Below, in pieces: positions 1-64,000 of a stretch of DNA of 64,000 nt. Below the pieces are notes generated by a model, which made no database searches, had not been told where the DNA came from, and saw only the letters and a list, made by a program, of their open reading frames with translations. Source of the DNA: Paraeggerthella hongkongensis (GTDB taxonomy: Bacteria; Actinomycetota; Coriobacteriia; Coriobacteriales; Eggerthellaceae); contig NZ_PPTQ01000001.1 of the NCBI RefSeq assembly GCF_003340345.1, forward strand, positions 62,001 through 126,000, in the 5' to 3' direction. Each line of letters begins with the position of its first letter. The stretch's first letter is position 1. The position numbers were made by a program, and so were the translations under genes.

Positions 1-145
1 TGCCGTCCCGGTGGTGGGCCGCATCAAGAAAGAGTGCGTGCTGCTCGACGCCCGCACCTTGAGCGAAGAGGATCTTCCCGTGATAGCCGAATCCTTAGGC
101 GCTTACTTCAACAACCTGGACGCACGGAAGGAGACATGCTCATGA
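1..145 (+). CDS. selA: L-seryl-tRNA(Sec) selenium transferase, C-terminal end (partial)
   Basis: This is the last 47 codons of a gene that enters from the left edge. The frame beginning at base 2 reads PVVGRIKKECVLLDART and ends at a TGA at 143-145. This matches the C-terminal tail of SelA, the PLP enzyme that converts seryl-tRNA(Sec) to selenocysteyl-tRNA(Sec). The stop overlaps the selB start as ATGA, so the two are translationally coupled. The assignment rests on the tail motif together with selB and selC directly downstream; the catalytic part lies outside the window. Confidence 0.85.
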   Translation, partial: AVPVVGRIKKECVLLDARTLSEEDLPVIAESLGAYFNNLDARKETCS

Positions 146-2070
146 GCGCGCCGTCGCATCCCGATCTGGTGCTGGGCACCGCCGGGCACATCGATCACGG
201 CAAATCGTCGCTCGTGCTCGCGCTTACCGGAACCGATCCCGACCGCCTGTCCGAAGAGAAGAAGCGCGGCATAACCATCGAGCTGGGCTTCGCGCAGCTT
301 TCCCTGCCAGAAGGCTTGACCATGGGCGTGGTGGACGTTCCGGGCCACGAGCGCTTCGTGCGCCAGATGATCGCCGGTGCCACGGGCATCGACCTGGCTC
401 TGCTGTGCATCGCAGCCGACGACGGCATCATGCCCCAAACCGTCGAGCACCTTGCCGTGCTGGAGCTTCTGGGCATTTCATCGGTCGTCGTCGCGTTGAC
501 CAAAACCGATCTGGTCGACGACGAATGGGCGACGTTCATGGCCGACGAGATCCGCAGCCGCCTTGAGACCACGCCGTACGCGGACGCACCCGTGGTACGC
601 GTTTCCAGCCGAACGGGGCGCGGACTCGACGCGCTCAAGGACGAGTTGGTTCGCGCTGCGCGCGCCACGTCCCGGGTCAAAAAAGGCGCGCACCTGCGCC
701 TGCCCGTCGACCGGACCTTCACCATCAAAGGCGCGGGCACCGTGGTGACGGGCACGCTTTGGAACGGAGAAGCGTCCGTCGGCGACGAGGTCGAGGTGCT
801 TCCCGGCGGCCTGCGCACGCGCATCCGCGGCATCCAGGTGCATGGAAGCACGGTCGAGCGCGCCAAAGCCGGCCATCGCGTGGCCTTGAACCTGAACGCG
901 CTCTCGACGGCCGAGGTGCGTCCGGGCGATTTCCTGGCAACGCCGGGCGCAATGCGCCCGACGGACCGCTTCGATGCCGACCTGACCTATCTGGGAATCC
1001 CTGGTCGAGACGCAAAGCCCCTGGAAAGCGGCTCGCGCGTGCACGTGGCCCACGGGACGCGCGAGGTCACGGCGCGCGTACTGCTCATGGAAGGCCGAAC
1101 GAGCCTCGCGCCCGGAGACCGCGCGCTCGCGCAGATTCGTCTCGACGAGCCCTTGCCCGCCGCATGGCGGGACCGCTTCGTCATACGATCCTACTCTCCG
1201 GTGCGCGTCATAGGCGGCGGCGTGGTGCTGCGCGCGCACCCCCGCCGCACCACCACGCTGTCCGAGCCCGCCCGCCATCTGCTGGAAGCCCTGCGCGCAG
1301 ACGACGAAGCGGCCGTGGTTCAGGCGGCGTTCTCCCTGGCGACGCTGCCCATCCTGGCTGACGAGCTGGCGGAAACCACGGGGCTGGAAGCGTCACGGGC
1401 CACGCGCGAGCTTGAAGCGCTGGCAACCAGGCGCGCGGCCGTGCGCCTGGACGGCCCGCAAACCCGCTACGCGAGCGCGCAGACGCTGCAGAAAGCGCGC
1501 TCGACCATAGAGAACGAGCTGCTGAGGTTTCACGCCCAGAACCCCGATTCCACGGGGGTCGCGAAGGACGCCCTGCGGCAGAAGAGCCTGCCGCGCGCAG
1601 ACGCCGCCTGCTTCGACGCGCTGCTGGCCTACGCAGTCGCCCAAGGCGCCGCCGTGGTGGCGGGCGGCGAGGTCAGCCACCCGCGCGCAGGCGCGGGCGC
1701 ACGCATGAAAGAGGAGCAAGCGGCCAAAAAGCTGGGCGATGCGCTCGCGCAAGCCGCGGGAGCACCGCCGACCATCGCCGATCTTGTGAGCAAAGCAGGC
1801 TTGGAGTCCTCGCTCGGGTACAAGGCGCTCGGAATCTTGGAAAAGCAAGGGCTTGTACGGCGGGTCGGAAAAGACTTCTGCTTCGACGTAGCGGCGCTCG
1901 AAGCCTTCGAGAAAGCCGTGAGGAACCGGCTGGCGCACGGTCCGGCAACCGCCGCCGATCTTAAGGACGCCATGGAGACCAGCAGAAAGTACGCCATCCC
2001 CCTGCTCGAGTACTTCGATGCGAACGGCGTGACGCGCCGAGAAGGAGACGTTCGCGTCCTGAACGGGTAG
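142..2070 (+). CDS. selB: Selenocysteine-specific translation elongation factor SelB
   Basis: SelB is the GTPase that brings Sec-tRNA(Sec) to the ribosome at UGA codons marked by a SECIS hairpin. The 642-residue protein has the G1 motif GHIDHGKSS near residue 15, the switch region RGITIELGF, DVPGHERF (G3) and TKTD (G4). EF-Tu-like beta domains follow, then a long C-terminal half that fits the SelB winged-helix repeats that bind the mRNA hairpin. I chose ATG 142 over ATG 136 because it overlaps the selA stop as ATGA and lies about 8 bases after AAGGAG. selC follows downstream, and a selenoprotein target (fdnG) is about 36 kb away in this window. Confidence 0.97.
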   Translation: MSAPSHPDLVLGTAGHIDHGKSSLVLALTGTDPDRLSEEKKRGITIELGFAQLSLPEGLTMGVVDVPGHERFVRQMIAGATGIDLALLCIAADDGIMPQTVEHLAVLELLGISSVVVALTKTDLVDDEWATFMADEIRSRLETTPYADAPVVRVSSRTGRGLDALKDELVRAARATSRVKKGAHLRLPVDRTFTIKGAGTVVTGTLWNGEASVGDEVEVLPGGLRTRIRGIQVHGSTVERAKAGHRVALNLNALSTAEVRPGDFLATPGAMRPTDRFDADLTYLGIPGRDAKPLESGSRVHVAHGTREVTARVLLMEGRTSLAPGDRALAQIRLDEPLPAAWRDRFVIRSYSPVRVIGGGVVLRAHPRRTTTLSEPARHLLEALRADDEAAVVQAAFSLATLPILADELAETTGLEASRATRELEALATRRAAVRLDGPQTRYASAQTLQKARSTIENELLRFHAQNPDSTGVAKDALRQKSLPRADAACFDALLAYAVAQGAAVVAGGEVSHPRAGAGARMKEEQAAKKLGDALAQAAGAPPTIADLVSKAGLESSLGYKALGILEKQGLVRRVGKDFCFDVAALEAFEKAVRNRLAHGPATAADLKDAMETSRKYAIPLLEYFDANGVTRREGDVRVLNG

Positions 2071-2126
2071 ATGTGGGGTTTTCGCCTAAACGTCGGCGTG
2101 CTTCGATCAAGTTGCGGTATTATAGC

Positions 2127-2148
2127 GATGCGCCGGTTCCGGCGCATC
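2127..2148 (+). terminator. Hairpin between selB and selC
   Basis: Arms GATGCGCC (2127-2134) and GGCGCATC (2141-2148) pair perfectly and can extend by a G-C pair. Only a TTTCA tail follows, and selC begins 8 bases later. It may be a weak selB terminator or a processing signal at the 5' side of the tRNA. A TATTAT box at 2118-2123 just ahead could be a -10 element for selC. Confidence 0.45.
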
Positions 2149-2156
2149 TTTCATGC

Positions 2157-2253
2157 GGAGATGGATGGGTCCTGGTGGGCCCCGCGGCCTTCAAAGCCGT
2201 TGTGAGGCGCGCAGAACGTCTCGGGTGTGTTCGATTCGCACGCATCTCCGCCA
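2157..2253 (+). tRNA. selC: tRNA-Sec (anticodon UCA)
   Basis: The cloverleaf can be folded by eye. The acceptor stem pairs GGAGATG with CATCTCC, the eighth position (2164/2242) being a G-G mismatch. The D stem is 6 bp (GGGTCC/GGGCCC) with a 4-base loop, as is usual for tRNA-Sec. The anticodon arm has the loop CTTCAAA with anticodon UCA at 2191-2193. There is a long variable arm (GAGGCG/CGTCTC) and a T arm GTGTG-TTCGATT-CGCAC. The discriminator is G2250 and CCA is encoded at 2251-2253. The 6-bp D stem, long extra arm and UCA anticodon separate it from tRNA-Ser and from any suppressor tRNA. It sits directly after selAB. Confidence 0.97.
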
Positions 2254-2318
2254 TTCAGACAACGCGCTCGAACAGCTCCGCCTTGCCGCGACGGCGTTCG
2301 TCGAAACGAGGAAATCGG

Positions 2319-3614
2319 TCAGCGCATGCTATCGACAGAGGGAAACTGCGACCCCGTCCAAAAGAAAACGATCAAACCGACAGCCACCAAAACAAGGGAC
2401 ACGGCCATATCCCGCTCGATCGTCATGCGTCCGAGAGAAGGGAACGCCGCCCTCAGAGGGCGCCGGTCGCTCAGAGAGAACAAGATCGGCGCCATGATGA
2501 GCACGTCCAAGCTTCCGTAAGAAATCGCACGGAGCCACAAAGGCGCTGCTGCATATTGAGCCGAACCCGACGAAGCATCGACGGTCAACGATATGCACAT
2601 GACGCTCGATGCCGCGAACAAGAGAACCAACGCCACGTCCCACGCAACACCGACCCATAGCGGGATTTTCGACAAGATCCGACCGATGCGCACAACGCCG
2701 ACGCCCTTCGCACCCGAAGGAGCAAGATCTTCGTTGCCCGAAGGCTCCGCCACCGAGCAAACCGCGGCCGAAGACGGCAGGGGCCGCCCCTCTTCGCCGA
2801 ATTCCAGCAGCGCGTCCGCAAACGATCGCTTGAGAGCGGCTACGTCGGCATAGCGATCCTCGGGATCGAACGACGCAGCACGTTCGATCACCCGTCGAAA
2901 TGGCTCGGGGACCGCAGGCGATCGAAAACCCACCTTGCGCACCCGGGCATCGGGGGTCCTCTCGGTCAGGTAGAAATACAAAAGCATGCCCAGAGCGTAA
3001 ACGTCGCTGCGCACATCGGTTTGCCCGAATCCAAATTGCTCGGGAGGAGCGTAAGCCTTCGTCCCGAAACGACACGTGTCCTCCTCGGCCCCTTCTTTAA
3101 ACGACCTCGCAATGCCGAAATCGATGATAGTCAGGCTATCTTGAGAGAGCATGATGTTCGAAGGCTTGAGATCACGGTGGATGATGGGAGGATCGAACGC
3201 TTCGTGCAGCTCCGCAACCGCGTCGCACAGCCGTGGAAACACGTCACAGGCGAGGGCTACGGAAGGATCGCAGCGATACACGACGTCCGAAAGCGTCTCC
3301 CCATCCACATGCTCCATGATCACGACGAACTCGCCGCCCGCCTCGCAGCATTCGATAATGCGCGGAAGATAGCGGAAACGGCGGCCCGACCTTTGCGCGC
3401 GGCACATGTTGCGATAGGCGGCTCCCAAGCCGGATGCGCGATCGATCCGCTTCCTGACGAACGGGCCGAGTTCGGCGCCGTTCGCGCCGACGAAGAATAC
3501 CCGCTCGGTCACTTCGTGAGCGGCGTTCTTCAAAACCGCGTCGACGCGGTAGCACTCGTCCCGCTCGAGCGCGTTCAAGTGTTCGGCCAATTCATCATGC
3601 ATAGTGAAACCCAT
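2319..3614 (-). CDS. Membrane-anchored Ser/Thr protein kinase
   Basis: This is a Hanks-type kinase of about 431 residues. The catalytic loop HRDLKPSN, the DFG motif in IIDFGIARS and the activation-segment end YAPPEQF are all present. The glycine-rich loop is poorly conserved; the likely ATP lysine is in VRKRI. The last third has three hydrophobic segments (starting near IPLWVGVAWDVALVLLF, SLDVLIMAPILF and MAVSLVLVAVGLIVFF), so the kinase domain faces the cytoplasm. No PASTA repeats are present. The start is uncertain: ATG 3614, ATG 3602, or a TTG at 3671 that would overlap the upstream gene's stop. It is the last gene of a three-gene minus-strand group. Substrates are unknown. Confidence 0.85.
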   Translation of the reverse strand: MGFTMHDELAEHLNALERDECYRVDAVLKNAAHEVTERVFFVGANGAELGPFVRKRIDRASGLGAAYRNMCRAQRSGRRFRYLPRIIECCEAGGEFVVIMEHVDGETLSDVVYRCDPSVALACDVFPRLCDAVAELHEAFDPPIIHRDLKPSNIMLSQDSLTIIDFGIARSFKEGAEEDTCRFGTKAYAPPEQFGFGQTDVRSDVYALGMLLYFYLTERTPDARVRKVGFRSPAVPEPFRRVIERAASFDPEDRYADVAALKRSFADALLEFGEEGRPLPSSAAVCSVAEPSGNEDLAPSGAKGVGVVRIGRILSKIPLWVGVAWDVALVLLFAASSVMCISLTVDASSGSAQYAAAPLWLRAISYGSLDVLIMAPILFSLSDRRPLRAAFPSLGRMTIERDMAVSLVLVAVGLIVFFWTGSQFPSVDSMR

Positions 3615-3664
3615 GGTAGCAGATCCCGAAGGATCGGAAGCGGACCATAGCGAACAGCGGCCCG

Positions 3665-4123
3665 TCAGCAAATGGTCTCTTCCCCAAAGCGATACAGCTC
3701 TTCATCGGTTTTTTGAAGACTGTGCCCGCGCTCAAGGCAGAATATGACTATCGCGTCGCGTCGATTCTTGCAGTAAAGCCCGTTCGATCCGGCAGCTTGC
3801 AGCAACCTGTTCGCCTCGCGAAGCGACAAGCGCATGGCGAAGGCGAGCTGCAGCACCTTGTTGCGCGAAGCGCCTCGCTGGCCCATGAATATCTGATAGC
3901 CGAACGTCTCGTTCAAACCCGCCTCTCGAACGACGCGAGCCCGCTCAAGACCCTTTTCGTCAAGAAGCTGTTCCAAGTAATCCGAAAGACTGCGCGTGGC
4001 AATGTGGTTCTCTTCGGCGAACCGTATCGGATCGGGAGCCTCGAGAAGCTCTTCGAGCAGTTCTTCGGTCAGAGACTCCTTCACGCGACGCTTCCTTTTC
4101 TTTCGTTTCTTCCTTGCTTCCAT
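3665..4123 (-). CDS. Small HTH-like protein paired with the kinase
   Basis: This is a predicted cytoplasmic protein of about 152 residues. It opens with a very basic stretch (MEARKKRKKRKRR), then an acidic helix (LTEELLEELLE). A helical domain follows (SDYLEQLLDEKGLERARVVR through QRGASRNKVLQLAFAMRLSL) that looks like a lambda-repressor-type HTH. It then has LLQAAGSNGLY and a C-terminal helix. From memory, small HTH proteins of this kind occur beside bacterial Ser/Thr kinases. Its stop at 3665 is almost in contact with the kinase frame, which suggests coupled expression. A GTG at 4156 is an alternative start; neither start has a good Shine-Dalgarno sequence. It may be a regulator or the kinase's phospho-target. 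Confidence 0.7.
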   Translation of the reverse strand: MEARKKRKKRKRRVKESLTEELLEELLEAPDPIRFAEENHIATRSLSDYLEQLLDEKGLERARVVREAGLNETFGYQIFMGQRGASRNKVLQLAFAMRLSLREANRLLQAAGSNGLYCKNRRDAIVIFCLERGHSLQKTDEELYRFGEETIC

Positions 4124-4168
4124 TGTATCAGCACGTATCCCGCATCCTCGCAACACGGCAGGCCCTCG

Positions 4169-4948
4169 TTACGAGATATTCCATGCCACCTGGGAACTCT
4201 TGCTGAAAACCGACGAGTAGTAGAGGACCTTCGAAACATCGCCGTCAAAGTAGACGTTGCCGGAAACCGTTCCTCCCGCCGCAAGCGTTCCGCTGCTCAG
4301 AGCGTTCTCGCCATTCACGTAAACCGTTGTCGAGCGCTGCGCGCCGTTCGCATCCTGGCCTTTCCAGTCGAACATGTTGAACGACGCCTCGCTCGATCCT
4401 TTGTTGACGTAGGTTACCGTAACGCCGGTAATGGGCGATCCATCGTAATTAACCAGTCCGGTTTGCACGAAATCGACGCTCACCGTCAGTCCATTGCTCA
4501 AATCGGCTGCCGAGCCAACCGCCATGGAACTGTAGTCGGCCCCTTGTGCGGAAGCCGTATTCTCCTGAGCGCCCTGCAGCTGAGCCGAATCGGAAGAGCC
4601 CGTTACGCTCGGCCCCGAAAACGCTTCCTCAACAGCGGTGCTGTACGCATTCTGCGACGCGATCACGACGACGAGCGACAGCGAGCAAAGCACGATGCCG
4701 GCTATCGCCAAAGCCTTCCCTCTTTTCGTCTTGCGGTTCGCAGCCACCAATCCAACGATAGAGAACGGCAAGCCCAGCAACACAAGAAGAAACGCGATGT
4801 TGTTGATAATGGGCACGGCGGAAAGCGCAAGCGCAACAATGCTCAAGACAAATCCCGTCACCGCCATGGCGGACAAGGGCAGAGGAAGGGCATGGACCTG
4901 CATTCGGCCCATGCCGTCCGGGTATTCGGAGCTTCGATATTCGCGCAT
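4169..4948 (-). CDS. Membrane protein with DUF4190-like helices and an extracellular DUF4352-like domain
   Basis: The protein has 259 residues. Three hydrophobic segments lie at about residues 27-100, in the arrangement of DUF4190 proteins (ending GKALAIAGIVL). A Ser/Gln-rich linker follows, then a beta-rich C-terminal domain of about 120 residues (SNGLTVSVDFVQTGL, VTYVNKGSSEASFN) that resembles DUF4352/telokin-like domains. ATG 4948 has AAAGGA seven bases upstream. It is the first gene of the group followed by the HTH protein and the kinase, so it could sense or carry something at the cell surface for them. Function is unknown. Confidence 0.75.
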   Translation of the reverse strand: MREYRSSEYPDGMGRMQVHALPLPLSAMAVTGFVLSIVALALSAVPIINNIAFLLVLLGLPFSIVGLVAANRKTKRGKALAIAGIVLCSLSLVVVIASQNAYSTAVEEAFSGPSVTGSSDSAQLQGAQENTASAQGADYSSMAVGSAADLSNGLTVSVDFVQTGLVNYDGSPITGVTVTYVNKGSSEASFNMFDWKGQDANGAQRSTTVYVNGENALSSGTLAAGGTVSGNVYFDGDVSKVLYYSSVFSKSSQVAWNIS

Positions 4949-5195
4949 ATGGTTCCTTTCTTCATGAGGTTTTTGAAACCTTCACTGGGCAGATGCCGCA
5001 TATGCTAGGGAAACGTACCGATAAAAACATTAGCTCGCAGCTAAGTTCTCGACGGCGAACCGCTTGACGAAAAGACCGAGCCGCTGCGGAAGCGAGAGGC
5101 GCGCCCGCTTCCAAACTGCAAATTACAAATCGGAAACGACCGGTTCCCACGAGTTCCGTTCCGAAGATCCGTAGTAGAATACAATTGGATAAATC

Positions 5196-8171
5196 GTGCA
5201 CTTTATCGAGAATATTGTTCCATATCAGAAGCGAGCAAATTTGGCGCCCTCCAAAACCACGGATCGAGCATCTTCGAGCCTGCGAAGCAGGGTCGAGCGC
5301 AAAAAGCAGCACATACGCGCTTGGGAGGGAAACGACCCGTCCCGCAAACGACGCGTCTACTTCGGCTGTTACACGGCGGCCTTCATCGTTGTAGCGTTCA
5401 TCACGTTGTTCGTCTACCCGTCCAACGGCCGCGCCTTGATCTGGAACATCGACGGCATCGAGCAGTACTATCCCTTCTTCGTGTACGAAGGCCAATGGCT
5501 GAGGGAAATCGTCAGCAACCTGCTTTCCGGGCAAGGGCTCCAGATTCCGCTTTGGGTGCACGAACTGGGCTACGGCATGGACGTTCCCTCCACGCTCGAC
5601 ACGTTCTTCGACCCGCTCAACCTGCTTTCCGGCCTGTGCCCGGAACGCTATTCGGAATACCTCTTCCAATTCCTTGTGGTGTTTCGCCTGTACCTGGCCG
5701 GAGCTGCGTTCTCGCTTCTTGCCTTGCGCTTCAAAATCGGGCGGTTCCCCACCTTGGTAGGCGCCTTGCTGTACGCGCTGTGCGGCACCGCGATGGCGGT
5801 TGCCTACTGGCCGGCTGGAGCGTGGCCGCTCGTCTTGTTCCCCTTGCTGCTGCTCGGCGTGGAAAAGGTGCTCGCGAAAGAGCGGCCCTACACGTTCATC
5901 GCAGCAGTCGCCGCATTCTTCATCATATCCTATTACTTCTCGTACATGGCGTGCTTGCTGCTGCTCCCCTACTGCGCGGTGCGCGTCTTCCAAACGCAGA
6001 AAAGCGTCAACGCGGTGCGTTTCCTTGGTTGGACCCTGCGCTTTTTCGGCCTCCTGGCCATCGGCGTTTTGATCGCCTGCTTCGCGCTGGTTCCTTCGCT
6101 TGTCGGGTTGTTTGGACTTGAGCGATTCACCGACAACTCGGTCACCGTCCCGCTGTTCTATTCGCATCACTACTACACCTCGCTCGCATCCGGGTTCCTG
6201 AGCATGGCGGGCGTCGGGAGCGACTGCTACATCGGGTTCGGCGGACTGGCGTTTCTTTCCTGCGTCCTGCTCTTTTCGAAGCGCCGGCAGAACACGTCGC
6301 TCAAGATCGCGTTCGTCGCAGGCACCATCATGCTCATGGTCCCTGCCGTCGGAAGCTTCCTCAACGGCATGAACTACGCCACCAACCGTTGGGTATGGGC
6401 TTACGCCCTGGTGGTTTGCTTCATTGTGGCCCGCATGCTTCCGAGCATGCTCCATCTTGACAAGCGATCCGTAAAGGTGCTGGTCATCGCGTCTATCGCC
6501 TACGGGGCCATCGTCTTCGCCGTGGCGCCCATGCGCACCGAGGCCATGCTGGCCGCCGGTGTCGTTTTGGCGGCCACCCTGTTCGTCGTGGCGCAACGGG
6601 GCATGGCAGCCAAGACGCGACGGATGGCCGTCGTTTGCTGCCTGACGGCGGGCCTGACCGTGAACGCCTTCTATTTCGTATCCCCTGACGAAGGCGGCGT
6701 GGGCAAGCTCTCGTCGCCGTTGGGCTACGCCTACCCCCGCATCACGTCCGACTCCCCCAACCACCTGGTCTCGGACCTGAACGCTCCCGGGCTGTGGCGC
6801 TACGACGGAAGCTCGTCGGCCATCGAGCGCACGCGCAACGACAGCTTGGTGCTGGGGCTCAAGGGCTTCGATTTCTACAACAGCTCGTACAACAGCGCCA
6901 TCGACGACTTCCATACCGAGCTTGCCCTCAACAGGACCAACATCAACTTCTCGTACAACGATCTGGGAGGCCGAGCAATCCTGGAGTCGCTCATGGGCGT
7001 GAAATACTACCTGAGCACCGAAGCGGGCTTTCCCCCGGTGTACCTGTACGACGATCCGAACAAGATCGTAGCGTCGGGCGTCGTGCGCGACATCCCGTAC
7101 CAGGTGCACGAAGGATCCAACGTCCTGCCGCTGGCCTTCGCCTACGATTCGTACGTTCCCCGCAGCGAGTACCTTTCCCTCTCCCCCGCCCAGCGGCAGG
7201 AAGCGCTGCTGCAGGGCGTGGTGCTCGACGAGTCGTCGCTTCCCGCAACCGACAGAAAGCAGGAATCCCGCACGGTGCCCTCCGTCGTGTCGGCAAGCAA
7301 CGGCCTTTCGGTGGAAGACGGCGTGATACGCGTTTTGAAACCGGGAGCGACGCTGACCTTGAGCTTCGAAGGCATCGCCAACAGCGAGACGTACTTCTAC
7401 GTCGACGGACTGCACTTCAAAGGCGTGTCGCCTGTCGAAGAGTCCAAGCGCAAAGGGGAATTCGACAACCTCGCCTGGTTCCGCAAGGCGCTTCTGCTTC
7501 AAAAGGACATGAACTGGACCGAACCCCGACGCTACAATATTGGGCTCGGCTCCGACAAAGCGCCCGGCATGCGCCAGATCGACAACTACACGAACGCCTC
7601 CCATCTGTACGGCGGCAAGGACGAATGGCTGGTCAACATGGGGTATTCGAAAGAGCCCCAAACATCGATCACGCTGCACTTCGACCTCAAGGGAGACTAT
7701 CGCTTCACGAACATGTCGGTGGTTTGCCAGCCTGTGAAAAACATGTCGAACCGCATCGATGCGTTGAAAGCCGACCCGGTAGAAGATTTGAAGTTCGGCA
7801 CGAACGAGATCACGGCCTCGATCGACGCAAGCAAGCCCAAAGCCCTCTTCTTGAGCGTGCCGTACTCGAAGGGATGGACCGCCACGGTGGACGGAAAGCC
7901 CGCCGAAATCAAGCGGGCGAACACCGCGTTCATGGCCTTGGAGCTTGAACCCGGCCATCACGAGATCGAGCTGCGCTACCTGACCCCGGGCCTGCGAGAA
8001 GGCATGATCCTGTCGGGCATCGGCTTGGCCGCGCTTGCCGGGTTGGCGCTCGTGCGTCGCATCCTGAGCACCCGCGTACGGCGCGCGCAGACGACCGCAT
8101 CGGCATCGGCGCGCACGGACGTGCAGGCAAGCCCGCAGCGGCAAGAAGAGCACGAACGGAATTCGAGGTAA
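5196..8171 (+). CDS. YfhO-family polytopic membrane protein (predicted GT-C glycosyltransferase)
   Basis: This is a 991-residue membrane protein. YfhO proteins are GT-C-like enzymes; in Bacillus and Listeria they act with a CsbB-type glycosyltransferase and a small flippase to put sugars on teichoic acid outside the membrane. Seen here are a first membrane helix at about residues 55-75, the motif NIDGIEQYYPFF just after it, many helices up to about residue 510, a long outer domain with the typical ending SVPYSKGWTATVDGKPAEI, and a last helix before a basic tail. The GTG start at 5196 is uncertain; no clear ribosome site precedes it. It leads the glycan cassette, 4 bases ahead of the ATP-grasp gene. 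Confidence 0.85.
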   Translation: MHFIENIVPYQKRANLAPSKTTDRASSSLRSRVERKKQHIRAWEGNDPSRKRRVYFGCYTAAFIVVAFITLFVYPSNGRALIWNIDGIEQYYPFFVYEGQWLREIVSNLLSGQGLQIPLWVHELGYGMDVPSTLDTFFDPLNLLSGLCPERYSEYLFQFLVVFRLYLAGAAFSLLALRFKIGRFPTLVGALLYALCGTAMAVAYWPAGAWPLVLFPLLLLGVEKVLAKERPYTFIAAVAAFFIISYYFSYMACLLLLPYCAVRVFQTQKSVNAVRFLGWTLRFFGLLAIGVLIACFALVPSLVGLFGLERFTDNSVTVPLFYSHHYYTSLASGFLSMAGVGSDCYIGFGGLAFLSCVLLFSKRRQNTSLKIAFVAGTIMLMVPAVGSFLNGMNYATNRWVWAYALVVCFIVARMLPSMLHLDKRSVKVLVIASIAYGAIVFAVAPMRTEAMLAAGVVLAATLFVVAQRGMAAKTRRMAVVCCLTAGLTVNAFYFVSPDEGGVGKLSSPLGYAYPRITSDSPNHLVSDLNAPGLWRYDGSSSAIERTRNDSLVLGLKGFDFYNSSYNSAIDDFHTELALNRTNINFSYNDLGGRAILESLMGVKYYLSTEAGFPPVYLYDDPNKIVASGVVRDIPYQVHEGSNVLPLAFAYDSYVPRSEYLSLSPAQRQEALLQGVVLDESSLPATDRKQESRTVPSVVSASNGLSVEDGVIRVLKPGATLTLSFEGIANSETYFYVDGLHFKGVSPVEESKRKGEFDNLAWFRKALLLQKDMNWTEPRRYNIGLGSDKAPGMRQIDNYTNASHLYGGKDEWLVNMGYSKEPQTSITLHFDLKGDYRFTNMSVVCQPVKNMSNRIDALKADPVEDLKFGTNEITASIDASKPKALFLSVPYSKGWTATVDGKPAEIKRANTAFMALELEPGHHEIELRYLTPGLREGMILSGIGLAALAGLALVRRILSTRVRRAQTTASASARTDVQASPQRQEEHERNSR

Positions 8172-8175
8172 CCCC

Positions 8176-9492
8176 ATGCACGACCAACGGAAAACCCTTT
8201 TGATACTCGGCTCGATGGACGAGTTCGCGCTTCTGGTGCAACGCGCCAAGGAACGCGGCTGTCGCGTGCTCGTGGCCGACGGCTACGAGCACGGCCCCGC
8301 TCGCGCGCATGCGGATGCCTCGTTCACGATTCCCGTCACGGACACCGAAGCCTTGGTCAACCTATGTCGCGACGAAGCCGTCGACGCGCTGATCACCTCG
8401 TTTTCCGACGTGCTGTTCGAAGAGGGCTGCCGCGTTGCGCATGCGGCGGGCCTTCCCGCCCCCTGTTCGCTGGACAAGTTGGAATTCCTCAGGAACAAGC
8501 AGCTCATGAAGAACATGTTCGACCAGTTGGGCGTGCCCTACCCGAACAGCTGCGTCGTGCCGCTCGACCAGGTCGAACGGGCGTGCGAGTCCCTGCGCTT
8601 CCCCTGCGTCATCAAGCCGGTCGATGCCTACGGCTCGTACGGCGTCCGCGTCGTGCGCACCGCAGTCGAAGCGATCGAATCGGCTGCCTCGGTTGCAGAG
8701 GAATCGAGGCGCGCGAACAGCGTGGTCCTCGAAGAGTACAACGGCGGGCACGAGTTCAACATGATCACCTGGGCGTCGCACGGGCGCGTGTTCCCCGTTT
8801 CCGTAGCCGACCGCGAAAAGACCGTGTGCGCGTTCGAGGATCTTCCCCACGTCAGCAGGATCGTGTACCCGAGTCGCTTCACCGACGAGGTCCTGCCCGA
8901 TGCGCTCGCATACGCGCAGCGCATCGTCGAGTTCGCGGGGATCGAGCACGGCCCTTTATGCATGCAGTTTTTCTGGTCCCCCGACTCGGGCATACACGTA
9001 TGCGAGGTGACGGGCCGCGTGTTCGGCTACGAGCACGAGCTGCTGGAATACGCGTCCGGCTTGTCCGTGGAGGATCTGCTGCTTGACACGGCGCTCGACC
9101 GCGACGCCCTTGCACGCCGCCTTGAAGCCCACGACGCGCGCTCCATGCCGAAATGCAGCTGCGGGCTGTACTTTCACGCGCGCGACGGCATCGTGGCAAG
9201 CCTTGACGCCGCGCAAGCCGCGCTGCAAGGCCCTTGCGTGCAGGAGACCCTTCTGTACTACGCACCAGGGCAAACGGTCAAGAACGCGCGCGGCGGACAG
9301 CCCTATGCCGCGCGCGCGTTCCTTGCAGCGGAGTCGTACGGCGAGCTGGACGCCGCAAGCGCGCGGATGTTCGCAAACTTCTCCATCGCCGACCCCGACG
9401 GCAAGGACCTCGCCGTGCCCAACCGGCTTCCCAGCGCCTGCCGCGCATCCCAAGCGAGCGAAACGACTGCGAAGGAGCAGCCTGTCTCATGA
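8176..9492 (+). CDS. ATP-grasp ligase
   Basis: This is a 438-residue ATP-grasp protein of the carbamoyl-phosphate synthase/biotin carboxylase type. It starts with a Rossmann-like pre-ATP-grasp domain (LLILGSMDEFALL). The nucleotide site includes NKQLMKNMFDQLGVPYP and CVIKPVDAYGSYGVRVV, and the metal-site region is HVCEVTGRVFGYEHELLEY. Members join a carboxylate to an amine or thiol using ATP. The substrate cannot be read from the sequence. Context (amino-sugar aminotransferase, glycosyltransferase, decarboxylase) suggests it attaches an amino acid or other acid to an amino sugar. Its stop overlaps the next start as ATGA. Confidence 0.85.
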   Translation: MHDQRKTLLILGSMDEFALLVQRAKERGCRVLVADGYEHGPARAHADASFTIPVTDTEALVNLCRDEAVDALITSFSDVLFEEGCRVAHAAGLPAPCSLDKLEFLRNKQLMKNMFDQLGVPYPNSCVVPLDQVERACESLRFPCVIKPVDAYGSYGVRVVRTAVEAIESAASVAEESRRANSVVLEEYNGGHEFNMITWASHGRVFPVSVADREKTVCAFEDLPHVSRIVYPSRFTDEVLPDALAYAQRIVEFAGIEHGPLCMQFFWSPDSGIHVCEVTGRVFGYEHELLEYASGLSVEDLLLDTALDRDALARRLEAHDARSMPKCSCGLYFHARDGIVASLDAAQAALQGPCVQETLLYYAPGQTVKNARGGQPYAARAFLAAESYGELDAASARMFANFSIADPDGKDLAVPNRLPSACRASQASETTAKEQPVS

Positions 9493-10442
9493 ACATATCC
9501 GTTGTCATCCCCTGCTACTATTCGGAGCGCATGATCGGCGACGTGGTGCGCATGACCCGCACCGAGCTGGTCAATGCCGGCTATGATTACGAGTTCATCC
9601 TGGTCAACGACGGATCGAAAGACGGAACGTTCCGGGAGATTTCGAAGCTGTGCGCCGAGGACGAGCGCGTGAAGGGCATCGACCTCATGCGCAACTTCGG
9701 CCAGCACAACGCCATCATGGCCGGTCTGCGCGAGGCGAGCGGAGATGCGGTCATGCTCATGGACGACGACATGCAAACGCACCCGTCGCAATGCCTCGCG
9801 CTCATCGCGGGCCTGGAAGACGGCGTCGACGTGGTGTTCGCCGCCTTTCGCCAGCATCGGGAGAACTGGTACCGCAGGCTGGGCTCGCGCTTCGCCATGT
9901 TCACCATCCGCGTGCTGGCTGGATGCCCGAAAGGCGTCACCGACAGCAACTTCTTGATCATGCGCCGCTGCGTGAGCGACGTCATGGTCGAGTACTCAAG
10001 CGCCTCGGTGTACGTGCAGGGCCTCGTATTCCGCACGACCGACCGCATAGTGAACGTGGAAGTGGAGCATTACGACCGCGCGGAAGGCCAGTCGGGATAC
10101 ACCCTGAAAAGCCTGCTGCGACTGTGGTCGACCATCCTGAACTTCTCGGTAACGCCGCTGCGCATCGCTTCGGTGCTGGGCCTGCTCATGGGCGGTGCGG
10201 GACTCGTGGGCGCGATCTGGCTGTTCTTCGAGCGCTTGCACAACCCCACGATGCCGATGGGCTGGGCCTCGGTCATGGTGACCATGCTGGTGTGCTCGGG
10301 CGTCATCATGCTGTTCATGGGCGTGATCGGGGAATACGTCGGCCGCTTGTTCATGACGACCAACAAGAACCCCCAGTTTCTGATCAGGACTCGCTGCAAC
10401 GTCTCGTCCGAGAACCAAATCGGCGAAGGAGCCTCTCGATGA
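9489..10442 (+). CDS. Polyprenyl-phosphate glycosyltransferase (GT2, GtrB/ArnC/CsbB type)
   Basis: This is a 317-residue GT2 enzyme that loads a sugar from a nucleotide donor onto undecaprenyl phosphate at the inner membrane face. It begins MNISVVIPCYYSE, has ILVNDGSKDGT and the metal-binding MLMDDDMQTHP, and then two C-terminal membrane helices (RIASVLGLLMGGAGLVGAIW and a second ending MGVIGEYVGR), the hallmark layout of GtrB, ArnC and CsbB. ATG 9489 overlaps the ATP-grasp stop. In the three-component model it supplies the lipid-linked sugar that the SMR-like pair flips and the YfhO protein transfers outside. The exact sugar is unknown. Confidence 0.93.
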   Translation: MNISVVIPCYYSERMIGDVVRMTRTELVNAGYDYEFILVNDGSKDGTFREISKLCAEDERVKGIDLMRNFGQHNAIMAGLREASGDAVMLMDDDMQTHPSQCLALIAGLEDGVDVVFAAFRQHRENWYRRLGSRFAMFTIRVLAGCPKGVTDSNFLIMRRCVSDVMVEYSSASVYVQGLVFRTTDRIVNVEVEHYDRAEGQSGYTLKSLLRLWSTILNFSVTPLRIASVLGLLMGGAGLVGAIWLFFERLHNPTMPMGWASVMVTMLVCSGVIMLFMGVIGEYVGRLFMTTNKNPQFLIRTRCNVSSENQIGEGASR

Positions 10443-11698
10443 ACGAATCCCTCTTCCAGCTGGAAACGCCCTGCTTCGTGTTCGACGAAACGGAGCTGGC
10501 GGACAACTTCCACGACTTCGCCCGCGCGCTGCATGCGCATTGGAGCCCCGCCTCCGAGGTTGCCTACTCGATCAAGACCAACCCGTTGCCCTGGATTCTT
10601 CGCACGGCGCGCACGTGCGGCTGCATGGCGGAAGCCGTCTCGGACGAGGAGTACGAATTGGCGCTCGCATGCGGATTCGAACCGCAGCGCATCGTCTTCA
10701 ACGGGCCCATCAAGGGACGGGCGCGCTTCGAATCGGCGCTTGAGCAGGGAAGCCTGGTCAACCTGGACTCGGCGCGCGAGCTGCGCTGGCTTGCGGAGAT
10801 CGCGCGCACGACCGATCGCGTGCTTTCCGTCGGCCTGCGTGCGAGCATCGACCTCGAGTCGCACTGCCCCGGTCAAACCGTCACGGGAGCCGCGGGCGGA
10901 CGTTTCGGCTATTGCTACGAGAACGGCGAGCTGGCGCGCGCCGTGCAGGCCGTCCGCGCGATCGGGCCGAACGTGCGCATCGCAGGGCTGCACATGCACG
11001 TGACCACGCGCAGCCGCACGGTCGAGGTGTACCGCGCCCTTGCGCGCCATGCGGCCGTCATAGCTCGCGAACTCGACCTTGACCTGGAATTCGTCGACAT
11101 CGGCGGAGGCTTCTTCGGCGGAGGCGAAGCGAACCGCGGAGCCTACGACGCTTACGCCCAGGCCATCGCCGCCGAGCTGTCCGCCACGTTCGACCCCGAG
11201 CGCACGCGGCTGCTGGTGGAGCCGGGCGGGGCCGTGATCTGCACCCCCGGACGCTACGTTGGACGCGTGCTCGACGCGAAGGACACCACCTACGATCGAT
11301 TCGTGACATGCGATTTGTCCCGCATCAATATCGACCACGAGATGAAGAAGACCGCCTACGCCTACGAGATCGTCCGGCACGATCCCGAAGCCGCCCCGCG
11401 CCGCCTGGCGCGCCAAGTGCTCTGCGGCTACACCTGCATGGAAAGCGATCGGCTCTGCATCCTGGAGAACGAGGCGGAACTCGCAGAAGGCGACCTGATC
11501 GTCATCAAGCACGCAGGCGCCTATTCGATGTCGTTCACGCCCGGGTTCTTCATTCGCTTCGCCCCGCACGTCTACGTCCGCAAAGCCGACGGAAGCTTCA
11601 CGGACGTCGGCGAAGCTTCCTGGCGACCCGCAAGGCCCGGCGCCCCAAGCGCCGCCACCTTCGACAACGCATCCGCTGAAAGCGAGGAATCCTCATGA
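10439..11698 (+). CDS. Fold-type III PLP-dependent amino-acid decarboxylase
   Basis: This 419-residue protein belongs to the ornithine/diaminopimelate decarboxylase family (alanine-racemase-type barrel plus a beta domain). The PLP lysine is in VAYSIKTNP near residue 44. The phosphate-binding glycine loop is DIGGGFFGG, followed by LLVEPGGAV, and the active-site cysteine/aspartate motif is CGYTCMESDRL. The family removes the alpha-carboxyl group from basic or acidic amino acids or their conjugates. GAAGGAG sits 8 bases before ATG 10439, which overlaps the previous stop. Next to an ATP-grasp ligase it recalls the BtrJ/BtrK pair of butirosin synthesis, but no carrier protein is present here. The substrate is unknown. 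Confidence 0.9.
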   Translation: MNESLFQLETPCFVFDETELADNFHDFARALHAHWSPASEVAYSIKTNPLPWILRTARTCGCMAEAVSDEEYELALACGFEPQRIVFNGPIKGRARFESALEQGSLVNLDSARELRWLAEIARTTDRVLSVGLRASIDLESHCPGQTVTGAAGGRFGYCYENGELARAVQAVRAIGPNVRIAGLHMHVTTRSRTVEVYRALARHAAVIARELDLDLEFVDIGGGFFGGGEANRGAYDAYAQAIAAELSATFDPERTRLLVEPGGAVICTPGRYVGRVLDAKDTTYDRFVTCDLSRINIDHEMKKTAYAYEIVRHDPEAAPRRLARQVLCGYTCMESDRLCILENEAELAEGDLIVIKHAGAYSMSFTPGFFIRFAPHVYVRKADGSFTDVGEASWRPARPGAPSAATFDNASAESEESS

Positions 11699-12834
11699 TC
11701 ACCTTCAACGAGCCGCCTCGCGTGCCGCAAGCGTACGACTACATCCGAAACGCCATCGAAAGCGGGAACGTCTGCGGGGACGGCCCCTACACGAAGCGCT
11801 GCAGCGAGTGGATCGAGCAGCGCTTCGACGTGCAGAAATCCCTGCTCACCACAAGCGGCACGGCCGCGCTCGAAATGGCGGCGCTCCTGTGCCGCATCAA
11901 GCCGGGCGACGAGGTGATCCTGCCCAGCTACACGTTCTCGTCCACCGCGACCGCCTTCGTGCTGGCGGGCGCCAAGCTTGTGTTCGTGGATATACGCCCC
12001 GACACCATGAACATCGACGAAGATCAGGTTGAGCAGGCGATTACCGAGCGCACTCGCGCTATCGTGGTCGTGCATTACGCGGGCGTGGCGTGCAACATGG
12101 ACGCCATCAACGGCATCGCGAACAGCCGCGGCATCCTGGTGGTCGAAGACGCTGCCCAGGGCGTTATGAGCACCTACAAAGGGCAAGCCTTGGGCACTAT
12201 CGGGGACTTCGGCTGCTTCTCGTTCCATGAGACGAAGAACTACTCCATGGGCGAGGGCGGCGCGTTTTTGACCAAGGACCCCTCCTACAACGAAGCTGCC
12301 GAGATCCTGCGCGAGAAAGGCACCGACCGGTCGCGGTTCTTCCGCGGCCAGGTGGACAAGTACAGTTGGGTCGACTACGGCTCGAGCTACCTGCCCAGCG
12401 AGCTGAACGCGGCCTATCTGTGGGCGCAGCTCGAACGCGCAGACGAGATCAACGACGACCGTCTGGCCACTTGGAACGCCTACTACGAGGCGCTTGCCCC
12501 GTACGCCGAAGCGAAAGCGTGCTCGCTGCCCGTCGTACCGCCCGACTGCACCCACAACGCCCACATGTTCTACCTCAAGTGCAGGGACCTCGAGCAGCGC
12601 AGCGCGTTCATCGCGCACATGCGCGAACAGGGAGTTCTCTGCGTGTTCCATTACGTTCCGCTACATTCCTCCGTTGCGGGCAAGAAGTTCGGAAGGTTCT
12701 TCGGAGAAGATCGTCACACCACGAAGGAAAGCGAGCGCCTGGTACGCCTGCCCCTGTACTACGCGCTTTCCGAAGAGCATCGCGCGCACGTCATCGAAGC
12801 TGCGTGCGCGTTCTTCGCTTCTGCGGGTCGGTAA
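11695..12834 (+). CDS. rffA: dTDP-4-keto-6-deoxy-D-glucose 4-aminotransferase (RffA/WecE type)
   Basis: This is a 379-residue DegT/DnrJ/EryC1/StrS-family aminotransferase. It resembles enterobacterial RffA/WecE over its whole length, for example in CGDGPYTKRC, VVVHYAGVACNMD, DAAQGVMSTYKG and FRGQVDKYSW. The PLP lysine is in SFHETKNYS. RffA makes dTDP-4-amino-4,6-dideoxygalactose from dTDP-4-keto-6-deoxyglucose with glutamate. Such a close relative of a Gram-negative enzyme suggests horizontal transfer or a shared ancient sugar route. The genes for the dTDP-glucose precursor are not in the window. Its start overlaps the decarboxylase stop as ATGA. Confidence 0.93.
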   Translation: MITFNEPPRVPQAYDYIRNAIESGNVCGDGPYTKRCSEWIEQRFDVQKSLLTTSGTAALEMAALLCRIKPGDEVILPSYTFSSTATAFVLAGAKLVFVDIRPDTMNIDEDQVEQAITERTRAIVVVHYAGVACNMDAINGIANSRGILVVEDAAQGVMSTYKGQALGTIGDFGCFSFHETKNYSMGEGGAFLTKDPSYNEAAEILREKGTDRSRFFRGQVDKYSWVDYGSSYLPSELNAAYLWAQLERADEINDDRLATWNAYYEALAPYAEAKACSLPVVPPDCTHNAHMFYLKCRDLEQRSAFIAHMREQGVLCVFHYVPLHSSVAGKKFGRFFGEDRHTTKESERLVRLPLYYALSEEHRAHVIEAACAFFASAGR

Positions 12835-12836
12835 TC

Positions 12837-13238
12837 GTGAAGCACGTCAACCTCAAATCGTTCGTCTCGCTGCACCTGCTGTTCGTGCTGTACTCGCTCA
12901 CCGACCTGTTCGGCAAGATGGCCGCCTCGTTCGCGTTCGACGACGTGCGATTCTACCTGCTCTACGCCGCTGTGCTGGCGGTGCTGTTCCTGTACGCCAT
13001 CGGCTGGCAGCAGGTGATAAAGCGCCTGCCGTTGACCACGGCGTTCTCCAACCGGGCCATCACGGTGTTCTGGGGACTGGTTTGGGGAGTGCTCTTCTTC
13101 CAAGAGGAGCTGAACTTCCTGAAGGTGCTCGGCGCGGCCATCGTCGTAGCCGGCGTGGTGCTGTACTCGCGCGCCGACGCAGCCGACGCGGATCAGCCCG
13201 AACCGGCGAAGAAGGCGGTCGACCATGCCCTTCGCTGA
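12837..13238 (+). CDS. SMR/EamA-like small membrane protein, first flippase half
   Basis: This 133-residue protein has four hydrophobic helices and an SMR/EamA-like closing segment (ITVFWGLVWGVLFFQEELNF, then a helix ending VVLYSRA). Small paired proteins of this fold include ArnE/ArnF, which flip undecaprenyl-phosphate-aminoarabinose. It starts with GTG two bases after the aminotransferase stop and overlaps the next gene by 14 bases. Position and pairing make a lipid-linked-sugar flippase the best guess. A drug exporter is possible but less likely in this context. Confidence 0.8.
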   Translation: MKHVNLKSFVSLHLLFVLYSLTDLFGKMAASFAFDDVRFYLLYAAVLAVLFLYAIGWQQVIKRLPLTTAFSNRAITVFWGLVWGVLFFQEELNFLKVLGAAIVVAGVVLYSRADAADADQPEPAKKAVDHALR

Positions 13239-13584
13239 GATGATCCCCTACATCGCCATCGGCGCGCTCGGCGTGTTCGTCAGTTCCATCGCGCAGGTCA
13301 TGCTCAAGAAAGAAGCGGTGAAGCCGCATGGCAGCTTCATGCAGGAATACCTCAACCCGCTGGTGATCGGCGGATACGTGCTCATGTTGGCGTCCACGTT
13401 CATGCTGGTGGTGTCGTTTCGCGGCATCCCGCTGTCCATGGCGCCGGTGCTCGAGGCGACCAGCTACCTCTACGTCACCGTGTTCGGTGTCTTCATCTTC
13501 AAGGAGCGGGTCAGCCGCCCCAAGGCGATCGCGCTCGCGGTCATCATGCTGGGCATCCTCGTGTACGCAGCAGGCTTGTGGTAG
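13225..13584 (+). CDS. SMR/EamA-like small membrane protein, second flippase half
   Basis: This 119-residue, four-helix protein is an SMR-type partner of the preceding gene. Typical features are SSIAQVMLKKEAVKPHG in the first helix region and LEATSYLYVTVFGVFIFKE in the third and fourth. The length and the Lys/Glu placement match ArnF-like proteins. The 14-base overlap implies a heterodimer made at equal levels. It ends the cassette; a long perfect hairpin starts 5 bases after the stop. Confidence 0.82.
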   Translation: MPFAEMIPYIAIGALGVFVSSIAQVMLKKEAVKPHGSFMQEYLNPLVIGGYVLMLASTFMLVVSFRGIPLSMAPVLEATSYLYVTVFGVFIFKERVSRPKAIALAVIMLGILVYAAGLW

Positions 13585-13588
13585 AAAC

Positions 13589-13646
13589 GATTGTCGCCCG
13601 AAACGTACGGTTTCCAAGCGAAAACCGTACGTTTCGGGCGACAATC
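13589..13646. terminator. 25-bp perfect inverted repeat (bidirectional terminator candidate)
   Basis: The left arm 13589-13613 and right arm 13622-13646 are exact reverse complements over 25 bases, with the 8-base loop CCAAGCGA. The key core is CGCCCGAAACGTACGG. A short T run follows on the plus strand (ATCTTTCC). It lies between convergent genes, so it probably ends the glycan operon, but the stem is much longer than usual. Confidence 0.85.
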
Positions 13647-13669
13647 TTTCCGAGGGCGCCGTTGAAGCC

Positions 13670-13700
13670 GATCGGGCCGGGAAACGAGGCCGGCCCGATC
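13670..13700 (-). terminator. Hairpin ending the acyl-CoA ligase operon
   Basis: GATCGGGCCGG (13670-13680) pairs with CCGGCCCGATC (13690-13700) over 11 bp around a 9-base loop. It begins 5 bases after the ligase stop on the minus strand and is suited to terminate that operon. Confidence 0.7.
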
Positions 13701-13704
13701 GCCG

Positions 13705-15378
13705 TTAGTCCTCGATACCGTCGTTGTTGCGGATCAGCTTGCGCTTGATTTTGCCGCCGATGGTCTTGGGAAGCTCGTCGACGAACTCCACGATGCGCGG
13801 GTACTTGTACGGGGCGGTCACGTGCTTCACGTGGTTCTGCAGCTCCTTGACCAGCTCGTCGGACGGCTCGTAGCCCCGAGCGAGCACGATCGTGGCCTTG
13901 ACCACCTTGCCGCGGATGGGATCGGGCGCAGCCGTCACGGCGCATTCGACCACCGCCGGATGCTCGATGAGCGCGCTTTCCACCTCGAAAGGCCCAATGC
14001 GGTAGCCCGAGCACTTGATGACGTCGTCGTTGCGGCCGACGAAGAAGCAGTACCCGTCCGAGTCGCGCCACGCCATGTCGTGCAGGTTGTAGTACGCGCC
14101 GCCCACGGCTTCGCGCGTACGCTCTTCGTCCTGGTAGTACCCTACGAACAGGCCCGGCGGATACGCTTCCTTCAGGCCCGTGACGCAGATCGCGCCCTCT
14201 TCGCCATCGGGGACCTCCACGCCGTCGTCATCGAGCAACTTGACGTTCAAAAGCGGGGACGGCTTGCCCATGGAGCCGGGACGCGGATCGATCCACGGGA
14301 ACGTCGCCAGCAGCACCGGGCCCTCCGTCTGGCCGAAGCCCTCGCGGATCTTCTTGCCCGTCAGCCGCTCCCACGCAAGCGTCACCTCGGCGTTGAGCGG
14401 CTCCCCTGCCGTGGCGAACGTGTGCACGCTCGACAGGTCGTAGGCGCTCACGTCTTCCTGCAGCATGAAGCGGTACATGGTGGGCGGCGCGCAGAACGTG
14501 GTCAGCTTATGATCCTGGATCTTCTGCAGCAGCTTTTCCGGCACGAACTTGTCCATGTCGTAGGCGAACACGGTGGCGCCGGCAATCCACTGCCCGTAGA
14601 TCTTGCCCCAGCCGAACTTCGCCCAGCCGCTGTCGGTCACGCTCATGTGCAGCGCGTTCTCCTCGACCTGCTGCCAGTACTTCGCCGTGATGATATGGCC
14701 CAGAGGATGCGCGAAGTTGTGGCACACGGCCTTCGCCATGCCGGTGGTGCCCGACGTGAAGTAGATGAGCATGATGTCCTTGCTCGTGACGCCGGCTTCG
14801 CCCACGGGGCGCTCGAACTCGTCGGACTCGCCCTCGATCAGCTGGTCAAACGTGGTCCAACCGTCTCGTTGACCGGCCACGATGATGCGATTTGCGATGG
14901 ACGGCGACTCGGGCAGCGCCTCCTCCATCTGCTCGCACACGTACTCGTCGTTCACGCATACGACGGCCTTCACCTGCGCGCTGGCCGCACGGTACACGAT
15001 GTCCTTCTTCGTCAGCTGCAACGACGCCGGAATGATGGTGGCGCCCAGCTTGCACAGCGCCACGGCGCACACCCAGTACTCCCAGCGGCGGCGCAGGATC
15101 ATCATGACCACGTCGCCCTTGCCGATGCCCAGCCGCGCGAAGCCGTGAGCGGCGCGGTTCGATAGACGCGCAAGCTCCTCGAACGTGAACGCATGCTCGG
15201 CATCGTGGTCGTCGCACCACACGAGCGCCTGCTTGCCCGGCTCCACGCGCGCCCATTCGTCCACTACGTCGAAACCGAAGTTGAACGCCTCGGGCACGTC
15301 GATCTGAAAGTTCTCGTAAAAGTCCTCGTACGAATCGAACTCGATGCGCGGACAGTATTTCTTCAAGATGTGATTCAC
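13705..15378 (-). CDS. AMP-forming acyl-CoA ligase (acetyl/medium-chain acyl-CoA synthetase type), copy 1
   Basis: This is a 557-residue ANL-superfamily enzyme that activates a carboxylic acid to an acyl-AMP and then an acyl-CoA. Motifs are YFTSGTTGMAK (P-loop), EGFGQTEG (A5), the hinge region VGRNDDVIKCSGYRIG (A8), and the catalytic lysine in LPKTIGGKIKRK near the C terminus. Overall it is closest to AcsM-like medium-chain ligases. The second ligase at 19665-21443 is a clear paralogue. It lies downstream of the 2-oxoacid oxidoreductase genes and the HTH-cupin gene on the same strand. The acid substrate is not known; branched-chain or aryl acids fit the context. Confidence 0.92.
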   Translation of the reverse strand: MNHILKKYCPRIEFDSYEDFYENFQIDVPEAFNFGFDVVDEWARVEPGKQALVWCDDHDAEHAFTFEELARLSNRAAHGFARLGIGKGDVVMMILRRRWEYWVCAVALCKLGATIIPASLQLTKKDIVYRAASAQVKAVVCVNDEYVCEQMEEALPESPSIANRIIVAGQRDGWTTFDQLIEGESDEFERPVGEAGVTSKDIMLIYFTSGTTGMAKAVCHNFAHPLGHIITAKYWQQVEENALHMSVTDSGWAKFGWGKIYGQWIAGATVFAYDMDKFVPEKLLQKIQDHKLTTFCAPPTMYRFMLQEDVSAYDLSSVHTFATAGEPLNAEVTLAWERLTGKKIREGFGQTEGPVLLATFPWIDPRPGSMGKPSPLLNVKLLDDDGVEVPDGEEGAICVTGLKEAYPPGLFVGYYQDEERTREAVGGAYYNLHDMAWRDSDGYCFFVGRNDDVIKCSGYRIGPFEVESALIEHPAVVECAVTAAPDPIRGKVVKATIVLARGYEPSDELVKELQNHVKHVTAPYKYPRIVEFVDELPKTIGGKIKRKLIRNNDGIED

Positions 15379-15430
15379 GGGCGCAGCTTTCCTTTCTCAC
15401 GCCTTATCGGTCCAGCAAGGTCAGCGAGAA

Positions 15431-15525
15431 GCGCTGCGGTGGCTCAGATTGCCGTGAAAGCCCGAGGAAGCGTACCGTAGGTACGCGACGAGGGCTTGGA
15501 GCGGCAAGATGGGCCGCCGCAGCGC
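15431..15525. repeat. 95-base interrupted palindrome between HTH-cupin and ligase genes
   Basis: Four nested paired blocks fold this stretch into one long interrupted hairpin: GCGCTGCGGTGGC with GCCGCCGCAGCGC (15431-15443/15513-15525), TTGCCG with CGGCAA (15449-15454/15502-15507), AAGCCC with GGGCTT (15458-15463/15492-15497), and GCGTACC with GGTACGC (15470-15476/15480-15486). The apical loop is GTA. No reading frame explains it. It could be a dispersed palindromic repeat or a structured RNA in the leader of the ligase. Confidence 0.75.
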
Positions 15526-15541
15526 TTCGCAGCGTCGAGCG

Positions 15542-15568
15542 GATCCGCCGTTCGGAGAACGGCGGATC
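15542..15568 (-). terminator. Hairpin after the HTH-cupin gene
   Basis: GATCCGCCGTTC (15542-15553) and GAACGGCGGATC (15557-15568) form a perfect 12-bp stem with loop GGA. It begins a few bases after the HTH-cupin stop (15572) on the minus strand, so it may separate that gene from the ligase. Confidence 0.65.
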
Positions 15569-15571
15569 GGG

Positions 15572-16123
15572 TCACTCCGCGATGATGGTGACGAACCTGG
15601 CGGGCACGTCGCTTCCGCAACGCTGACCGTGCGGATGCTCCGGGTTGAAGTAGATGCTGTCTCCGGCGTGCAGCTCGAACTCCTTGTCCTCCCACGTCAC
15701 GACGACCGTGCCCTCGAGGACCAGGTTGAACTCCTGGCCGGTGTGCGTAACCAGCTTCGCCGGCTCGTCCGACGGATCAAGCACCACCAGCAAAGGCTGC
15801 ATGATCTTGCCGGTGTAGCGCCAAGCCAGATCCTCGAAGTGGTAGCCGGGGTAGCGATCGACCTCGCGGCCCTCCCCCTTCTTCACCACCTGGTAGGTGT
15901 TCAGCTTCGCCGCGGTTCCCGTCAGGATCTCGGTAAATTCCACGCCGAAGGTGTGCGCCAGGTGGTAAATGGCGGAAATAGGCACGTCAGCGCCTGTTTC
16001 CTCCCATTCGAGGTACTTCTCCAGCGGCACTTCAAGCTCGGCGGCCATATCCTCGGGCGTGACGTCGCACGCCTCGCGCAGACCCTTGATGCGCAGGCCG
16101 ATCTCGGCCAGTTCAGCTACCAT
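15572..16123 (-). CDS. HTH-cupin transcriptional regulator, copy 1
   Basis: The protein has 183 residues. An XRE-type HTH covers about residues 5-65 (IGLRIKGLREACDVTPEDMA, then an atypical recognition region). A C-terminal cupin barrel covers about residues 105-183 (THTGQEFNLVLEGTVVV, then NPEHPHGQRC). Such proteins are usually cytoplasmic regulators whose cupin binds a small ligand. This one sits between the oxidoreductase and ligase genes, so it probably controls them in response to a substrate acid or CoA ester. A paralogue is at 21565-22149. Confidence 0.88.
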   Translation of the reverse strand: MVAELAEIGLRIKGLREACDVTPEDMAAELEVPLEKYLEWEETGADVPISAIYHLAHTFGVEFTEILTGTAAKLNTYQVVKKGEGREVDRYPGYHFEDLAWRYTGKIMQPLLVVLDPSDEPAKLVTHTGQEFNLVLEGTVVVTWEDKEFELHAGDSIYFNPEHPHGQRCGSDVPARFVTIIAE

Positions 16124-16196
16124 GTGGCTCCCTCCACCTCACTCGCCCGCGCCGCGCGCGGGCGGGGCGCTCTTGCGATGCGCCCCTCGGCACGAC

Positions 16197-16733
16197 CTAC
16201 GACTTCATTCCCAGCTCAAGCGCGGCAAGGTTCGCCGGGAGCTTCGCGATTTTCTTCGCGGGCACGCACTTCTCGACAGCCGCCTTAAGCGTCTCTTCGG
16301 AACAGAACCCGGTTTCGGCGAACAGCTTCCCTACCAGGATCACGTTCGCCAGGCCCTTGTAGCCGTTCTCTTCGGCCAGCTGCGTGGCCGGAACGGCGAA
16401 CACGTTCACGCCGGGAAGCTCGGGGATGCGCTGCACCAGCGTGGAGTCCACCACCACGGTGCCGCCTTCCTGCACGCTGCCCTCGAACTTGTCGAGCGAA
16501 GGCTGGTTCATGACCACCAGCACGTCGGGCGTCAGCACGAGCGGGCTGCCGATGGGATCGTCGGCCAGGCACACGCTGCAGTTCGCGGTGCCGCCGCGCA
16601 TCTCGGGGCCGTAGGAGGGCAGCCACGAAACCTCGCGGTCCTCGATCAGGCCGGCGATGGCGATGATCTTGCCGGCGAACAGGATGCCCTGGCCGCCGAA
16701 GCCCGCCAGAACGGCGTTCATGGTGCGGCTCAT
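16197..16733 (-). CDS. 2-oxoacid:ferredoxin oxidoreductase, gamma subunit
   Basis: This 178-residue protein is the gamma domain of the pyruvate/ketoisovalerate ferredoxin oxidoreductase family. It starts with AVLAGFGGQGILFAGK and has PSYGPEMRGGTANCSV and VMNQPSLDKF. It forms part of the catalytic heteromultimer and helps bind CoA. ATG 16733 overlaps the beta-subunit stop as ATGA. The family can use 2-oxoisovalerate, indolepyruvate or 2-oxoglutarate, and this subunit does not settle which. Confidence 0.93.
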   Translation of the reverse strand: MSRTMNAVLAGFGGQGILFAGKIIAIAGLIEDREVSWLPSYGPEMRGGTANCSVCLADDPIGSPLVLTPDVLVVMNQPSLDKFEGSVQEGGTVVVDSTLVQRIPELPGVNVFAVPATQLAEENGYKGLANVILVGKLFAETGFCSEETLKAAVEKCVPAKKIAKLPANLAALELGMKS

Positions 16734-17569
16734 CGCGCACCCCCTTCCGTCACCGGATGCGCCACCGGGCAATCGGCGTTGCGCGCCGACGCAGCCTCGG
16801 CTGCATTGGCGAACCCGTCGGCCACCACGTCTTTGTACACGCCCAGCGGATAGTACGGCAGCATGTTCTCGCGCATCCACGCAAACGAATCCTGCGGCGT
16901 GAGGCCCCAGTTCGTCGGGCACGTGGACACCACTTCGATCAGCGAGTACCCCACGCCGTCGATCTGGTTCTGGAACGCCTTCTTAATGGCCTTCTTCGCC
17001 TTGCGCACGTTCTTGGGGCTGTCCACCGTCACGCGCTCCAGGTACGCCACGCCGTCGAGCGTGCTCAGCATCTCGCACACGCGCACCGGGTAGCCCGCCG
17101 TGGACACGTCGCGGCCGTACGGCGAGGTCTGCGTCACCTGGTTCGGCAAGCTGGTGGGAGCCATCTGGCCGCCCGTCATGCCGTAGATGGCGTTGTTGAT
17201 GAAGATGACGGTGATGTGCTCGCCGCGCGTTGCCGCGTGGATGGTCTCGGCCATGCCGATGGAAGCCAGGTCGCCGTCGCCCTGATAGGAGAACACTACG
17301 CTGTCGGGAAGCACGCGCTTCACCGCGGTGGCCACCGCCGGCGCGCGCCCATGCGCGGCCTGGACCATGTCGCAGGAGAAAAAGTCGGGGTTGGTGACGG
17401 CGCAGCCGACCGGCGCGACGCCGATCGTGTCGCCCTCGACGCCCAGTTCGTCGATGGTTTCGGCCACCAAACGATGCACGATGCCGTGCGGGCAGCCCGG
17501 ACAGTAATTGGTGATGACGGGAAGGAGCGCATGCGGACGCTCGAACACGATCTTCTCTTCGGCGCTCAT
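16730..17569 (-). CDS. 2-oxoacid:ferredoxin oxidoreductase, beta subunit (thiamine pyrophosphate binding)
   Basis: This is the 279-residue TPP-binding subunit. The [4Fe-4S]/TPP-side motif NYCPGCPHG is near residue 20. The TPP-Mg motif is GDGDLASIGM with NNAIYGMTGGQMAPTS downstream. It carries out oxidative decarboxylation of a 2-oxoacid, passing electrons to ferredoxin and the acyl group to CoA. I chose ATG 17569, one base after the alpha-subunit stop, with AGGTAGG upstream, over a GTG at 17578. The gene order alpha-beta-gamma, led by a ferredoxin, is that of VorABCD/KorABCD enzymes. Confidence 0.94.
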   Translation of the reverse strand: MSAEEKIVFERPHALLPVITNYCPGCPHGIVHRLVAETIDELGVEGDTIGVAPVGCAVTNPDFFSCDMVQAAHGRAPAVATAVKRVLPDSVVFSYQGDGDLASIGMAETIHAATRGEHITVIFINNAIYGMTGGQMAPTSLPNQVTQTSPYGRDVSTAGYPVRVCEMLSTLDGVAYLERVTVDSPKNVRKAKKAIKKAFQNQIDGVGYSLIEVVSTCPTNWGLTPQDSFAWMRENMLPYYPLGVYKDVVADGFANAAEAASARNADCPVAHPVTEGGAR

Positions 17570-17570
17570 G

Positions 17571-18635
17571 CTACGCACCTACCTTTCCCTGCAGCTCCTC
17601 GATCTTGGCAAGCACCTCCACCGGCGTGGGGATGATGCCGCCCGTGCGGCCGAAGAACTCGACCGGAACGCGGCCCGCGGCCGCCAAGCGAATGTCGTCG
17701 ACCATCTGGCCCATGTTCATCTCGACCGACAGGAACGTCTTGGCGGTGCCCATGACGTGCTCCAGCGCGTCGGTCGGGAACGGCCACAGCGTGATCGGAC
17801 GGATGAGGCCGGCCTTGATGCCCTTCTCGCGAGCCGACACGACCGCGCTGCGCGCGATGCGGGCGGAGGCGCCGAACGCGACCAGCACGATGTCGGCGTC
17901 GTCGACCATGAACGACTCGGCACGCTGCTCGTTGGCCTTGATCAGGTCGTAGCGCTCGAACCGCTCGCGGTTGAGGCGCTCGAGGTCTTCCGCCTTGAGG
18001 TACAGCGAGTCCATGATGTTGTGGGCGCGGGCGTTCTTGTGGCCCGTGGTGGCCCAGGGCTTCTCGGGCAGCTGCTCTTTGCGCTCGGGAAGGACCACCG
18101 GCTCCATCATCTGGCCCAGCATGCCGTCGGCCAGGATCATGACGGGGATGCGGTACTCGTCGGCCTTGTCGAAGGCCAGGTAGGCGCAGTCGGCCATTTC
18201 CTGCACGGTCGAAGGCGCGTACACCATGATCTGGAAGTCGCCGTGGCCGGTTGCGCGCGTGGCCTGCCAGTAATCGGACTGCGACGGCTGGATGCCGCCG
18301 AGGCCCGGGCCGCCGCGCTGCACGTTCACGATGACGCCCGGCAGGTCGCAGCCGGCCATGTAGGAGATGCCCTCGCCCTTGAGCGAGATTCCCGGCGACG
18401 AGGAGGACGTCATGACGCGCGCGCCCGCGGACGCGGCGCCGTACACCATGTTGATGGCCGCGACTTCGCTTTCCGCCTGCAGGTACGTGCCGTTTTCCTT
18501 CGGCAAGCGCTTGGACATGTACGCGGCAAGCTCGGTCTGCGGCGTGATGGGATATCCGAAGAAGAAGCGGCACCCGGCGCGAATCGCGCTCTCGGCCATC
18601 GCCTCGTTGCCCTTCATGAGCACTTTCTCTGCCAT
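17571..18635 (-). CDS. vorB: 2-oxoacid:ferredoxin oxidoreductase, alpha subunit (VorB type)
   Basis: This 354-residue protein is the pyrimidine-binding alpha subunit. It begins MAEKVLMKGNEAMAESAIRA and has FFGYPITPQTE, QAESEVAAINMVYGA and MTSSSSPGISLKGEGISYM. These are the signatures of the protein usually annotated as 3-methyl-2-oxobutanoate dehydrogenase subunit VorB. Substrate range in this family is broad, so 2-oxoisovalerate is a likely but unproven substrate. The start at 18635 lies 2 bases after the ferredoxin stop. Confidence 0.93.
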   Translation of the reverse strand: MAEKVLMKGNEAMAESAIRAGCRFFFGYPITPQTELAAYMSKRLPKENGTYLQAESEVAAINMVYGAASAGARVMTSSSSPGISLKGEGISYMAGCDLPGVIVNVQRGGPGLGGIQPSQSDYWQATRATGHGDFQIMVYAPSTVQEMADCAYLAFDKADEYRIPVMILADGMLGQMMEPVVLPERKEQLPEKPWATTGHKNARAHNIMDSLYLKAEDLERLNRERFERYDLIKANEQRAESFMVDDADIVLVAFGASARIARSAVVSAREKGIKAGLIRPITLWPFPTDALEHVMGTAKTFLSVEMNMGQMVDDIRLAAAGRVPVEFFGRTGGIIPTPVEVLAKIEELQGKVGA

Positions 18636-18637
18636 AG

Positions 18638-18844
18638 CTACCTCACCACCGTAATCGCGACGTCGGGACACATGAGCGCGCAGGACATGCAGCCCGTGCA
18701 GCGCTCGGCATCGATCAGGCGCGCCGGATGGTAGCCCTTCGCGGTGATGCGCTCGTGATCGAGTTCGATGATGTGCGTCGGGCACGCGTCGACGCACAGG
18801 CCGCACCCTTTGCAAAAATGATCGTCTACCAGTATTCTCGGCAT
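18638..18844 (-). CDS. 2[4Fe-4S] ferredoxin-type delta subunit
   Basis: This 68-residue protein has two clusters of cysteines: CKGCGLCVDACP and CTGCMSCALMCP. It would carry electrons from the oxidoreductase to free ferredoxin. ATG 18844 has GGAAGG about 8 bases upstream. It is the first gene of the oxidoreductase group, followed 2 bases later by the alpha subunit. Confidence 0.95.
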   Translation of the reverse strand: MPRILVDDHFCKGCGLCVDACPTHIIELDHERITAKGYHPARLIDAERCTGCMSCALMCPDVAITVVR

Positions 18845-18945
18845 GATGGAACCTTCCTCGTCTTGTAGGCTCCTGCGCCGCGCCGCGGGCACAGGAGCTC
18901 AACGCGCATCAGACGGACAAACCCGCTGAAACGCGTACTCTCGCA

Positions 18946-19665
18946 TTATTCCCAAGGAGTACGTACATATACTTGCACAGGATAGAGCGTTTGCCGACCG
19001 TCATTCAGTCCAAAGAGGGCAGTTTTCCGGTCTGCGAGGCTTATCGGGACCGTCGTGCACGCCAAAGGCAGGCCCGCCTGCTCCGCGACCGCTTGCGCGA
19101 AGGGCACGCCCTGCCTCACCGTAGCTTCGTCGGTATCCTGCTTGAGGTGCGTGTTGTTCACGATCGCAGTGGCGCGCAGGTGGCATTTCTCCTCCACTTC
19201 GCGCAGCACATCGACCGCCTCGGCCGGGTCCTGCGTAAGGTTGCGGCTGCGATTCACCACGTACAGCATCTCGTAGGGAGCCGCCGCAACCGAACCGGCG
19301 AACCGGCCGAGCGCCGTCGCGCCCACGTCGTCGCCCCCGGCGTCGATGATGAGCAGGCGCTCGCGCCCGTCGTCCTTGCGAGCCGACTCGACGGCCGGGC
19401 CGACGGCCCCGGACAAGCTAGGGCTGTCGAGCGTGGTTCCCGCCATCACCGGAGCGATCACGGAAATCCCCCGTTCTTCCAGCAGCGCGCGGTAGTCGCT
19501 CGAGCGGAAGTAGGGATTCACCACGTCCAAATCGACCAGGGTCACGTCCACGCCGCGTTCGCGCGCGTCAAAGGCCAGGTTGAGCGAAAAGTTCGTCTTC
19601 CCCACGCCGTAGTGGCCGCACACGACCACCACCGACGCGTCGGGGGCATAGCGCTGCGCGCTCAT
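18946..19665 (-). CDS. MinD/ParA-like P-loop ATPase coupled to acyl-CoA ligase 2
   Basis: This 239-residue protein has the Walker A motif GHYGVGKTN near residue 17, VDLDVVNPYFRSSDYR (switch I region) and LLIIDAGGDDVGA (Walker B/switch II). These belong to the CobQ/CobB/MinD/ParA group. The N-terminal deviant lysine of true MinD/ParA proteins is missing, so polymer-type partitioning is unlikely. Its start shares one base with the stop of ligase 2 (TGATG), so both are made together. It may act as a maturation or metal/cofactor ATPase (CooC-like) for the neighbouring enzymes; this is inference. Confidence 0.82.
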   Translation of the reverse strand: MSAQRYAPDASVVVVCGHYGVGKTNFSLNLAFDARERGVDVTLVDLDVVNPYFRSSDYRALLEERGISVIAPVMAGTTLDSPSLSGAVGPAVESARKDDGRERLLIIDAGGDDVGATALGRFAGSVAAAPYEMLYVVNRSRNLTQDPAEAVDVLREVEEKCHLRATAIVNNTHLKQDTDEATVRQGVPFAQAVAEQAGLPLACTTVPISLADRKTALFGLNDGRQTLYPVQVYVRTPWE

Positions 19666-21443
19666 CACACGAGCCCTTCCACGGGCTTCGCGCTCTCGTC
19701 CACCTCGCGGATGGCCGCGCGGCGGATCTTGCCGTTCACGGTTTTCGGCAGCGCCTCGACGTACTCCACGATGCGCGGGTACTTGTACGGAGCCGTGCGG
19801 TGCTTGACCCAGGTTTGCAGCTCGCGCGTGAGCGCGTCGGAGCCCGCGAACCCTTCCGCCAGCACCACGGTGGCCTTGACGGCCTTGCCGCGCACCGGGT
19901 CGGGCACGCCCGTGACCGCGCACTCGCGCACGGACTCGTGCTCGAGCAGCACGCTTTCGATCTCGAAGGGGCCGATGCGGTAACCGCTCGACTTGATGAC
20001 GTCGTCGTTGCGGCCGACGTACCAGAAGTAGCCGTCCTCGTCGCGCCAGGCCGTGTCTCCTGTGTGGTACCAGCCGTCGTGCATGGCCGCCGCCGTCTTC
20101 TCGGGGTCGCGGTAGTACTCCAGCATGATGCCGGGAGCCTTCTCGCGCACGTCGATGCACACTTCGCCCGTTTCGCCCGTTTCGCATCGCGAGCCGTCCT
20201 CGCGCAGGATCTGCGTGTTGTACAGCGGGATGGGCTTGCCCATGGAGCCGGGACGCGGAGAGGACCCCGTCAGGTTCGCGATGGTCAGCGGCGTTTCGGT
20301 CTGCCCGAACCCTTCGAAGATGGTGAGCCCCGTGTGCTCCTTCCAGAAATCGAACAGGTCGGGGTTGAGCGCCTCGCCCGCCGTGGTGGAGTACGCAAGC
20401 GTGGACAGGTCGAACGAATCGATGTCCTCGGCCATCATCATGCGGTACATGGTGGGCGGGCAGCACAGCGTGGTGATGCCGTAGCGCCCGATGAGCGAAA
20501 GGATCTCGGACGGATGGAACCGGTCGAAGTCGTACGTGAACACGCACGCCTCCATGAGCCACTGTCCGTAGTACTTGCCCCACACGGCTTTGCCCCAGCC
20601 CGTGTCCGCGATGGTGAAATGCACGCCTTCGGGATCCACGTTGTGCCAATGTTTGGCCGTGACCAGGTGCGCGATAGCGTATTCGGAATCGTGCAGCACC
20701 ATTTTCGGATTGCCCGACGTCCCGGACGAGAAGTACATGAGCATGGGATCGGCGGCGGCCGTCTCGCGGCGCGCGAACTCGTCGGAGGCGGCGCGCACCC
20801 CCGTGTTGAAATCGAGCCAGCCCTCGCGCACGGCGGGAGCCGCGCACACGCCCTCCGGCCCGGACAGGGCGGGACCGATGAGCTCGCCTTCGGGCAGCAC
20901 GATCGCGCCCGTTTCGTCTTCGGGCGTCAAACCGCCGCCCGCGCCGTTCACCAGGATCTTCGCCGTGAGCGACGGGCACGACGCCTCCACGGCGTCGGTC
21001 ACTTCGGCGATGTCGCCCAGCGACGTGGCGATCATGGCTTTGATGGAAGCGCCGTTCAGGCGATACTCCAGGTCGTGCTCCTTGAGCATGAAGGTGGCGG
21101 GCACCATGACCGCGCCCAGCTTCGCCAGCGCCGTGGCCACGAACCAGAACTGGTAATGGCGGCGCAGGATCACCATGACGTAGTCGCCGCGACCGATGCC
21201 GGCGTCCGCCAGGAAGTTGGCGGTCTTGTCCGACCAGCGCTTCATGTCGCCGAACGTGAACACGTGCTCTTCGCCTTCGGGGTTGCACCACACCATGGCG
21301 CGACGATCGGGGTCGTTCAGCGCGATGTCGTCCACCACGTCGTAGCCGAAGTTGAAGGCTTCGGGGCATTTGACCTGGAAATCGGACAGTTTGCCTTCGC
21401 AGTCGTAGGCTTCGTTCACGTAACGGAGGTTGATGTTTCTCAT
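19665..21443 (-). CDS. AMP-forming acyl-CoA ligase, copy 2
   Basis: This is a 592-residue ANL enzyme and paralogue of the ligase at 13705-15378. It has YFSSGTSGNPK, EGFGQTETP, VGRNDDVIKSSGYRIG and the C-terminal lysine region LPKTVNGKIRR. It is longer mainly because of an insertion around residues 165-215. Having two ligases around one 2-oxoacid oxidoreductase suggests two acids, or opposite directions (acid activation and CoA-ester use). A hairpin-rich spacer separates it from the second HTH-cupin gene. Confidence 0.92.
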   Translation of the reverse strand: MRNINLRYVNEAYDCEGKLSDFQVKCPEAFNFGYDVVDDIALNDPDRRAMVWCNPEGEEHVFTFGDMKRWSDKTANFLADAGIGRGDYVMVILRRHYQFWFVATALAKLGAVMVPATFMLKEHDLEYRLNGASIKAMIATSLGDIAEVTDAVEASCPSLTAKILVNGAGGGLTPEDETGAIVLPEGELIGPALSGPEGVCAAPAVREGWLDFNTGVRAASDEFARRETAAADPMLMYFSSGTSGNPKMVLHDSEYAIAHLVTAKHWHNVDPEGVHFTIADTGWGKAVWGKYYGQWLMEACVFTYDFDRFHPSEILSLIGRYGITTLCCPPTMYRMMMAEDIDSFDLSTLAYSTTAGEALNPDLFDFWKEHTGLTIFEGFGQTETPLTIANLTGSSPRPGSMGKPIPLYNTQILREDGSRCETGETGEVCIDVREKAPGIMLEYYRDPEKTAAAMHDGWYHTGDTAWRDEDGYFWYVGRNDDVIKSSGYRIGPFEIESVLLEHESVRECAVTGVPDPVRGKAVKATVVLAEGFAGSDALTRELQTWVKHRTAPYKYPRIVEYVEALPKTVNGKIRRAAIREVDESAKPVEGLV

Positions 21444-21564
21444 AGGTGTTCTTCCTTGCAGGATATGCGGCGGCCAGTCCGCCGCGAGACGGATACGATC
21501 ATCGAATTGAAGGCGCTGTCAGGCGCGCGATCGCCCGCAGTGCGCGAGCGGCGGTCGGCAGCGC

Positions 21565-22149
21565 CTAGATAATCGTTTCCCCGTGGGGCTTCATGACAAT
21601 GGCCAGAAACGTGCACGGCTCGCCTCCGGTGGCGATCATGCCGTGGCCGCGGCCGGAATCGTACATAAGCAGATCGCCGGCTTCCAACTCTTCAACATGG
21701 TCCTCGTACGCGAAGCGCATGCGTCCCGAGATGATGTAGTCGAGCTCTTGACCCACGTGATAGGACAGGTGAATGGGGCGGTCCTGCTCCTCTTCCAGAT
21801 AAGGAGCGGTTACCAGGAACGGCTCCGCCAGCTTGTTCTTGAAGTGAGGAGCCTTGTGCAGGTACTCGAAGCCTGCGCGGCGCTTGATGGACAGGCCATC
21901 GGCGGCGCGCGTGAGCGAGTAGCCGGACAGATGCGGGTTTTCGCCGGTCAGCAGCTCAATGACGTCGACGCCCAACCGCTCGGCGCACTTGTACAGAAAC
22001 GTGAACGACAGGTCCTGATCACCGGATTCCTGCGCGGCGTACTCCGCCACGGAACGTCCGGTAGCATCCGCCATTTCCTGCATGGTGATGTCGAGGTCTT
22101 CGCGTAGCGCCCGAATGCGCCCTGCCACCTCTTCGATGTTCGGCTCCAT
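21565..22149 (-). CDS. HTH-cupin transcriptional regulator, copy 2
   Basis: This 194-residue protein has an N-terminal HTH (VAGRIRALREDLDITMQEMA, about residues 7-65) and a C-terminal cupin (YHVGQELDYIISGRMRF, then YDSGRGHGMIATGG). ATG 22149 has a very strong AAGGAGGT seven bases upstream, which decides the start against a longer frame. It is divergent in sequence from copy 1 but has the same layout. It lies at the head of the ligase 2/ATPase/oxidoreductase group and is the likely master regulator of it. Confidence 0.9.
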   Translation of the reverse strand: MEPNIEEVAGRIRALREDLDITMQEMADATGRSVAEYAAQESGDQDLSFTFLYKCAERLGVDVIELLTGENPHLSGYSLTRAADGLSIKRRAGFEYLHKAPHFKNKLAEPFLVTAPYLEEEQDRPIHLSYHVGQELDYIISGRMRFAYEDHVEELEAGDLLMYDSGRGHGMIATGGEPCTFLAIVMKPHGETII

Positions 22150-22225
22150 AGTCGCTAGACCTCCTTCTGGCGAATCGCAGCATCGTCGCCAGCGAGCGTG
22201 GTCGGCGGTGCCTGTCGGATGAAAA

Positions 22226-22246
22226 GTTAATCTATTGTATAGCAAC
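22226..22246. promoter_or_regulatory. Palindromic promoter/operator upstream of HTH-cupin 2
   Basis: The AT-rich stretch has nested symmetric ends (GTT/AAC) and an inner CTAT-TGT-ATAG. Read on the minus strand it contains TACAAT, a good -10 box, about 80 bases before the regulator's start. A regulator binding here would block its own promoter. Confidence 0.45.
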
Positions 22247-22407
22247 TTGATCGGAAAGAAAGGAGGAAGCCGGAAAACTCTGCCAGCGGCGCAGGGGCAG
22301 ATGGACAAAATCCCAGAACCGACCGGGCAAGGCGCAGCAACGGGGCATCCCCCTCCCGCTTCGCCACGGCTCGATCGGTCCCTCGCCCCTCCTGAAGCCG
22401 CGGGCGC

Positions 22408-23469
22408 TTAGCGGTTCTCGATGCGCCCGATGTTCTTCAGCTCGATGGAGATCAGCCCGTTCGGCGCGCTGACGAACTCGATGAACTCGGGGCTTTGCGA
22501 GTATTCGGCCGGGAACTTCACCTCGATGCCCGTATCGGTAACGATCTTGTGGCTTTTCGCCACGCGCTGGGCCACCGCCTTCTCCACGACCACGCGCTCC
22601 GGCAGCGCTTCCTCGGCGAGCGCTTCCTCGAAGCGCTTCTGCAAAGGCTCGTCTTCGAACACCTCGTCAGCAAGATCCCACGGCGCAAGCTCGTCCGACT
22701 CCTCGGCGTTTTCGGCCACATAGGCCTTCGCCTTCGAAACCGCCATCGCCGTGTTGGCGCCGTATTCCTCGGCAACTTCTTCCACGATGCGGGCGACCGT
22801 GTCGAACACCTCCTTGCTCGACGCCTCCATGGAGCACTGCAGCAACCCGTCGGGGATGAGCCAGCGGTCTTCGCCAGCGATGGTGCGCTTCTTGTCGCAG
22901 AACAGCACCGCGAGCGACTTCGACTCGATCAACGCGTAGGAAGCAACCTTTTGCGAGGGGTTTGGAAGGATCGCATGGTGACGCGCCACGTCCACGCGCG
23001 TGCCGCCCTCCTCGCCGCGGCCCACCTCGTGCATGAACGCCTGCTTGCTTTCCAGCAGAAGGAGCGCGAAGTAGCGCTTCCCTTCGCCGCGATAGGCCGC
23101 CTCGGCCTCCTCGTCGGTCATGTTCCGCACGTTAGAGTCGGTGTCGTCCTCGAAATCGATGACCAGAAGATCGGTCGACTCGGCCTTCTCCATGCGGCCC
23201 AGCTCGGTAGCGATGAACTCGGCTACCTGCACGGACAGGTCGATGAAGTCGCGCTGCCCCAGAAAATACGCGCGAATCTCTTCGGCGAACATGCTGCCTT
23301 CGGAGAACTCGCCGCGCTTGTTGTCCAGGTTGCCGAGCGCCTTTTTCGCATGGCTCGTCACGTAGCGCTTGGCGTTCTTACTGTCCAGGTCAAGCTCTTC
23401 CTGAGAGAAGACGTTGACGCACGAAACGAAATCGAAAACGTGCAGTACCGCACGGTTCACCTTGAGCAT
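22408..23469 (-). CDS. Nucleoid-associated protein (NdpA/YejK family)
   Basis: The protein has 353 residues. It starts MLKVNRAVLHVFDF, continues with DSKNAKRYVTSHAKKAL, and ends with SPEFIEFVSAPNGLISIELK. This layout is that of the 37-kDa nucleoid-associated family (E. coli YejK, about 335 residues), whose members bind the nucleoid and whose exact role is unclear. ATG 23469 is preferred over an upstream GTG-type extension because homologues start at this MLKVNR-like segment. It stands alone; the neighbours do not suggest a pathway. Confidence 0.85.
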   Translation of the reverse strand: MLKVNRAVLHVFDFVSCVNVFSQEELDLDSKNAKRYVTSHAKKALGNLDNKRGEFSEGSMFAEEIRAYFLGQRDFIDLSVQVAEFIATELGRMEKAESTDLLVIDFEDDTDSNVRNMTDEEAEAAYRGEGKRYFALLLLESKQAFMHEVGRGEEGGTRVDVARHHAILPNPSQKVASYALIESKSLAVLFCDKKRTIAGEDRWLIPDGLLQCSMEASSKEVFDTVARIVEEVAEEYGANTAMAVSKAKAYVAENAEESDELAPWDLADEVFEDEPLQKRFEEALAEEALPERVVVEKAVAQRVAKSHKIVTDTGIEVKFPAEYSQSPEFIEFVSAPNGLISIELKNIGRIENR

Positions 23470-23648
23470 GGATGCCGTCCTTGAAATGTCGGGGTTCCTG
23501 TAAGCGACCAACAAGGATACCGGAGCGAGGCCGACAAGGCGCAAAGTTCCAAGAATCACCAGACGCGCTGAAGCGGCGGACTACGCGCGCTCGAATGCGG
23601 CGGGCGCGCTGCGTGCGGCGGGGTGCGGGCGAGGTGCGTGCGGAGTAC

Positions 23649-23669
23649 GGGCGGGGTGCGGGGTGCGGG
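23649..23669 (+). promoter_or_regulatory. G-quadruplex-type motif upstream of the nucleoid-associated gene
   Basis: Four G runs (GGG, GGGG, GGGG, GGG) are separated by loops of 1, 3 and 3 bases. The motif lies within a G-rich patch of degenerate GTGCGG units (about 23605-23669), some 180 bases upstream of the nucleoid-associated gene start. The rest of 23470-23714 holds nothing else I can identify. Confidence 0.5.
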
Positions 23670-23714
23670 ATCGGCAAGGTTGGCGGGAACGCTTCAATTC
23701 GCCACAGAGATTTC

Positions 23715-23871
23715 CAGGTTCTGTCAAAACGGACGAGTTTTGCGGGGATTTTCCGCCTCTCGCAGGCAGGTTGCAAAGGGGCACTTTTCATCATGCCTGG
23801 TCAAAGACTTACGCGCTGCATTTATCCTGGTTTGAGGACCAGCAAAACTCGTTCGTTTTGACAGAACCTGG
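23715..23871. repeat. 157-bp element bounded by 30-base inverted repeats
   Basis: The left arm 23715-23744 begins CCAGGTTCTGTCAAAACG. The right arm 23842-23871 is its reverse complement with one mismatch in 30. The 97 bases between carry no gene. The right arm runs into the DUF2975 frame, so the element lies where that gene's 5' end should be. The size and terminal repeats fit a small non-autonomous mobile element (MITE-like); no target duplication is obvious. A related-looking element is at 31342-31545. Confidence 0.75.
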
Positions 23872-23956
23872 ACGAAGACGATGTAGCGGAACCTTCGCGT
23901 TCTTCGGCCTACCCTCCCTGGCAAGCCTAAGCCCCATTCTCGGAGACCGGCTTGTC

Positions 23957-24292
23957 GTGAGGACCGTCACCAGCTTGGTCCAGCTGACGCTCCTTGCGAT
24001 CCTGTTCGTGTACGTGGCCCTCACGCTCCTTCGTATCGGGCGCGAGCAAACCCCTTTCTTCAAAGAACTACCGCGCAAGATCAAAACGATAGCCGTGATG
24101 CTGCTCGCCGCCGTGCTGCTGCCGCAGTGGCTGGGATACGCGCTGCTCAGCTTCGCCACCGGCCAGCCTTACTTCACGATATTCAACGAAACGGGCATCA
24201 TCGCTTTGGTTGCGGCGGGCATCATCTTCTGCCTTGGGCAGATATTCGAATACGGCTACCTTATCCAAGACAAGAGCTTCGAGATCATCTAG
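23957..24292 (+). CDS. DUF2975 (YoaS-like) membrane protein, 5' end apparently lost
   Basis: Three membrane helices can be seen (TSLVQLTLLAILFVYVALTL, AVMLLAAVLLPQWLGYALL and IIALVAAGIIFCLGQIFEYG), with the conserved loop REQTPFFKELPRKIK. Whole DUF2975 proteins have a further N-terminal helix. Here the open frame runs upstream straight into the right arm of the inverted-repeat element, so the first part seems replaced. GTG 23957 is only a possible start. The next gene is the usual HTH partner (YozG-like). Treat as a truncated or decaying gene. Confidence 0.6.
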   Translation: MRTVTSLVQLTLLAILFVYVALTLLRIGREQTPFFKELPRKIKTIAVMLLAAVLLPQWLGYALLSFATGQPYFTIFNETGIIALVAAGIIFCLGQIFEYGYLIQDKSFEII

Positions 24293-24301
24293 GGAAACGT
24301 C

Positions 24302-24523
24302 ATGACTATTGTATTGCGCCTTGATCGGATGATGGCTGACCGGAAAATATCGCTTGGAGATTTGGCGGGGCGCGTAGGCATCGCGGACGGCAACCTCTCG
24401 AAGATAAAGAACGGCAAAGTGAGCGGCGTGCGTTTCAAAACGCTTGACGCCATTTGCCGGGAACTTGACTGCCAGCCGGGCGACATCCTCGAGCGCATCG
24501 ACGACGAACCGGAGCGCGCTTAG
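24302..24523 (+). CDS. Small HTH regulator (YozG/XRE type)
   Basis: This 73-residue Cro/CI-type DNA-binding protein is a single HTH: RLDRMMADRKISLGDLAGRV, NLSKIKNGKVSGVRFKTLDA and CRELDCQPGDILE. It follows the DUF2975 gene by 9 bases, a pairing known from B. subtilis yoaS/yozG. Its stop codon TAG leads straight into an 11-G run. Confidence 0.88.
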   Translation: MTIVLRLDRMMADRKISLGDLAGRVGIADGNLSKIKNGKVSGVRFKTLDAICRELDCQPGDILERIDDEPERA

Positions 24524-24533
24524 GGGGGGGGGG
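24523..24533 (+). repeat. 11-base G homopolymer
   Basis: Eleven G residues start at the last base of the HTH stop codon and lie between the convergent HTH and ArfB-like genes. Such a run is prone to slippage and to sequencing error. It does not alter a coding frame here. Confidence 0.9.
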
Positions 24534-24571
24534 CGAGCGCCGACCGTCCCAACGACCCGGCAAAACCGCAG

Positions 24572-24949
24572 CTACTCCCCCTCCACGCGCCCGCGCCGCG
24601 ACTTCACCTGTGCGCGGCGATGTTTGTCGGCCAGGCGCGCCTCGCGCGCCCTTCGGGAAGGCTTCGTGGCATGGCGAGCCTTCGGGGGTATCGCCGCGCG
24701 CTCGAACGCGGCATGCAGCTTCTGCAAGCACAGCCGCCTATTGCGAAACTGACTGCGCGACTCGCGCGAAACCACGACGATCCCGCTTGGGCGGTGCTCC
24801 ATGCGCACCGCCGAGTCCGTGGTGTTCACGCATTGCCCGCCCGGCCCGCTGGCCCGAAACGCCTGCACCTCGCAATCGCGCTCGACCTCGTCGAGCGGTT
24901 GACGTGCCCATACGGCAAAGTCTCGGTATGTCGGGCGGTCTTGGTCCAT
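24572..24949 (-). CDS. ArfB-like peptidyl-tRNA hydrolase (RF-1 domain, GGQ)
   Basis: This 125-residue protein has the release-factor GGQ motif in [11 protein letters not shown], followed by [12 protein letters not shown] and [12 protein letters not shown]. It ends in a basic tail ([22 protein letters not shown]). It lacks codon-recognition domains, as do E. coli ArfB/YaeJ and related proteins, which free ribosomes stalled on broken mRNA by hydrolysing peptidyl-tRNA. A single gene between convergent and same-strand neighbours. Confidence 0.88.
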
Positions 24950-24979
24950 GACTCCATACTAGCAGAAACCGCAAGCGCC

Positions 24980-26779
24980 TCAGCCCTCGCACGACTCGTC
25001 GACGTCTTGCAGCCGCCGCCCCCGGTCGAACGCGAGCAGGCGGCGGTAGCGCGAACTCGTTCGCTCGAGCTCGCGCGGGGCTCCGTCCAAAACCGCGCGG
25101 CCGTCCTCCACGAACACCACCCGATCGCAAGCCGAAGCGCCCAGCAGGTGATGCGTGATCATGATGACGGTGCGATCGGCCAGCGTCTTGAAGAGCGTGG
25201 ACAGCAGGGCCTGCTCGGTCAAAGGATCCAGCCCGACACACGGTTCGTCCAAGATGACAACGGGCGCATCCTGCAAAAGCACGCGCGCAAGCGCGATGCG
25301 CTGCCTCTCGCCGCCCGAGAACCGCAGGCCAGCCTCGTCGACCATCGTGTCCAGTCCATCGGGAAGCCGGTCGACCATGTCGCGCAAGCCTACCTGCTCG
25401 AGAACGTTTCGCACCTCGTCAACGGACGCGTCGGGCCTCCCAATTCGCACGTTCTCCAAAAGCGTCATGTTGAACAGGTAAACGCGCTGCTGAATCACGC
25501 CGATGTACGCGCACGCGTCGTCTCCCAGGTCGCGCGTCGGCACGCCGCCGAGCGTAACCCGCCCCTCGTCGGGAGCGAGATCGCCGCGCATGAGCGACGC
25601 GAGCGTGCTCTTCCCCGCACCGCTGCGTCCCAGGATCGCGACCTTCTGGCCTGCGGGAACCTCAAGCTGCATCCCCTTGAGCACGGGCCGCGCAGATCCC
25701 GGATACGCATACGTTACGCCCTCCACCAGCATATCGAGGGGCGCGCACGGCTGCGCGGCTTGCTTCGCAGAGCGCTCGTCGGCATCCGGAAGCTCGTTCA
25801 AACGCTCGAGCGAGTCGCCGTACGAGAATGCGTCGACCGCCGACGCCGACAGCGGCGCGAACGCGTCGATGAGCGGGAAGAAGCCCAGCACGAACGCTGC
25901 GATCCAGTTCGCCGTATCGGCGCCCTGCCCGCCGAAATGCGAACCCGCCCAAACAAGAAGCAGCGCAGCCGTCACGGCGAACAGAACCTGCAGCACCACG
26001 TCGCGGCGGCGGGCGAAGCGCTCCTCGGCGGCGGCCAGTTCCCTCATGGAGCGCTCGGCCGCGCGGTAGCGCGTCAGGTACTCGTCGCCGCGCTGGGAGA
26101 ACACCCAGTCGGACACGCCCAGCACGTTGTCGGTCAGCTCGGCGTACAGATCGTTTCGCAGCGCTTTGTAGCGCATGCGGCGCGCGCCGCATGCCAGCAC
26201 CGAAACCGCAGGCAGCAGCAGGACCGCCGACCCCAGCATGACAAGCAGCATGCACGCCAGAAACGGCGAGAAGAACCCCGCAGCCGCCACCAGGGCGAAC
26301 CACAGCACCCAGGCGATCACCGTCGGGAACACCGTTCTCAAATAAAGGTTCTGCAAATGCCCGATATCCTCGGACAAAAGACCCAGCACATCGCCCGTAC
26401 GATGCGTCGCGCGGAAGAACAGCGCATCCTTCTCAAGCGACCGGTACAGCTTCAGACGCAGGTCGGACGTCATGCGCAGCACCCAGTCGTGGCTGCACAG
26501 CCGCTCCAGGTAATGAAGCAGCGGCTTGCCTATGCCGAATATGCGCACGAAGATGAGCGGCAAATTAAGGGCCAAAATGGACTCGGGCACGCCGGCGGCG
26601 CCGCTTATCAGAAAGCCGGAGGTGAACATGAGGCCGGCCGCGAAAGCGAACGTCGCGAAGCCCAGGAACAGCGCGAGCGCAAGCACCTTGCGGTACCGCT
26701 TGAAGAACGGCACGACCCAGCGATCCTCGCGCCACGTCCTGCGCATAGCCCTCGCCCCCTTCGCATCCACGCCGCTCAT
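24980..26779 (-). CDS. cydC: Thiol-reductant ABC exporter subunit CydC
   Basis: This 599-residue half-transporter has six membrane helices in about the first 330 residues, then an ABC domain with Walker A GRSGAGKSTL, signature FSGGERQR and VVILDEPCVGLD. CydDC exports cysteine and glutathione and is needed to assemble cytochrome bd oxidase. ATG 26779 overlaps the cydD stop as ATGA. The bd oxidase genes themselves are not in this window. Confidence 0.92.
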   Translation of the reverse strand: MSGVDAKGARAMRRTWREDRWVVPFFKRYRKVLALALFLGFATFAFAAGLMFTSGFLISGAAGVPESILALNLPLIFVRIFGIGKPLLHYLERLCSHDWVLRMTSDLRLKLYRSLEKDALFFRATHRTGDVLGLLSEDIGHLQNLYLRTVFPTVIAWVLWFALVAAAGFFSPFLACMLLVMLGSAVLLLPAVSVLACGARRMRYKALRNDLYAELTDNVLGVSDWVFSQRGDEYLTRYRAAERSMRELAAAEERFARRRDVVLQVLFAVTAALLLVWAGSHFGGQGADTANWIAAFVLGFFPLIDAFAPLSASAVDAFSYGDSLERLNELPDADERSAKQAAQPCAPLDMLVEGVTYAYPGSARPVLKGMQLEVPAGQKVAILGRSGAGKSTLASLMRGDLAPDEGRVTLGGVPTRDLGDDACAYIGVIQQRVYLFNMTLLENVRIGRPDASVDEVRNVLEQVGLRDMVDRLPDGLDTMVDEAGLRFSGGERQRIALARVLLQDAPVVILDEPCVGLDPLTEQALLSTLFKTLADRTVIMITHHLLGASACDRVVFVEDGRAVLDGAPRELERTSSRYRRLLAFDRGRRLQDVDESCEG

Positions 26780-28503
26780 GCGACATCACCGCCCAACCGA
26801 GACGCAAGCCGCGCATACGGCCCGTCGTGCGCAGCCAGCTCTTCGGGACGACCCGCCTCCACCACGCGACCCCCGTCGACCACCAGCACGTAGTCCATAT
26901 CGGACATCCAATGCAGCCGGTGGGTGGCAAAAAACACCAGACGCCCCTCCATGAGGGGCAGCATGCGCTCCTTGAGCTCCCATTCCGTCTCGATATCCAG
27001 GTGCGCCGTCGGTTCGTCGAACAAGAGAATCCGCCGATCAGCATCCAGGAACGCGCGCGCAAGGGCTATCCTTTGCGCCTGTCCGCCCGAAAGGGACCGG
27101 GCCCCCTCGCCGATAACCGTATCCAAGCCGTCAGGAAGCTGGGAAACCAGATCGCCAAGGCCCATCGCCTCGACTGCGCGGGAAAGGTCCGCCTCGTCGG
27201 CATCGGGGCGGTAAAACGCGATGTTCTCGCGCAGCGTGGCATGGAACACGTACGGATTCTGGGGAATGTAGACCGTCTGCCGCTGCCAATCGACCCGATG
27301 CAGCCCGGCCGCGGTCACACCACCCACGCGAAACGACCCCGCACTTGGATCGGCGAAACCGCCCAGCAGGTTGACCAGGGTGCTCTTGCCAGCGCCGCTC
27401 GCACCGACGATGCCCACGCGCGCGAAGCCGCGCACCTCGAACCGCACGTCCTCGAGAGCCTTGAAACCCGGGTACGAGAAACCCACGCCGCAGGCGGAAA
27501 ACGTGCAGTCCGGCCCCCAGGTCGGCACGGGATCCTCGGCATCGTCGACGGGCGCGGCCTGCGGCTCGTCGACGATGCCGAGGATCGAAACCAGCGCGTT
27601 CTTTCCGTCGAGCGAGGCGTGGTAGTCGGCGGCGAACTCGCGCACCGGCTTGAAGTACTCCGGAACCATCACCAGCACCACGAGTGCCGGGAAAAAGGCA
27701 AGCGTCCCGTCCACCAGGCGAAACCCCAGCATGATCGCCACAGCCGCCAGCGAGCCGGTTGCGAACAAATCCAGCACGGTACTCGACAGCGTGGCCACGC
27801 GCAGGGTCTTCATGGTCGCTTCGCGAAAGCGCTCGCTCGCCGCGTAGATGCTGCTGCCGTAGGAGCGACCGCGACCGAACAGCTTGAGCGTGTCGATGCC
27901 GCGCAGCGCGTCGATGAACGTGTTCGACAGCATCTGAAACGTCGCGTGCTGCTTGGCGGCTTCATCCTGCGCCGTGTGTCCCAGGATGACCATGTACAGG
28001 ATAATAAAGGGAAACGCCACCAGCGCGATCACGCCCGAAACCCAATCGAGCGGGAATATCCAGCACAGAAGCACCAGGGGGATGACCACGACGCCCACGG
28101 CCTTCGGCAGAATCAGGCGAATATAGGTCTCCACCTGGTCGACGCCCTCTAAAACAAGGGTGGTCACGTTGCCCGTCCCGTGCTTCTGCACCACCGCCGC
28201 GCCCGTTTCGAACACGCGCGAGAGCAGCCGCTGGCGCAGTTCGTCGGCCCGCGCGGCCGCGTAGCGATCGAGGTACGTTTCCTGCGCGTACAAAAGAACC
28301 TGCCGCGCAACGAAGCACGCGACGAACAGCGCTATCCAGAAAACCTGGTCGGACACCGAAGCGCCCTTCCACAAATCCACGATCGCGGCAGCAAGGGCCC
28401 AAGCTTGCCCCACCACGGCGAACGCGCGCGCACAGGAAAATGCGACCAATACGACAAGCGCCGCGCGCACGCCCTGTAGCGCGAAGATAGCCTTGTCTAT
28501 CAA
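26776..28503 (-). CDS. cydD: Thiol-reductant ABC exporter subunit CydD
   Basis: This 575-residue half-transporter is the partner of CydC. Membrane helices span about residues 10-310, followed by the ATPase domain with GASGAGKSTL, LSGGQAQR and LLFDEPTAHLD. It starts with TTG at 28503 after a GAGGGGG stretch. Upstream, an AT-rich minus-strand stretch (TATATGATATAAAA, about 28558-28572) could hold the promoter. The order D-C matches other cydDC operons. Confidence 0.92.
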   Translation of the reverse strand: MIDKAIFALQGVRAALVVLVAFSCARAFAVVGQAWALAAAIVDLWKGASVSDQVFWIALFVACFVARQVLLYAQETYLDRYAAARADELRQRLLSRVFETGAAVVQKHGTGNVTTLVLEGVDQVETYIRLILPKAVGVVVIPLVLLCWIFPLDWVSGVIALVAFPFIILYMVILGHTAQDEAAKQHATFQMLSNTFIDALRGIDTLKLFGRGRSYGSSIYAASERFREATMKTLRVATLSSTVLDLFATGSLAAVAIMLGFRLVDGTLAFFPALVVLVMVPEYFKPVREFAADYHASLDGKNALVSILGIVDEPQAAPVDDAEDPVPTWGPDCTFSACGVGFSYPGFKALEDVRFEVRGFARVGIVGASGAGKSTLVNLLGGFADPSAGSFRVGGVTAAGLHRVDWQRQTVYIPQNPYVFHATLRENIAFYRPDADEADLSRAVEAMGLGDLVSQLPDGLDTVIGEGARSLSGGQAQRIALARAFLDADRRILLFDEPTAHLDIETEWELKERMLPLMEGRLVFFATHRLHWMSDMDYVLVVDGGRVVEAGRPEELAAHDGPYARLASRLGGDVA

Positions 28504-28618
28504 CGCCCGCCCCCTCGTCTGCGAAGCATCGTCGCTCTCGATTATTTGTTACTTCTTTTATATCATATAGAGACGGGCAGGCGCAAGCGCTTCGCCAGCA
28601 CGCTGCTCGCAGCGTTCG

Positions 28619-29545
28619 TCAGCGCGCTTCCTCCCGAAAGCCCCACATCCGCACCTCGGGCTGCAGCCTAACGCCCGCGCTCGCCTGAACGCGATCCTGC
28701 ACGTCGGCTATCACGCGGCGCACGTCCGCGGCGCTCGCTCCGTCCACGTTCACCACGAAGCCGCAATGCTTGGTCGAAACCTGCGCCCCGCCCACGCGAT
28801 ATCCTCGCAAGCCGGCATCCTGCACCAGCTTTCCTGCGAAGTAGCCCTCCGGGCGCTTGAAGGTGCTGCCCGCACTGGGCAGCTCGAGCGGCTGCTTCTC
28901 GGCCCGACGCCGCTCCAGATCCTCCATGCGCTCCGCAATGGCCGCAGGGTCGTCGAAGGAAAGCTCCAAAACCGCGGACAGCACCACGTAGCGCTCGTCG
29001 TCCATCATGCTGTGACGATACGACCAGTCCGCTTCCTCGGCGCTCACCTCCACGATGCGGCCATCCGGCGTCAGACAGCGCAACGACCTTGCCACGTCGC
29101 GAAACTCTCCCCCGTAAGCGCCGGCGTTCATGATGGCGGCGCCCCCGACGGTACCCGGAATTCCGCTGGCGAATTCGTATCCGGCCAGCCCGGCCTCGCA
29201 TGCTACGCGCGCGACCTTCGCGTTCGAAGCGCCCGCGCAGGCGCGCACGATGTTGCCCGAAATGCTCACGTCCGACAGATTGTCGGCGATGCGCACCACG
29301 ACGCAGCGCAGACCCTCGTCGCTTACCAGCAGGTCGCTGCCCAGGCCCACGATGCGCACCTCGACGCCCGCCTCGCGGCACGCCCGCAACGCGAAGGCAA
29401 GGCCCTCTTCGTCGCGAGGCTCCACCAGGCAGTCCGCCGGACCCCCGACGCGAAACGTCGTGAGCTGCGCCATGGGCACATCGAACCGCACCGCTTCGTC
29501 GCCCAAACAGCGGAGCAGCGCGCTCTTCAATTCTTCGTCAACCAT
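28619..29545 (-). CDS. murB: UDP-N-acetylenolpyruvoylglucosamine reductase
   Basis: MurB is the FAD enzyme that makes UDP-MurNAc in peptidoglycan synthesis. The 308-residue protein has the FAD-binding runs GLGSDLLVSDEG and ASGIPGTVGGAAIMNAGAYG. The catalytic serine is in PSAGSTFKRP, followed by GYRVGGAQVSTKHCGFVVN and the final glutamate in QPEVRMWG. AAGGAGG lies before ATG 29545. It is close to the LuxR gene on the same strand, 41 bases apart, and may be cotranscribed with it. Confidence 0.96.
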   Translation of the reverse strand: MVDEELKSALLRCLGDEAVRFDVPMAQLTTFRVGGPADCLVEPRDEEGLAFALRACREAGVEVRIVGLGSDLLVSDEGLRCVVVRIADNLSDVSISGNIVRACAGASNAKVARVACEAGLAGYEFASGIPGTVGGAAIMNAGAYGGEFRDVARSLRCLTPDGRIVEVSAEEADWSYRHSMMDDERYVVLSAVLELSFDDPAAIAERMEDLERRRAEKQPLELPSAGSTFKRPEGYFAGKLVQDAGLRGYRVGGAQVSTKHCGFVVNVDGASAADVRRVIADVQDRVQASAGVRLQPEVRMWGFREEAR

Positions 29546-29586
29546 GCAGTCCTCCTTGCACGCCGGGGCGAAAGCCCTGAAGCGCG

Positions 29587-31092
29587 CTACTTGCCGCCAA
29601 GGCGGCGCACCGTGCGCTCGCCCAGGTCAATGAGTTCCTGACGCCCATGAGTGCCCGTCTTCGCGTAAATGCGCCGCAAATGCGTGTCCACCGTGCTCTT
29701 CGAGATGAACAGCTCGCCCGCTATGCGCTCGCCGGTGCGGCCGCGCAGCGCAAGCGGCAGGATTTCGGACTCGCGCTTCGAAAGCGCGTGATCCTGGGAT
29801 ATGGCCCGGCACGCTTCGTCGAATCGATCGGCGTCGCGCACGATCACCGAAAGCGCGCGGAAGTCGCGCTCGGTGAACAGGAACAAATACGCGTACAGGG
29901 CCGCTAGCCCTGCGAACGCGGCGATAGCGTACGGAGCCTGCTCGACGGGCTCGAACAGCTCGATGGCGTTGCCCAAGGCGATTCCGGCCATCTCGCCCAA
30001 GTAGAGCATGGCGAAGCCCCGCGCGAAGGACAGCGCCGCATCCTGGCCGGTCAGCTTCGCCATCACCAGGAATAGGGAAACCAGCACGTACGTAAGCCCC
30101 AGATAGCCTGCCAGCATGATGGACTCGCCCGGAACCCCGAACGACCCCAGAACCGGCACGAACAGAAAGCCGGCCATCATCACCAGCACGGCAAGGCGGT
30201 ACACGCCGTCGAGGGGACCTTGCTGATCAGCGGCATCCGAACCCGCCGAAGCCCCGCTCGAGATCAGCTGGAGCGCCGCCACGCAGAACAGGACCAGCAG
30301 CAGCAAGCTGGCCGAGAACGCCGGCGTCGAAGCCATGCCCGGATCCGACGCGAACGTTTCCATGAAACCCGCGGTCAGGCCGAACAACCCGGTTCCCGCG
30401 ATGATCTTCTTCGACAGGCGCGCCGTTTCGTCATGCTGCTCGCGCGTGGCGACCAGATCGCCGAACCTGAAGCTCTGCAGCCCGGCGGACGGCCCTTTGC
30501 GCGACGAAGCATCCTCTTCTCGCGCGAAAGGCTCCAAGCCGCGCAGCGCGAACGCGCTTCCCAACGGCAGCAGCTTGAGAGCGAGCAGCGCATGCTCGAC
30601 CGGGATAAGGGAGAACGCCAAGCACAACCCCGCAGCGACCGCCGCGGCAATGAACACCTCGGGCACGCAGCGATCAACCGGGCGAACGCCGAACGCACGG
30701 CCCCAAGCAGCCAGCATGAACCCGGCGGGAACGCCCACGAGCAGCCCTTCCACGGCGATGCCCCATGCACCCGTCCCAGCCAAAGACGACACGACCGACC
30801 CCAGCACCAGCAGCCCCGCATAGCACCAAAGCAGCGTGCGGGACAGCAGCGCATCGCGCGCGCGAGGAGACGCGTTGCGCAGCATCGCGAACGAAAGCAC
30901 CATGAACGCCAGGGTCAGAAGCAAATCGGCGCGCTCGAAAGCGAACTCCCCCTCCCCGAAGGCGCGGTTGGCGCCCAGGTAGAACAGGGAGAACACGAAC
31001 CCCTGATTGCAGGCGAACCCCAAGATGGCCCGCACCGCGGACGGCTCGGTTATCCGGTCGAGTCGCAAGCCGAGCTGCACTGACCCCTCCAT
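29587..31092 (-). CDS. LuxR-type regulator with a multi-helix membrane domain
   Basis: This is a protein of about 501 residues. Roughly twelve hydrophobic segments fill the first 420 residues (the first is near AILGFACNQGFVFSLFYLG). A cytoplasmic C-terminal HTH follows (LSKRESEILPLALRGRTGER, then FISKSTVDTHLRRIYAKTGTH). Such membrane-bound LuxR regulators are numerous in Eggerthellaceae and mostly uncharacterised. ATG 31092 is my choice because it lies just ahead of the first helix. The frame stays open upstream through a 14-copy GGCAC repeat to 31347, so an extended form cannot be excluded. The signal sensed is unknown. Confidence 0.85.
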   Translation of the reverse strand: MEGSVQLGLRLDRITEPSAVRAILGFACNQGFVFSLFYLGANRAFGEGEFAFERADLLLTLAFMVLSFAMLRNASPRARDALLSRTLLWCYAGLLVLGSVVSSLAGTGAWGIAVEGLLVGVPAGFMLAAWGRAFGVRPVDRCVPEVFIAAAVAAGLCLAFSLIPVEHALLALKLLPLGSAFALRGLEPFAREEDASSRKGPSAGLQSFRFGDLVATREQHDETARLSKKIIAGTGLFGLTAGFMETFASDPGMASTPAFSASLLLLVLFCVAALQLISSGASAGSDAADQQGPLDGVYRLAVLVMMAGFLFVPVLGSFGVPGESIMLAGYLGLTYVLVSLFLVMAKLTGQDAALSFARGFAMLYLGEMAGIALGNAIELFEPVEQAPYAIAAFAGLAALYAYLFLFTERDFRALSVIVRDADRFDEACRAISQDHALSKRESEILPLALRGRTGERIAGELFISKSTVDTHLRRIYAKTGTHGRQELIDLGERTVRRLGGK

Positions 31093-31234
31093 TCCATTCC
31101 ATTCGATACGATACGCAGTACGCGTCCATGATAGCAGGAGATGGGAACCGCTCGCGGGAACCGTCCGAACTCCCGCGAGTCTCCGAAGTTCGGGAGCACA
31201 GACGCGCCGGGAGCCCGCACCCCTCCCCCAATGC

Positions 31235-31304
31235 GGCACGGCACGGCACGGCACGGCACGGCACGGCACGGCACGGCACGGCACGGCACGGCACGGCACG
31301 GCAC
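31235..31304. repeat. 14 perfect tandem copies of GGCAC
   Basis: Seventy bases consist of exactly 14 uninterrupted GGCAC units (GTGCC on the LuxR coding strand). The array lies about 140-210 bases upstream of the LuxR start. Because the unit is 5 bases, gain or loss of one unit would shift any frame that crosses it, and would change promoter spacing if transcription starts upstream. Confidence 0.95.
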
Positions 31305-31341
31305 AAAAGTTTCGTCCGCCTGCAAGTCCCGATAGGCCGCC

Positions 31342-31545
31342 GCGCACGAAAAACTCCCATCTTTGGCAGGTTTTGACGGTTAGGGGTTGTCTCTTCCGCC
31401 CTTCGTTTTGCAGAGCGCAAGCGCTTCGACATCGTACCTGGTCAGAAGCCCGGTCGAAAGCAACGCCGGAGAAAGGCTTCCCCTAGCGCGCGCTCGACGA
31501 CTTCAAACCGTCAAAACCTGCCAGCGAAGGCGGTTTTTCGTGCGC
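31342..31545. repeat. 204-bp element bounded by 40-base imperfect inverted repeats
   Basis: The left arm 31342-31381 and right arm 31506-31545 match as reverse complements with 5 mismatches in 40. The inner 17 bases of the left arm (GGCAGGTTTTGACGGTT) are perfect. Like the element at 23715-23871, its arms use GTCAAAAC and AGTTTT blocks. The interior has a GGGG..TTCCGCC stretch and a CCTGGTCA. I take the two as diverged members of one small inverted-repeat family. Confidence 0.65.
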
Positions 31546-31718
31546 AACCACGCGAGGCGGCGAAAAAGAAGAGGCTCCTGGCGCGCAAGGGCATCCCTCC
31601 CCGAACCGCTGAAGCAGACGTGCTGCGAATACCCTGCAGAACGAGCCGATCGAACGATGTCGACAACAGCCCAGCATCGAAACGCTCGGACCCGTAGGGG
31701 GGTCATTCCGCCGCAGTC

Positions 31719-31749
31719 TTGACGAGGCGCTTTTTCGATAGCCTATAAT
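31719..31749 (+). promoter_or_regulatory. Sigma-70-type promoter of the lipoprotein gene
   Basis: TTGACG (31719-31724) and TATAAT (31744-31749) are separated by 19 bases, 2 more than ideal. Transcription would start near 31757, about 50 bases before the lipoprotein ATG. Confidence 0.6.
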
Positions 31750-31808
31750 CGTTTCAAGCGTCATGCGGAAACGCGACGTCTGCACCTTTCGCGATCAAAG
31801 GATTCGCC

Positions 31809-32852
31809 ATGAAACGAGCTTCGACACTCTTTCTCGTCGGCACGATGGTCTTTGCGGCAATCGGCTTTTACGGCTGCGCTTCGAACGGCGAACGAGACGC
31901 TTCCGCCAACGCCTCTATCGGCATCATCGAAACGCGCGAAACGGCCAAGACGAGCAGGGTCGCTCTGTACGATAAGGAACTGAACGAGGTAGCAGAGATT
32001 CCTTTGAACTATGCGGGAGTGGGCAACGCCTTTTGCGATCCCCTGGTTTACAACGGCAGCCTTTTCACCATGTCCCTGGGAAGGAGCAAGGCCAAAGACG
32101 GCAGCGCCGTCCTCCAAGTTGATCTAGGCTCCCTCTCCACCAAGGCATACGCCATCGACCAGCCGACCGTGAACGACGTGGCTGCGAGCGATAAATACGT
32201 ATTCGTTTGCAACGCAACAAGCCACGCAACCCGCATCAATCGCTGCCGAACCGACGACGGGAGCGTATCGAGCGTGTCCGTCGAAGGAGTTTACGTATCG
32301 AAACTCGTTTGGCACGAAGACAGCTTGTACGCTTTCGCATCGTCTCTTGACGACGGCTCTTCGACGATCTTGCGCTACGACGAGAACCTGACCCTCGAGG
32401 AATCGATCGATTGCAGCGCCTACGACTCGGACGTCTACCGGACGGTTGCGCATGACGGAAGCATCTACTATTGCGGCACCGGCCTGACGGGAAGGCAGAT
32501 CGGCGTGCTCGATACCGAAGACAACACGGCGAGCACCATTCAATTGAGCAAGGGCGCCGCTTCGAGCGTGGCTTTCGCGAACGGCAAGCTTTACGTTGCC
32601 CATTACAACGTCGTCCAAGGGCAAGACGACAGCGCGCTCAGCATCGTGGATCTGGCGACGGGAGCTATCGAGGAGCATGCTTTCCAGCATGAAGCGCAGC
32701 ACATGGTTGCAACCGAAGGCTCGATATACATACTTGGAGATTGGACGATATACCAATACGATGCTGAAACCATAGAGCCCCTCGGAAGCAGGTCGATCGA
32801 GAGCATGCCCGGTAGCCACAGCTATCTTTCGGGGCTGTTCTCCGTGAGTTAA
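31809..32852 (+). CDS. Lipoprotein with a beta-propeller-like fold, function unknown
   Basis: The protein has 347 residues. A lipoprotein signal peptide (MKRASTLFLVGTMVFAAIG) ends in the lipobox FYGC, so it would be anchored outside the membrane. The mature part is made of repeating beta units with motifs such as VFVCNATSHATRINR, WHEDSLYAFASSLDD and FANGKLYVAHYN, typical of six- or seven-bladed propellers of the YVTN/quinoprotein kind. ATG 31809 has AAAGGA six bases upstream. It is monocistronic, with its own promoter and a hairpin downstream. I do not recognise a more specific family. Confidence 0.8.
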   Translation: MKRASTLFLVGTMVFAAIGFYGCASNGERDASANASIGIIETRETAKTSRVALYDKELNEVAEIPLNYAGVGNAFCDPLVYNGSLFTMSLGRSKAKDGSAVLQVDLGSLSTKAYAIDQPTVNDVAASDKYVFVCNATSHATRINRCRTDDGSVSSVSVEGVYVSKLVWHEDSLYAFASSLDDGSSTILRYDENLTLEESIDCSAYDSDVYRTVAHDGSIYYCGTGLTGRQIGVLDTEDNTASTIQLSKGAASSVAFANGKLYVAHYNVVQGQDDSALSIVDLATGAIEEHAFQHEAQHMVATEGSIYILGDWTIYQYDAETIEPLGSRSIESMPGSHSYLSGLFSVS

Positions 32853-32934
32853 GACCGCCGCCGGAACAGCCCGCATGGGCTAAGGCGCTCTCCCGAGCAG
32901 TGCGAAAGACGAGCCGTTCCCCATCGAAGACGAA

Positions 32935-32989
32935 CGGGAGCAAATAGGTCGCGGAAACCGCCTGAGCTCCCGCGACCTTCCTGCTCCCG
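32935..32989 (+). terminator. Two-step hairpin after the lipoprotein gene
   Basis: CGGGAGCA (32935-32942) pairs with TGCTCCCG (32982-32989). Inside it GGTCGCGG (32947-32954) pairs with CCGCGACC (32970-32977). It lies 83 bases after the lipoprotein stop and has no T run, so its action as a terminator is uncertain. Confidence 0.45.
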
Positions 32990-32993
32990 GAAA

Positions 32994-33031
32994 CGCAACG
33001 CCCCGCGGCACGAATGCGGCGGGGCGTTGCG
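32994..33031 (-). terminator. Hairpin downstream of tatA
   Basis: CGCAACGCCCCGC (32994-33006) and GCGGGGCGTTGCG (33019-33031) form a perfect 13-bp stem with a 12-base loop. It lies 56 bases beyond the tatA stop, between convergent genes. Confidence 0.65.
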
Positions 33032-33086
33032 GGCGCGAGGGAGGGAGGGGTCGCGCCGGAAAATAGGGAATGATCTAAGTTGGTTG

Positions 33087-33350
33087 CTAGGCGGTCTGCG
33101 AGGTCTTCTTCGCGCGCACCGTCTTCTTCACGGGCTGGGCAGCAGGCTCGTCGTCTTCCACGACGTCCTCGACCGCCAGCTCCACGGCGTCGGAAGCGTC
33201 GTCCTTGCCGCCGCCCATGCCTTCGCGCAGGTTCTTCACGGTCTTGCCCAGAGACGCGCCCAGTTTGGGGAGGTTCTTCGGGCCGAAGATGAGCAGCACG
33301 ACAGCCAGGATGATAACGAGCTCGGGAACACCCATACCAAGAATCTTCAT
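33087..33350 (-). CDS. tatA: Sec-independent protein translocase subunit TatA
   Basis: This 87-residue protein has an N-terminal membrane helix (GVPELVIILAVVLLIFGP), the family's GPKNLPKLGASLGK hinge and amphipathic helix, and an acidic then basic tail. TatA forms the export pore for folded proteins with twin-arginine signals; the formate dehydrogenase alpha subunit in this window carries such a signal. AGGAGG lies 8 bases before ATG 33350. TatC is not encoded nearby. Confidence 0.93.
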   Translation of the reverse strand: MKILGMGVPELVIILAVVLLIFGPKNLPKLGASLGKTVKNLREGMGGGKDDASDAVELAVEDVVEDDEPAAQPVKKTVRAKKTSQTA

Positions 33351-33888
33351 GTAAAGCGCCTCCTACAGCGTTCTGGCGGCGCGCACCTCCTTGATGGGCC
33401 GCACCGGTTTCGATGGCGCTTACTATGCCCCATCGAAGGCGTGTCGGCTATCATGCAAACCTGTGATTTCGTACGCAATACCCAGATTTTCTTTGTCATG
33501 CAAACGGGGTACGATATGCGTCATACCAGGTCAGAACACTGCGTGATGTGCAGCTCTCAAAACTTGGAGCTCAGTTGCGCCTTGCCGTTCCCCGCCCGCG
33601 CCGCAACCTTCGCGCCTTCGGTTTTCAGACCGATCTCCCAACCTGAAACCAGAGCGCGCCCAACAGGAACGCTCCGCTCGGCAAACGCGCTACGCTCGCC
33701 GGCGCGAAGGCGTTTTGCGCAGGGGAGCTGCCAAAGCTACTGTGAAGGATTCGAGGACTGCTTGTGACGGTTCCTCGCACATTCGCACACGTATGACATG
33801 CAACGTTGCCGTTTTGTTACCATTTCGCCTCGCGGTCGCAACCACACCAGCACAACGAACCCTACGCGGCCGAGGAAAGGATGCTTGC
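33351..33888. other. 538-base non-coding stretch between tatA and the C39-like gene
   Basis: No gene can be supported here. It contains two 45-base direct repeats (33451-33540) and, about 33611-33717, a loose inverted pair (CTTCGCGCC with GGCGCGAAG). Promoters for the divergent tatA and C39-like genes should lie within it. Confidence 0.6.
33451..33540. repeat. Two tandem 45-base repeat units
   Basis: Each unit starts TCATGCAAAC and carries ATACC exactly 17 bases later (units 33451-33495 and 33496-33540). The bases between are mostly different, so the conserved blocks rather than the whole unit are kept. This is what a repeated binding site looks like. Confidence 0.6.
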
Positions 33889-34611
33889 ATGGCATCGCGC
33901 TCTACTCGTTTCTCCTGCGCGGTCGGAACCGCGCTTGTCGTGGCGCTCGGCGCCGCATGCGCACCGGCCGCTTTCGCAGCCGAGTCGCGGTCCCCGTTTG
34001 CACAGACCGCCGAACCCCTCCCGTTGAGCCAAGCGGCTTTTGTCGACCTTTTGTCGTTCGCGCACGAAGATCCGACCCACGATCTGGATCAAGTGCAGGC
34101 GCTTGCCGAGCAAAGGGTGGCCGAAGAGGCCGCACGAGCCGCCGCCGAGCGGTCAAACAAGCGGCTCGACTACGACCCCGCGCTCATCGCCGCCATCGGC
34201 AACCAGCTCAACGGCGGCCACGCCATCTGCTGCCCCGCCTACGCGTGCGCTTACGGCGACGCGATCCTTACCGGGCAGGCGAACGGCCACGAGGCGTACG
34301 GATGCGGATGCTGCACGTGGCCCGGATGGGGCGGAGGGAACTCCTCGTTCCGCTCGCTCGGATCTGACACGGCTCTATTGCGAGAAGCCTACGACGAGAT
34401 CGCCGCAGGCAGGCCCACCGTCATCCACGTATCCGGACCCTACGGCGAACACTGGATCTGCCTGATGGGATACCAAAACGTGCAGGACCCCGACAGCCTG
34501 ACGTTGGACAACTTCCTGGCCCTCGACCCCGCGAATGGAGAAGAGCACGTTGCCTCCTACCGCTACGCGCTGTACGGCGATTCCTGCCAACACGTAAGCG
34601 ATCTGCGCTAA
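33889..34611 (+). CDS. Secreted C39-like cysteine peptidase-type protein
   Basis: The protein has 240 residues. A signal peptide (about residues 1-32, VALGAACAPAAFAAES) directs export. The mature part has a short helical region and then a papain-like C39 domain. The probable catalytic cysteine is in HAICCPAYACAYGD, the histidine in GPYGEHWICLMGYQ and an Asp in FLALDPANGE. It is rich in cysteine (CC, then CGCC). ATG 33889 follows GAGGAAAGG. C39-type domains cut or bind peptides; here neither substrate nor peptidase activity is shown. A perfect hairpin ends the gene. Confidence 0.75.
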   Translation: MASRSTRFSCAVGTALVVALGAACAPAAFAAESRSPFAQTAEPLPLSQAAFVDLLSFAHEDPTHDLDQVQALAEQRVAEEAARAAAERSNKRLDYDPALIAAIGNQLNGGHAICCPAYACAYGDAILTGQANGHEAYGCGCCTWPGWGGGNSSFRSLGSDTALLREAYDEIAAGRPTVIHVSGPYGEHWICLMGYQNVQDPDSLTLDNFLALDPANGEEHVASYRYALYGDSCQHVSDLR

Positions 34612-34624
34612 CGCATGCATCACG

Positions 34625-34656
34625 ACGAAGGGCCGCTCACTGAAGCGGCCCTTCGT
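34625..34656. terminator. Bidirectional terminator between the C39-like gene and fdhD
   Basis: ACGAAGGGCCGCT (34625-34637) and AGCGGCCCTTCGT (34644-34656) form a perfect 13-bp stem with loop CACTGA. A T-containing tail follows on the plus strand. It lies between convergent stops. Confidence 0.85.
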
Positions 34657-34674
34657 TTCATCGTTTGGAAAACC

Positions 34675-35427
34675 TTACCCCGTGATGCGCTCGGGGCAGG
34701 ACAGCACCCTCAGTCGACCGTCGCGGCAATGCGAAACGAGCGTGACCCCCAAAGAGGCCGCACGTCGAACCGCTTCGTCGGTAGCCGACTTGCGCGACAC
34801 CAGCACGGGGCACCCGCCGCGGTACGCCTTCAGCGCCATCTCCGCGCTGATGCGCCCGGTGATGAACAGGGCCTTGTCGCGCACGTCCACGCGATCGAGC
34901 CACGCCTGCCCTATCAGCTTGTCCATGGCGTTATGGCGCCCTATGTCCTCGCGCACCAGCAGCAAGCGGTCCTCCCCCGGCACGCCCAAGCCGCATCCGT
35001 GCACGCACTCTCCCGTGTTGCGCCGCGGGCTTCTTTCGCACAGCTCGTCCATGCAGGACAGAAGCGCATCGGCATCGAAGCGCGCGGTCGTCGACAGCCG
35101 CGCCGCATCCGGCACGCACGCCCCGCTGCGCATGAGCGCGGACTGCGCGCAGCCCGACGACGTCACGCGATGCAGCGGCACGTAGCCGTCGGCCGCGCGC
35201 TCGCCGGAAGCCACGTACACCTCCGCCTTCTCAGGATCTGCCGTGACCTCGACCAGGCGGTCGCGATCGCTCAACAATCCCTCCGACAACAGGTAGCCCA
35301 CGGCAAGCTCGTGCAGCCCGTAGGGGCTTCCCTGGCTGACCGCCACCGGGGCGTCGTTCAAGTAGATGCGAATAGGTCGCTCGGCCGTCTCCCGCGGGAC
35401 GGGCGCGGCGTATTCCACGATGGCCAC
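34675..35427 (-). CDS. fdhD: Formate dehydrogenase accessory sulfurtransferase FdhD
   Basis: FdhD passes sulfur from cysteine desulfurase to the molybdenum/tungsten cofactor of formate dehydrogenase. The 250-residue protein has IRIYLNDAPVAV, ELAVGYLLSEGLL, EDIGRHNAMDKLIG and FITGRISAEMALKAY. The active loop reads RVTSSGCAQSALM: the first cysteine of the E. coli CxxC is kept but the second is replaced by a non-cysteine residue. GTG 35427 follows AAGGAGG and is preferred to the longer frame. It is the last gene of the fdn group. Confidence 0.93.
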   Translation of the reverse strand: MAIVEYAAPVPRETAERPIRIYLNDAPVAVSQGSPYGLHELAVGYLLSEGLLSDRDRLVEVTADPEKAEVYVASGERAADGYVPLHRVTSSGCAQSALMRSGACVPDAARLSTTARFDADALLSCMDELCERSPRRNTGECVHGCGLGVPGEDRLLLVREDIGRHNAMDKLIGQAWLDRVDVRDKALFITGRISAEMALKAYRGGCPVLVSRKSATDEAVRRAASLGVTLVSHCRDGRLRVLSCPERITG

Positions 35428-35515
35428 AAGCGGCCTCCTTTCGTTCGTTCTTCCTGCATCCGGCGCGCAGCCGGGTGCGCTTTGCGCGTGCACAGCTGCG
35501 AACGCGCCGAAGCGA

Positions 35516-36415
35516 TCAGCGGTTCCCGGCAGCCTGGGCGTTGGCCTGCTGATAGGCGATCAGGTCCAGGCGCGCCATCACCACATCCTCCACCTCGAAG
35601 GAGAACGGCGCCAGCACGTCTTCCTGGTACACGGTGCGCACGTAGCCGCCGCATTCGTCGCAGGTGGCTATACGGTGCGCGTCGTCGCCCTCCACGTTGA
35701 AGTAGTGCAGGTGCGCCTGGTTCTGCGTGCCGCAGCGCGCGCAGCGAACCCGCTCGAAATCCCACGCGGTGCCGCACTGGCCGCACCACAGCTCTTTGCC
35801 GCGACCCTGCACTGCCTGAACGTCTCCCACGCGCGCCACCGTAGCGGCGCCGCCGCACACCGGACAGCGCATCGGATGCGGTTCGGCCGCGCCCGCCTTG
35901 CGCAACGCGGAACCGACCTGGGCCGCCGGCCCGTCGAGCAGCGCGCGCAACGCCAAGGATGCAGCCAGCGCCCCAACGCGAGCAGGATCTTCGTCCATGC
36001 CGTCATCGCGCAGAAGCTCCCCGAACGACTCGACGTACGCGGCAGGATCGCTCCCCGCGCGCGCCACGTCGCTCGCTGCGACCATTCGATCCCATTTCGT
36101 GCGCGCGAACGCCTCCTGCACCGTAGCAGGAAAGCCGCCGCTGTCCAGCAGGCACGCCGCCGTGCGCTCGATCGCGTCGGCAAGCGTTCCCGGGTCGATC
36201 GACACCGGCGCATGGGCGAGCACCGGCTCCGATGCGGCATACCAAGCAAGCAGGTCCTCGGCGGCGGGCACCTCGTACGACAGCGCAGCGGCCTCGGCTG
36301 CTACGCTGTCCTGCACGCCCCACACCTCGCGGAAGAACGCCAAGCGGGCCGCGTCCGCGTCTTCAGATTTCGTCTTGTACGCGGCTATGGCCGCGTCGAT
36401 GCGCTTCAGGTTCAT
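35516..36415 (-). CDS. fdhE: Formate dehydrogenase accessory protein FdhE
   Basis: This 299-residue protein has an N-terminal helical domain and a C-terminal rubredoxin-like metal region with four CxxC pairs: RCPVCGG, LWCGQCGT, CARCGTQ and TCDECGG. FdhE helps mature the respiratory formate dehydrogenase before export. ATG 36415 starts the conserved MNLKRIDAAI segment. It follows fdnI and precedes fdhD on the same strand. Confidence 0.93.
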   Translation of the reverse strand: MNLKRIDAAIAAYKTKSEDADAARLAFFREVWGVQDSVAAEAAALSYEVPAAEDLLAWYAASEPVLAHAPVSIDPGTLADAIERTAACLLDSGGFPATVQEAFARTKWDRMVAASDVARAGSDPAAYVESFGELLRDDGMDEDPARVGALAASLALRALLDGPAAQVGSALRKAGAAEPHPMRCPVCGGAATVARVGDVQAVQGRGKELWCGQCGTAWDFERVRCARCGTQNQAHLHYFNVEGDDAHRIATCDECGGYVRTVYQEDVLAPFSFEVEDVVMARLDLIAYQQANAQAAGNR

Positions 36416-36601
36416 TCCTGGTTCCCTCTCGTCGTATGTTCTCGTCATGCATCGAGCATCAGGTTATCCATCGGGACGCTCTGCGCGAAACCCCGGGCTT
36501 GCCAAACGGCAAGCGCTCGAGAGCGCCCCTGTGGAAGACCTGCGCCGCACCGGGCGGGCGCGAACCCGCCCGGCAGCGAAAGCCTCTACTTGCAACTACT
36601 T

Positions 36602-37363
36602 CTACTTCTCCACGACGTTCTTGCCGCTTGCGATCTCCTCGCGCGCCCAGTGGCCCCAGTGGTACAGGGCGTCGGACTCGGACACCATGCCGTCGCCGAA
36701 CATCAGCTTGGCCGTGCCGCGGTACGGCTGGAAGATGCCCGCGCCCAAGAAGATGTGCGCCAAACCGAACACGGCGATGAGCAAAAAGCCCACGTCGTGC
36801 AGGAACAGCGTCACGCCGTACACGCCAGCGCCGAAGTCGAACACCGTCGTGCCCAACAGCAGGATGAGGCCCGTCACGCCCATGAGCGCGCCGGCGAACC
36901 ACAGCATGCCGTCGGCGAAGCGCTGGCCGGACTTCAGCTCGCGCTGGTCGGGCATGTGAATCCATTTCGCCATGAACAGGTACGGGAAGAACAGCATCAT
37001 CCACTTCTTGTCGTCGGAATCCCACCGATCGAACAGGTTCTTGAAGACGTGCTTCACGCCCTTCGGAGCCATGATGGCGCTGATGAGCGGCACCGCCACG
37101 AAAACGACGCCCAACACGCGGTGCGACATGCGAATAGCGAACACCGTGTCCGCGCCCACCGCGGCCGCCAGGGCCGGAACGAACACGAACAAACCGGAGA
37201 TGCACAGCAGGATGCACGCGATGATCGTGATGCCGTGCGTCAGACGAGCCTGCAGCGAATGGCGCTTGATGTAGCGCTGCTTGCCGCTTGCCGCCAGCTG
37301 GTCCAAGAAGGCCTTGTTCTTGGCGGCTTCCTCAGCGGAAACCGCAACGGGTCCCTTGCTCAT
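36602..37363 (-). CDS. fdnI: Formate dehydrogenase cytochrome b556 (gamma) subunit
   Basis: This 253-residue membrane protein has four helices (THGITIIACILLCISGLFVF, AIRMSHRVLGVVFVAVPL, WFAGALMGVTGLILLLG and LHDVGFLLIAVFGLAHIFLG). The heme-ligand histidines are in LTHG, MSHR, LHDVG and LAHIF. It takes electrons from FdnH to the quinone pool. Its start shares a base with the fdnH stop (TGATG). Confidence 0.94.
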   Translation of the reverse strand: MSKGPVAVSAEEAAKNKAFLDQLAASGKQRYIKRHSLQARLTHGITIIACILLCISGLFVFVPALAAAVGADTVFAIRMSHRVLGVVFVAVPLISAIMAPKGVKHVFKNLFDRWDSDDKKWMMLFFPYLFMAKWIHMPDQRELKSGQRFADGMLWFAGALMGVTGLILLLGTTVFDFGAGVYGVTLFLHDVGFLLIAVFGLAHIFLGAGIFQPYRGTAKLMFGDGMVSESDALYHWGHWAREEIASGKNVVEK

Positions 37364-38283
37364 CAGTTGCCTCCCTTCTTGCCCGGAAGGTTCTCGGTGA
37401 TGTGCTCCATCACCGTCTCCTCGTCCTGGCCGTCGCCGTGCTTGAGCACGTTTCCGCTGTCGACGGACAACGTGTCCTCCGTCTCGGCGTTGTACGCCAG
37501 CTTGTCGCGCTTGTAGCCGATGCCCAAGACGAACATGGCGGCCAAGCCCGCTACCGTCAGGCCCGTAACGGCACCCGTGACCGGCTTCATGATCTGGGTC
37601 AGACCAACCATGGGGCTGACCTGCGGGTTCTCAACCTGGCCATGAGCCTTGACGCCGTACTTGAGAACCTGGACCACATGCAGGCCCCCGATTTCGTCCT
37701 CGCCGTAGACGCAAGCATCCGCAAAGCCCTTGCCCTGCAGGTACGCCACGCGCTCGCGGGCGATGGCCAGCATCTCCTCGCGGTCGCCGAACTTGAGAGC
37801 TTCGGGCTGGCACGTGGTTACGCATGCCGGCTGCATGCCCTGCTCGACGCGGTCGAGGCAGCCCGTGCACTTGTTGATCTTGCCGTTGGGACCGTGGTAG
37901 CGCGGCACGTCGAAAGGACATGCCGACTTGCAGTACTGGCACCCGATGCACTTGGACTCGTCAACGGACACGAAGCCCGTCTCCTCGTCCTTGGCAAGCG
38001 CGCCGCCCGGGCAGATGGTCGCGCACGGAGCGTCCGTGCAATGCTGGCACGAACGACGTCCGAACGACCACATAACCCCCTTGTCCCCGCCGGCCTCTTC
38101 ATGGAAGCTGATCAAGAGACGCGTGTCGCCGTTCAAGTTCATCGGGCTTTGGTACGAACCCGTCCAAGGGTTGCCGTTCTTTTCCAGCGTGGAGGGCAGG
38201 TTGTTCCACATCTTGCACGCCACCTGGCACCCGCGGCACGCCGAGCACCGGGAGGAGTCGAACAGGATTGCTTTCTCAGTCAT
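37363..38283 (-). CDS. fdnH: Formate dehydrogenase iron-sulfur (beta) subunit
   Basis: This 306-residue protein has four ferredoxin-type cysteine clusters: CSACRGCQVACKMW, CQHCTDAPCATICP, CIGCQYCKSACP and CTGCLDRVEQGMQPACVTTC. It ends with a membrane helix near residue 245 (VTGAVTGLTVAGLAAMFVLG) that anchors it to FdnI. It carries electrons from the catalytic subunit to the heme subunit. It begins 15 bases after the fdnG stop. Confidence 0.95.
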   Translation of the reverse strand: MTEKAILFDSSRCSACRGCQVACKMWNNLPSTLEKNGNPWTGSYQSPMNLNGDTRLLISFHEEAGGDKGVMWSFGRRSCQHCTDAPCATICPGGALAKDEETGFVSVDESKCIGCQYCKSACPFDVPRYHGPNGKINKCTGCLDRVEQGMQPACVTTCQPEALKFGDREEMLAIARERVAYLQGKGFADACVYGEDEIGGLHVVQVLKYGVKAHGQVENPQVSPMVGLTQIMKPVTGAVTGLTVAGLAAMFVLGIGYKRDKLAYNAETEDTLSVDSGNVLKHGDGQDEETVMEHITENLPGKKGGN

Positions 38284-38298
38284 TTCTCATCCCCTCCC

Positions 38299-41200
38299 TT
38301 ACGCCTTCTCGACGTCCACGAGGAACGCCTTGTACTCGGGTACGAACGTGTTGGGATCGCCCACGTTCGGCGGCAGGTCGTTCACCACGTCGCCCGTGCC
38401 GAACTCGCCCGCCCAACCGAAGTGATGGGTCATGCCCACCTGGTGAACCGTCTGGCCGTTCACGGTGAACGGCTTGAAGCGCGGCGTCACCAGCGCATGC
38501 ACCTTGACCGAGCCGCGGTTGTTGAACACGCGCACCAGGTCGCCGTTGGCGATGCCCTTTTCGGCCGCCAGCTCTTCGGACATCTCGATGAACTGCTCGG
38601 GAGACGCCTCCAGCAAAGCCGGGCAGCAGCGGGTCTGGCCGCCGGTCTGCCAATGCTCGGTGACCGAGTAGGTGGTCACGGCGATGGGATACTGGCTGCG
38701 ATCGCCCTTCTTCACCGACTCGTACTCGGCGAAGCGGATGCACGGCGAGTTCTGCGAGCCGTTCATCTGGTTGTCGGCCGGGCTCTCGAAGGGCTCGTAA
38801 TGCTCGGGAACCGGACCGTCGTTCATGCCGTAGCTGATCAGACGGGCGTTTTGCTCCCACAGCATGAAGAATGCCTTGTTGTTCGGCGGAACGGGAGTGC
38901 CGTTCTTCACCGTTACGAAGTCGGCCACGTCCACCTGGTCCCACTTCTCGCCGGTCCACTCGACCAGCTTCTTCTGGGGGTTCCAGGGCTTGCCCGCCAA
39001 GTCGGCGGACGCGCGGTTGTACAGGATGCGGCGGTTCGACGGCCAGCAGTACGCCCACTCGGAGTTCAGGCCGATGCCCGACTTGTCCTCGGTGTTGCGG
39101 CGTCCGATAGGCTGTTCGGCCGGATCGAGCGGAGCCTTCTTGTTAGCCCAGAAACCAGTGTAGATCCACATGGCGCACGCCGTGGTGCCGTCCGCCTGCA
39201 GGTCGCCGTAGGTGCCCAGCAGGTCCACGTCGGCCTTGCCGAAGTCGGACGAGGCGATCTTGTAGCCGTTGAGGGCCCATGCCACGGGACGCGGATCGAT
39301 CTTGCCGTCCACGTAGTAGTCCCACTTCGCGTTGAGAATGGGGGCCGGGTTCGCACCGCCCTCCTTCTTGTACAGATCCACGATGCTCGTCCACAGAAGG
39401 TCGCAGATCTCGTAGTCGGGCTTCGCTTCCTCCCACGGATCCACGGCCGCGTAGCGGTACTGCAGCCAACGACCCGAGTTCAGGATGATGCCGGGCTTCT
39501 CGTAGATCAACGCGGCGGGAAGGAAGTACACCGTCGTGTCGATCTGGGAGGCGTCCATGTCGGGAGCTTCCCAGAAGGTGGCGGATTCCGTGATAACCCA
39601 GTCGGCCACGACCAGCCAGTCGAGCTTCGCCATGGAGCGGCGCACGTTTCCGGCGTTCGGAGCGGAGTGGCACGGGTTCATGCCCCAGTTGAAGTAGCCC
39701 TTGATAACGCCCTTGTTCATCAGCTCGAACGAGCTCATGATGGTGTAGTCCGGGCTCTTGGGAACCTTCGGCCACCAGTCGTAGCCGTAGTCGTTCTCGA
39801 CCGTGGCCGCGTCGCCCCACCATTCCTTGAGCGAGGACACCAGGAACTTCGGCTTGTTGGTGTAGTAGCCGTCAGCGTAGGTTTCCTTCTCGCACCAATC
39901 GCGCAGCGTGGGCGTGCCGTACTCGGTCGGCCACTTGAGGTAGGCCGGGTGCTCGTGCACCATCATGCCCATGTCGGTTGCGCCCTGCACGTTCGGCTCG
40001 CCGCGCATGGCGTTCACGCCGCCGCCCGGCATGCCCGCGTTGCCCAGCAGAAGCTGCAGGATGGACATGGCGCGGCAGTTCTGAGCGCCGTAGTGATGCT
40101 GCGTCTGGCCGAGCGCGTACAGGATGGTGCCGGACTTGTCGGGCGCGCCCGTTGCGGCGTACGTGGCGTACACCTTTTCGAGCAGGTCCTTGTCCATGCC
40201 GCAGATACTGGACACCGTATCCAGGTCATAGCGGGAATAATGCTTCTTGAACTGTTGGAACACGCACATCGGATCCTGGAGGGTCTCGTCTTTCTTGGGC
40301 GTTTCCAGCGTCAGGGGCGTGAACGCCGGCGTGCCGGGCTTGTTCACCCACGCGTAGTCGCCCGCAGCCGAGGTGTCCCACTGCGTTTCGGACTCCACTT
40401 GGTAGTGCCAGCTATGGTTGTTGTACGTGGCCGTCTTGTCGTCGAAGCCCGAGAAGATACCCGTGTTCACGTCGAACGAGTATTCGGAATCGAGCAGGTA
40501 CGAGGCGTTCGTGTAGTTCAACACGTACTCGTGCTGCCATAGGTCGTTTTCGATGATGTAGTTGTACAAGCCGCCGTAGAAGGCGATGTCGGTGCCCGAG
40601 CGGATGGGGCAGTAGATGTCCGCCATCTCGGCCGAGCGGGTGTAGCGGGGGTCGACGACGATCCACGTCGCGCCCCGGTCGAGCGCCTTCTGCACCCATT
40701 TCGCGGAAACAGGGTGGTTCTCGACGTTGTTGGAGCCGATCGTCATGATGACGTCGGCGTTCTGGTAGTCGCACCAATGGCCCGTCATCGAGCCGCGACC
40801 GAATGAAGCTGCCAGACCGGCAACCGTGGGGCTGTGTCAAACACGAGCCTGGTTGTCGATGGCTATCACCCCTAACGAGCGCATCATCTTCAAGATGAGG
40901 TACTCTTCCTCGGAGTTCTGCTGGCTGCCGCCCAGGCTTGCGATGCCGGGCGTGCGGTTGACCGTGATGCCGTTGGACGTCTCCTCGAACGTGGCATCGC
41001 GCGTCTGCTTGACCCAGCGCGCGATCTCCGCGATAGCGTCGTCCCAGGTGATGTCTTCCCATGCGGAAGAACCGGGGCGGCGCACCAGCGGCTTCGTCTT
41101 ACGGTTCGGGTTCTTGATGACCTCGCGCGTCCGAGGATCAACCACGTTGCGCAACTGGAACATCGTCGCGCCCTTCGGGCACAAGCCGCCCTGGTTGATG

Positions 41201-41436
41201 GGATGATCGGGGTCGCCTTCGAGGTTGATCAGCTCGCCGTCGCGCGTCGAGCAGATAACCCCGCACCCACCCGAGCAGTAACAGCAGATGTTCGTGTACT
41301 CCTCGGTGTTCACGAGCTTCCAGTCTGAAGACGGCTCTACCGCGAACGCCTCCGACTGAGAGGACAGCTCAAACGCCATGGTCGCAGCTGCCGCTGCGCC
41401 AGCGGCTTTGAAAAAGCCCCTGCGTGACAGGTTCAT
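38299..41436 (-). CDS. fdnG: Formate dehydrogenase major (alpha) subunit, selenoprotein with in-frame UGA
   Basis: This is the catalytic molybdopterin subunit, 1045 residues when the TGA at 40839-40837 is read as selenocysteine (Sec200). Around it the protein reads NQARV-Sec-HSPTVAGLAASFGRG, the classic formate dehydrogenase site; E. coli FdnG has Sec196. The start at ATG 41436 gives a Tat signal (NLSRRGFFKAAG), so the enzyme is exported folded. A [4Fe-4S] site follows (CCYCSGGCGVIC, then GGLCPKG). The enzyme oxidises formate outside the membrane. Without the Sec reading the gene looks split into 237- and 829-residue pieces; both flanks are intact, so this is recoding, not decay. It leads the fdnGHI-fdhE-fdhD group. 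Confidence 0.97.
40807..40839 (-). promoter_or_regulatory. Sec UGA codon and bacterial SECIS hairpin in fdnG
   Basis: On the minus strand the UGA (40839-40837) is followed by 11 bases and then the stem-loop GGTTGCC-GGTCT-GGCAGCT (40825-40807). Spacing and apical GGUCU are those I know from the E. coli fdhF element that SelB binds. The stem uses G-U pairs at two positions. Confidence 0.9.
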
Positions 41437-41846
41437 GTCCTCGTTCTCCTTCCTTCTCGTCCAGTGAATGCACGCTTCGGGAACCAACGAGCGAAACGGC
41501 GCCGAGGGCATGGGAGACGTCGTCTTGTTCGCATGGTGCCCGGTTCGCATGCAGGGCCGCGGGCAGCAGCCCTCCGCTGCCTCGCTGTCGCGATCGTACC
41601 ATTTCGGCCGAAAGCCACCTCATCAGTTTCTGATGAAACGGGGGGCTTTATGCGCGTACATGCGTAACCGGGCTGTTTTTACTCGGTGAACGGCATTCCA
41701 TCAAAAATGCCCTCTGACGAGGTGCGAAGGCCAACGGCGTGTTTCCGGTGGCAGACGGCGCGCAGGAAAACGGGAGCGGTAGCAGCGACCCTTCCGGGAG
41801 ACGAACGAGGACTCGTCCGCGCATTGCATACAGCAAGAACGAGTTA
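41437..41846. other. 410-base upstream region of the fdn operon
   Basis: No gene is supported here. It must hold the promoter of fdnG. The clearest signal is the palindrome at 41620-41636; no good -10/-35 pair stands out by eye. Confidence 0.55.
41620..41636. promoter_or_regulatory. Palindromic operator candidate upstream of fdnG
   Basis: TCATCAG-TTT-CTGATGA is a perfect 7-bp dyad with a 3-base centre, about 185 bases upstream of the fdnG start. It fits a dimeric regulator site. Confidence 0.5.
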
Positions 41847-42695
41847 TTACAGGTCCTCGATGACCTTGGCGGAAACCACGTTGCTCGGCGATATGAGGAT
41901 GGCGCCGACCTTGCCGATTTCCGGCGCGTCGACGTAGAAGGTTCCGGAAAGCGTTTCGCCCATGACGAACAGCCCCTCGTCCTGCGTCGACACCACGATG
42001 TCCACCCCGGATACTCCCTCGAGATGCGCCTTGTCGTTAGTCACTGCCACGATGAAGTCGACCTTGTGCTCGACGAAATACGCCACCTGCTTCTCGAGGG
42101 CGCGCTTCGACAGCGGGCGGTCCACGCTGAACACGCCGAACCGGTGCGCGCCTTTCTTGAGGATGGTGCCCTCGGCGTAGCGCTCGGGAGATTCCGTATC
42201 CAGCTCGAACACCGTAGCGCCCTTGCCCTCGTAGCTTGCACGGGCTTCCTCGACCGTCAACGGCTTCTTCGCTTTCGATGCCGTAGAACTGGCCGCCGAC
42301 GACGCCGTTTCAAGCGCGCTGTTCTTGCGAGCCGCTTCGTCAAGCGCCTCGGGCTTCGCGCGCGCGGCATCGGCCTCGGAAGCCGAAGCAGCTGCCGAAG
42401 CCGCCGATTGCTCGCCCTCGGGGCTCTTGGACGCTTCGGACTCTTGGGGAGAAGCCGACCCGACGCCCGCGTCCGGGACAAGCGCATCGTCAGCATCGGG
42501 GTCCTCGGGCGGGACCGTGCCCGCGTACACGATGGCCGTGTAGCCGTCCATGTTGCCGAACGTGTCGTCGATGTTGGAAGCCGCAACGTTCCACGAATGC
42601 CCGGCGACCAGGTACCATCCCAAGCCGCCCAAACTGAGCACGATCAAGGCGGCGAACACCGCCAGCGCTATTTTTTCACGTGATTGAGGAGACAT
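41847..42695 (-). CDS. Membrane-anchored protein with low-complexity linker and metallophosphatase-like end, unknown
   Basis: The protein has 282 residues: an N-terminal membrane anchor (ALAVFAALIVLSLGGLGWYL), a short beta segment (YTAIVYAGTVPPE), a long Ala/Ser/Glu-rich linker (about residues 65-145), and a globular end with GATVFELDTESPERY, VAYFVEHKVDFIVAV and LSGTFYVDAPEIGKVGAI. The end recalls the 5'-nucleotidase/calcineurin-like fold (VDFIVAL.., GT.VVQAGE..G). The metal ligands (DxH, GNH, GHxH) are absent. So a catalytic role is doubtful. I do not know its function. Confidence 0.7.
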   Translation of the reverse strand: MSPQSREKIALAVFAALIVLSLGGLGWYLVAGHSWNVAASNIDDTFGNMDGYTAIVYAGTVPPEDPDADDALVPDAGVGSASPQESEASKSPEGEQSAASAAASASEADAARAKPEALDEAARKNSALETASSAASSTASKAKKPLTVEEARASYEGKGATVFELDTESPERYAEGTILKKGAHRFGVFSVDRPLSKRALEKQVAYFVEHKVDFIVAVTNDKAHLEGVSGVDIVVSTQDEGLFVMGETLSGTFYVDAPEIGKVGAILISPSNVVSAKVIEDL

Positions 42696-42823
42696 AATGC
42701 CGGTTATTATACCCTTGCGCGCGCAGGCCGGCGGCGGATGCGCAAACCAGACAGAATCTCGACAGGTTCCAACGTTGGCGCGCGCCTTTGCCGATACGTC
42801 CGACCAAGGCGCGCGCTAACCTG

Positions 42824-44428
42824 CTACCAGCACTTTTCGTAGACCACCCTGCGTTTCACGCGGCCCAGCCTATCGCGTATCTCGATATCGCCGCAGAACA
42901 CGTAGCCGCACTTCTCAAGCAGGGCGCGCATGGGCTGGTTCTCGGGGTACACGTCGGCGCGCACGCTGCGCCGCCCGGCATCGCGCGCGATGCGCTCCGC
43001 CGTGCCCAGGATATAGGCGCCCACGCCGCACCGGCGCGCCTTCTCCTGAACGCACACCCAGTGCAACGCGGCGTAATCAGGCTCGCCATCAGGCGGCTCG
43101 GGCGAATCGGTGAGCCATCGCGCGCCCGTCGCGCGCCCGTACGCGGGATCTCCCGCCGGGTTTACCGCGAACATGCCCAGCACGCGCTCGGCGGGCTTCT
43201 CCGAATCGCCGTCGCTCGCCTCGCCCGCCGTCACCACCACGTACGTCTTGCCGGCGTCGATCGAGCGCATGATGCGCCGCGACGACGGGTACTTTTTCAG
43301 CCCTTCGTCAACTCCAAGGCGCGCGATGGCGCGATGGGTCTCCTCCTGCAGCAGCTGCACGCGCCTGAAGTCGTCGCGCGTCGCCCGGCGCGCGGCGTAG
43401 TATCCCAGCTCGGACGCACGGCCTTGGAACAGCGGAAGATCTTCGGAGGCGCCGTCGTAGGCAGCCGCCCCCTTGCCGTTGCCGCTGCCGCGATCGGTGA
43501 CCAGAAACACCATGGCGACGATCATAATGCAGCCCACGATATCGAACATGCCCACCGGCGTGCCCAGCCATACCGCGGAGATGACCGTAGCCGACACCGG
43601 CTCCACGCACCCCACCAACCCGGCGCGCACGGGACCCGCGTCCGTGATGCCCTGCAGGTAGAACAGGTACGCGGCGAACGTGCCCACGATCACCATGGCG
43701 GTCATGACGCCGATCATCATCGGGCTCACGGTCACGGGAATGGTCCAAGGCTGCACGAACACCGTTGCCACCACTCCGCCGATGAGCATGGCCAAACCCG
43801 TTACGATGAAGCTTCCCCATTTCTCGAGCACCTTGCCGGGAAGAAGCGTGTAGAACGCCAGCGCGAACGCAGAGATAAAGCCCCAGAACAGGCCTTCCGC
43901 AGGGATGGCCAACGACCCGAGGTCGCCCTTCGTGGCGATGACCACCGTGCCCGCGATGGCCAGCACCAGACCGACGGCCTCGCTTATCCTGGGCAGCCGC
44001 CGCGTGCGCAGACACACGTAGAGCATGATGAGGATAAGGCCGAGCCGCTCCAGAACCGTACCGGTGCCGGCGTTCGTGTAGGATATGGCCGTCAGATAGC
44101 TTACCTGGGTAAGCAGCACGCCGAGCAGCGCGAACGCAGCGATGCGCCCGATCGAGCGCGCATCGCGCAAAGCCGCGAACAGATTGCGCGGCTCGCGAAC
44201 CATGCACACCACCAAAAAGATGAACGCGGCGGACAACAGGCGCACGCACGTGATCCACGAAACGGGAACGGCGGCGTCTCCCGTGAGGAACTGAGCGCAC
44301 GTGCCGGAGAAGCCCCAGCAGATGCCGCCCAGCGCAGCACATACGACACCTCGAAAAATACGCCCGCGCGATCGTTCGCTCGAAGAACCCCCATCGTTCG
44401 CGCTCGTCGCATCAGCTGTCTGGCCCAT
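42824..44428 (-). CDS. EamA (DMT) transporter fused to a GNAT acetyltransferase, copy 1
   Basis: The protein has 534 residues. Ten membrane helices with two EamA repeats cover about residues 28-325 (first helix VVCAALGGICWGFSGTCAQF). A soluble C-terminal GNAT domain covers about residues 365-534, with the acetyl-CoA loop ARRCGVGAYILGTA and the closing part NQPMRALLEKCGYVFCGDIE. This could export a compound and acetylate it, or an analogue, at the inner face. ATG 44428 follows GGGGAGG. The neighbouring upstream gene is a paralogue with the same fusion. Confidence 0.9.
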   Translation of the reverse strand: MGQTADATSANDGGSSSERSRGRIFRGVVCAALGGICWGFSGTCAQFLTGDAAVPVSWITCVRLLSAAFIFLVVCMVREPRNLFAALRDARSIGRIAAFALLGVLLTQVSYLTAISYTNAGTGTVLERLGLILIMLYVCLRTRRLPRISEAVGLVLAIAGTVVIATKGDLGSLAIPAEGLFWGFISAFALAFYTLLPGKVLEKWGSFIVTGLAMLIGGVVATVFVQPWTIPVTVSPMMIGVMTAMVIVGTFAAYLFYLQGITDAGPVRAGLVGCVEPVSATVISAVWLGTPVGMFDIVGCIMIVAMVFLVTDRGSGNGKGAAAYDGASEDLPLFQGRASELGYYAARRATRDDFRRVQLLQEETHRAIARLGVDEGLKKYPSSRRIMRSIDAGKTYVVVTAGEASDGDSEKPAERVLGMFAVNPAGDPAYGRATGARWLTDSPEPPDGEPDYAALHWVCVQEKARRCGVGAYILGTAERIARDAGRRSVRADVYPENQPMRALLEKCGYVFCGDIEIRDRLGRVKRRVVYEKCW

Positions 44429-44658
44429 TCCGACCTCCCCTCGCGCATTTCGCCGCGCCGAGCGAAGCGCTTCGGGGCATAAGGTCGGGATGCGTGCTCT
44501 CCGGCTGACTGTCCATCGTTTAGTCGCGTTCGATCGGGGTGGCGCCTGCATGTTCGTCAGCACATTCTCGCACGCGGGAACAGCTCCGGTAAAGGACTTT
44601 CCGCATACTTTGAAAACTTTTTTGCAGTTGAGCGAAAACTCCCCGTCAAACGGCCGTT

Positions 44659-46209
44659 TTAGAACTGCGAGCGTAGAACCCTCTCGTAGGCCACGCGATG
44701 CTTCTCCCGCCCGAACACGTCGCGTATCACCATGGCGCCGCATCGCTCGTAGCCGTGCTTCTCCAAGAGCTTCTGCATGGGAAGGTTCTGCGGGTACACG
44801 TCGGCGCGCACGCTCGAACGGCCTCCCGCGCGCGCGATCTGATCCGCCTTGTCCAAAATGAACATGCCCACGCCGCGCCTCCGCGCATGCCGGTCGACCG
44901 AGACCCAGTGCAGCTCGGCGTAGGGCTGCGGGCTGGCCTTCGTGTCGGTGAGCCACGCGCCGTCAAGCTCGTTGTCGTAGTTCTTGTCGGGCGAGAACGA
45001 CACCGCGAACACCGCGATGACGCGGCCGTTGCCGTCCTCGATCACGTGCGTGGTGCCGTTCTTTATGCTGTGCATGAGACGGCGCGCCGAGGGGTACTTC
45101 TTGCTGCGCCCCTCGTCGATCCCCAGTTCGGCGAACGTCTCATGCCCCACGTCCAACAGCGCTGCAACGCGATCGAAGTCCTCGCGCGCGGCAGGGCGCG
45201 AGGAGTAGTAGCCCAGAACCGATGCCCGGCCGGCGAACAGCGGCGGATCGTCGAAATCCGCAGCCGGCGCGCCTGCCGCATCGCCGGGCGCCGCTTTCGG
45301 CTCGCGCTCGGTCACCAGGAAGATCATGACCACGATCATGGCGCAGCCCAGCATGTCCCACGCCGAAACGGGGGTATGCAGCCAAAAGAGCGCCAGCAAC
45401 GTAGCCGACACCGGTTCCACGCAGCAGAGCAGGCTCGCCTTCACCGGGCCGGCATCCGCCACGCCCTGCAGGTACAGCATGTACGCGCCCAGCGTGCCCA
45501 CCAGCACGATGGCCACAAGCGCCGCCAGCGCGCCGCCCGAAAGCTGGACCGGCACCGTCCAGGGCTGGAACACCGCAGAGGCCGCCGAGCCGCCGAACAG
45601 CATGGCCAGGCCCGTCACCAGCATGGCGCCCCATTTCTTCAGGACGCGCACGGGCATGAGCGTGTAGAAGGACAGCGCGACGGCAGACAGAAGGCCCCAG
45701 GCCAGGCCTTCCACCGGAATGGCCAGGCCGCCGAAGTCGCCCTGGGTCGCGATGACCAGCATGCCGCCAAGGGCAAGCAGCAGGCCGCCCGCTTCGCGCA
45801 GCTTCGGGAAGCGGCGCTTGCGCAGGCACACGTACAGCATGATGAAGACGAGTCCCACCTGCTCGAGCGTGGTGCCCACCCCCGCGCTCGTGTACTCGAT
45901 GGCGTACAGGTAGCTGATCTGCGTGAGCACGACGCCAAACACCGCGAAGGCGGCTATCTCGACAAGCGAGCGCCAGTCGCGAAACACCGCAACAAGATCG
46001 CGCCAGTTGCGCATAGCGGTTATGGTCAGGAAGAATGCGGCGGCTATCAGCATGCGCACGCAGGTGATCCATGTTGCCGGCGCGCCGTACTCCATGAGCA
46101 ACTGCGCGCAGGTACCCGAAAAGCCCCAGCAGATGCCGCCCGCCAACGCGCACGCCACACCGCGCGCCACATGGCGCCTTCCACCCGTCGCCGCTACCGC
46201 TTCCGCCAC
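44659..46209 (-). CDS. EamA (DMT) transporter fused to a GNAT acetyltransferase, copy 2
   Basis: The protein has 516 residues and the same build as copy 1: ten EamA helices (ACALAGGICWGFSGTCAQLL at the start), then a GNAT domain with ARRRGVGMFILDKA and LPMQKLLEKHGYERCG. GTG 46209 follows GGAGGAG. The two genes are tandem, separated by 230 bases, and similar along their length, so they arose by duplication; their substrates may differ. EamA proteins export amino acids or metabolites, but nothing here identifies the cargo. Confidence 0.9.
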   Translation of the reverse strand: MAEAVAATGGRRHVARGVACALAGGICWGFSGTCAQLLMEYGAPATWITCVRMLIAAAFFLTITAMRNWRDLVAVFRDWRSLVEIAAFAVFGVVLTQISYLYAIEYTSAGVGTTLEQVGLVFIMLYVCLRKRRFPKLREAGGLLLALGGMLVIATQGDFGGLAIPVEGLAWGLLSAVALSFYTLMPVRVLKKWGAMLVTGLAMLFGGSAASAVFQPWTVPVQLSGGALAALVAIVLVGTLGAYMLYLQGVADAGPVKASLLCCVEPVSATLLALFWLHTPVSAWDMLGCAMIVVMIFLVTEREPKAAPGDAAGAPAADFDDPPLFAGRASVLGYYSSRPAAREDFDRVAALLDVGHETFAELGIDEGRSKKYPSARRLMHSIKNGTTHVIEDGNGRVIAVFAVSFSPDKNYDNELDGAWLTDTKASPQPYAELHWVSVDRHARRRGVGMFILDKADQIARAGGRSSVRADVYPQNLPMQKLLEKHGYERCGAMVIRDVFGREKHRVAYERVLRSQF

Positions 46210-46370
46210 GTCTCCTCCGACTCTTGATCGATTCCGAATGCTTCCCCGGCGCCGTCAAGCGCCAAGGCCGCCGCGTATAGTCTCACGCGCGACGGCCTTG
46301 GTAAAGACAAGAATCGGTAAATTCTCGCAATATATGCATTGCGCCGCATAAATGGCGCGAAATCCGCCCG

Positions 46371-49250
<2,880 letters not shown>

Positions 49251-49387
49251 GTGCGCTTCCGCTCTTTCTTCCTCTATCGTTCAATCGGCATCCCCGCTCC
49301 CGGTTCAAGAGAGCAAATATGGATACCTGAAAACTATCATTTCCATGCAATCGTTCATTGTAGCGCACACGGCCCAGAGATAGCGCA

Positions 49388-49401
49388 AAAACATTTGTTC
49401 G
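49388..49401 (-). promoter_or_regulatory. Candidate LexA (SOS) box upstream of uvrA
   Basis: On the minus strand it reads CGAAC-AAAT-GTTTT, matching the Gram-positive SOS box CGAAC-N4-GTTCG at 8 of 10 key bases. A -10-like TACAAT lies between it and uvrA (49357-49362). uvrA is a classic SOS gene, which supports the site. Confidence 0.5.
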
Positions 49402-49478
49402 TGTGTTCTTGTTCAAGGTTTACGCACATTTCGTTCGATGGGGAATCGCGACGCGCAAGCTGTGGTACAGTGCCGCCT

Positions 49479-49823
49479 ATGGAAGACGCCCCGAAAACAG
49501 CCAAACGGCGCGAGCGCGAAAAGCGAACCATTTCGCAGATGGTCGCCCTTTACTGCGCGGAAAACCACAAAAGCGCCGAACGCACCGAGCAAGCTCACTG
49601 CGGCGAGGCCGTATGCCCCGCATGCGCCCACCTCGACGAGTACGCCGTGCTGCGCACCGAGCGCTGCCGCAAGATGGACGTGAAAACCTCGTGCGAGGAA
49701 TGCGGAAACCAGTGCTACAAACCCGAGATGCGCGAGCAGATTCGCGCCGTGATGCGCTACGCCGGCCCCCGCATGCTGAAAAAGCACCCCGTAGCCGCCA
49801 TTCGGCACCTGCTCGGAAAATAA
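49479..49823 (+). CDS. Nitrous-oxide-stimulated promoter family protein (YgbA type)
   Basis: This 114-residue protein belongs to the YgbA_NO family, named for a promoter induced by nitrogen oxides. It has RTISQMVALYCAENH and a set of cysteines (CGEAVCPACAHL, RCRKM, TSCEECGNQCYK), suggesting a metal or Fe-S site. Its biochemical role is unclear. It is transcribed away from uvrA and closed by a strong hairpin. Confidence 0.88.
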   Translation: MEDAPKTAKRREREKRTISQMVALYCAENHKSAERTEQAHCGEAVCPACAHLDEYAVLRTERCRKMDVKTSCEECGNQCYKPEMREQIRAVMRYAGPRMLKKHPVAAIRHLLGK

Positions 49824-49858
49824 GCGGCCCCCTCGTCTCGCCGAGACAAGGGGGCCGC
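49824..49858. terminator. Bidirectional terminator
   Basis: GCGGCCCCCT (49824-49833) pairs with AGGGGGCCGC (49849-49858), and GTC with GAC inside after one mismatch. It lies between the convergent YgbA-type and permease genes. Confidence 0.8.
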
Positions 49859-49914
49859 CGACTCATTGCGGGACGCCCAAACGGATGCCCCGCACGTTCG
49901 ATCGCGCAGACAGC

Positions 49915-52122
49915 CTATCCCAAAAGCTTCGATCCGAGCGAGCTTCTGATGATGCCCCGGCACGTGAAGTACGTCACCGCCAGATAGCTCCCGTACACGA
50001 GCACGGTCAACGCGCCCGTCATCAGGATGGGGCCGCTCACAGACACGCCCAGCAGGTCGAACACGCTCGAACCGATCACGCTGACGGCGCACACCGCATG
50101 GCATACGGCAAGCCCCAACGGCGCCAAGAAGTACACGAGCACCTGCGTGCGCAGCGACCCCAAGATCATGCGGCGATCGCAGCCGATTTGCGCGAGCACC
50201 TTGTACCGCGGCAGGGAATCGCTCGTCTCCGACAGCTGCTGGATGGCCAACATGGCCGCCGTGGTGATCAGGAAGGTGAACCCGATGTAGAGTGCCAGGT
50301 ACGTGATGAGCACGTTCATGCCGCCCGCCTGCTCGATCACTCCGGACTTGGTCATGACCGTGGTCACGGGCCAGGGCTGCGACCCGTACGACCAACCGGC
50401 GTTCGTCTGCTGGTTGTCGGGCGGAAACGCCTGAGCCAAAGCGTCGTCGAGCATCTTGTCGCCCTGCGCCGCATCCACGGAGTAGTTCACGTCCAGATAG
50501 CTCATGTAGGGCATCACTTCGGACGCGCGCACCTCGGCGATCACGGAATCGGGCACGACCACGATGCCCGCATCGTTGACGAACGGAGACGTGGCCAGCA
50601 CCTGCTCGACGTACGCGCCCGTCGCCGTGAGCGTACGGCCCGCCACGTTCACCTGGCGTCCCTTTTCGGCCAGCGCGCGCGCCAGGTCCTCGATCGCCCT
50701 CACGGCATTGCTCACAATGTAGCCGTCCTCCCCCACGTTGACCGGGTCTTGGCCGGTCAACGCGCGTACGGCGTTGAACTGCGATTCGCCCACGACCATC
50801 AGAGGCTGAGTGCGAATGCCGCTATCCTGCAGGGAATTGCCCGTGCCCACCTGGTAGCGATCCATGAACTCGCCGTACGTGGTGGTTCCCTCGGCAGGCT
50901 GGTACAGGTCAGCCTGAACCGATTCCTTCACGAAGTCGTTCCATGAAGGGGCGCCGGCGGAAATGCGCGCAGCGATGTCCCAGTTCCAGGACTCGCCCTC
51001 TTCGCGCAGCTGTCGAGCGCGCTCCATTTCCCGCTGAAGGTATGCCTGGGCCTCCGCGGGATCCTCCTCGCGCATCTTCTCAAGGCGATCCTGCGCCAAA
51101 TCGCCATGGCCCAAGTACACGTTGGCCGTGAGCGTGGCGTCGAACTGCGTACTTCGCTCGAGATCCCCCGTGAACACGCTCACCAAGCCCGCGCCCGTGG
51201 AGAACACGGTCAACGAGAAGAACAGCATGACGCATATCACCGAAAGCGACAAAAACGCGGTGTTCACTTTGCTGGCGATCTGGCGCATGGTGAACATGGC
51301 CAGCCCCTTGAAGTACACGCCGCGCGTGCGCTCGACCACGATGAGCGCGAACCCGGCCGCCGACCAGAAGAACAGGAACGTTCCCACCAGCATAAGCGCG
51401 GTCGCCAGAAAAAACTCGCGATCGAAATCCATCATCCCGAAATCGATGAGCGTCTTGTACGCCGCAGCCAGCAGCACCACGGACACCACGAACCCGACCA
51501 GGCTCACCCACGGGCTGCGCACGCGAAAGCCCTCGTTACGGCTTTTCGCCGACAGCAGGTCGATCAGCTTGTAGCGCCTGATGGACAACGTGTTGAACGC
51601 CGCAACCACCACGAAGATGATCGTGAAGCACGCAAGCGTCAGGGCAAACGCTTCCGAAGAGAACACGAACCGGTACTGTTGCATGGGGATGTTGAAGAGC
51701 CCCGCCGTGAAAAACGACAGGCCCTGCGACAGCGCCACGCCCAGAGCAAGGCCCACGACAAGCGACACCGCGCCCACCGCGATCGTTTCCATGAGCACGA
51801 TGGCCGACACCTGCCCGGGCCGCATGCCCAGAAGAAGGTAGGTGCCGAACTCCTGCTTGCGGCGCTTGATGAGAAAGCGGTTCGAATAGACCACCAAAAA
51901 GCCCAGAACGAACGCGATCAGAACCGAGAACATGCCCAGGAACTGGCCCGTCAGGTTGAACACGCCCTCGGTCGAGGCGCCCTCCAAATCGAACAGGATC
52001 GACTGGCTCTGCACGGAGTTGAACGCATAGAACACCGCCACCCCGAACACGAGCGTCACGAAGTAGATAGCGTAGTCGCGCACCGAGCGGCGAACGTTGC
52101 GAACAGCGAGTTTAGCCAGCAT
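49915..52122 (-). CDS. BceB-like ABC transporter permease
   Basis: This permease of about 735 residues is of the FtsX/MacB group used in bacitracin-type resistance. It has ten helices in the BceB pattern, with a large outside domain (about residues 330-600) between the middle helices. That domain is where BceB proteins meet peptide antibiotics. The N terminus is MLAKLAVRNVRRSVRDYAIY. ATG 52122 or GTG 52134 may start it; both overlap the ATPase gene's end. Two-component genes lie just upstream. Confidence 0.9.
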   Translation of the reverse strand: MLAKLAVRNVRRSVRDYAIYFVTLVFGVAVFYAFNSVQSQSILFDLEGASTEGVFNLTGQFLGMFSVLIAFVLGFLVVYSNRFLIKRRKQEFGTYLLLGMRPGQVSAIVLMETIAVGAVSLVVGLALGVALSQGLSFFTAGLFNIPMQQYRFVFSSEAFALTLACFTIIFVVVAAFNTLSIRRYKLIDLLSAKSRNEGFRVRSPWVSLVGFVVSVVLLAAAYKTLIDFGMMDFDREFFLATALMLVGTFLFFWSAAGFALIVVERTRGVYFKGLAMFTMRQIASKVNTAFLSLSVICVMLFFSLTVFSTGAGLVSVFTGDLERSTQFDATLTANVYLGHGDLAQDRLEKMREEDPAEAQAYLQREMERARQLREEGESWNWDIAARISAGAPSWNDFVKESVQADLYQPAEGTTTYGEFMDRYQVGTGNSLQDSGIRTQPLMVVGESQFNAVRALTGQDPVNVGEDGYIVSNAVRAIEDLARALAEKGRQVNVAGRTLTATGAYVEQVLATSPFVNDAGIVVVPDSVIAEVRASEVMPYMSYLDVNYSVDAAQGDKMLDDALAQAFPPDNQQTNAGWSYGSQPWPVTTVMTKSGVIEQAGGMNVLITYLALYIGFTFLITTAAMLAIQQLSETSDSLPRYKVLAQIGCDRRMILGSLRTQVLVYFLAPLGLAVCHAVCAVSVIGSSVFDLLGVSVSGPILMTGALTVLVYGSYLAVTYFTCRGIIRSSLGSKLLG

Positions 52123-52951
52123 CGCGCACGTCACCGCCCAGGAACGTGACCACTTCCATGATGCGCGCGAAGAAGGCCGACCGCGACGTGTCGCCGCGTC
52201 GGATCTCGTTGAACACCGCGCCGTCTTTGACGAACAGAATGCGGTCGGCGAACGAGGCGGCGAACGAATCGTGCGTGACCATCATGATGGTGGCGCCCAG
52301 GTCGCGGTTCATCATGGTCAGCGTGTCGAGCATGGCTTGAGCGCTGCGCGAATCAAGGGCGCCCGTAGGCTCGTCGGCCAAAACGATCTTAGGATCGGCC
52401 ACGATGGCGCGCGCCGCAGCGACGCGCTGCTTTTGACCTCCCGACATTTGGTAGGGGTACTTGCCCAGCACTTCCGACACGCCGAGCGTGCGAGCCACGG
52501 CCTCCACCTTAGGCTTCACCGTAGAAGCCGGATCGCCCTTGACGGTGAGCGCCAGCGCGATGTTCTCGAACCCGGTGAGGGTGTCGAGCAGGTTGGAATC
52601 CTGGAACACGAACCCCAGGTCGTCGCGGCGAAACTTCGCGAGAGCACGGGAGCGCAGCGTGGTGATATCGCGCCCGTCCACCAGGATATGTCCGCTCGTC
52701 ACCGTGTCGATGGTGGCGACGCAGTTCAATAGCGTCGTCTTACCGGAACCCGAAGGGCCCATGATCCCCAGAAACTCGCCCGGCACGACGTCGAAGCTGA
52801 TGTCGTTGATGGCGTGCGTCACGGAATCGCGGCTACCGTACACCTTCTGGATCTGACGAACGGACAGAATAGGGTGCGCGCCTCCCACGGGCGCGACTTT
52901 ACCGCAGCCGTCTGCGGCGGCATCCTGCGGCGTCGCGTACACTTCAGTCAT
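52112..52951 (-). CDS. BceA-like ABC transporter ATPase
   Basis: This 279-residue ATPase has Walker A GPSGSGKTTL, signature YQMSGGQKQR and Walker B IVLADEPTGAL. An N-terminal extension of about 25 residues precedes the domain. ATG 52951 has AAAGGAG seven bases upstream. With the permease it forms a MacB/BceAB-type exporter or target-protection system. Confidence 0.93.
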   Translation of the reverse strand: MTEVYATPQDAAADGCGKVAPVGGAHPILSVRQIQKVYGSRDSVTHAINDISFDVVPGEFLGIMGPSGSGKTTLLNCVATIDTVTSGHILVDGRDITTLRSRALAKFRRDDLGFVFQDSNLLDTLTGFENIALALTVKGDPASTVKPKVEAVARTLGVSEVLGKYPYQMSGGQKQRVAAARAIVADPKIVLADEPTGALDSRSAQAMLDTLTMMNRDLGATIMMVTHDSFAASFADRILFVKDGAVFNEIRRGDTSRSAFFARIMEVVTFLGGDVRDAG

Positions 52952-53086
52952 GATTGCTCCTTTGCGTTTTTCGGACTGCAACGATAGTACGCCGCGCGGA
53001 AACGAAGAGCCATCGGGCGAACTTACACCGCCCTTACAGATTTGAAAGGTTGGAAGGCGCACGGAGAAACCGCAGACGATCGACGC

Positions 53087-54115
53087 TTACCGGCCCGCGT
53101 CCAAACGGCGGCGGTCGTGCGGGAACCGTATCAACACGCGCGTGCCAACCCCCTCTTCGGAAGCGATCGCCACGCCCAAGCCCATTTTGCGGCACATTTG
53201 AGAAACCAGGTACAAGCCCATGCCGGTCGAGCTTCCCTGCTCCCGACCGTTCGATCCGGTGAATCCGCGCTCGAACACGCGCGGCACGTCGGCAGCCGGA
53301 ATGCCGCGCCCGTCGTCTGCGATCTCGAGCATCGAGCACGCGTCCTTCGTTCCCAGGTCGGCCTCGCGCAGCGAGAACCGAACCGAGGTCGCCCCGTACT
53401 TCGCCGAGTTCGAAAGCACCTGCCCGATGATGAAGCCAAGCCACTTGCCGTCCGCGAACACCCGCGCATCCTCGTCCACTTCGATAACCGGCAAGGTTCC
53501 CCGCTCGATCAAGTAGCGGGCGTTCTTCTTGCATGCCTCGCGCACCACCGCGGCAAGCACGGTTTCCCGTATGGCGTAATCCCGCTCGAGCGACGTGGAG
53601 CGAGCGTAGTACAGAGCCTGCTCGACATAGGATTCAATGCGGTCGATCTCCCCCTTGATCCTCGATCCCTCGCTTCCGCGAAGCCCCGACGCCATAAGCG
53701 CGGCGGCAGCGATAGGGGTTTTGACCTCGTGAATCCACAGCTCGACGTACTCGCGGTAGGCTTCGGCTTCCTGCTTGTGACGCGCCACGTCGTCAGCTGC
53801 CGCTTTGCCCACCCGCTCGAGCGCTCGGTAGGCAAGCCGGCCTTCCAGAAACGAGGGCTCTTCCAGAAGCGCCGAAGCGTAGTACGCCTGGTCGAGTTCT
53901 TCGGACAAGGTGTCGAGCTCCCGGCAAAAACGTCGACGGCGAGCGTAATCCAACGCCAAAGCGCTCGCCCAGCACGCTCCCACGAACGTCGCGGACAGAA
54001 CCGCGGCATCGAAGCCCTGATCCAGCAGCGCGATCATGCTGGCCATGCCCAGGGCGCACGCAACGCCGGCGACGATGAACACCGCCCGGTCTTTGCAGTA
54101 GGAACCCGGCGTCAT
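53087..54115 (-). CDS. BceS-like intramembrane-sensing histidine kinase
   Basis: This 342-residue kinase has two close membrane helices (VFIVAGVACALGMASMIALL and AVLSATFVGACWASALALDY) with only a few residues outside, so it cannot bind a ligand by itself. BceS-type kinases read the state of the transporter instead. The phospho-histidine is in LWIHEVKTPIAA, with ATPase motifs NSAKYGA, EIADDGRGIP and GMGLYLV. Its ATG overlaps the response-regulator stop as ATGA. Confidence 0.93.
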   Translation of the reverse strand: MTPGSYCKDRAVFIVAGVACALGMASMIALLDQGFDAAVLSATFVGACWASALALDYARRRRFCRELDTLSEELDQAYYASALLEEPSFLEGRLAYRALERVGKAAADDVARHKQEAEAYREYVELWIHEVKTPIAAAALMASGLRGSEGSRIKGEIDRIESYVEQALYYARSTSLERDYAIRETVLAAVVREACKKNARYLIERGTLPVIEVDEDARVFADGKWLGFIIGQVLSNSAKYGATSVRFSLREADLGTKDACSMLEIADDGRGIPAADVPRVFERGFTGSNGREQGSSTGMGLYLVSQMCRKMGLGVAIASEEGVGTRVLIRFPHDRRRLDAGR

Positions 54116-54780
54116 ACCAGGTAGCCCTGACCCCGCCGCGTAACCAGGAAATCGTCGGGCACTCCGATAGACGAGAGGCTTTTCCTCAGGCGGTTGATGT
54201 TGACGGTCAAGGTGTTGTCGTCGATGAACGCATCGGATTGCCACAGCTCCATCATGAGATCCTGACGCGAGATGATGACGTCGCGATTCGACATGAGAAG
54301 GTGCAGGATCTTCAGTTCGTTTCGCGTGAGCTCGGTGGATTCGCCCTCGTACGAAACCCGCCCGCGACCGGCATCGAGCACGACGCCTTTGTGCTCGATG
54401 CGAGAAGGCGGCTCCTGTCGCTGGACCCGCCGCAGCACCGATTGGATGCGGGCGAGCAGCACGGCGGGATTGTAGGGCTTGGTCACGTAGTCGTCGGCAC
54501 CCAGGTTCATGCTCATGACCTCGTCGAACTCGCTGTCGGACGAAGTGAGCATGATGATGGGAACCTGGCTGGTCCGCCGTATGTCCCGGCATACGGCATG
54601 CCCGCCGGGCCCCGGCAGCTTCAAGTCCAAGATCACGCAATCGGGATCGTCGGCAAGCGCCGCCTCGGCAATCCGGTTGAAGTCCGTGCTCGTCGAGGCG
54701 AAATGCCCCTGCAGCTCGAGCAGACGCATAAGCTCCTCGCGCAGCGACGCATCGTCTTCGACCACAAATATCCGAGCCAT
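54112..54780 (-). CDS. BceR-like OmpR-family response regulator
   Basis: This 222-residue protein has a receiver domain with FVVEDDASLREEL, the phospho-aspartate in CVILDLKLPG and the switch region MLTSSDS, followed by a winged-helix DNA-binding domain ending FLVTRRGQGYLV. It would activate the transporter genes downstream. A kinase overlap of 4 bases indicates one transcript. Confidence 0.94.
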   Translation of the reverse strand: MARIFVVEDDASLREELMRLLELQGHFASTSTDFNRIAEAALADDPDCVILDLKLPGPGGHAVCRDIRRTSQVPIIMLTSSDSEFDEVMSMNLGADDYVTKPYNPAVLLARIQSVLRRVQRQEPPSRIEHKGVVLDAGRGRVSYEGESTELTRNELKILHLLMSNRDVIISRQDLMMELWQSDAFIDDNTLTVNINRLRKSLSSIGVPDDFLVTRRGQGYLV

Positions 54781-54855
54781 GATCCTCCTCCGAGCGACAC
54801 CTGGCGGCGCGCGTTTCCCAGAACTGCGTCGAAAAGCCTCCCTCGGCCCGAAACG

Positions 54856-55326
54856 CTAATCCTTGTCGTGGTTCGCGTACGTCTTCGGCAGCACCGGACA
54901 ACCGACCTTCGCGCTTCTGAAGTACCGCAGGACGAAGCTGACTCCCGCCACCGCAAGAGCCGCGCCCAAACCGGTGTAGAAAAACGCGATGAACCAGTCG
55001 GGCACCAAGCCTGAAGCGCGCAGAGCAATCCCGAAGCCCATCATGCACGCCATGACGATGTAGCCTTTCTTGTCGAAAAACTTCAGAACGTGCGTTTTAT
55101 CCTCGCTGTAGCCCCTGATGCGCTCGGCATGCTTGCCCACCATCTTCGAGAACACGAAGATATGGAACAAGATGAAGATCAGCAGCGTCCCTCCGACCAA
55201 GGCCCAGAACAGCCAGCCGGTTTCGTTGAAATAGGCGGCTATGCCGATGTTGGCGATGTTGACGCCCGCGATGAACCACACGATGCCCGCTACCAACAGC
55301 AGCTTCTCAGTCGATATCTTCAGCAT
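54856..55326 (-). CDS. Four-helix membrane protein, unknown
   Basis: This 156-residue protein has four hydrophobic helices (LLLVAGIVWFIAGVNIANIG, WALVGGTLLIFILFHIFVFS, YIVMACMMGFGIALRASGLV and FIAFFYTGLGAALAVAGVSF). A charged loop follows the second (KHAERIRGYSEDK). I do not recognise the family. It lies 75 bases upstream of the response regulator on the same strand and may belong to that operon. Confidence 0.75.
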   Translation of the reverse strand: MLKISTEKLLLVAGIVWFIAGVNIANIGIAAYFNETGWLFWALVGGTLLIFILFHIFVFSKMVGKHAERIRGYSEDKTHVLKFFDKKGYIVMACMMGFGIALRASGLVPDWFIAFFYTGLGAALAVAGVSFVLRYFRSAKVGCPVLPKTYANHDKD

Positions 55327-55434
55327 GAGCTCGTCCCTTCACCGCAACGCCCCGTCATTGACGTTTCGCTATTATAGGCTTCTTGCACGGGGTTGCAAAC
55401 AGAGGCGCGCCCGGCAAGCCTGCACGACGCCCGA

Positions 55435-55527
55435 TCAAAACCAAAATCCCGAGCAACCTCCAAGAAACGGAACCAGGGAAAGCACCGCCGCAGCCGCGCA
55501 GGCAAACGCCCTCATCTTCCGGCTCAT
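55435..55527 (-). CDS. 30-residue lipoprotein with a six-residue mature part
   Basis: The peptide is a basic start (MSRKMRAF), a hydrophobic core (ACAAAAVLSLVPF), the lipobox LGGC, and then only SGFWF before the stop. ATG 55527 follows an excellent GGGAGGAAG at the right distance, which supports translation. After signal peptidase II cleavage the lipid-modified product would be CSGFWF. The released signal-peptide end (SLVPFLGG) resembles the hydrophobic lipoprotein-derived pheromones of enterococci. The rest of 55327-55676 holds nothing I can identify. No family is recognised. Confidence 0.55.
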   Translation of the reverse strand: MSRKMRAFACAAAAVLSLVPFLGGCSGFWF

Positions 55528-55676
55528 ACGCTTCCTCCCGCCCATTCGTCCGAATTCCGCCGGCATGCTCGTAGCAGCCAAGCCCAGTATGAGGGGACGG
55601 AGCCCGCGCCCGCACGGCGAACGCAAAGCGTCAAGCAGCAGTCACGAGGCCGCAACCATGCTGGAAAAAGCAGGGC

Positions 55677-56648
55677 CTAGCCGCGCGGATGAGCCTGCGC
55701 GTGAACCTTCTTGAGGCGCCCGGGCGTCAGATGGGTGTAGATCTGCGTCGTGGACAAGCTGGCGTGCCCGAGCATTTCCTGCACGGTGCGCAGATCCGCG
55801 CCGCCCTCCAGCAAATCCGTGGCGAACGTGTGCCGCATGTCGTGGGGAGACAGCGTCCCGTCCAGACCGGCTTTGCGCACCGCGTCCTTGAACATCTTGC
55901 GCATAGCGTCCGTGCCCATCCGGTTTCCGCGCGTCGACACGAAAAAGTAATCGCAGGCGCGATCTCCAAGCAGGTTGGGGCGGGCTATCAGGGCGTAGGT
56001 CCGCATCGACGACACCGCCATGTCGTGCAGCGGGATAATGCGCTCCTTGGACCCCTTGCCGAACACCTTGACCTGGCCGGTCGCGAAGTCCACGTGCGCC
56101 GAGAGCAAGCCGGATGCTTCCGATACGCGCGCGCCGCACGCGTACAGAAACTCGAGCAGCGCCTGGTTGCGCATGTCGGAATACGACTGGCCGCGCACGT
56201 TGCCGGCCGAATCCCGCTTTCCGTACACAGAGAGCAGTTTCACCATGTCGGCAGGCCGGATAACATGCGGTAGGCTCTTCGGCTGCTTGGGCCCTTGCAG
56301 AACGCTGGCAGGATCCTCGTCGGCAGCGCCCGTCACGTTGAGCCAGCGAAAGAAGCTGCGCAACGCCGACAGCCGCCGATTGATGGTAGTGCGCGAGTAC
56401 TGAGCATGGTCGAGCTCGCCCAGATAGCGGCGAAGCTGACGGTGACTTGCTCGCAAAGGGTCGATATCCTCGCGCCACGCCCAGCGCGCATAGTCCAGCA
56501 GATCGATCCGGTAAGCGCGCACGGTATGGATGGAAGCGTTGCGCTCCACGCGCATAGCCTCGCAGAACGCCTCGATCATGGTCGCGGCAACCGGGTCGCA
56601 CTCAGGTCGATCGACAGCGTCGGGCGAACCGCCGAGCTCAGCGGGCAT
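55677..56648 (-). CDS. xerC: Tyrosine recombinase XerC
   Basis: The 323-residue recombinase has an N-terminal SAM-like core-binding domain and a catalytic domain with R in GARVSEASG, K in VFGKGSKERII, HDMRHTFATD, GH in MLGHASLSTT and the tyrosine in TTQIYTHLTP. It resolves chromosome dimers at dif. ATG 56648 follows GGGGAGG and overlaps trmFO by 11 bases. I name it XerC rather than XerD from the trmFO-xerC gene order. Confidence 0.92.
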   Translation of the reverse strand: MPAELGGSPDAVDRPECDPVAATMIEAFCEAMRVERNASIHTVRAYRIDLLDYARWAWREDIDPLRASHRQLRRYLGELDHAQYSRTTINRRLSALRSFFRWLNVTGAADEDPASVLQGPKQPKSLPHVIRPADMVKLLSVYGKRDSAGNVRGQSYSDMRNQALLEFLYACGARVSEASGLLSAHVDFATGQVKVFGKGSKERIIPLHDMAVSSMRTYALIARPNLLGDRACDYFFVSTRGNRMGTDAMRKMFKDAVRKAGLDGTLSPHDMRHTFATDLLEGGADLRTVQEMLGHASLSTTQIYTHLTPGRLKKVHAQAHPRG

Positions 56649-58062
56649 CGACGCGCGCCTCCCCATGGCCTGCTTCAACGTCGGCCTCGGCCGACGGCAG
56701 CAAACCGCAAGCGGCAAGGCCGTCGCGATACGCCAGCAACGCCCGCTCGCCGCGCTCGGCGTACGCAGCGTAGCGATCGCGCTTGTTGCGGATATGCTGG
56801 TCGAGCGGGGCCATGATGCCGAAGTTCACGTGCATGGGCTGGTAGTCCACCGTAGCAGGATCGGTCGCGTAGGCCATAAGGGCACCGAACGCCGTGTCGC
56901 GCGGAAGCTCGGGCAGGTTCTGCCCCTTCAGGAACGCCGCCGTCGACAGGGCTACGTGCAAGCCTGATCGGATAGCCTCGCAATACCCTTCGGTGCCAGC
57001 AAGCTGTCCGGCAACGAACACCGGGACCGTCGAACCGGGCAGCGCGTCAAGGCGAAGACGCAGCTGCGCATCCAGCAAGCGCGGGGCATCGACGAACGTG
57101 TTGCGATGCATCACGCCGTAACGCGCGAACTCCGCGTTCTCCAAACCGGGGATCATGCGAAACACGCGACGCTGCTCGGGAAACGTCAGGTTCGTCTGGA
57201 AGCCCACCAGGTTGTAGCTCATGCCCTGCGCGTCTTCCGCCCGCAGCTGCAGGGCGGCCCAAGGCCGCCGGCCCGTGCGGGGGTCGGTCAACCCCACCGG
57301 CTTGAGCGTTCCGAACCGAGGCGCGTCCGCGCCCTTGCGGGCGATCTCCTCGATAGGCTGGCACGCCTGGAACAGGTCGCGCGTCTCGAAGTCGCGCTTG
57401 ATGACGCGCTCCGCGTTCACCAGCTCTTCGATGAACGCCTCGTACTCCTCGCGGCTGAACGGCGCGTTGAGGTAGTCGCCCGCGCCGGCTTCGGCGTCCT
57501 CGTAGCGGCTCTGGCGAAACAGCTTGCCGAAATCAAGGGAATCGGCCATGACGATGGGGGCCGCGGCATCGTAGAACGCCAGATGCTCTCCGCCCGTGAA
57601 TCGAGCAAGGTCCTCGGCAAGCGCATCGGAGGTGAGCGGGCCCGTGGCGACCACCAGGGCGTCCGCTCCCTGCGCGTACGCCGCAAGGCCGGTCGCTTCC
57701 TCCCGAACCAGTTCGATCAAAGGATGCGCCGCGATCCGCTCGGTCACGTCGGCGGAAAAAGCGGCGCGATCGACCGCAAGCGCGCCGCCAGCGGGAACCG
57801 CGTTGCGCTCGGCTGCCGCATAAACCTGCGAGCCGAGCAGGGCAAGCTCGCGCTTGAGCATGCCGGCGGCGCTTTGCGGCTTCGTGCTTTTGAGGGAGTT
57901 CGAGCACACGAGTTCAGCGCAGTCCGACGACACATGGACGGGCGTAGACGAAACCGGGCGCATCTCCACAAGCCGAACGCGAACGCCGCGGTCGGCAAGC
58001 TGCAGCGCGGCCTCGCTTCCCGCAAGCCCGGCTCCAAGTATGGTTACCGTTGAATTAGACAT
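56638..58062 (-). CDS. trmFO: Folate-dependent tRNA-(m5U54) methyltransferase TrmFO
   Basis: This 474-residue FAD enzyme methylates U54 of the tRNA T loop using methylene-tetrahydrofolate. It has the FAD motif GAGLAGSEAALQ, RLVEMRP, ELVCSNSLKS (with a conserved Cys), RFGTLKPVGL, FQTNLTFPEQ and AGQLAGTEGYCEAIRSG. TrmFO is typical of Firmicutes and some other lineages and rare in most actinobacteria, which supports a Coriobacteriia origin. Its neighbours dprA and xerC are also typical. Confidence 0.95.
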   Translation of the reverse strand: MSNSTVTILGAGLAGSEAALQLADRGVRVRLVEMRPVSSTPVHVSSDCAELVCSNSLKSTKPQSAAGMLKRELALLGSQVYAAAERNAVPAGGALAVDRAAFSADVTERIAAHPLIELVREEATGLAAYAQGADALVVATGPLTSDALAEDLARFTGGEHLAFYDAAAPIVMADSLDFGKLFRQSRYEDAEAGAGDYLNAPFSREEYEAFIEELVNAERVIKRDFETRDLFQACQPIEEIARKGADAPRFGTLKPVGLTDPRTGRRPWAALQLRAEDAQGMSYNLVGFQTNLTFPEQRRVFRMIPGLENAEFARYGVMHRNTFVDAPRLLDAQLRLRLDALPGSTVPVFVAGQLAGTEGYCEAIRSGLHVALSTAAFLKGQNLPELPRDTAFGALMAYATDPATVDYQPMHVNFGIMAPLDQHIRNKRDRYAAYAERGERALLAYRDGLAACGLLPSAEADVEAGHGEARVDAR

Positions 58063-58184
58063 GCCTGCAAGGATACCAAACCCCGGCCGCGCATAAGGCA
58101 AAAACCGCGAAACTCCCCCGCTTCGCCGCAACAGCCCCTTCGAAGCCGCCGAAACCGGGCATGAGCCTGCTCCGAACACGCGCG

Positions 58185-59105
58185 TCATCGGACCACCGGT
58201 CCCCACCGGCCGTCCGGATGCCGCGCGAAAAGGCCCGCGCGCTCACCTTCGACAAGCCGTTGCATGAGCCAAGGAAGCGCGTCCTCCCCGTCGCAGCACT
58301 CGCGCGCAAGATCCATCAAGCGCTCCATGCCCAAAGACTCCGCGCGCAAGGCGGCCGCCACCGGATCCTCGTCTTCCGCGCTTGTCCCTTCCGGGCAAAA
58401 GCGCTCCTGCTTCAAGCAGCCGAACAGCGAGAACAGCGCGTCCTCGAAAGTCTCGTCGTCGATCACCGGCGTCGCGCCCTGATAGAGCAATCGATTGGCG
58501 CCGCGCGACGAAGCCGCCGTGATGGCGCCGGGAACCACCAAGACGTCGCGGTTCGCAGCCAGCGCCTCGTCGGCGGTCGAGAACGTCCCGGACGGCAGCC
58601 CCGCCTCCACGATGAGCGTGGCTCGCGCGAGTCCCGCTATAAGGCGGTTCCTCGTGCGGAACTGATGAGGCAAAGGCGGTTTTTCCCATTCATGCTCGGA
58701 TGCCACCGCACCGCCGGCATCGACGATCTGCTGGAACAGGCCGCTGTGCTCGGCAGGGTAAGGGCGATCGCATCCTCCGCCCAGAAACGCGACCGTAAGC
58801 CCTCCCGCATCGAGCGCCGCTCGATGGGCCGCGGCGTCGCAGCCGCGCGCGCCGCCCGACACCACGCACACGCCGCGTTCGGCGGCGATGCGCGCGAACC
58901 GCTGTGCGCAGCCGCGCCCATAAGGGGTGGCCTTGCGGGCTCCCACGATGGCGATCCCCTCCTGCAAAGCATCTGCGCTGCCAACGACGTACAGCTTCTT
59001 CGGCGGGTTGGATACGACCGCAAGGGCCTTCGGGTAGGCACCTCCGCCCAGTTCGAGCACGTGCCGCGGACCCGAGAGAGGCCGCCCCTGCACGCGCGCG
59101 CTCAT
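58185..59105 (-). CDS. dprA: DNA processing protein DprA
   Basis: This 306-residue protein protects incoming single-stranded DNA and loads RecA. It has the Rossmann core GIAIVGARKATPYG, VVSGGARGCDAAAHR, TVAFLGGGCDRPYP and FRTRNRLIAGLA, then a C-terminal region that may be winged helix. Compared with longer homologues the N-terminal SAM-like domain looks missing. The start overlaps the comM stop as ATGA. Confidence 0.94.
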   Translation of the reverse strand: MSARVQGRPLSGPRHVLELGGGAYPKALAVVSNPPKKLYVVGSADALQEGIAIVGARKATPYGRGCAQRFARIAAERGVCVVSGGARGCDAAAHRAALDAGGLTVAFLGGGCDRPYPAEHSGLFQQIVDAGGAVASEHEWEKPPLPHQFRTRNRLIAGLARATLIVEAGLPSGTFSTADEALAANRDVLVVPGAITAASSRGANRLLYQGATPVIDDETFEDALFSLFGCLKQERFCPEGTSAEDEDPVAAALRAESLGMERLMDLARECCDGEDALPWLMQRLVEGERAGLFARHPDGRWGPVVR

Positions 59106-60598
59106 GATTCCCCTTCCCGAAGCCTGAATCCCACCGCTTCGCACAAATGCCGTCGCTCCACGCGATCGCGCTCCTCCATGTCCGCCACCGTGCGCGCCAG
59201 CGCAAGCGTGCGCATGATGGCCCGGCCGCTCATGCGGCTTGCCTGGGCAACCTCTTCGAGGAACTTCTCGTCGTCGTCCGAAAGGCCGCAGGCCCGCACA
59301 AGGGCCTCCGACGTATCGGGCCTGCTCTCGGCGGCTCGCGCGCGCCTCCACGACGAGAACTCCCGCGCCCGCAGCACGTCGCGGCGCAGTTCTTCGGAGC
59401 CGGTCCCGCACCCGGTTGCCAGCACCTCGCCTGGAGGTATGCGGCGCACGTCGATATGCACGTCGATGCGATCCATGATGGGCCCGCCGATGCGCCCTTG
59501 GTACAACTTGATCTGACGCTGAGAGCACGTGCACGGCTCCTCCTCGTCGCCGTAGTACCCGCATGGGCACGGGTTCGAGGCCGCCACCAGCATGAACCGC
59601 GCCGGAAAGTCGATGTTGCCGTCCGCCCGCGTAACCGTAACCCGGCCCGCCTCCAAAGGCTGGCGTATCCCCTGAAGCGCCGAAGGCGAAAACTCCGCCA
59701 ACTCGTCCAGGAACAGAACGCCGTTGTGGGCCAAGGTTATCTCGCCCGGGCGAACGGGAGACCCGCCTCCGACCAAACCCGCCAGCGTAGCCGAGTGATG
59801 AGGCTTCCGAAACGGGCGCGCGCCACCGAGCACGGCTTCCAGGCTTTCCCCCGCCACCGAATGCACCACCGCCGTTTCAAGCGCCTCGTCTTTCGACAAA
59901 GGAGGCAGAATGGAGGGCAGCCTCGAGGCCAGCATCGTCTTGCCCGAGCCGGGAGGACCCATCATGAGCACCCCATGGCCTCCAGCCGCCGCTATCTGCA
60001 AGGCCCGCTTCGCCATGCTGTGGCCCGCAATGTCGCGAAAGTCGGGCAATGCCTCGCTGCCCTTGGCAAGCCGCCCGGTCATGACGGGAAACGGAAGCGT
60101 GCGGAAGTCGGAAAGGCTCTGTACGCAGCGATGCACCACGCCTTTGACGGCGTACAGCCCCTCCGAGGGCGCGGCAGCCAACGCGCAGCCCAACCGCTTC
60201 GCGCACAGCGCGTGAGCGAGCAGGCCGGCAACCGGCCTGACCGCACCCTCCAACGACAGCTCCCCCACGAACAAGACCCCTTCCGCCGCCTGCGGGTCCA
60301 CCTGTCCCGTAGCGCACAGGATGCCCGCGGCAATGGGCAGGTCGAACCCCGTTCCCGTCTTCCTGAGCGTGCCCGGAGCAAGGTTCACCACCACTTTGCT
60401 CGCAGGCATCGTAAACCCGCATGATCGCAGCGCGGCCTTTACGCGCTCCCGCGACTCCTGCACCGACGCGTCGGCCATCCCCACGATAGCGAAACCGGGG
60501 ATCCCGTTCGAAACGCTTACCTCGACGTCCACCGCCACCGCCTCGACGCCGCGAACCGCAGCGGCGCGAACCGTGCAGCGCCCCCTCGCAGCCATCAT
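59102..60598 (-). CDS. comM: ComM/YifB-family Mg-chelatase-like AAA ATPase
   Basis: This 498-residue helicase promotes branch migration in natural transformation. The N-terminal Lon-like domain has SVSNGIPGFAIVGMAD, and the AAA core has Walker A GPPGSGKTML and Walker B GVLFLDELAEF, followed by NPCPCGYYGDEEEPCTCS with zinc-type cysteines and a C-terminal helical domain. It forms one group with yraN and dprA, with overlapping ends. Confidence 0.95.
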   Translation of the reverse strand: MMAARGRCTVRAAAVRGVEAVAVDVEVSVSNGIPGFAIVGMADASVQESRERVKAALRSCGFTMPASKVVVNLAPGTLRKTGTGFDLPIAAGILCATGQVDPQAAEGVLFVGELSLEGAVRPVAGLLAHALCAKRLGCALAAAPSEGLYAVKGVVHRCVQSLSDFRTLPFPVMTGRLAKGSEALPDFRDIAGHSMAKRALQIAAAGGHGVLMMGPPGSGKTMLASRLPSILPPLSKDEALETAVVHSVAGESLEAVLGGARPFRKPHHSATLAGLVGGGSPVRPGEITLAHNGVLFLDELAEFSPSALQGIRQPLEAGRVTVTRADGNIDFPARFMLVAASNPCPCGYYGDEEEPCTCSQRQIKLYQGRIGGPIMDRIDVHIDVRRIPPGEVLATGCGTGSEELRRDVLRAREFSSWRRARAAESRPDTSEALVRACGLSDDDEKFLEEVAQASRMSGRAIMRTLALARTVADMEERDRVERRHLCEAVGFRLREGES

Positions 60599-61101
60599 GA
60601 CGAATACGCGTTGATGTGATGGCGGATCATGGCTCGATCGGGCGCAACCAGCACGATGGAAACCACGTCGAAGCGCACCGGCACGTCGACCACGTCGTAG
60701 TCCCTCAAAAACAAAGCTGCTATGTTCTCGTAGCGCTTTCGCTTTTCAGGGTCCACCGCCTCCGAGGGAAACCCCTTCTCGCAGCTCGACCGCGTTTTCA
60801 CCTCCACGAACACCACCCACTCTTCATCTCGCGCGATGATGTCGGCTTCCCCTGCCGAGCACGTCCAATTCCGCTCGACGATCTCGTAGCCCCGTCGATA
60901 CAGGAACCGGGCAGCGGCATCTTCGCCGCGCTTCCCAAGCTCGATGTTGTGCGAGTCGGCGCCCGCAGCGGCGCCCGATCCCTTCTTGCGCCCCCGACCT
61001 CGCTTCCTCCCCCGATCGTCCCCTGAACGAGCCTCCAGGCTCGTTCCCTCGTCGCGCGCCGGCGCCGTAACCCGCTCGGCAACTCCCGTTCGATCTTCCA
61101 T
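60595..61101 (-). CDS. yraN: YraN/UPF0102 endonuclease-like protein
   Basis: This 168-residue protein has a charged N-terminal extension of about 50 residues (RGRKRGRGRKKG) before the domain ELGKRGEDAAARFL, GEADIIARDE and VVFVEVKTRSS. The fold is that of restriction-type nucleases, with the D and ExK of the active site present. Its role in bacteria is unsettled; it often lies beside comM and rnhB, as here. Confidence 0.93.
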   Translation of the reverse strand: MEDRTGVAERVTAPARDEGTSLEARSGDDRGRKRGRGRKKGSGAAAGADSHNIELGKRGEDAAARFLYRRGYEIVERNWTCSAGEADIIARDEEWVVFVEVKTRSSCEKGFPSEAVDPEKRKRYENIAALFLRDYDVVDVPVRFDVVSIVLVAPDRAMIRHHINAYSS

Positions 61102-61488
61102 AACCGTTCCCCCTTTCGTCGTGGCTCTATCATAGCGAGCGCACCTAGCGGAAACATGACGTGCGTCTAGCGCCGACCCTGCGCGAATCTGCTCGAATCA
61201 GCGCGGGTTCCAGCCAAGATGCAGCGCGTTTCGCGCGCGAACCCAGCAAAAATCCAGCGCGTTTCCAGCGCGCTTCCAGCACGAATCAAGCAGGATTGAA
61301 AACGTCCAGGTCAGACAAGGGGAAACCAAAAGGATGCCGTCCGGGGTCCGCGGTTGATGCAGTCCGGCGCGCGAAGCCCTGCCCGCCGCATTCCGCGCTC
61401 TGCGTCAACGCCCGATCAACCCCGGCAGCGGCGGGCGGAAATGCAACGAGCCCCGTCGAAGCATCCGACGGGGCTCGGGGAGAAACCG
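61102..61488. other. 387-base intergenic region with degenerate repeats
   Basis: No gene is supported. It holds irregular copies of CCAGCGCGTT (about 61190-61290: CCAGCGCGTTTCCAGCGCGC and TCCAGCACGAATC) and the rnhB terminator. Confidence 0.6.
61448..61476 (-). terminator. rnhB terminator
   Basis: GAGCCCCGTCG (61448-61458) and CGACGGGGCTC (61466-61476) form a perfect 11-bp stem with loop AAGCATC. It lies 13 bases downstream of the rnhB stop. Confidence 0.85.
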
Positions 61489-62277
61489 TTAGAACAAAGC
61501 AGGCTGCGTGAACGCCGTGCAGAACGAGACGCGATGGATGGGCGTCAAGCCGTACCGCTTGATTGCCTCGATATGCGCGGCGCTCGCATACCCTTTGCAC
61601 GAATCGAATCCGTAAGCCGGATACTCTTCGGCGTAACGGCACATGAGCGCGTCGCGCTCCACCTTGGCCACAATGGAAGCCGCAGCGATGGAGGCGCAGC
61701 GGCCGTCTCCCTTCACCACGTTCACTTCGCGCGGATCCATGCGCAAGGGATTGCCGTCAAGCAGAATCACATCGGGACGCACGCCCGCGCGCTCCACGCT
61801 TGCAACGGCCCTCCGAAAAGCCGTGACCAAACTTGCAGTCATGCCGCACGCATCGATGTCGGCAGGCTCCACGTACTCGACCGTCCAAGCGAGCGCCGCC
61901 TCTTTGATCTGAGCGGCTATACGCTCCCGCGCCTCGGGCTTGACCTGCTTCGAATCGTTCAACCCCTCGATAACGGGCTTGTCGGGGAGCACGACCGCCC
62001 CTACGGCCAGCGGGCCCGCCAAAGGACCTCGCCCCACTTCGTCAAGCCCCACGATCACCCGCGCGCCGCGCGCTGCAGCCAGCTCGCGCTCGTACGCGTA
62101 CATCGAAGCCAATCGCTCGCGCTCGGCAGCCTGCGCCGCAAGACGCTTGCGCGCGCTCTCCATAGCGGCGAGCACCCCTTTGCGCGTCTCAGCCGCCAGA
62201 GAGCGCTCCAGCACGGCGAACTCGGCTTCGTCAGCCTGCTGCAATCGTTGCTTTATGTCGGCTACCGTCAGTCCCAT
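61489..62277 (-). CDS. rnhB: Ribonuclease HII
   Basis: This 262-residue RNase HII removes RNA from RNA-DNA hybrids. The catalytic motif DEVGRG is in GLDEVGRGPLAGPL, then SKQVKPEARE, VILLDGNPLR, KGDGRCASIAAASIVAKV and YGFDSCKGYASAAH. It has a helical N-terminal extension of about 70 residues, as in Firmicutes enzymes. A rplS-rnhB order is common. Confidence 0.96.
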   Translation of the reverse strand: MGLTVADIKQRLQQADEAEFAVLERSLAAETRKGVLAAMESARKRLAAQAAERERLASMYAYERELAAARGARVIVGLDEVGRGPLAGPLAVGAVVLPDKPVIEGLNDSKQVKPEARERIAAQIKEAALAWTVEYVEPADIDACGMTASLVTAFRRAVASVERAGVRPDVILLDGNPLRMDPREVNVVKGDGRCASIAAASIVAKVERDALMCRYAEEYPAYGFDSCKGYASAAHIEAIKRYGLTPIHRVSFCTAFTQPALF

Positions 62278-62345
62278 GCGTTCCCTCTCCCTCTCCGATT
62301 TCTATCGGCGCTCCCGCATCATAGCAGAAGCGCCGCATGCAAAAG

Positions 62346-62381
62346 AAGAACCCCTCGCTCCGTGTGAAACGAGGGGTTCTT
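62346..62381 (-). terminator. rplS terminator
   Basis: AAGAACCCCTCG (62346-62357) and CGAGGGGTTCTT (62370-62381) form a perfect 12-bp stem. It lies 22 bases after the rplS stop, with a short run of T on the transcript's end. Confidence 0.85.
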
Positions 62382-62402
62382 GTACAGGTTGCTTCGCAGA
62401 GC

Positions 62403-62750
62403 TTAGCGGAAAGACTTCTCCTTGATTTTGGCAGCCTTGCCCACCTTGTTGCGCAGGTAGTAGAGCTTGGCGCGACGCACGTCGCCGCGACGGACGACCT
62501 CGATCTTCTCGATCTTGGGGGAATGCACGGGGAAGGTGCGCTCCACGCCGATGGAGAAGCTGATCTTGCGGACGGTGAACGTCTCGCGGTTCGAAGCGCC
62601 CTGGCGGCGGATAACGTCACCCTGGAACACCTGAACGCGCTCGCGGTTGCCCTCGACGATGCGGTAGTGGACCTTCACGTTGTCGCCCACGTTGAATTCG
62701 GGGACGTCCTGCTTGATCTGCTGCTGTTCAATGGCGCGAATGATATCCAT
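62403..62750 (-). CDS. rplS: 50S ribosomal protein L19
   Basis: This is the 115-residue bL19 protein of the large subunit at the 30S interface. The sequence [30 protein letters not shown] and [18 protein letters not shown] is unmistakable. AAGGAACGGG precedes the ATG at 62750. Confidence 0.98.
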
Positions 62751-62894
62751 GACCCGTTCCTTCTTATATGTTCAGTGAAAACTCGTTCGTGTTGTCTCAT
62801 AAAGACACGATTGGACAGTATACCTCGATGTGCTTCTGCTTGCAAGGCAATTCCTTGCCTTGTTCGGAAAAACTTGCCTACCTCCAAACCCCGC

Positions 62895-63227
62895 CTAGAA
62901 AAGCATGAGCACCGCGTACGCGGCGACGCCCGATACGGCGCACCACAGAAGAGACTTGGTCTTCCATGCCACCAGCGCAACCACCAGCGCGGCAACCAAA
63001 GGAGCGGCGGCAGGCCAGAGGCCCGCGTCGAACATCCCGGGCGTGAGCAGGTCGTTCGCCACCAATGCGGCAAACGCTGCCGGCGGTATGAACCCAAGCG
63101 CGCGCTCCACGTTCTCGGGCAGGTTGCGCCCCTTGAGCACGAACAGGGGAACCACGCGGCATATCAGCATGGTCACCGCGCAGCACGCGAACACGACGAA
63201 GAAGTCGCCCCATCCCATGGCTTCCAT
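62895..63227 (-). CDS. azlD: Branched-chain amino acid export subunit AzlD
   Basis: This 110-residue protein has three or four membrane helices and the AzlD motif TMLICRVVPLFVLKGRNLPE. With AzlC it exports branched-chain amino acids. Its ATG shares a base with the azlC stop (TAATG). Confidence 0.9.
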   Translation of the reverse strand: MEAMGWGDFFVVFACCAVTMLICRVVPLFVLKGRNLPENVERALGFIPPAAFAALVANDLLTPGMFDAGLWPAAAPLVAALVVALVAWKTKSLLWCAVSGVAAYAVLMLF

Positions 63228-63913
63228 TATCCGCGCCCCCTTGCCCACGTGAACAGCAGCGCCGCAGCAACGCCCGCAAGCGACCCCACGAGGATCGCCG
63301 GACCGCCGAAGCCCGCAGCCTTGCACGCGAACACGCCCAGCACGGCCACGCCCGCGGCTATCACGTTAGCGGCCGACACCTTCTGGGTGACCAGCAGGCA
63401 GATGAAGATGGAGGTCATGGCGAACGCCGCAATGGCCAGCGGAATGCCGATGGCGTTGCCCACGAGCACGCCCACCACATTCGAAAGCGCCCAAGAGCTT
63501 TGGGAGAACAGGTTCACCATGGTGGCGCGGCCGACCGACCACTCCCCCTCGGCGAACTTCGACACGTTCACCCCGTAGCTTTCGTCAGTCACGGTAGCCG
63601 CGAACAGGAACGACAGGCGCTTCCTCACGCCGCGGCACGCCGGCGCGAACGCCGCCGAATAGAGCATCTGGCGCGTGTTGACCAAAGAAACGCTCGCGAT
63701 GATGGATGCGACAGGCGAAGCCGCCAGCCACATATTGGGAATCATGAACTGGCCCGCACCGGAATAGAACAACGCCGAAAGCAAGAACACCTGCAAGGCA
63801 TTCAGTCCGATGGAGTCGCACAGGATGCCGCAGGGAATGCCGATGGCAACGTAACCCAACATGATGGGCAACGCCGCTTGAAACGACTGTTTTATGTGAT
63901 CCCCGGTAAGCAT
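63227..63913 (-). CDS. azlC: Branched-chain amino acid permease AzlC
   Basis: This 228-residue membrane protein has the AzlC signatures LPIMLGYVAIGIPCGIL, FYSGAGQFMIPN and VNTRQMLYSAAFAPACR. It is the larger subunit of the AzlCD exporter. The start at ATG 63913 lies only about 10 bases from the TATAAT box on this strand; an upstream ATG (63931) would precede the promoter. Confidence 0.92.
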   Translation of the reverse strand: MLTGDHIKQSFQAALPIMLGYVAIGIPCGILCDSIGLNALQVFLLSALFYSGAGQFMIPNMWLAASPVASIIASVSLVNTRQMLYSAAFAPACRGVRKRLSFLFAATVTDESYGVNVSKFAEGEWSVGRATMVNLFSQSSWALSNVVGVLVGNAIGIPLAIAAFAMTSIFICLLVTQKVSAANVIAAGVAVLGVFACKAAGFGGPAILVGSLAGVAAALLFTWARGRG

Positions 63914-63922
63914 AGCGTCCCG

Positions 63923-63950
63923 ATTATACAAGTTTTGTGCAGATGCGCAA
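63923..63950 (-). promoter_or_regulatory. azlCD promoter, probably giving a leaderless mRNA
   Basis: On the minus strand TTGCGC (63950-63945) and TATAAT (63928-63923) are 16 bases apart, and the -10 is extended by TTG. Transcription would begin near 63916, 2-3 bases before the azlC ATG, and no Shine-Dalgarno sequence precedes it. Confidence 0.6.
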
Positions 63951-64000
63951 TGGGGGAATCTCGCTTGCCGTCAGCTTGCCGTCAGGAAGCCCGATTTGCA

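Follow-up and report, generated by a model that had tools for sequence, protein, structure and literature searches.

A conserved glycosylation operon of Paraeggerthella hongkongensis that may make and export an aminoacylated 4-amino-4,6-dideoxy sugar

The Arn pathway, which places L-Ara4N on lipid A, combines a 4-amino sugar, a GT2 glycosyltransferase, paired flippase halves, and transfer by a GT-C protein. In enterobacterial common antigen, dTDP-Fuc4N is made by WecE and its amine is acetylated by WecD, and in butirosin the ligase BtrJ attaches Glu. Attached Glu is turned into a GABA group by BtrK, a decarboxylase of the fold discussed below that is placed outside polyamine synthesis together with FigC, SbnH, AcsE, and MccE; FigC, an N-citrylornithine decarboxylase, acts on a conjugate (PMC7857480, in part). 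The CsbB/GtcA/YfhO systems of Bacillus, Listeria, and Staphylococcus consist of a GT2 that loads undecaprenyl phosphate (Und-P), a small membrane flippase, and the GT-C protein YfhO, and Wzx-type flippases are also mentioned for multi-component transmembrane glycosylation (PMC8035078, in part). In the Pgf system of Streptococcus mutans (PgfS, PgfM1, PgfE, PgfM2), PgfE is a UDP-glucose 4-epimerase, and the available portion of the source describes no amino-acid-tailoring gene (PMC5856776).

The window analysed here is a stretch of 64,000 nucleotides from P. hongkongensis. Seven open reading frames (ORFs), all on the plus strand, occupy positions 5196-13584 (Table 1), their place and strand being verified by an ORF check of the window. 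Stop-to-start spacings from gene 1 to gene 7 are +4, -4, -4, -4, +2, and -14; four of the six junctions overlap, by 4 or 14 bases, as a preliminary description of the locus had reported. The protein families named there were also borne out, Pfam confirming the YfhO, ATP-grasp, GT2, Orn/DAP-type decarboxylase, and DegT/DnrJ domains. A scan of positions 4800 to 13900 gave no match resembling a sigma-70 promoter (1.4 expected) and eight resembling terminators, without excess over the 8.8 in shuffles. The flanking genes accepted as real, at 4169-4948 and 13705-15378, lie on the strand opposite to the operon; the second encodes AMP-binding domains (Pfam), and the first had no Pfam match at an E-value of 1e-10.

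Table 1. Genes of the operon, with positions in the window
Gene	Product	Length (aa)	Position	Strand	Evidence
1	YfhO-type GT-C membrane glycosyltransferase	991	5196..8171	+	Pfam YfhO
2	L-amino-acid-ligase-like ATP-grasp ligase	438	8176..9492	+	Pfam ATP-grasp_4; fold
3	GT2, probably ArnC/PgfS-type polyprenyl-phosphate glycosyltransferase	317	9489..10442	+	Pfam GT2
4	DapDC/ornithine-type PLP decarboxylase, alanine-racemase fold, not lysA	419	10439..11698	+	Pfam Orn_Arg_deC_N
5	WecE/RffA-type dTDP-4-amino-4,6-dideoxygalactose transaminase, DegT/DnrJ	379	11695..12834	+	NCBIfam
6	EamA/SMR-like half 1, GTG start	133	12837..13238	+	Pfam EamA
7	EamA/SMR-like half 2	119	13225..13584	+	Pfam EamA just below cut-off

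Like the CsbB/GtcA/YfhO systems, the operon has a predicted GT2 activity, small membrane proteins, and a YfhO GT-C protein; it differs from them in carrying an EamA/SMR-like pair rather than a GtrA-type protein, its own WecE, and a ligase and a decarboxylase. Gene 1 scores 346 bits against Pfam YfhO (cut-off 28.5), is the sole YfhO match in the genome, and encodes 13 hydrophobic segments. Its annotated start is uncertain, because the N-terminus is unlike that of a 95% identical P. hongkongensis protein, and the true start may lie downstream. Gene 3 matches GT2 (Pfam, 88.9 bits, above cut-off) and scores below cut-off against the NCBIfam models for PgfS (154.9 bits) and ArnC (149.7 bits); it probably encodes a polyprenyl-phosphate glycosyltransferase of the ArnC/PgfS type. 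The suggestion of a YfhO-type system holds for this operon but does not extend to all of its relatives, some of which use another GT-C protein. For a putative GT-C of about 600 residues, there was no Pfam match (two members) and no NCBIfam match (one member), and a Pfam search with the representative of a family of about 335 residues gave no identification.

In NCBIfam, genes 1 and 3 come closest to members of the Pgf system, PgfM2 (99.7 bits, cut-off 1500) and PgfS, both scores being far below cut-off. Pgf modifies Cnm and WapA (PMC5856776, in part), and a glycoprotein acceptor of that kind, in place of a teichoic acid or polysaccharide, would be compatible with the pathway proposed below. 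We regard it as a serious but doubtful possibility: none of the seven genes encodes an acceptor, and in other Gram-positives teichoic acids are the targets of CsbB/YfhO pairs (PMC8035078, in part).

With the Arn pathway, the operon appears to share a 4-amino sugar, an ArnC-like GT2, paired small flippase halves, and GT-C transfer. It departs from Arn in that the ArnC, ArnE, and ArnF models stay below cut-off, the sugar would be a hexose rather than a pentose, and the amine would be modified by a ligase; none of ArnA, ArnD, and ArnT was found among the seven operon proteins. An ArnE/ArnF-like flippase pair had been proposed. An Arn-like pair of small proteins is present and is EamA/SMR-like, but neither the ArnF model (21.7 bits, cut-off 99) nor the ArnE model (23.5 bits for gene 7, cut-off 92) was passed. 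In Pfam, both genes match EamA/SMR and not GtrA, gene 6 scoring 33.9 bits against EamA and gene 7 scoring 26.6 bits, just below the cut-off of 28.2. A crude hydropathy count finds two and three segments in the small proteins, not four in each. The genome contains one GtrA-type gene elsewhere (contig C5, 97 bits), which could serve as the flippase for YfhO instead of the EamA/SMR pair.

By sequence, gene 5 is a WecE/RffA transaminase, scoring above two curated NCBIfam cut-offs (NF008687, 611.3 bits, cut-off 375; TIGR02379, 604.2 bits, cut-off 434.85). RmlB and RmlA are encoded on contig C10 of the same genome, both above cut-off. The formation of dTDP-Fuc4N by WecE would be the step in common with enterobacterial common antigen; unlike that pathway, a WecD acetyltransferase above cut-off is found in none of the 138 genomes of the family, and an amino-acid ligase would act at that step. 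In 20 of the 27 family genomes with WecE, the gene has an ATP-grasp homologue no farther than 15 kb away.

The ATP-grasp protein itself (gene 2) matches Pfam ATP-grasp_4 (33.9 bits, cut-off 27) and falls below cut-off for LAL_C2 (21.9 bits, cut-off 29.4) and for PylC-like_N. Its AlphaFold2 model has a pLDDT of 88.8, and the closest PDB fold is 3vot, an L-amino acid ligase. The best reading of this model is an L-amino-acid-ligase-like protein, predicted to ligate an amino-acid carboxylate. Diamines are made by enzymes related to the decarboxylase in fold, and one could imagine that gene 4 supplies a diamine or other amine for the ligase to couple to the carboxylate of a sugar as a uronic acid amide, with WecE acting separately. 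This is very improbable, since the ligase resembles amino-acid ligases, WecE gives an amine and not a carboxylate, and no uronate-forming enzyme is present among the seven operon proteins.

The amino acid is perhaps glutamate, which is favoured because a GltS-like gene (Na+/glutamate symporter family) recurs near the ATP-grasp gene in relatives. It is rare (10 of 58 loci, in seven of which it lies within 55 bases of the ATP-grasp gene), and no fewer than five changes on the tree are needed to account for its presence; across 246 genomes of the class, all five strong GltS-like matches fall in ATP-grasp loci. The proteins are divergent: the PF03616 threshold is passed in seven of the 10 loci (L104, L109, and five further loci, the latter as 5/9 pieces) and missed in three, and where a canonical relative has two GHG motifs, one is kept and the second lost. 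The GltS-like profile had no match at E 0.01 among PDB sequences, and no gene of the window genome belongs to PF03616.

Gene 4 carries an Orn_Arg_deC_N domain (Pfam, 106 bits). Its first NCBIfam name is lysA (TIGR01048, 154.5 bits, cut-off 297.9), ahead of FslC (107 bits, cut-off 500). The motif sites read C[MV][ED][SM]D and EPG[GA] in all 16 operon-type decarboxylases, with Gly/Ala where the EPGR arginine would stand, whereas lysA-like rows read CES[GS]D and EPGR (21/21, vs 0/16 among the operon type). A Met follows the catalytic Cys in 13 of the 16. Gene 4 is not the lysine enzyme, because a true lysA is found elsewhere in the genome (contig C13, 460 bits, above cut-off) and the motifs differ; on these grounds, its identity as the host lysA was ruled out. 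An EPGR string does occur at a different site in three of the 16.

A profile of the decarboxylase has FigC as its best PDB match, with BtrK ranking behind plant and methanogen DapDC; plant DapDC comes first by the single window protein and by fold, FigC being first in one of three comparisons. The structure model is poor (pLDDT 67.9) and precludes a reading of the active site. The likeness to FigC/FslC lies in this match and in the Met after the catalytic Cys; the differences are that FigC keeps the arginine and has another partner ligase. As in butirosin, a ligase accompanies a decarboxylase of the same fold, BtrJ being likened by function and not by sequence; unlike BtrJ/BtrK, the operon has no carrier protein, and the target would be a sugar amine.

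We surveyed 58 loci with this ATP-grasp gene in Coriobacteriia, Clostridia, and relatives, counting genes within a 12-kb radius with profiles and thresholds set for this analysis. The GT2 is found in 47 loci, the EamA/SMR pair in 42 (both halves being kept in the same 42), WecE in 39, and the decarboxylase in 14, in shuffled gene orders. GT2 and pair occur together in 40 loci, 30 of which also have WecE; all 14 decarboxylase loci have GT2 and pair, as do 10 of the 19 loci that have no WecE within 12 kb. Two loci with no WecE nearby (L104 and L092) have the gene elsewhere in the genome. Among the 138 family genomes, a close decarboxylase occurs in nine and a close ATP-grasp gene in 16; in the seven with both, the two are always less than 3 kb apart (hypergeometric P = 2e-6, which assumes independent genomes, although the genomes are not independent). 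In the other two genomes with a close decarboxylase, the gene shares a 6.4-kb contig with GT2 and pair in one, and overlaps a different, PylC-like ATP-grasp gene in the other. The P. hongkongensis type strain and Adlercreutzia hattorii carry the decarboxylase; Parvibacter caecicola and Gemmiger relatives lack it.

A lack of co-conservation of the ligase and decarboxylase with the glycosylation genes had been named in the preliminary description as grounds for refutation. Both are in fact co-conserved with them, but the decarboxylase is optional: the ATP-grasp gene is core to the gene set, relatives of which are spread over several groups of gut bacteria. The two as random neighbours were ruled out by this co-conservation, in the family genomes and in the 58 loci. 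An ordinary YfhO/GT2 glycosylation operon with two stray additions, a lysA paralogue and an ATP-grasp gene of unrelated metabolism, would fit the curated models for ligase and decarboxylase falling below cut-off and the lysA name of gene 4; we give this account little credence, since the set is conserved through changes of gene order in 58 loci, the motifs are unlike lysA, and a lysA gene above cut-off lies elsewhere in the genome.

The survey also bears on the sequence of steps, which cannot be read from the order of the genes. Proteins of known structure related to the ligase in fold are amino acid ligases, enzymes that use free amino acids. The decarboxylase might accordingly process a free amino acid before the ligase joins the resulting acid (e.g., GABA) to the sugar, giving the same end product. 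We consider this unlikely, though less so than the stray-gene and uronic acid accounts: in 44 of the 58 loci, some of them on short contigs, no decarboxylase lies within 12 kb of the ligase, which must there use the undecarboxylated acid, and FigC, the best PDB match of the decarboxylase profile, acts on a conjugate (PMC7857480, in part).

On balance, we think it likely that the operon serves the synthesis and export of an N-aminoacylated 4-amino-4,6-dideoxy sugar, its amine tailored by the ligase with or without the decarboxylase. RmlA and RmlB would supply dTDP-4-keto-6-deoxyglucose, which WecE would aminate to dTDP-Fuc4N. In place of acetylation by WecD, the ATP-grasp ligase would activate an amino-acid carboxylate with ATP and form an amide with the sugar 4-amine, the likeliest amino acid being glutamate, joined through its side-chain carboxylate (gamma-Glu). 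Where present, the PLP decarboxylase would strip the attached amino acid of its free alpha-carboxylate, leaving a terminal primary amine, in a 4-aminobutyryl group if Glu were attached or a beta-alanyl group if Asp, following the ligate-then-decarboxylate logic by which BtrJ/BtrK and FigC act on amino-acid conjugates. The GT2 would then place the sugar on Und-P, the EamA/SMR pair may flip it, and YfhO, or another GT-C in some other loci, would transfer it to a polymer or protein of the cell surface.

A search of the titles and abstract starts of open-licence papers returned no description of this gene set. It is a tentative proposal that gut Coriobacteriia and Clostridia display an undescribed class of surface sugar, an Und-P-borne gamma-glutamyl-Fuc4N that a dedicated sugar-conjugate decarboxylase converts in some species to the 4-aminobutyryl (GABA) amide. 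If this is true, the amino-acid chemistry of antibiotics and siderophores (ligate, then decarboxylate) would be tied to surface glycosylation, and the gene signature of WecE, ATP-grasp, GT2, and EamA pair, with or without the decarboxylase, would predict such sugars. How a bacterium interacts with host peptides, phages, and neighbours is influenced by the charge of its surface. One and the same set of core genes would yield an amino-acid-bearing or a cationic surface sugar according to the presence of the decarboxylase gene, which in common gut bacteria may switch such a sugar between two charge states.

The preliminary description reported seven plus-strand genes at 5196-13584, and rechecking of open reading frames, strand and spacing bears this out (see the table). 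Stop-to-start spacings along the operon are +4, -4, -4, -4, +2 and -14 bases, and both flanking genes lie on the opposite strand. The genome (2.86 Mb, 53 contigs) probably encodes selenoproteins, since a SelB gene lies in the window. The closest named genome is that of P. hongkongensis, whose locus L079 carries all seven genes in identical order, its ATP-grasp protein being 95% identical to gene 2.

Operon genes and neighbouring features in the window
Feature	Position	Strand	Assignment and basis
SelB	34-2070		selenocysteine-specific elongation factor
Kinase-domain gene	2319-3671	minus	protein-kinase domain; near operon
Flanking gene	4169-4948	minus	taken as real
Operon	5196-13584	plus	genes 1-7
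Gene 1			YfhO; Pfam, 346 bits; sole YfhO match in the genome
Gene 2			ATP-grasp ligase; PylC-like and L-amino-acid-ligase domain models below cut-off
Gene 3			GT2; nearest curated names PgfS and ArnC, each far below cut-off
Gene 4			PLP decarboxylase, DapDC/ornithine type; domain match
Gene 5			WecE; two models above cut-off
Genes 6 and 7			EamA/SMR-like halves; domain matches
Flanking gene	13705-15378	minus	taken as real
Gene cluster	13705-21443	minus	cupin and 2-oxoacid:ferredoxin oxidoreductase genes (POR, TPP domains) between two AMP-binding acyl-CoA-synthetase-like genes

Among 138 Eggerthellaceae genomes, close homologues of gene 2 occur in 16 (38-100% identity, at least 284 bits; next-best 26%, 116 bits) and of gene 4 in nine (45-100% identity; next-best 21-29%); seven genomes have both, less than 3 kb apart every time. 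Two loci carry the decarboxylase without this ATP-grasp: L063, a 6.4-kb contig with the GT2 and flippase pair, and L069, where a decarboxylase of this type and an ATP-grasp gene of another, PylC-like kind overlap (7929-10167). L069 presents a second ligase-decarboxylase pairing, with DegT-type aminotransferases nearby; our GT2 and flippase profiles found no match in its 19 kb. At E 1e-70 the decarboxylase was found in 3 of 396 sampled actinomycetotal genomes, by position those of the window, L080 and L082.

A pattern scan with the ATP-grasp alignment, run over a single genome per species (84,980 species), yielded 55 loci, by record title from Coriobacteriia, Lachnospiraceae, Gemmiger, Fournierella, Blautia, Erysipelotrichaceae and others. 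Adding the window and two family loci missing from the scan (L076, L078), and leaving out L063, L069 and 13 retrieved stretches already represented by named loci, gave 58 distinct loci. Within 12 kb of the ATP-grasp gene, by profiles and thresholds made in this analysis, GT2 was counted in 47, both flippase halves in 42, WecE in 39, RmlB in 17, RmlA in 15, the decarboxylase in 14, a GltS-like gene in 10 and an extra SDR in 7; absences are soft, because several loci lie on short contigs. Forty loci have GT2 along with both halves, 30 of them with WecE as well; all 14 decarboxylase loci have this combination of GT2 and both halves. YfhO was counted in 17 loci (eight weakly, 98-167 bits) and a putative GT-C of about 600 residues in 15 (eight weakly, 110-269 bits). 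This latter family (L064:10855-12687 and relatives), presumed to be a GT-C that may substitute for YfhO, lacked a Pfam match in both members examined. WecE occurs in 27 family genomes; in 20 of them its contig also bears an ATP-grasp homologue no more than 15 kb away (many just 21-31% identical; E up to 1e-10).

The proposed co-conservation of ligase and decarboxylase with glycosylation genes stands, the decarboxylase being an optional member. The earlier interpretation holds in outline and is sharpened to a core of WecE, ATP-grasp, GT2 and the EamA pair, with an exchangeable GT-C.

Two further families were seen. Seven of the 14 decarboxylase loci (L104:6188-7213, L080, L082, L083, L089, L093, L109) carry the SDR/epimerase-like gene, which was found in none of the 44 others. 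At 15 loci a protein family of about 335 residues is encoded no more than 8 kb from the ATP-grasp (L120:8985-9989, between GT2 and ATP-grasp, and 14 more, including L103, L108 and L110); neither Pfam nor NCBIfam matched its representative.

The enzymes that supply WecE with its substrate, RmlB and RmlA, score above cut-off on another contig (C10). WecD exceeded its cut-off (195.1 bits) in none of the 138 genomes; 24 have weak matches of at most 30.6 bits. Two adjoin WecE (G089:C54:1267-3007, 28.8 bits; G101:C1:1637420-1639238, 20.5 bits), and no ATP-grasp homologue was found on the G089 contig, so acetylation may replace aminoacylation there.

The operon parts are comparable to the GT2, flippase and GT-C scheme that PMC8035078 gives for multi-component transmembrane glycosylation in Gram-positives. 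The EamA/SMR pair resembles ArnE/ArnF, yet does not pass those models, and its flippase role is less than certain because a GtrA-type gene (97 bits) lies on contig C5. Genes 1 and 3 are nearest by name to the Pgf system, which modifies proteins according to PMC5856776, so a protein is among the candidate acceptors. Among the open-licence papers listed by the literature searches, no title or abstract opening described this gene set.

AlphaFold2 modelled the gene 2 protein well (pLDDT 88.8), and among PDB entries the model fits best to chain B of 3vot, an L-amino acid ligase (TM 0.73 and 0.81, 19% identity, E 4e-27). Gene 4 is not lysA: TIGR01048 gives 154 bits against a cut-off of 297.9, and lysA proper lies on C13 (460 bits). 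Sixteen decarboxylases (14 loci, L063 and L069) have a C-loop C[MV][ED][SM]D and an EPG motif ending in G or A; 21 proteins returned by the family search with gene 4, labelled lysA-like in this analysis, have CES[GS]D and EPGR. Three of the 16 carry EPGR at another site. By residue count in the profile alignment, the EPGR-type arginine corresponds to FigC R290, which, according to PMC7857480, contacts the PLP phosphate through its backbone, so enzymes lacking it may still be active.

A profile of nine decarboxylases ranks FigC/FslC first in the PDB (160.8 bits), above plant and methanogen DapDC (137-147) and BtrK (125). The gene 4 protein singly is nearest plant DapDC (106.8 bits; FigC 91.8), which also ranks first in fold comparison with a poor model. 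PMC7857480 gives citryl-amino acids as FigC and SbnH substrates and a glutamylated carrier protein for BtrK. We infer that the decarboxylase acts on the amino acid already joined to the sugar; this would need a free alpha-carboxylate, and hence an amide through the side chain.

The GltS-like gene lies within 55 bases of the ATP-grasp, between profile-match ends, in 7 of the 10 loci having it, and its distribution on a quick-method ATP-grasp tree implies five changes or more. Few family genomes carry PF03616 (7 of 138). In three of them it belongs to these GltS-like loci; in a fourth, G030, the gene adjoins an ATP-grasp of the PylC-like kind and a DegT aminotransferase. Among 246 Coriobacteriia genomes the GltS-like profile matches 12: five strongly (at least 460 bits), all in ATP-grasp loci of the 58, and seven weakly (78-188 bits); around these seven, neither of two ATP-grasp profiles matched within 1.5 kb. 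Counting against glutamate as the amino acid, the GltS-like proteins are divergent: they miss the Pfam threshold in 3 of 10 loci and do not conserve the second GHG motif present in a canonical relative. The subfamily lies near ATP-grasp genes of this and the PylC-like family in sugar aminotransferase loci (L094, L101, L104, L109, L134, others). With moderate confidence we place glutamate ahead of other amino acids as the ligase substrate; the decarboxylated conjugate would then be a 4-aminobutyryl amide.
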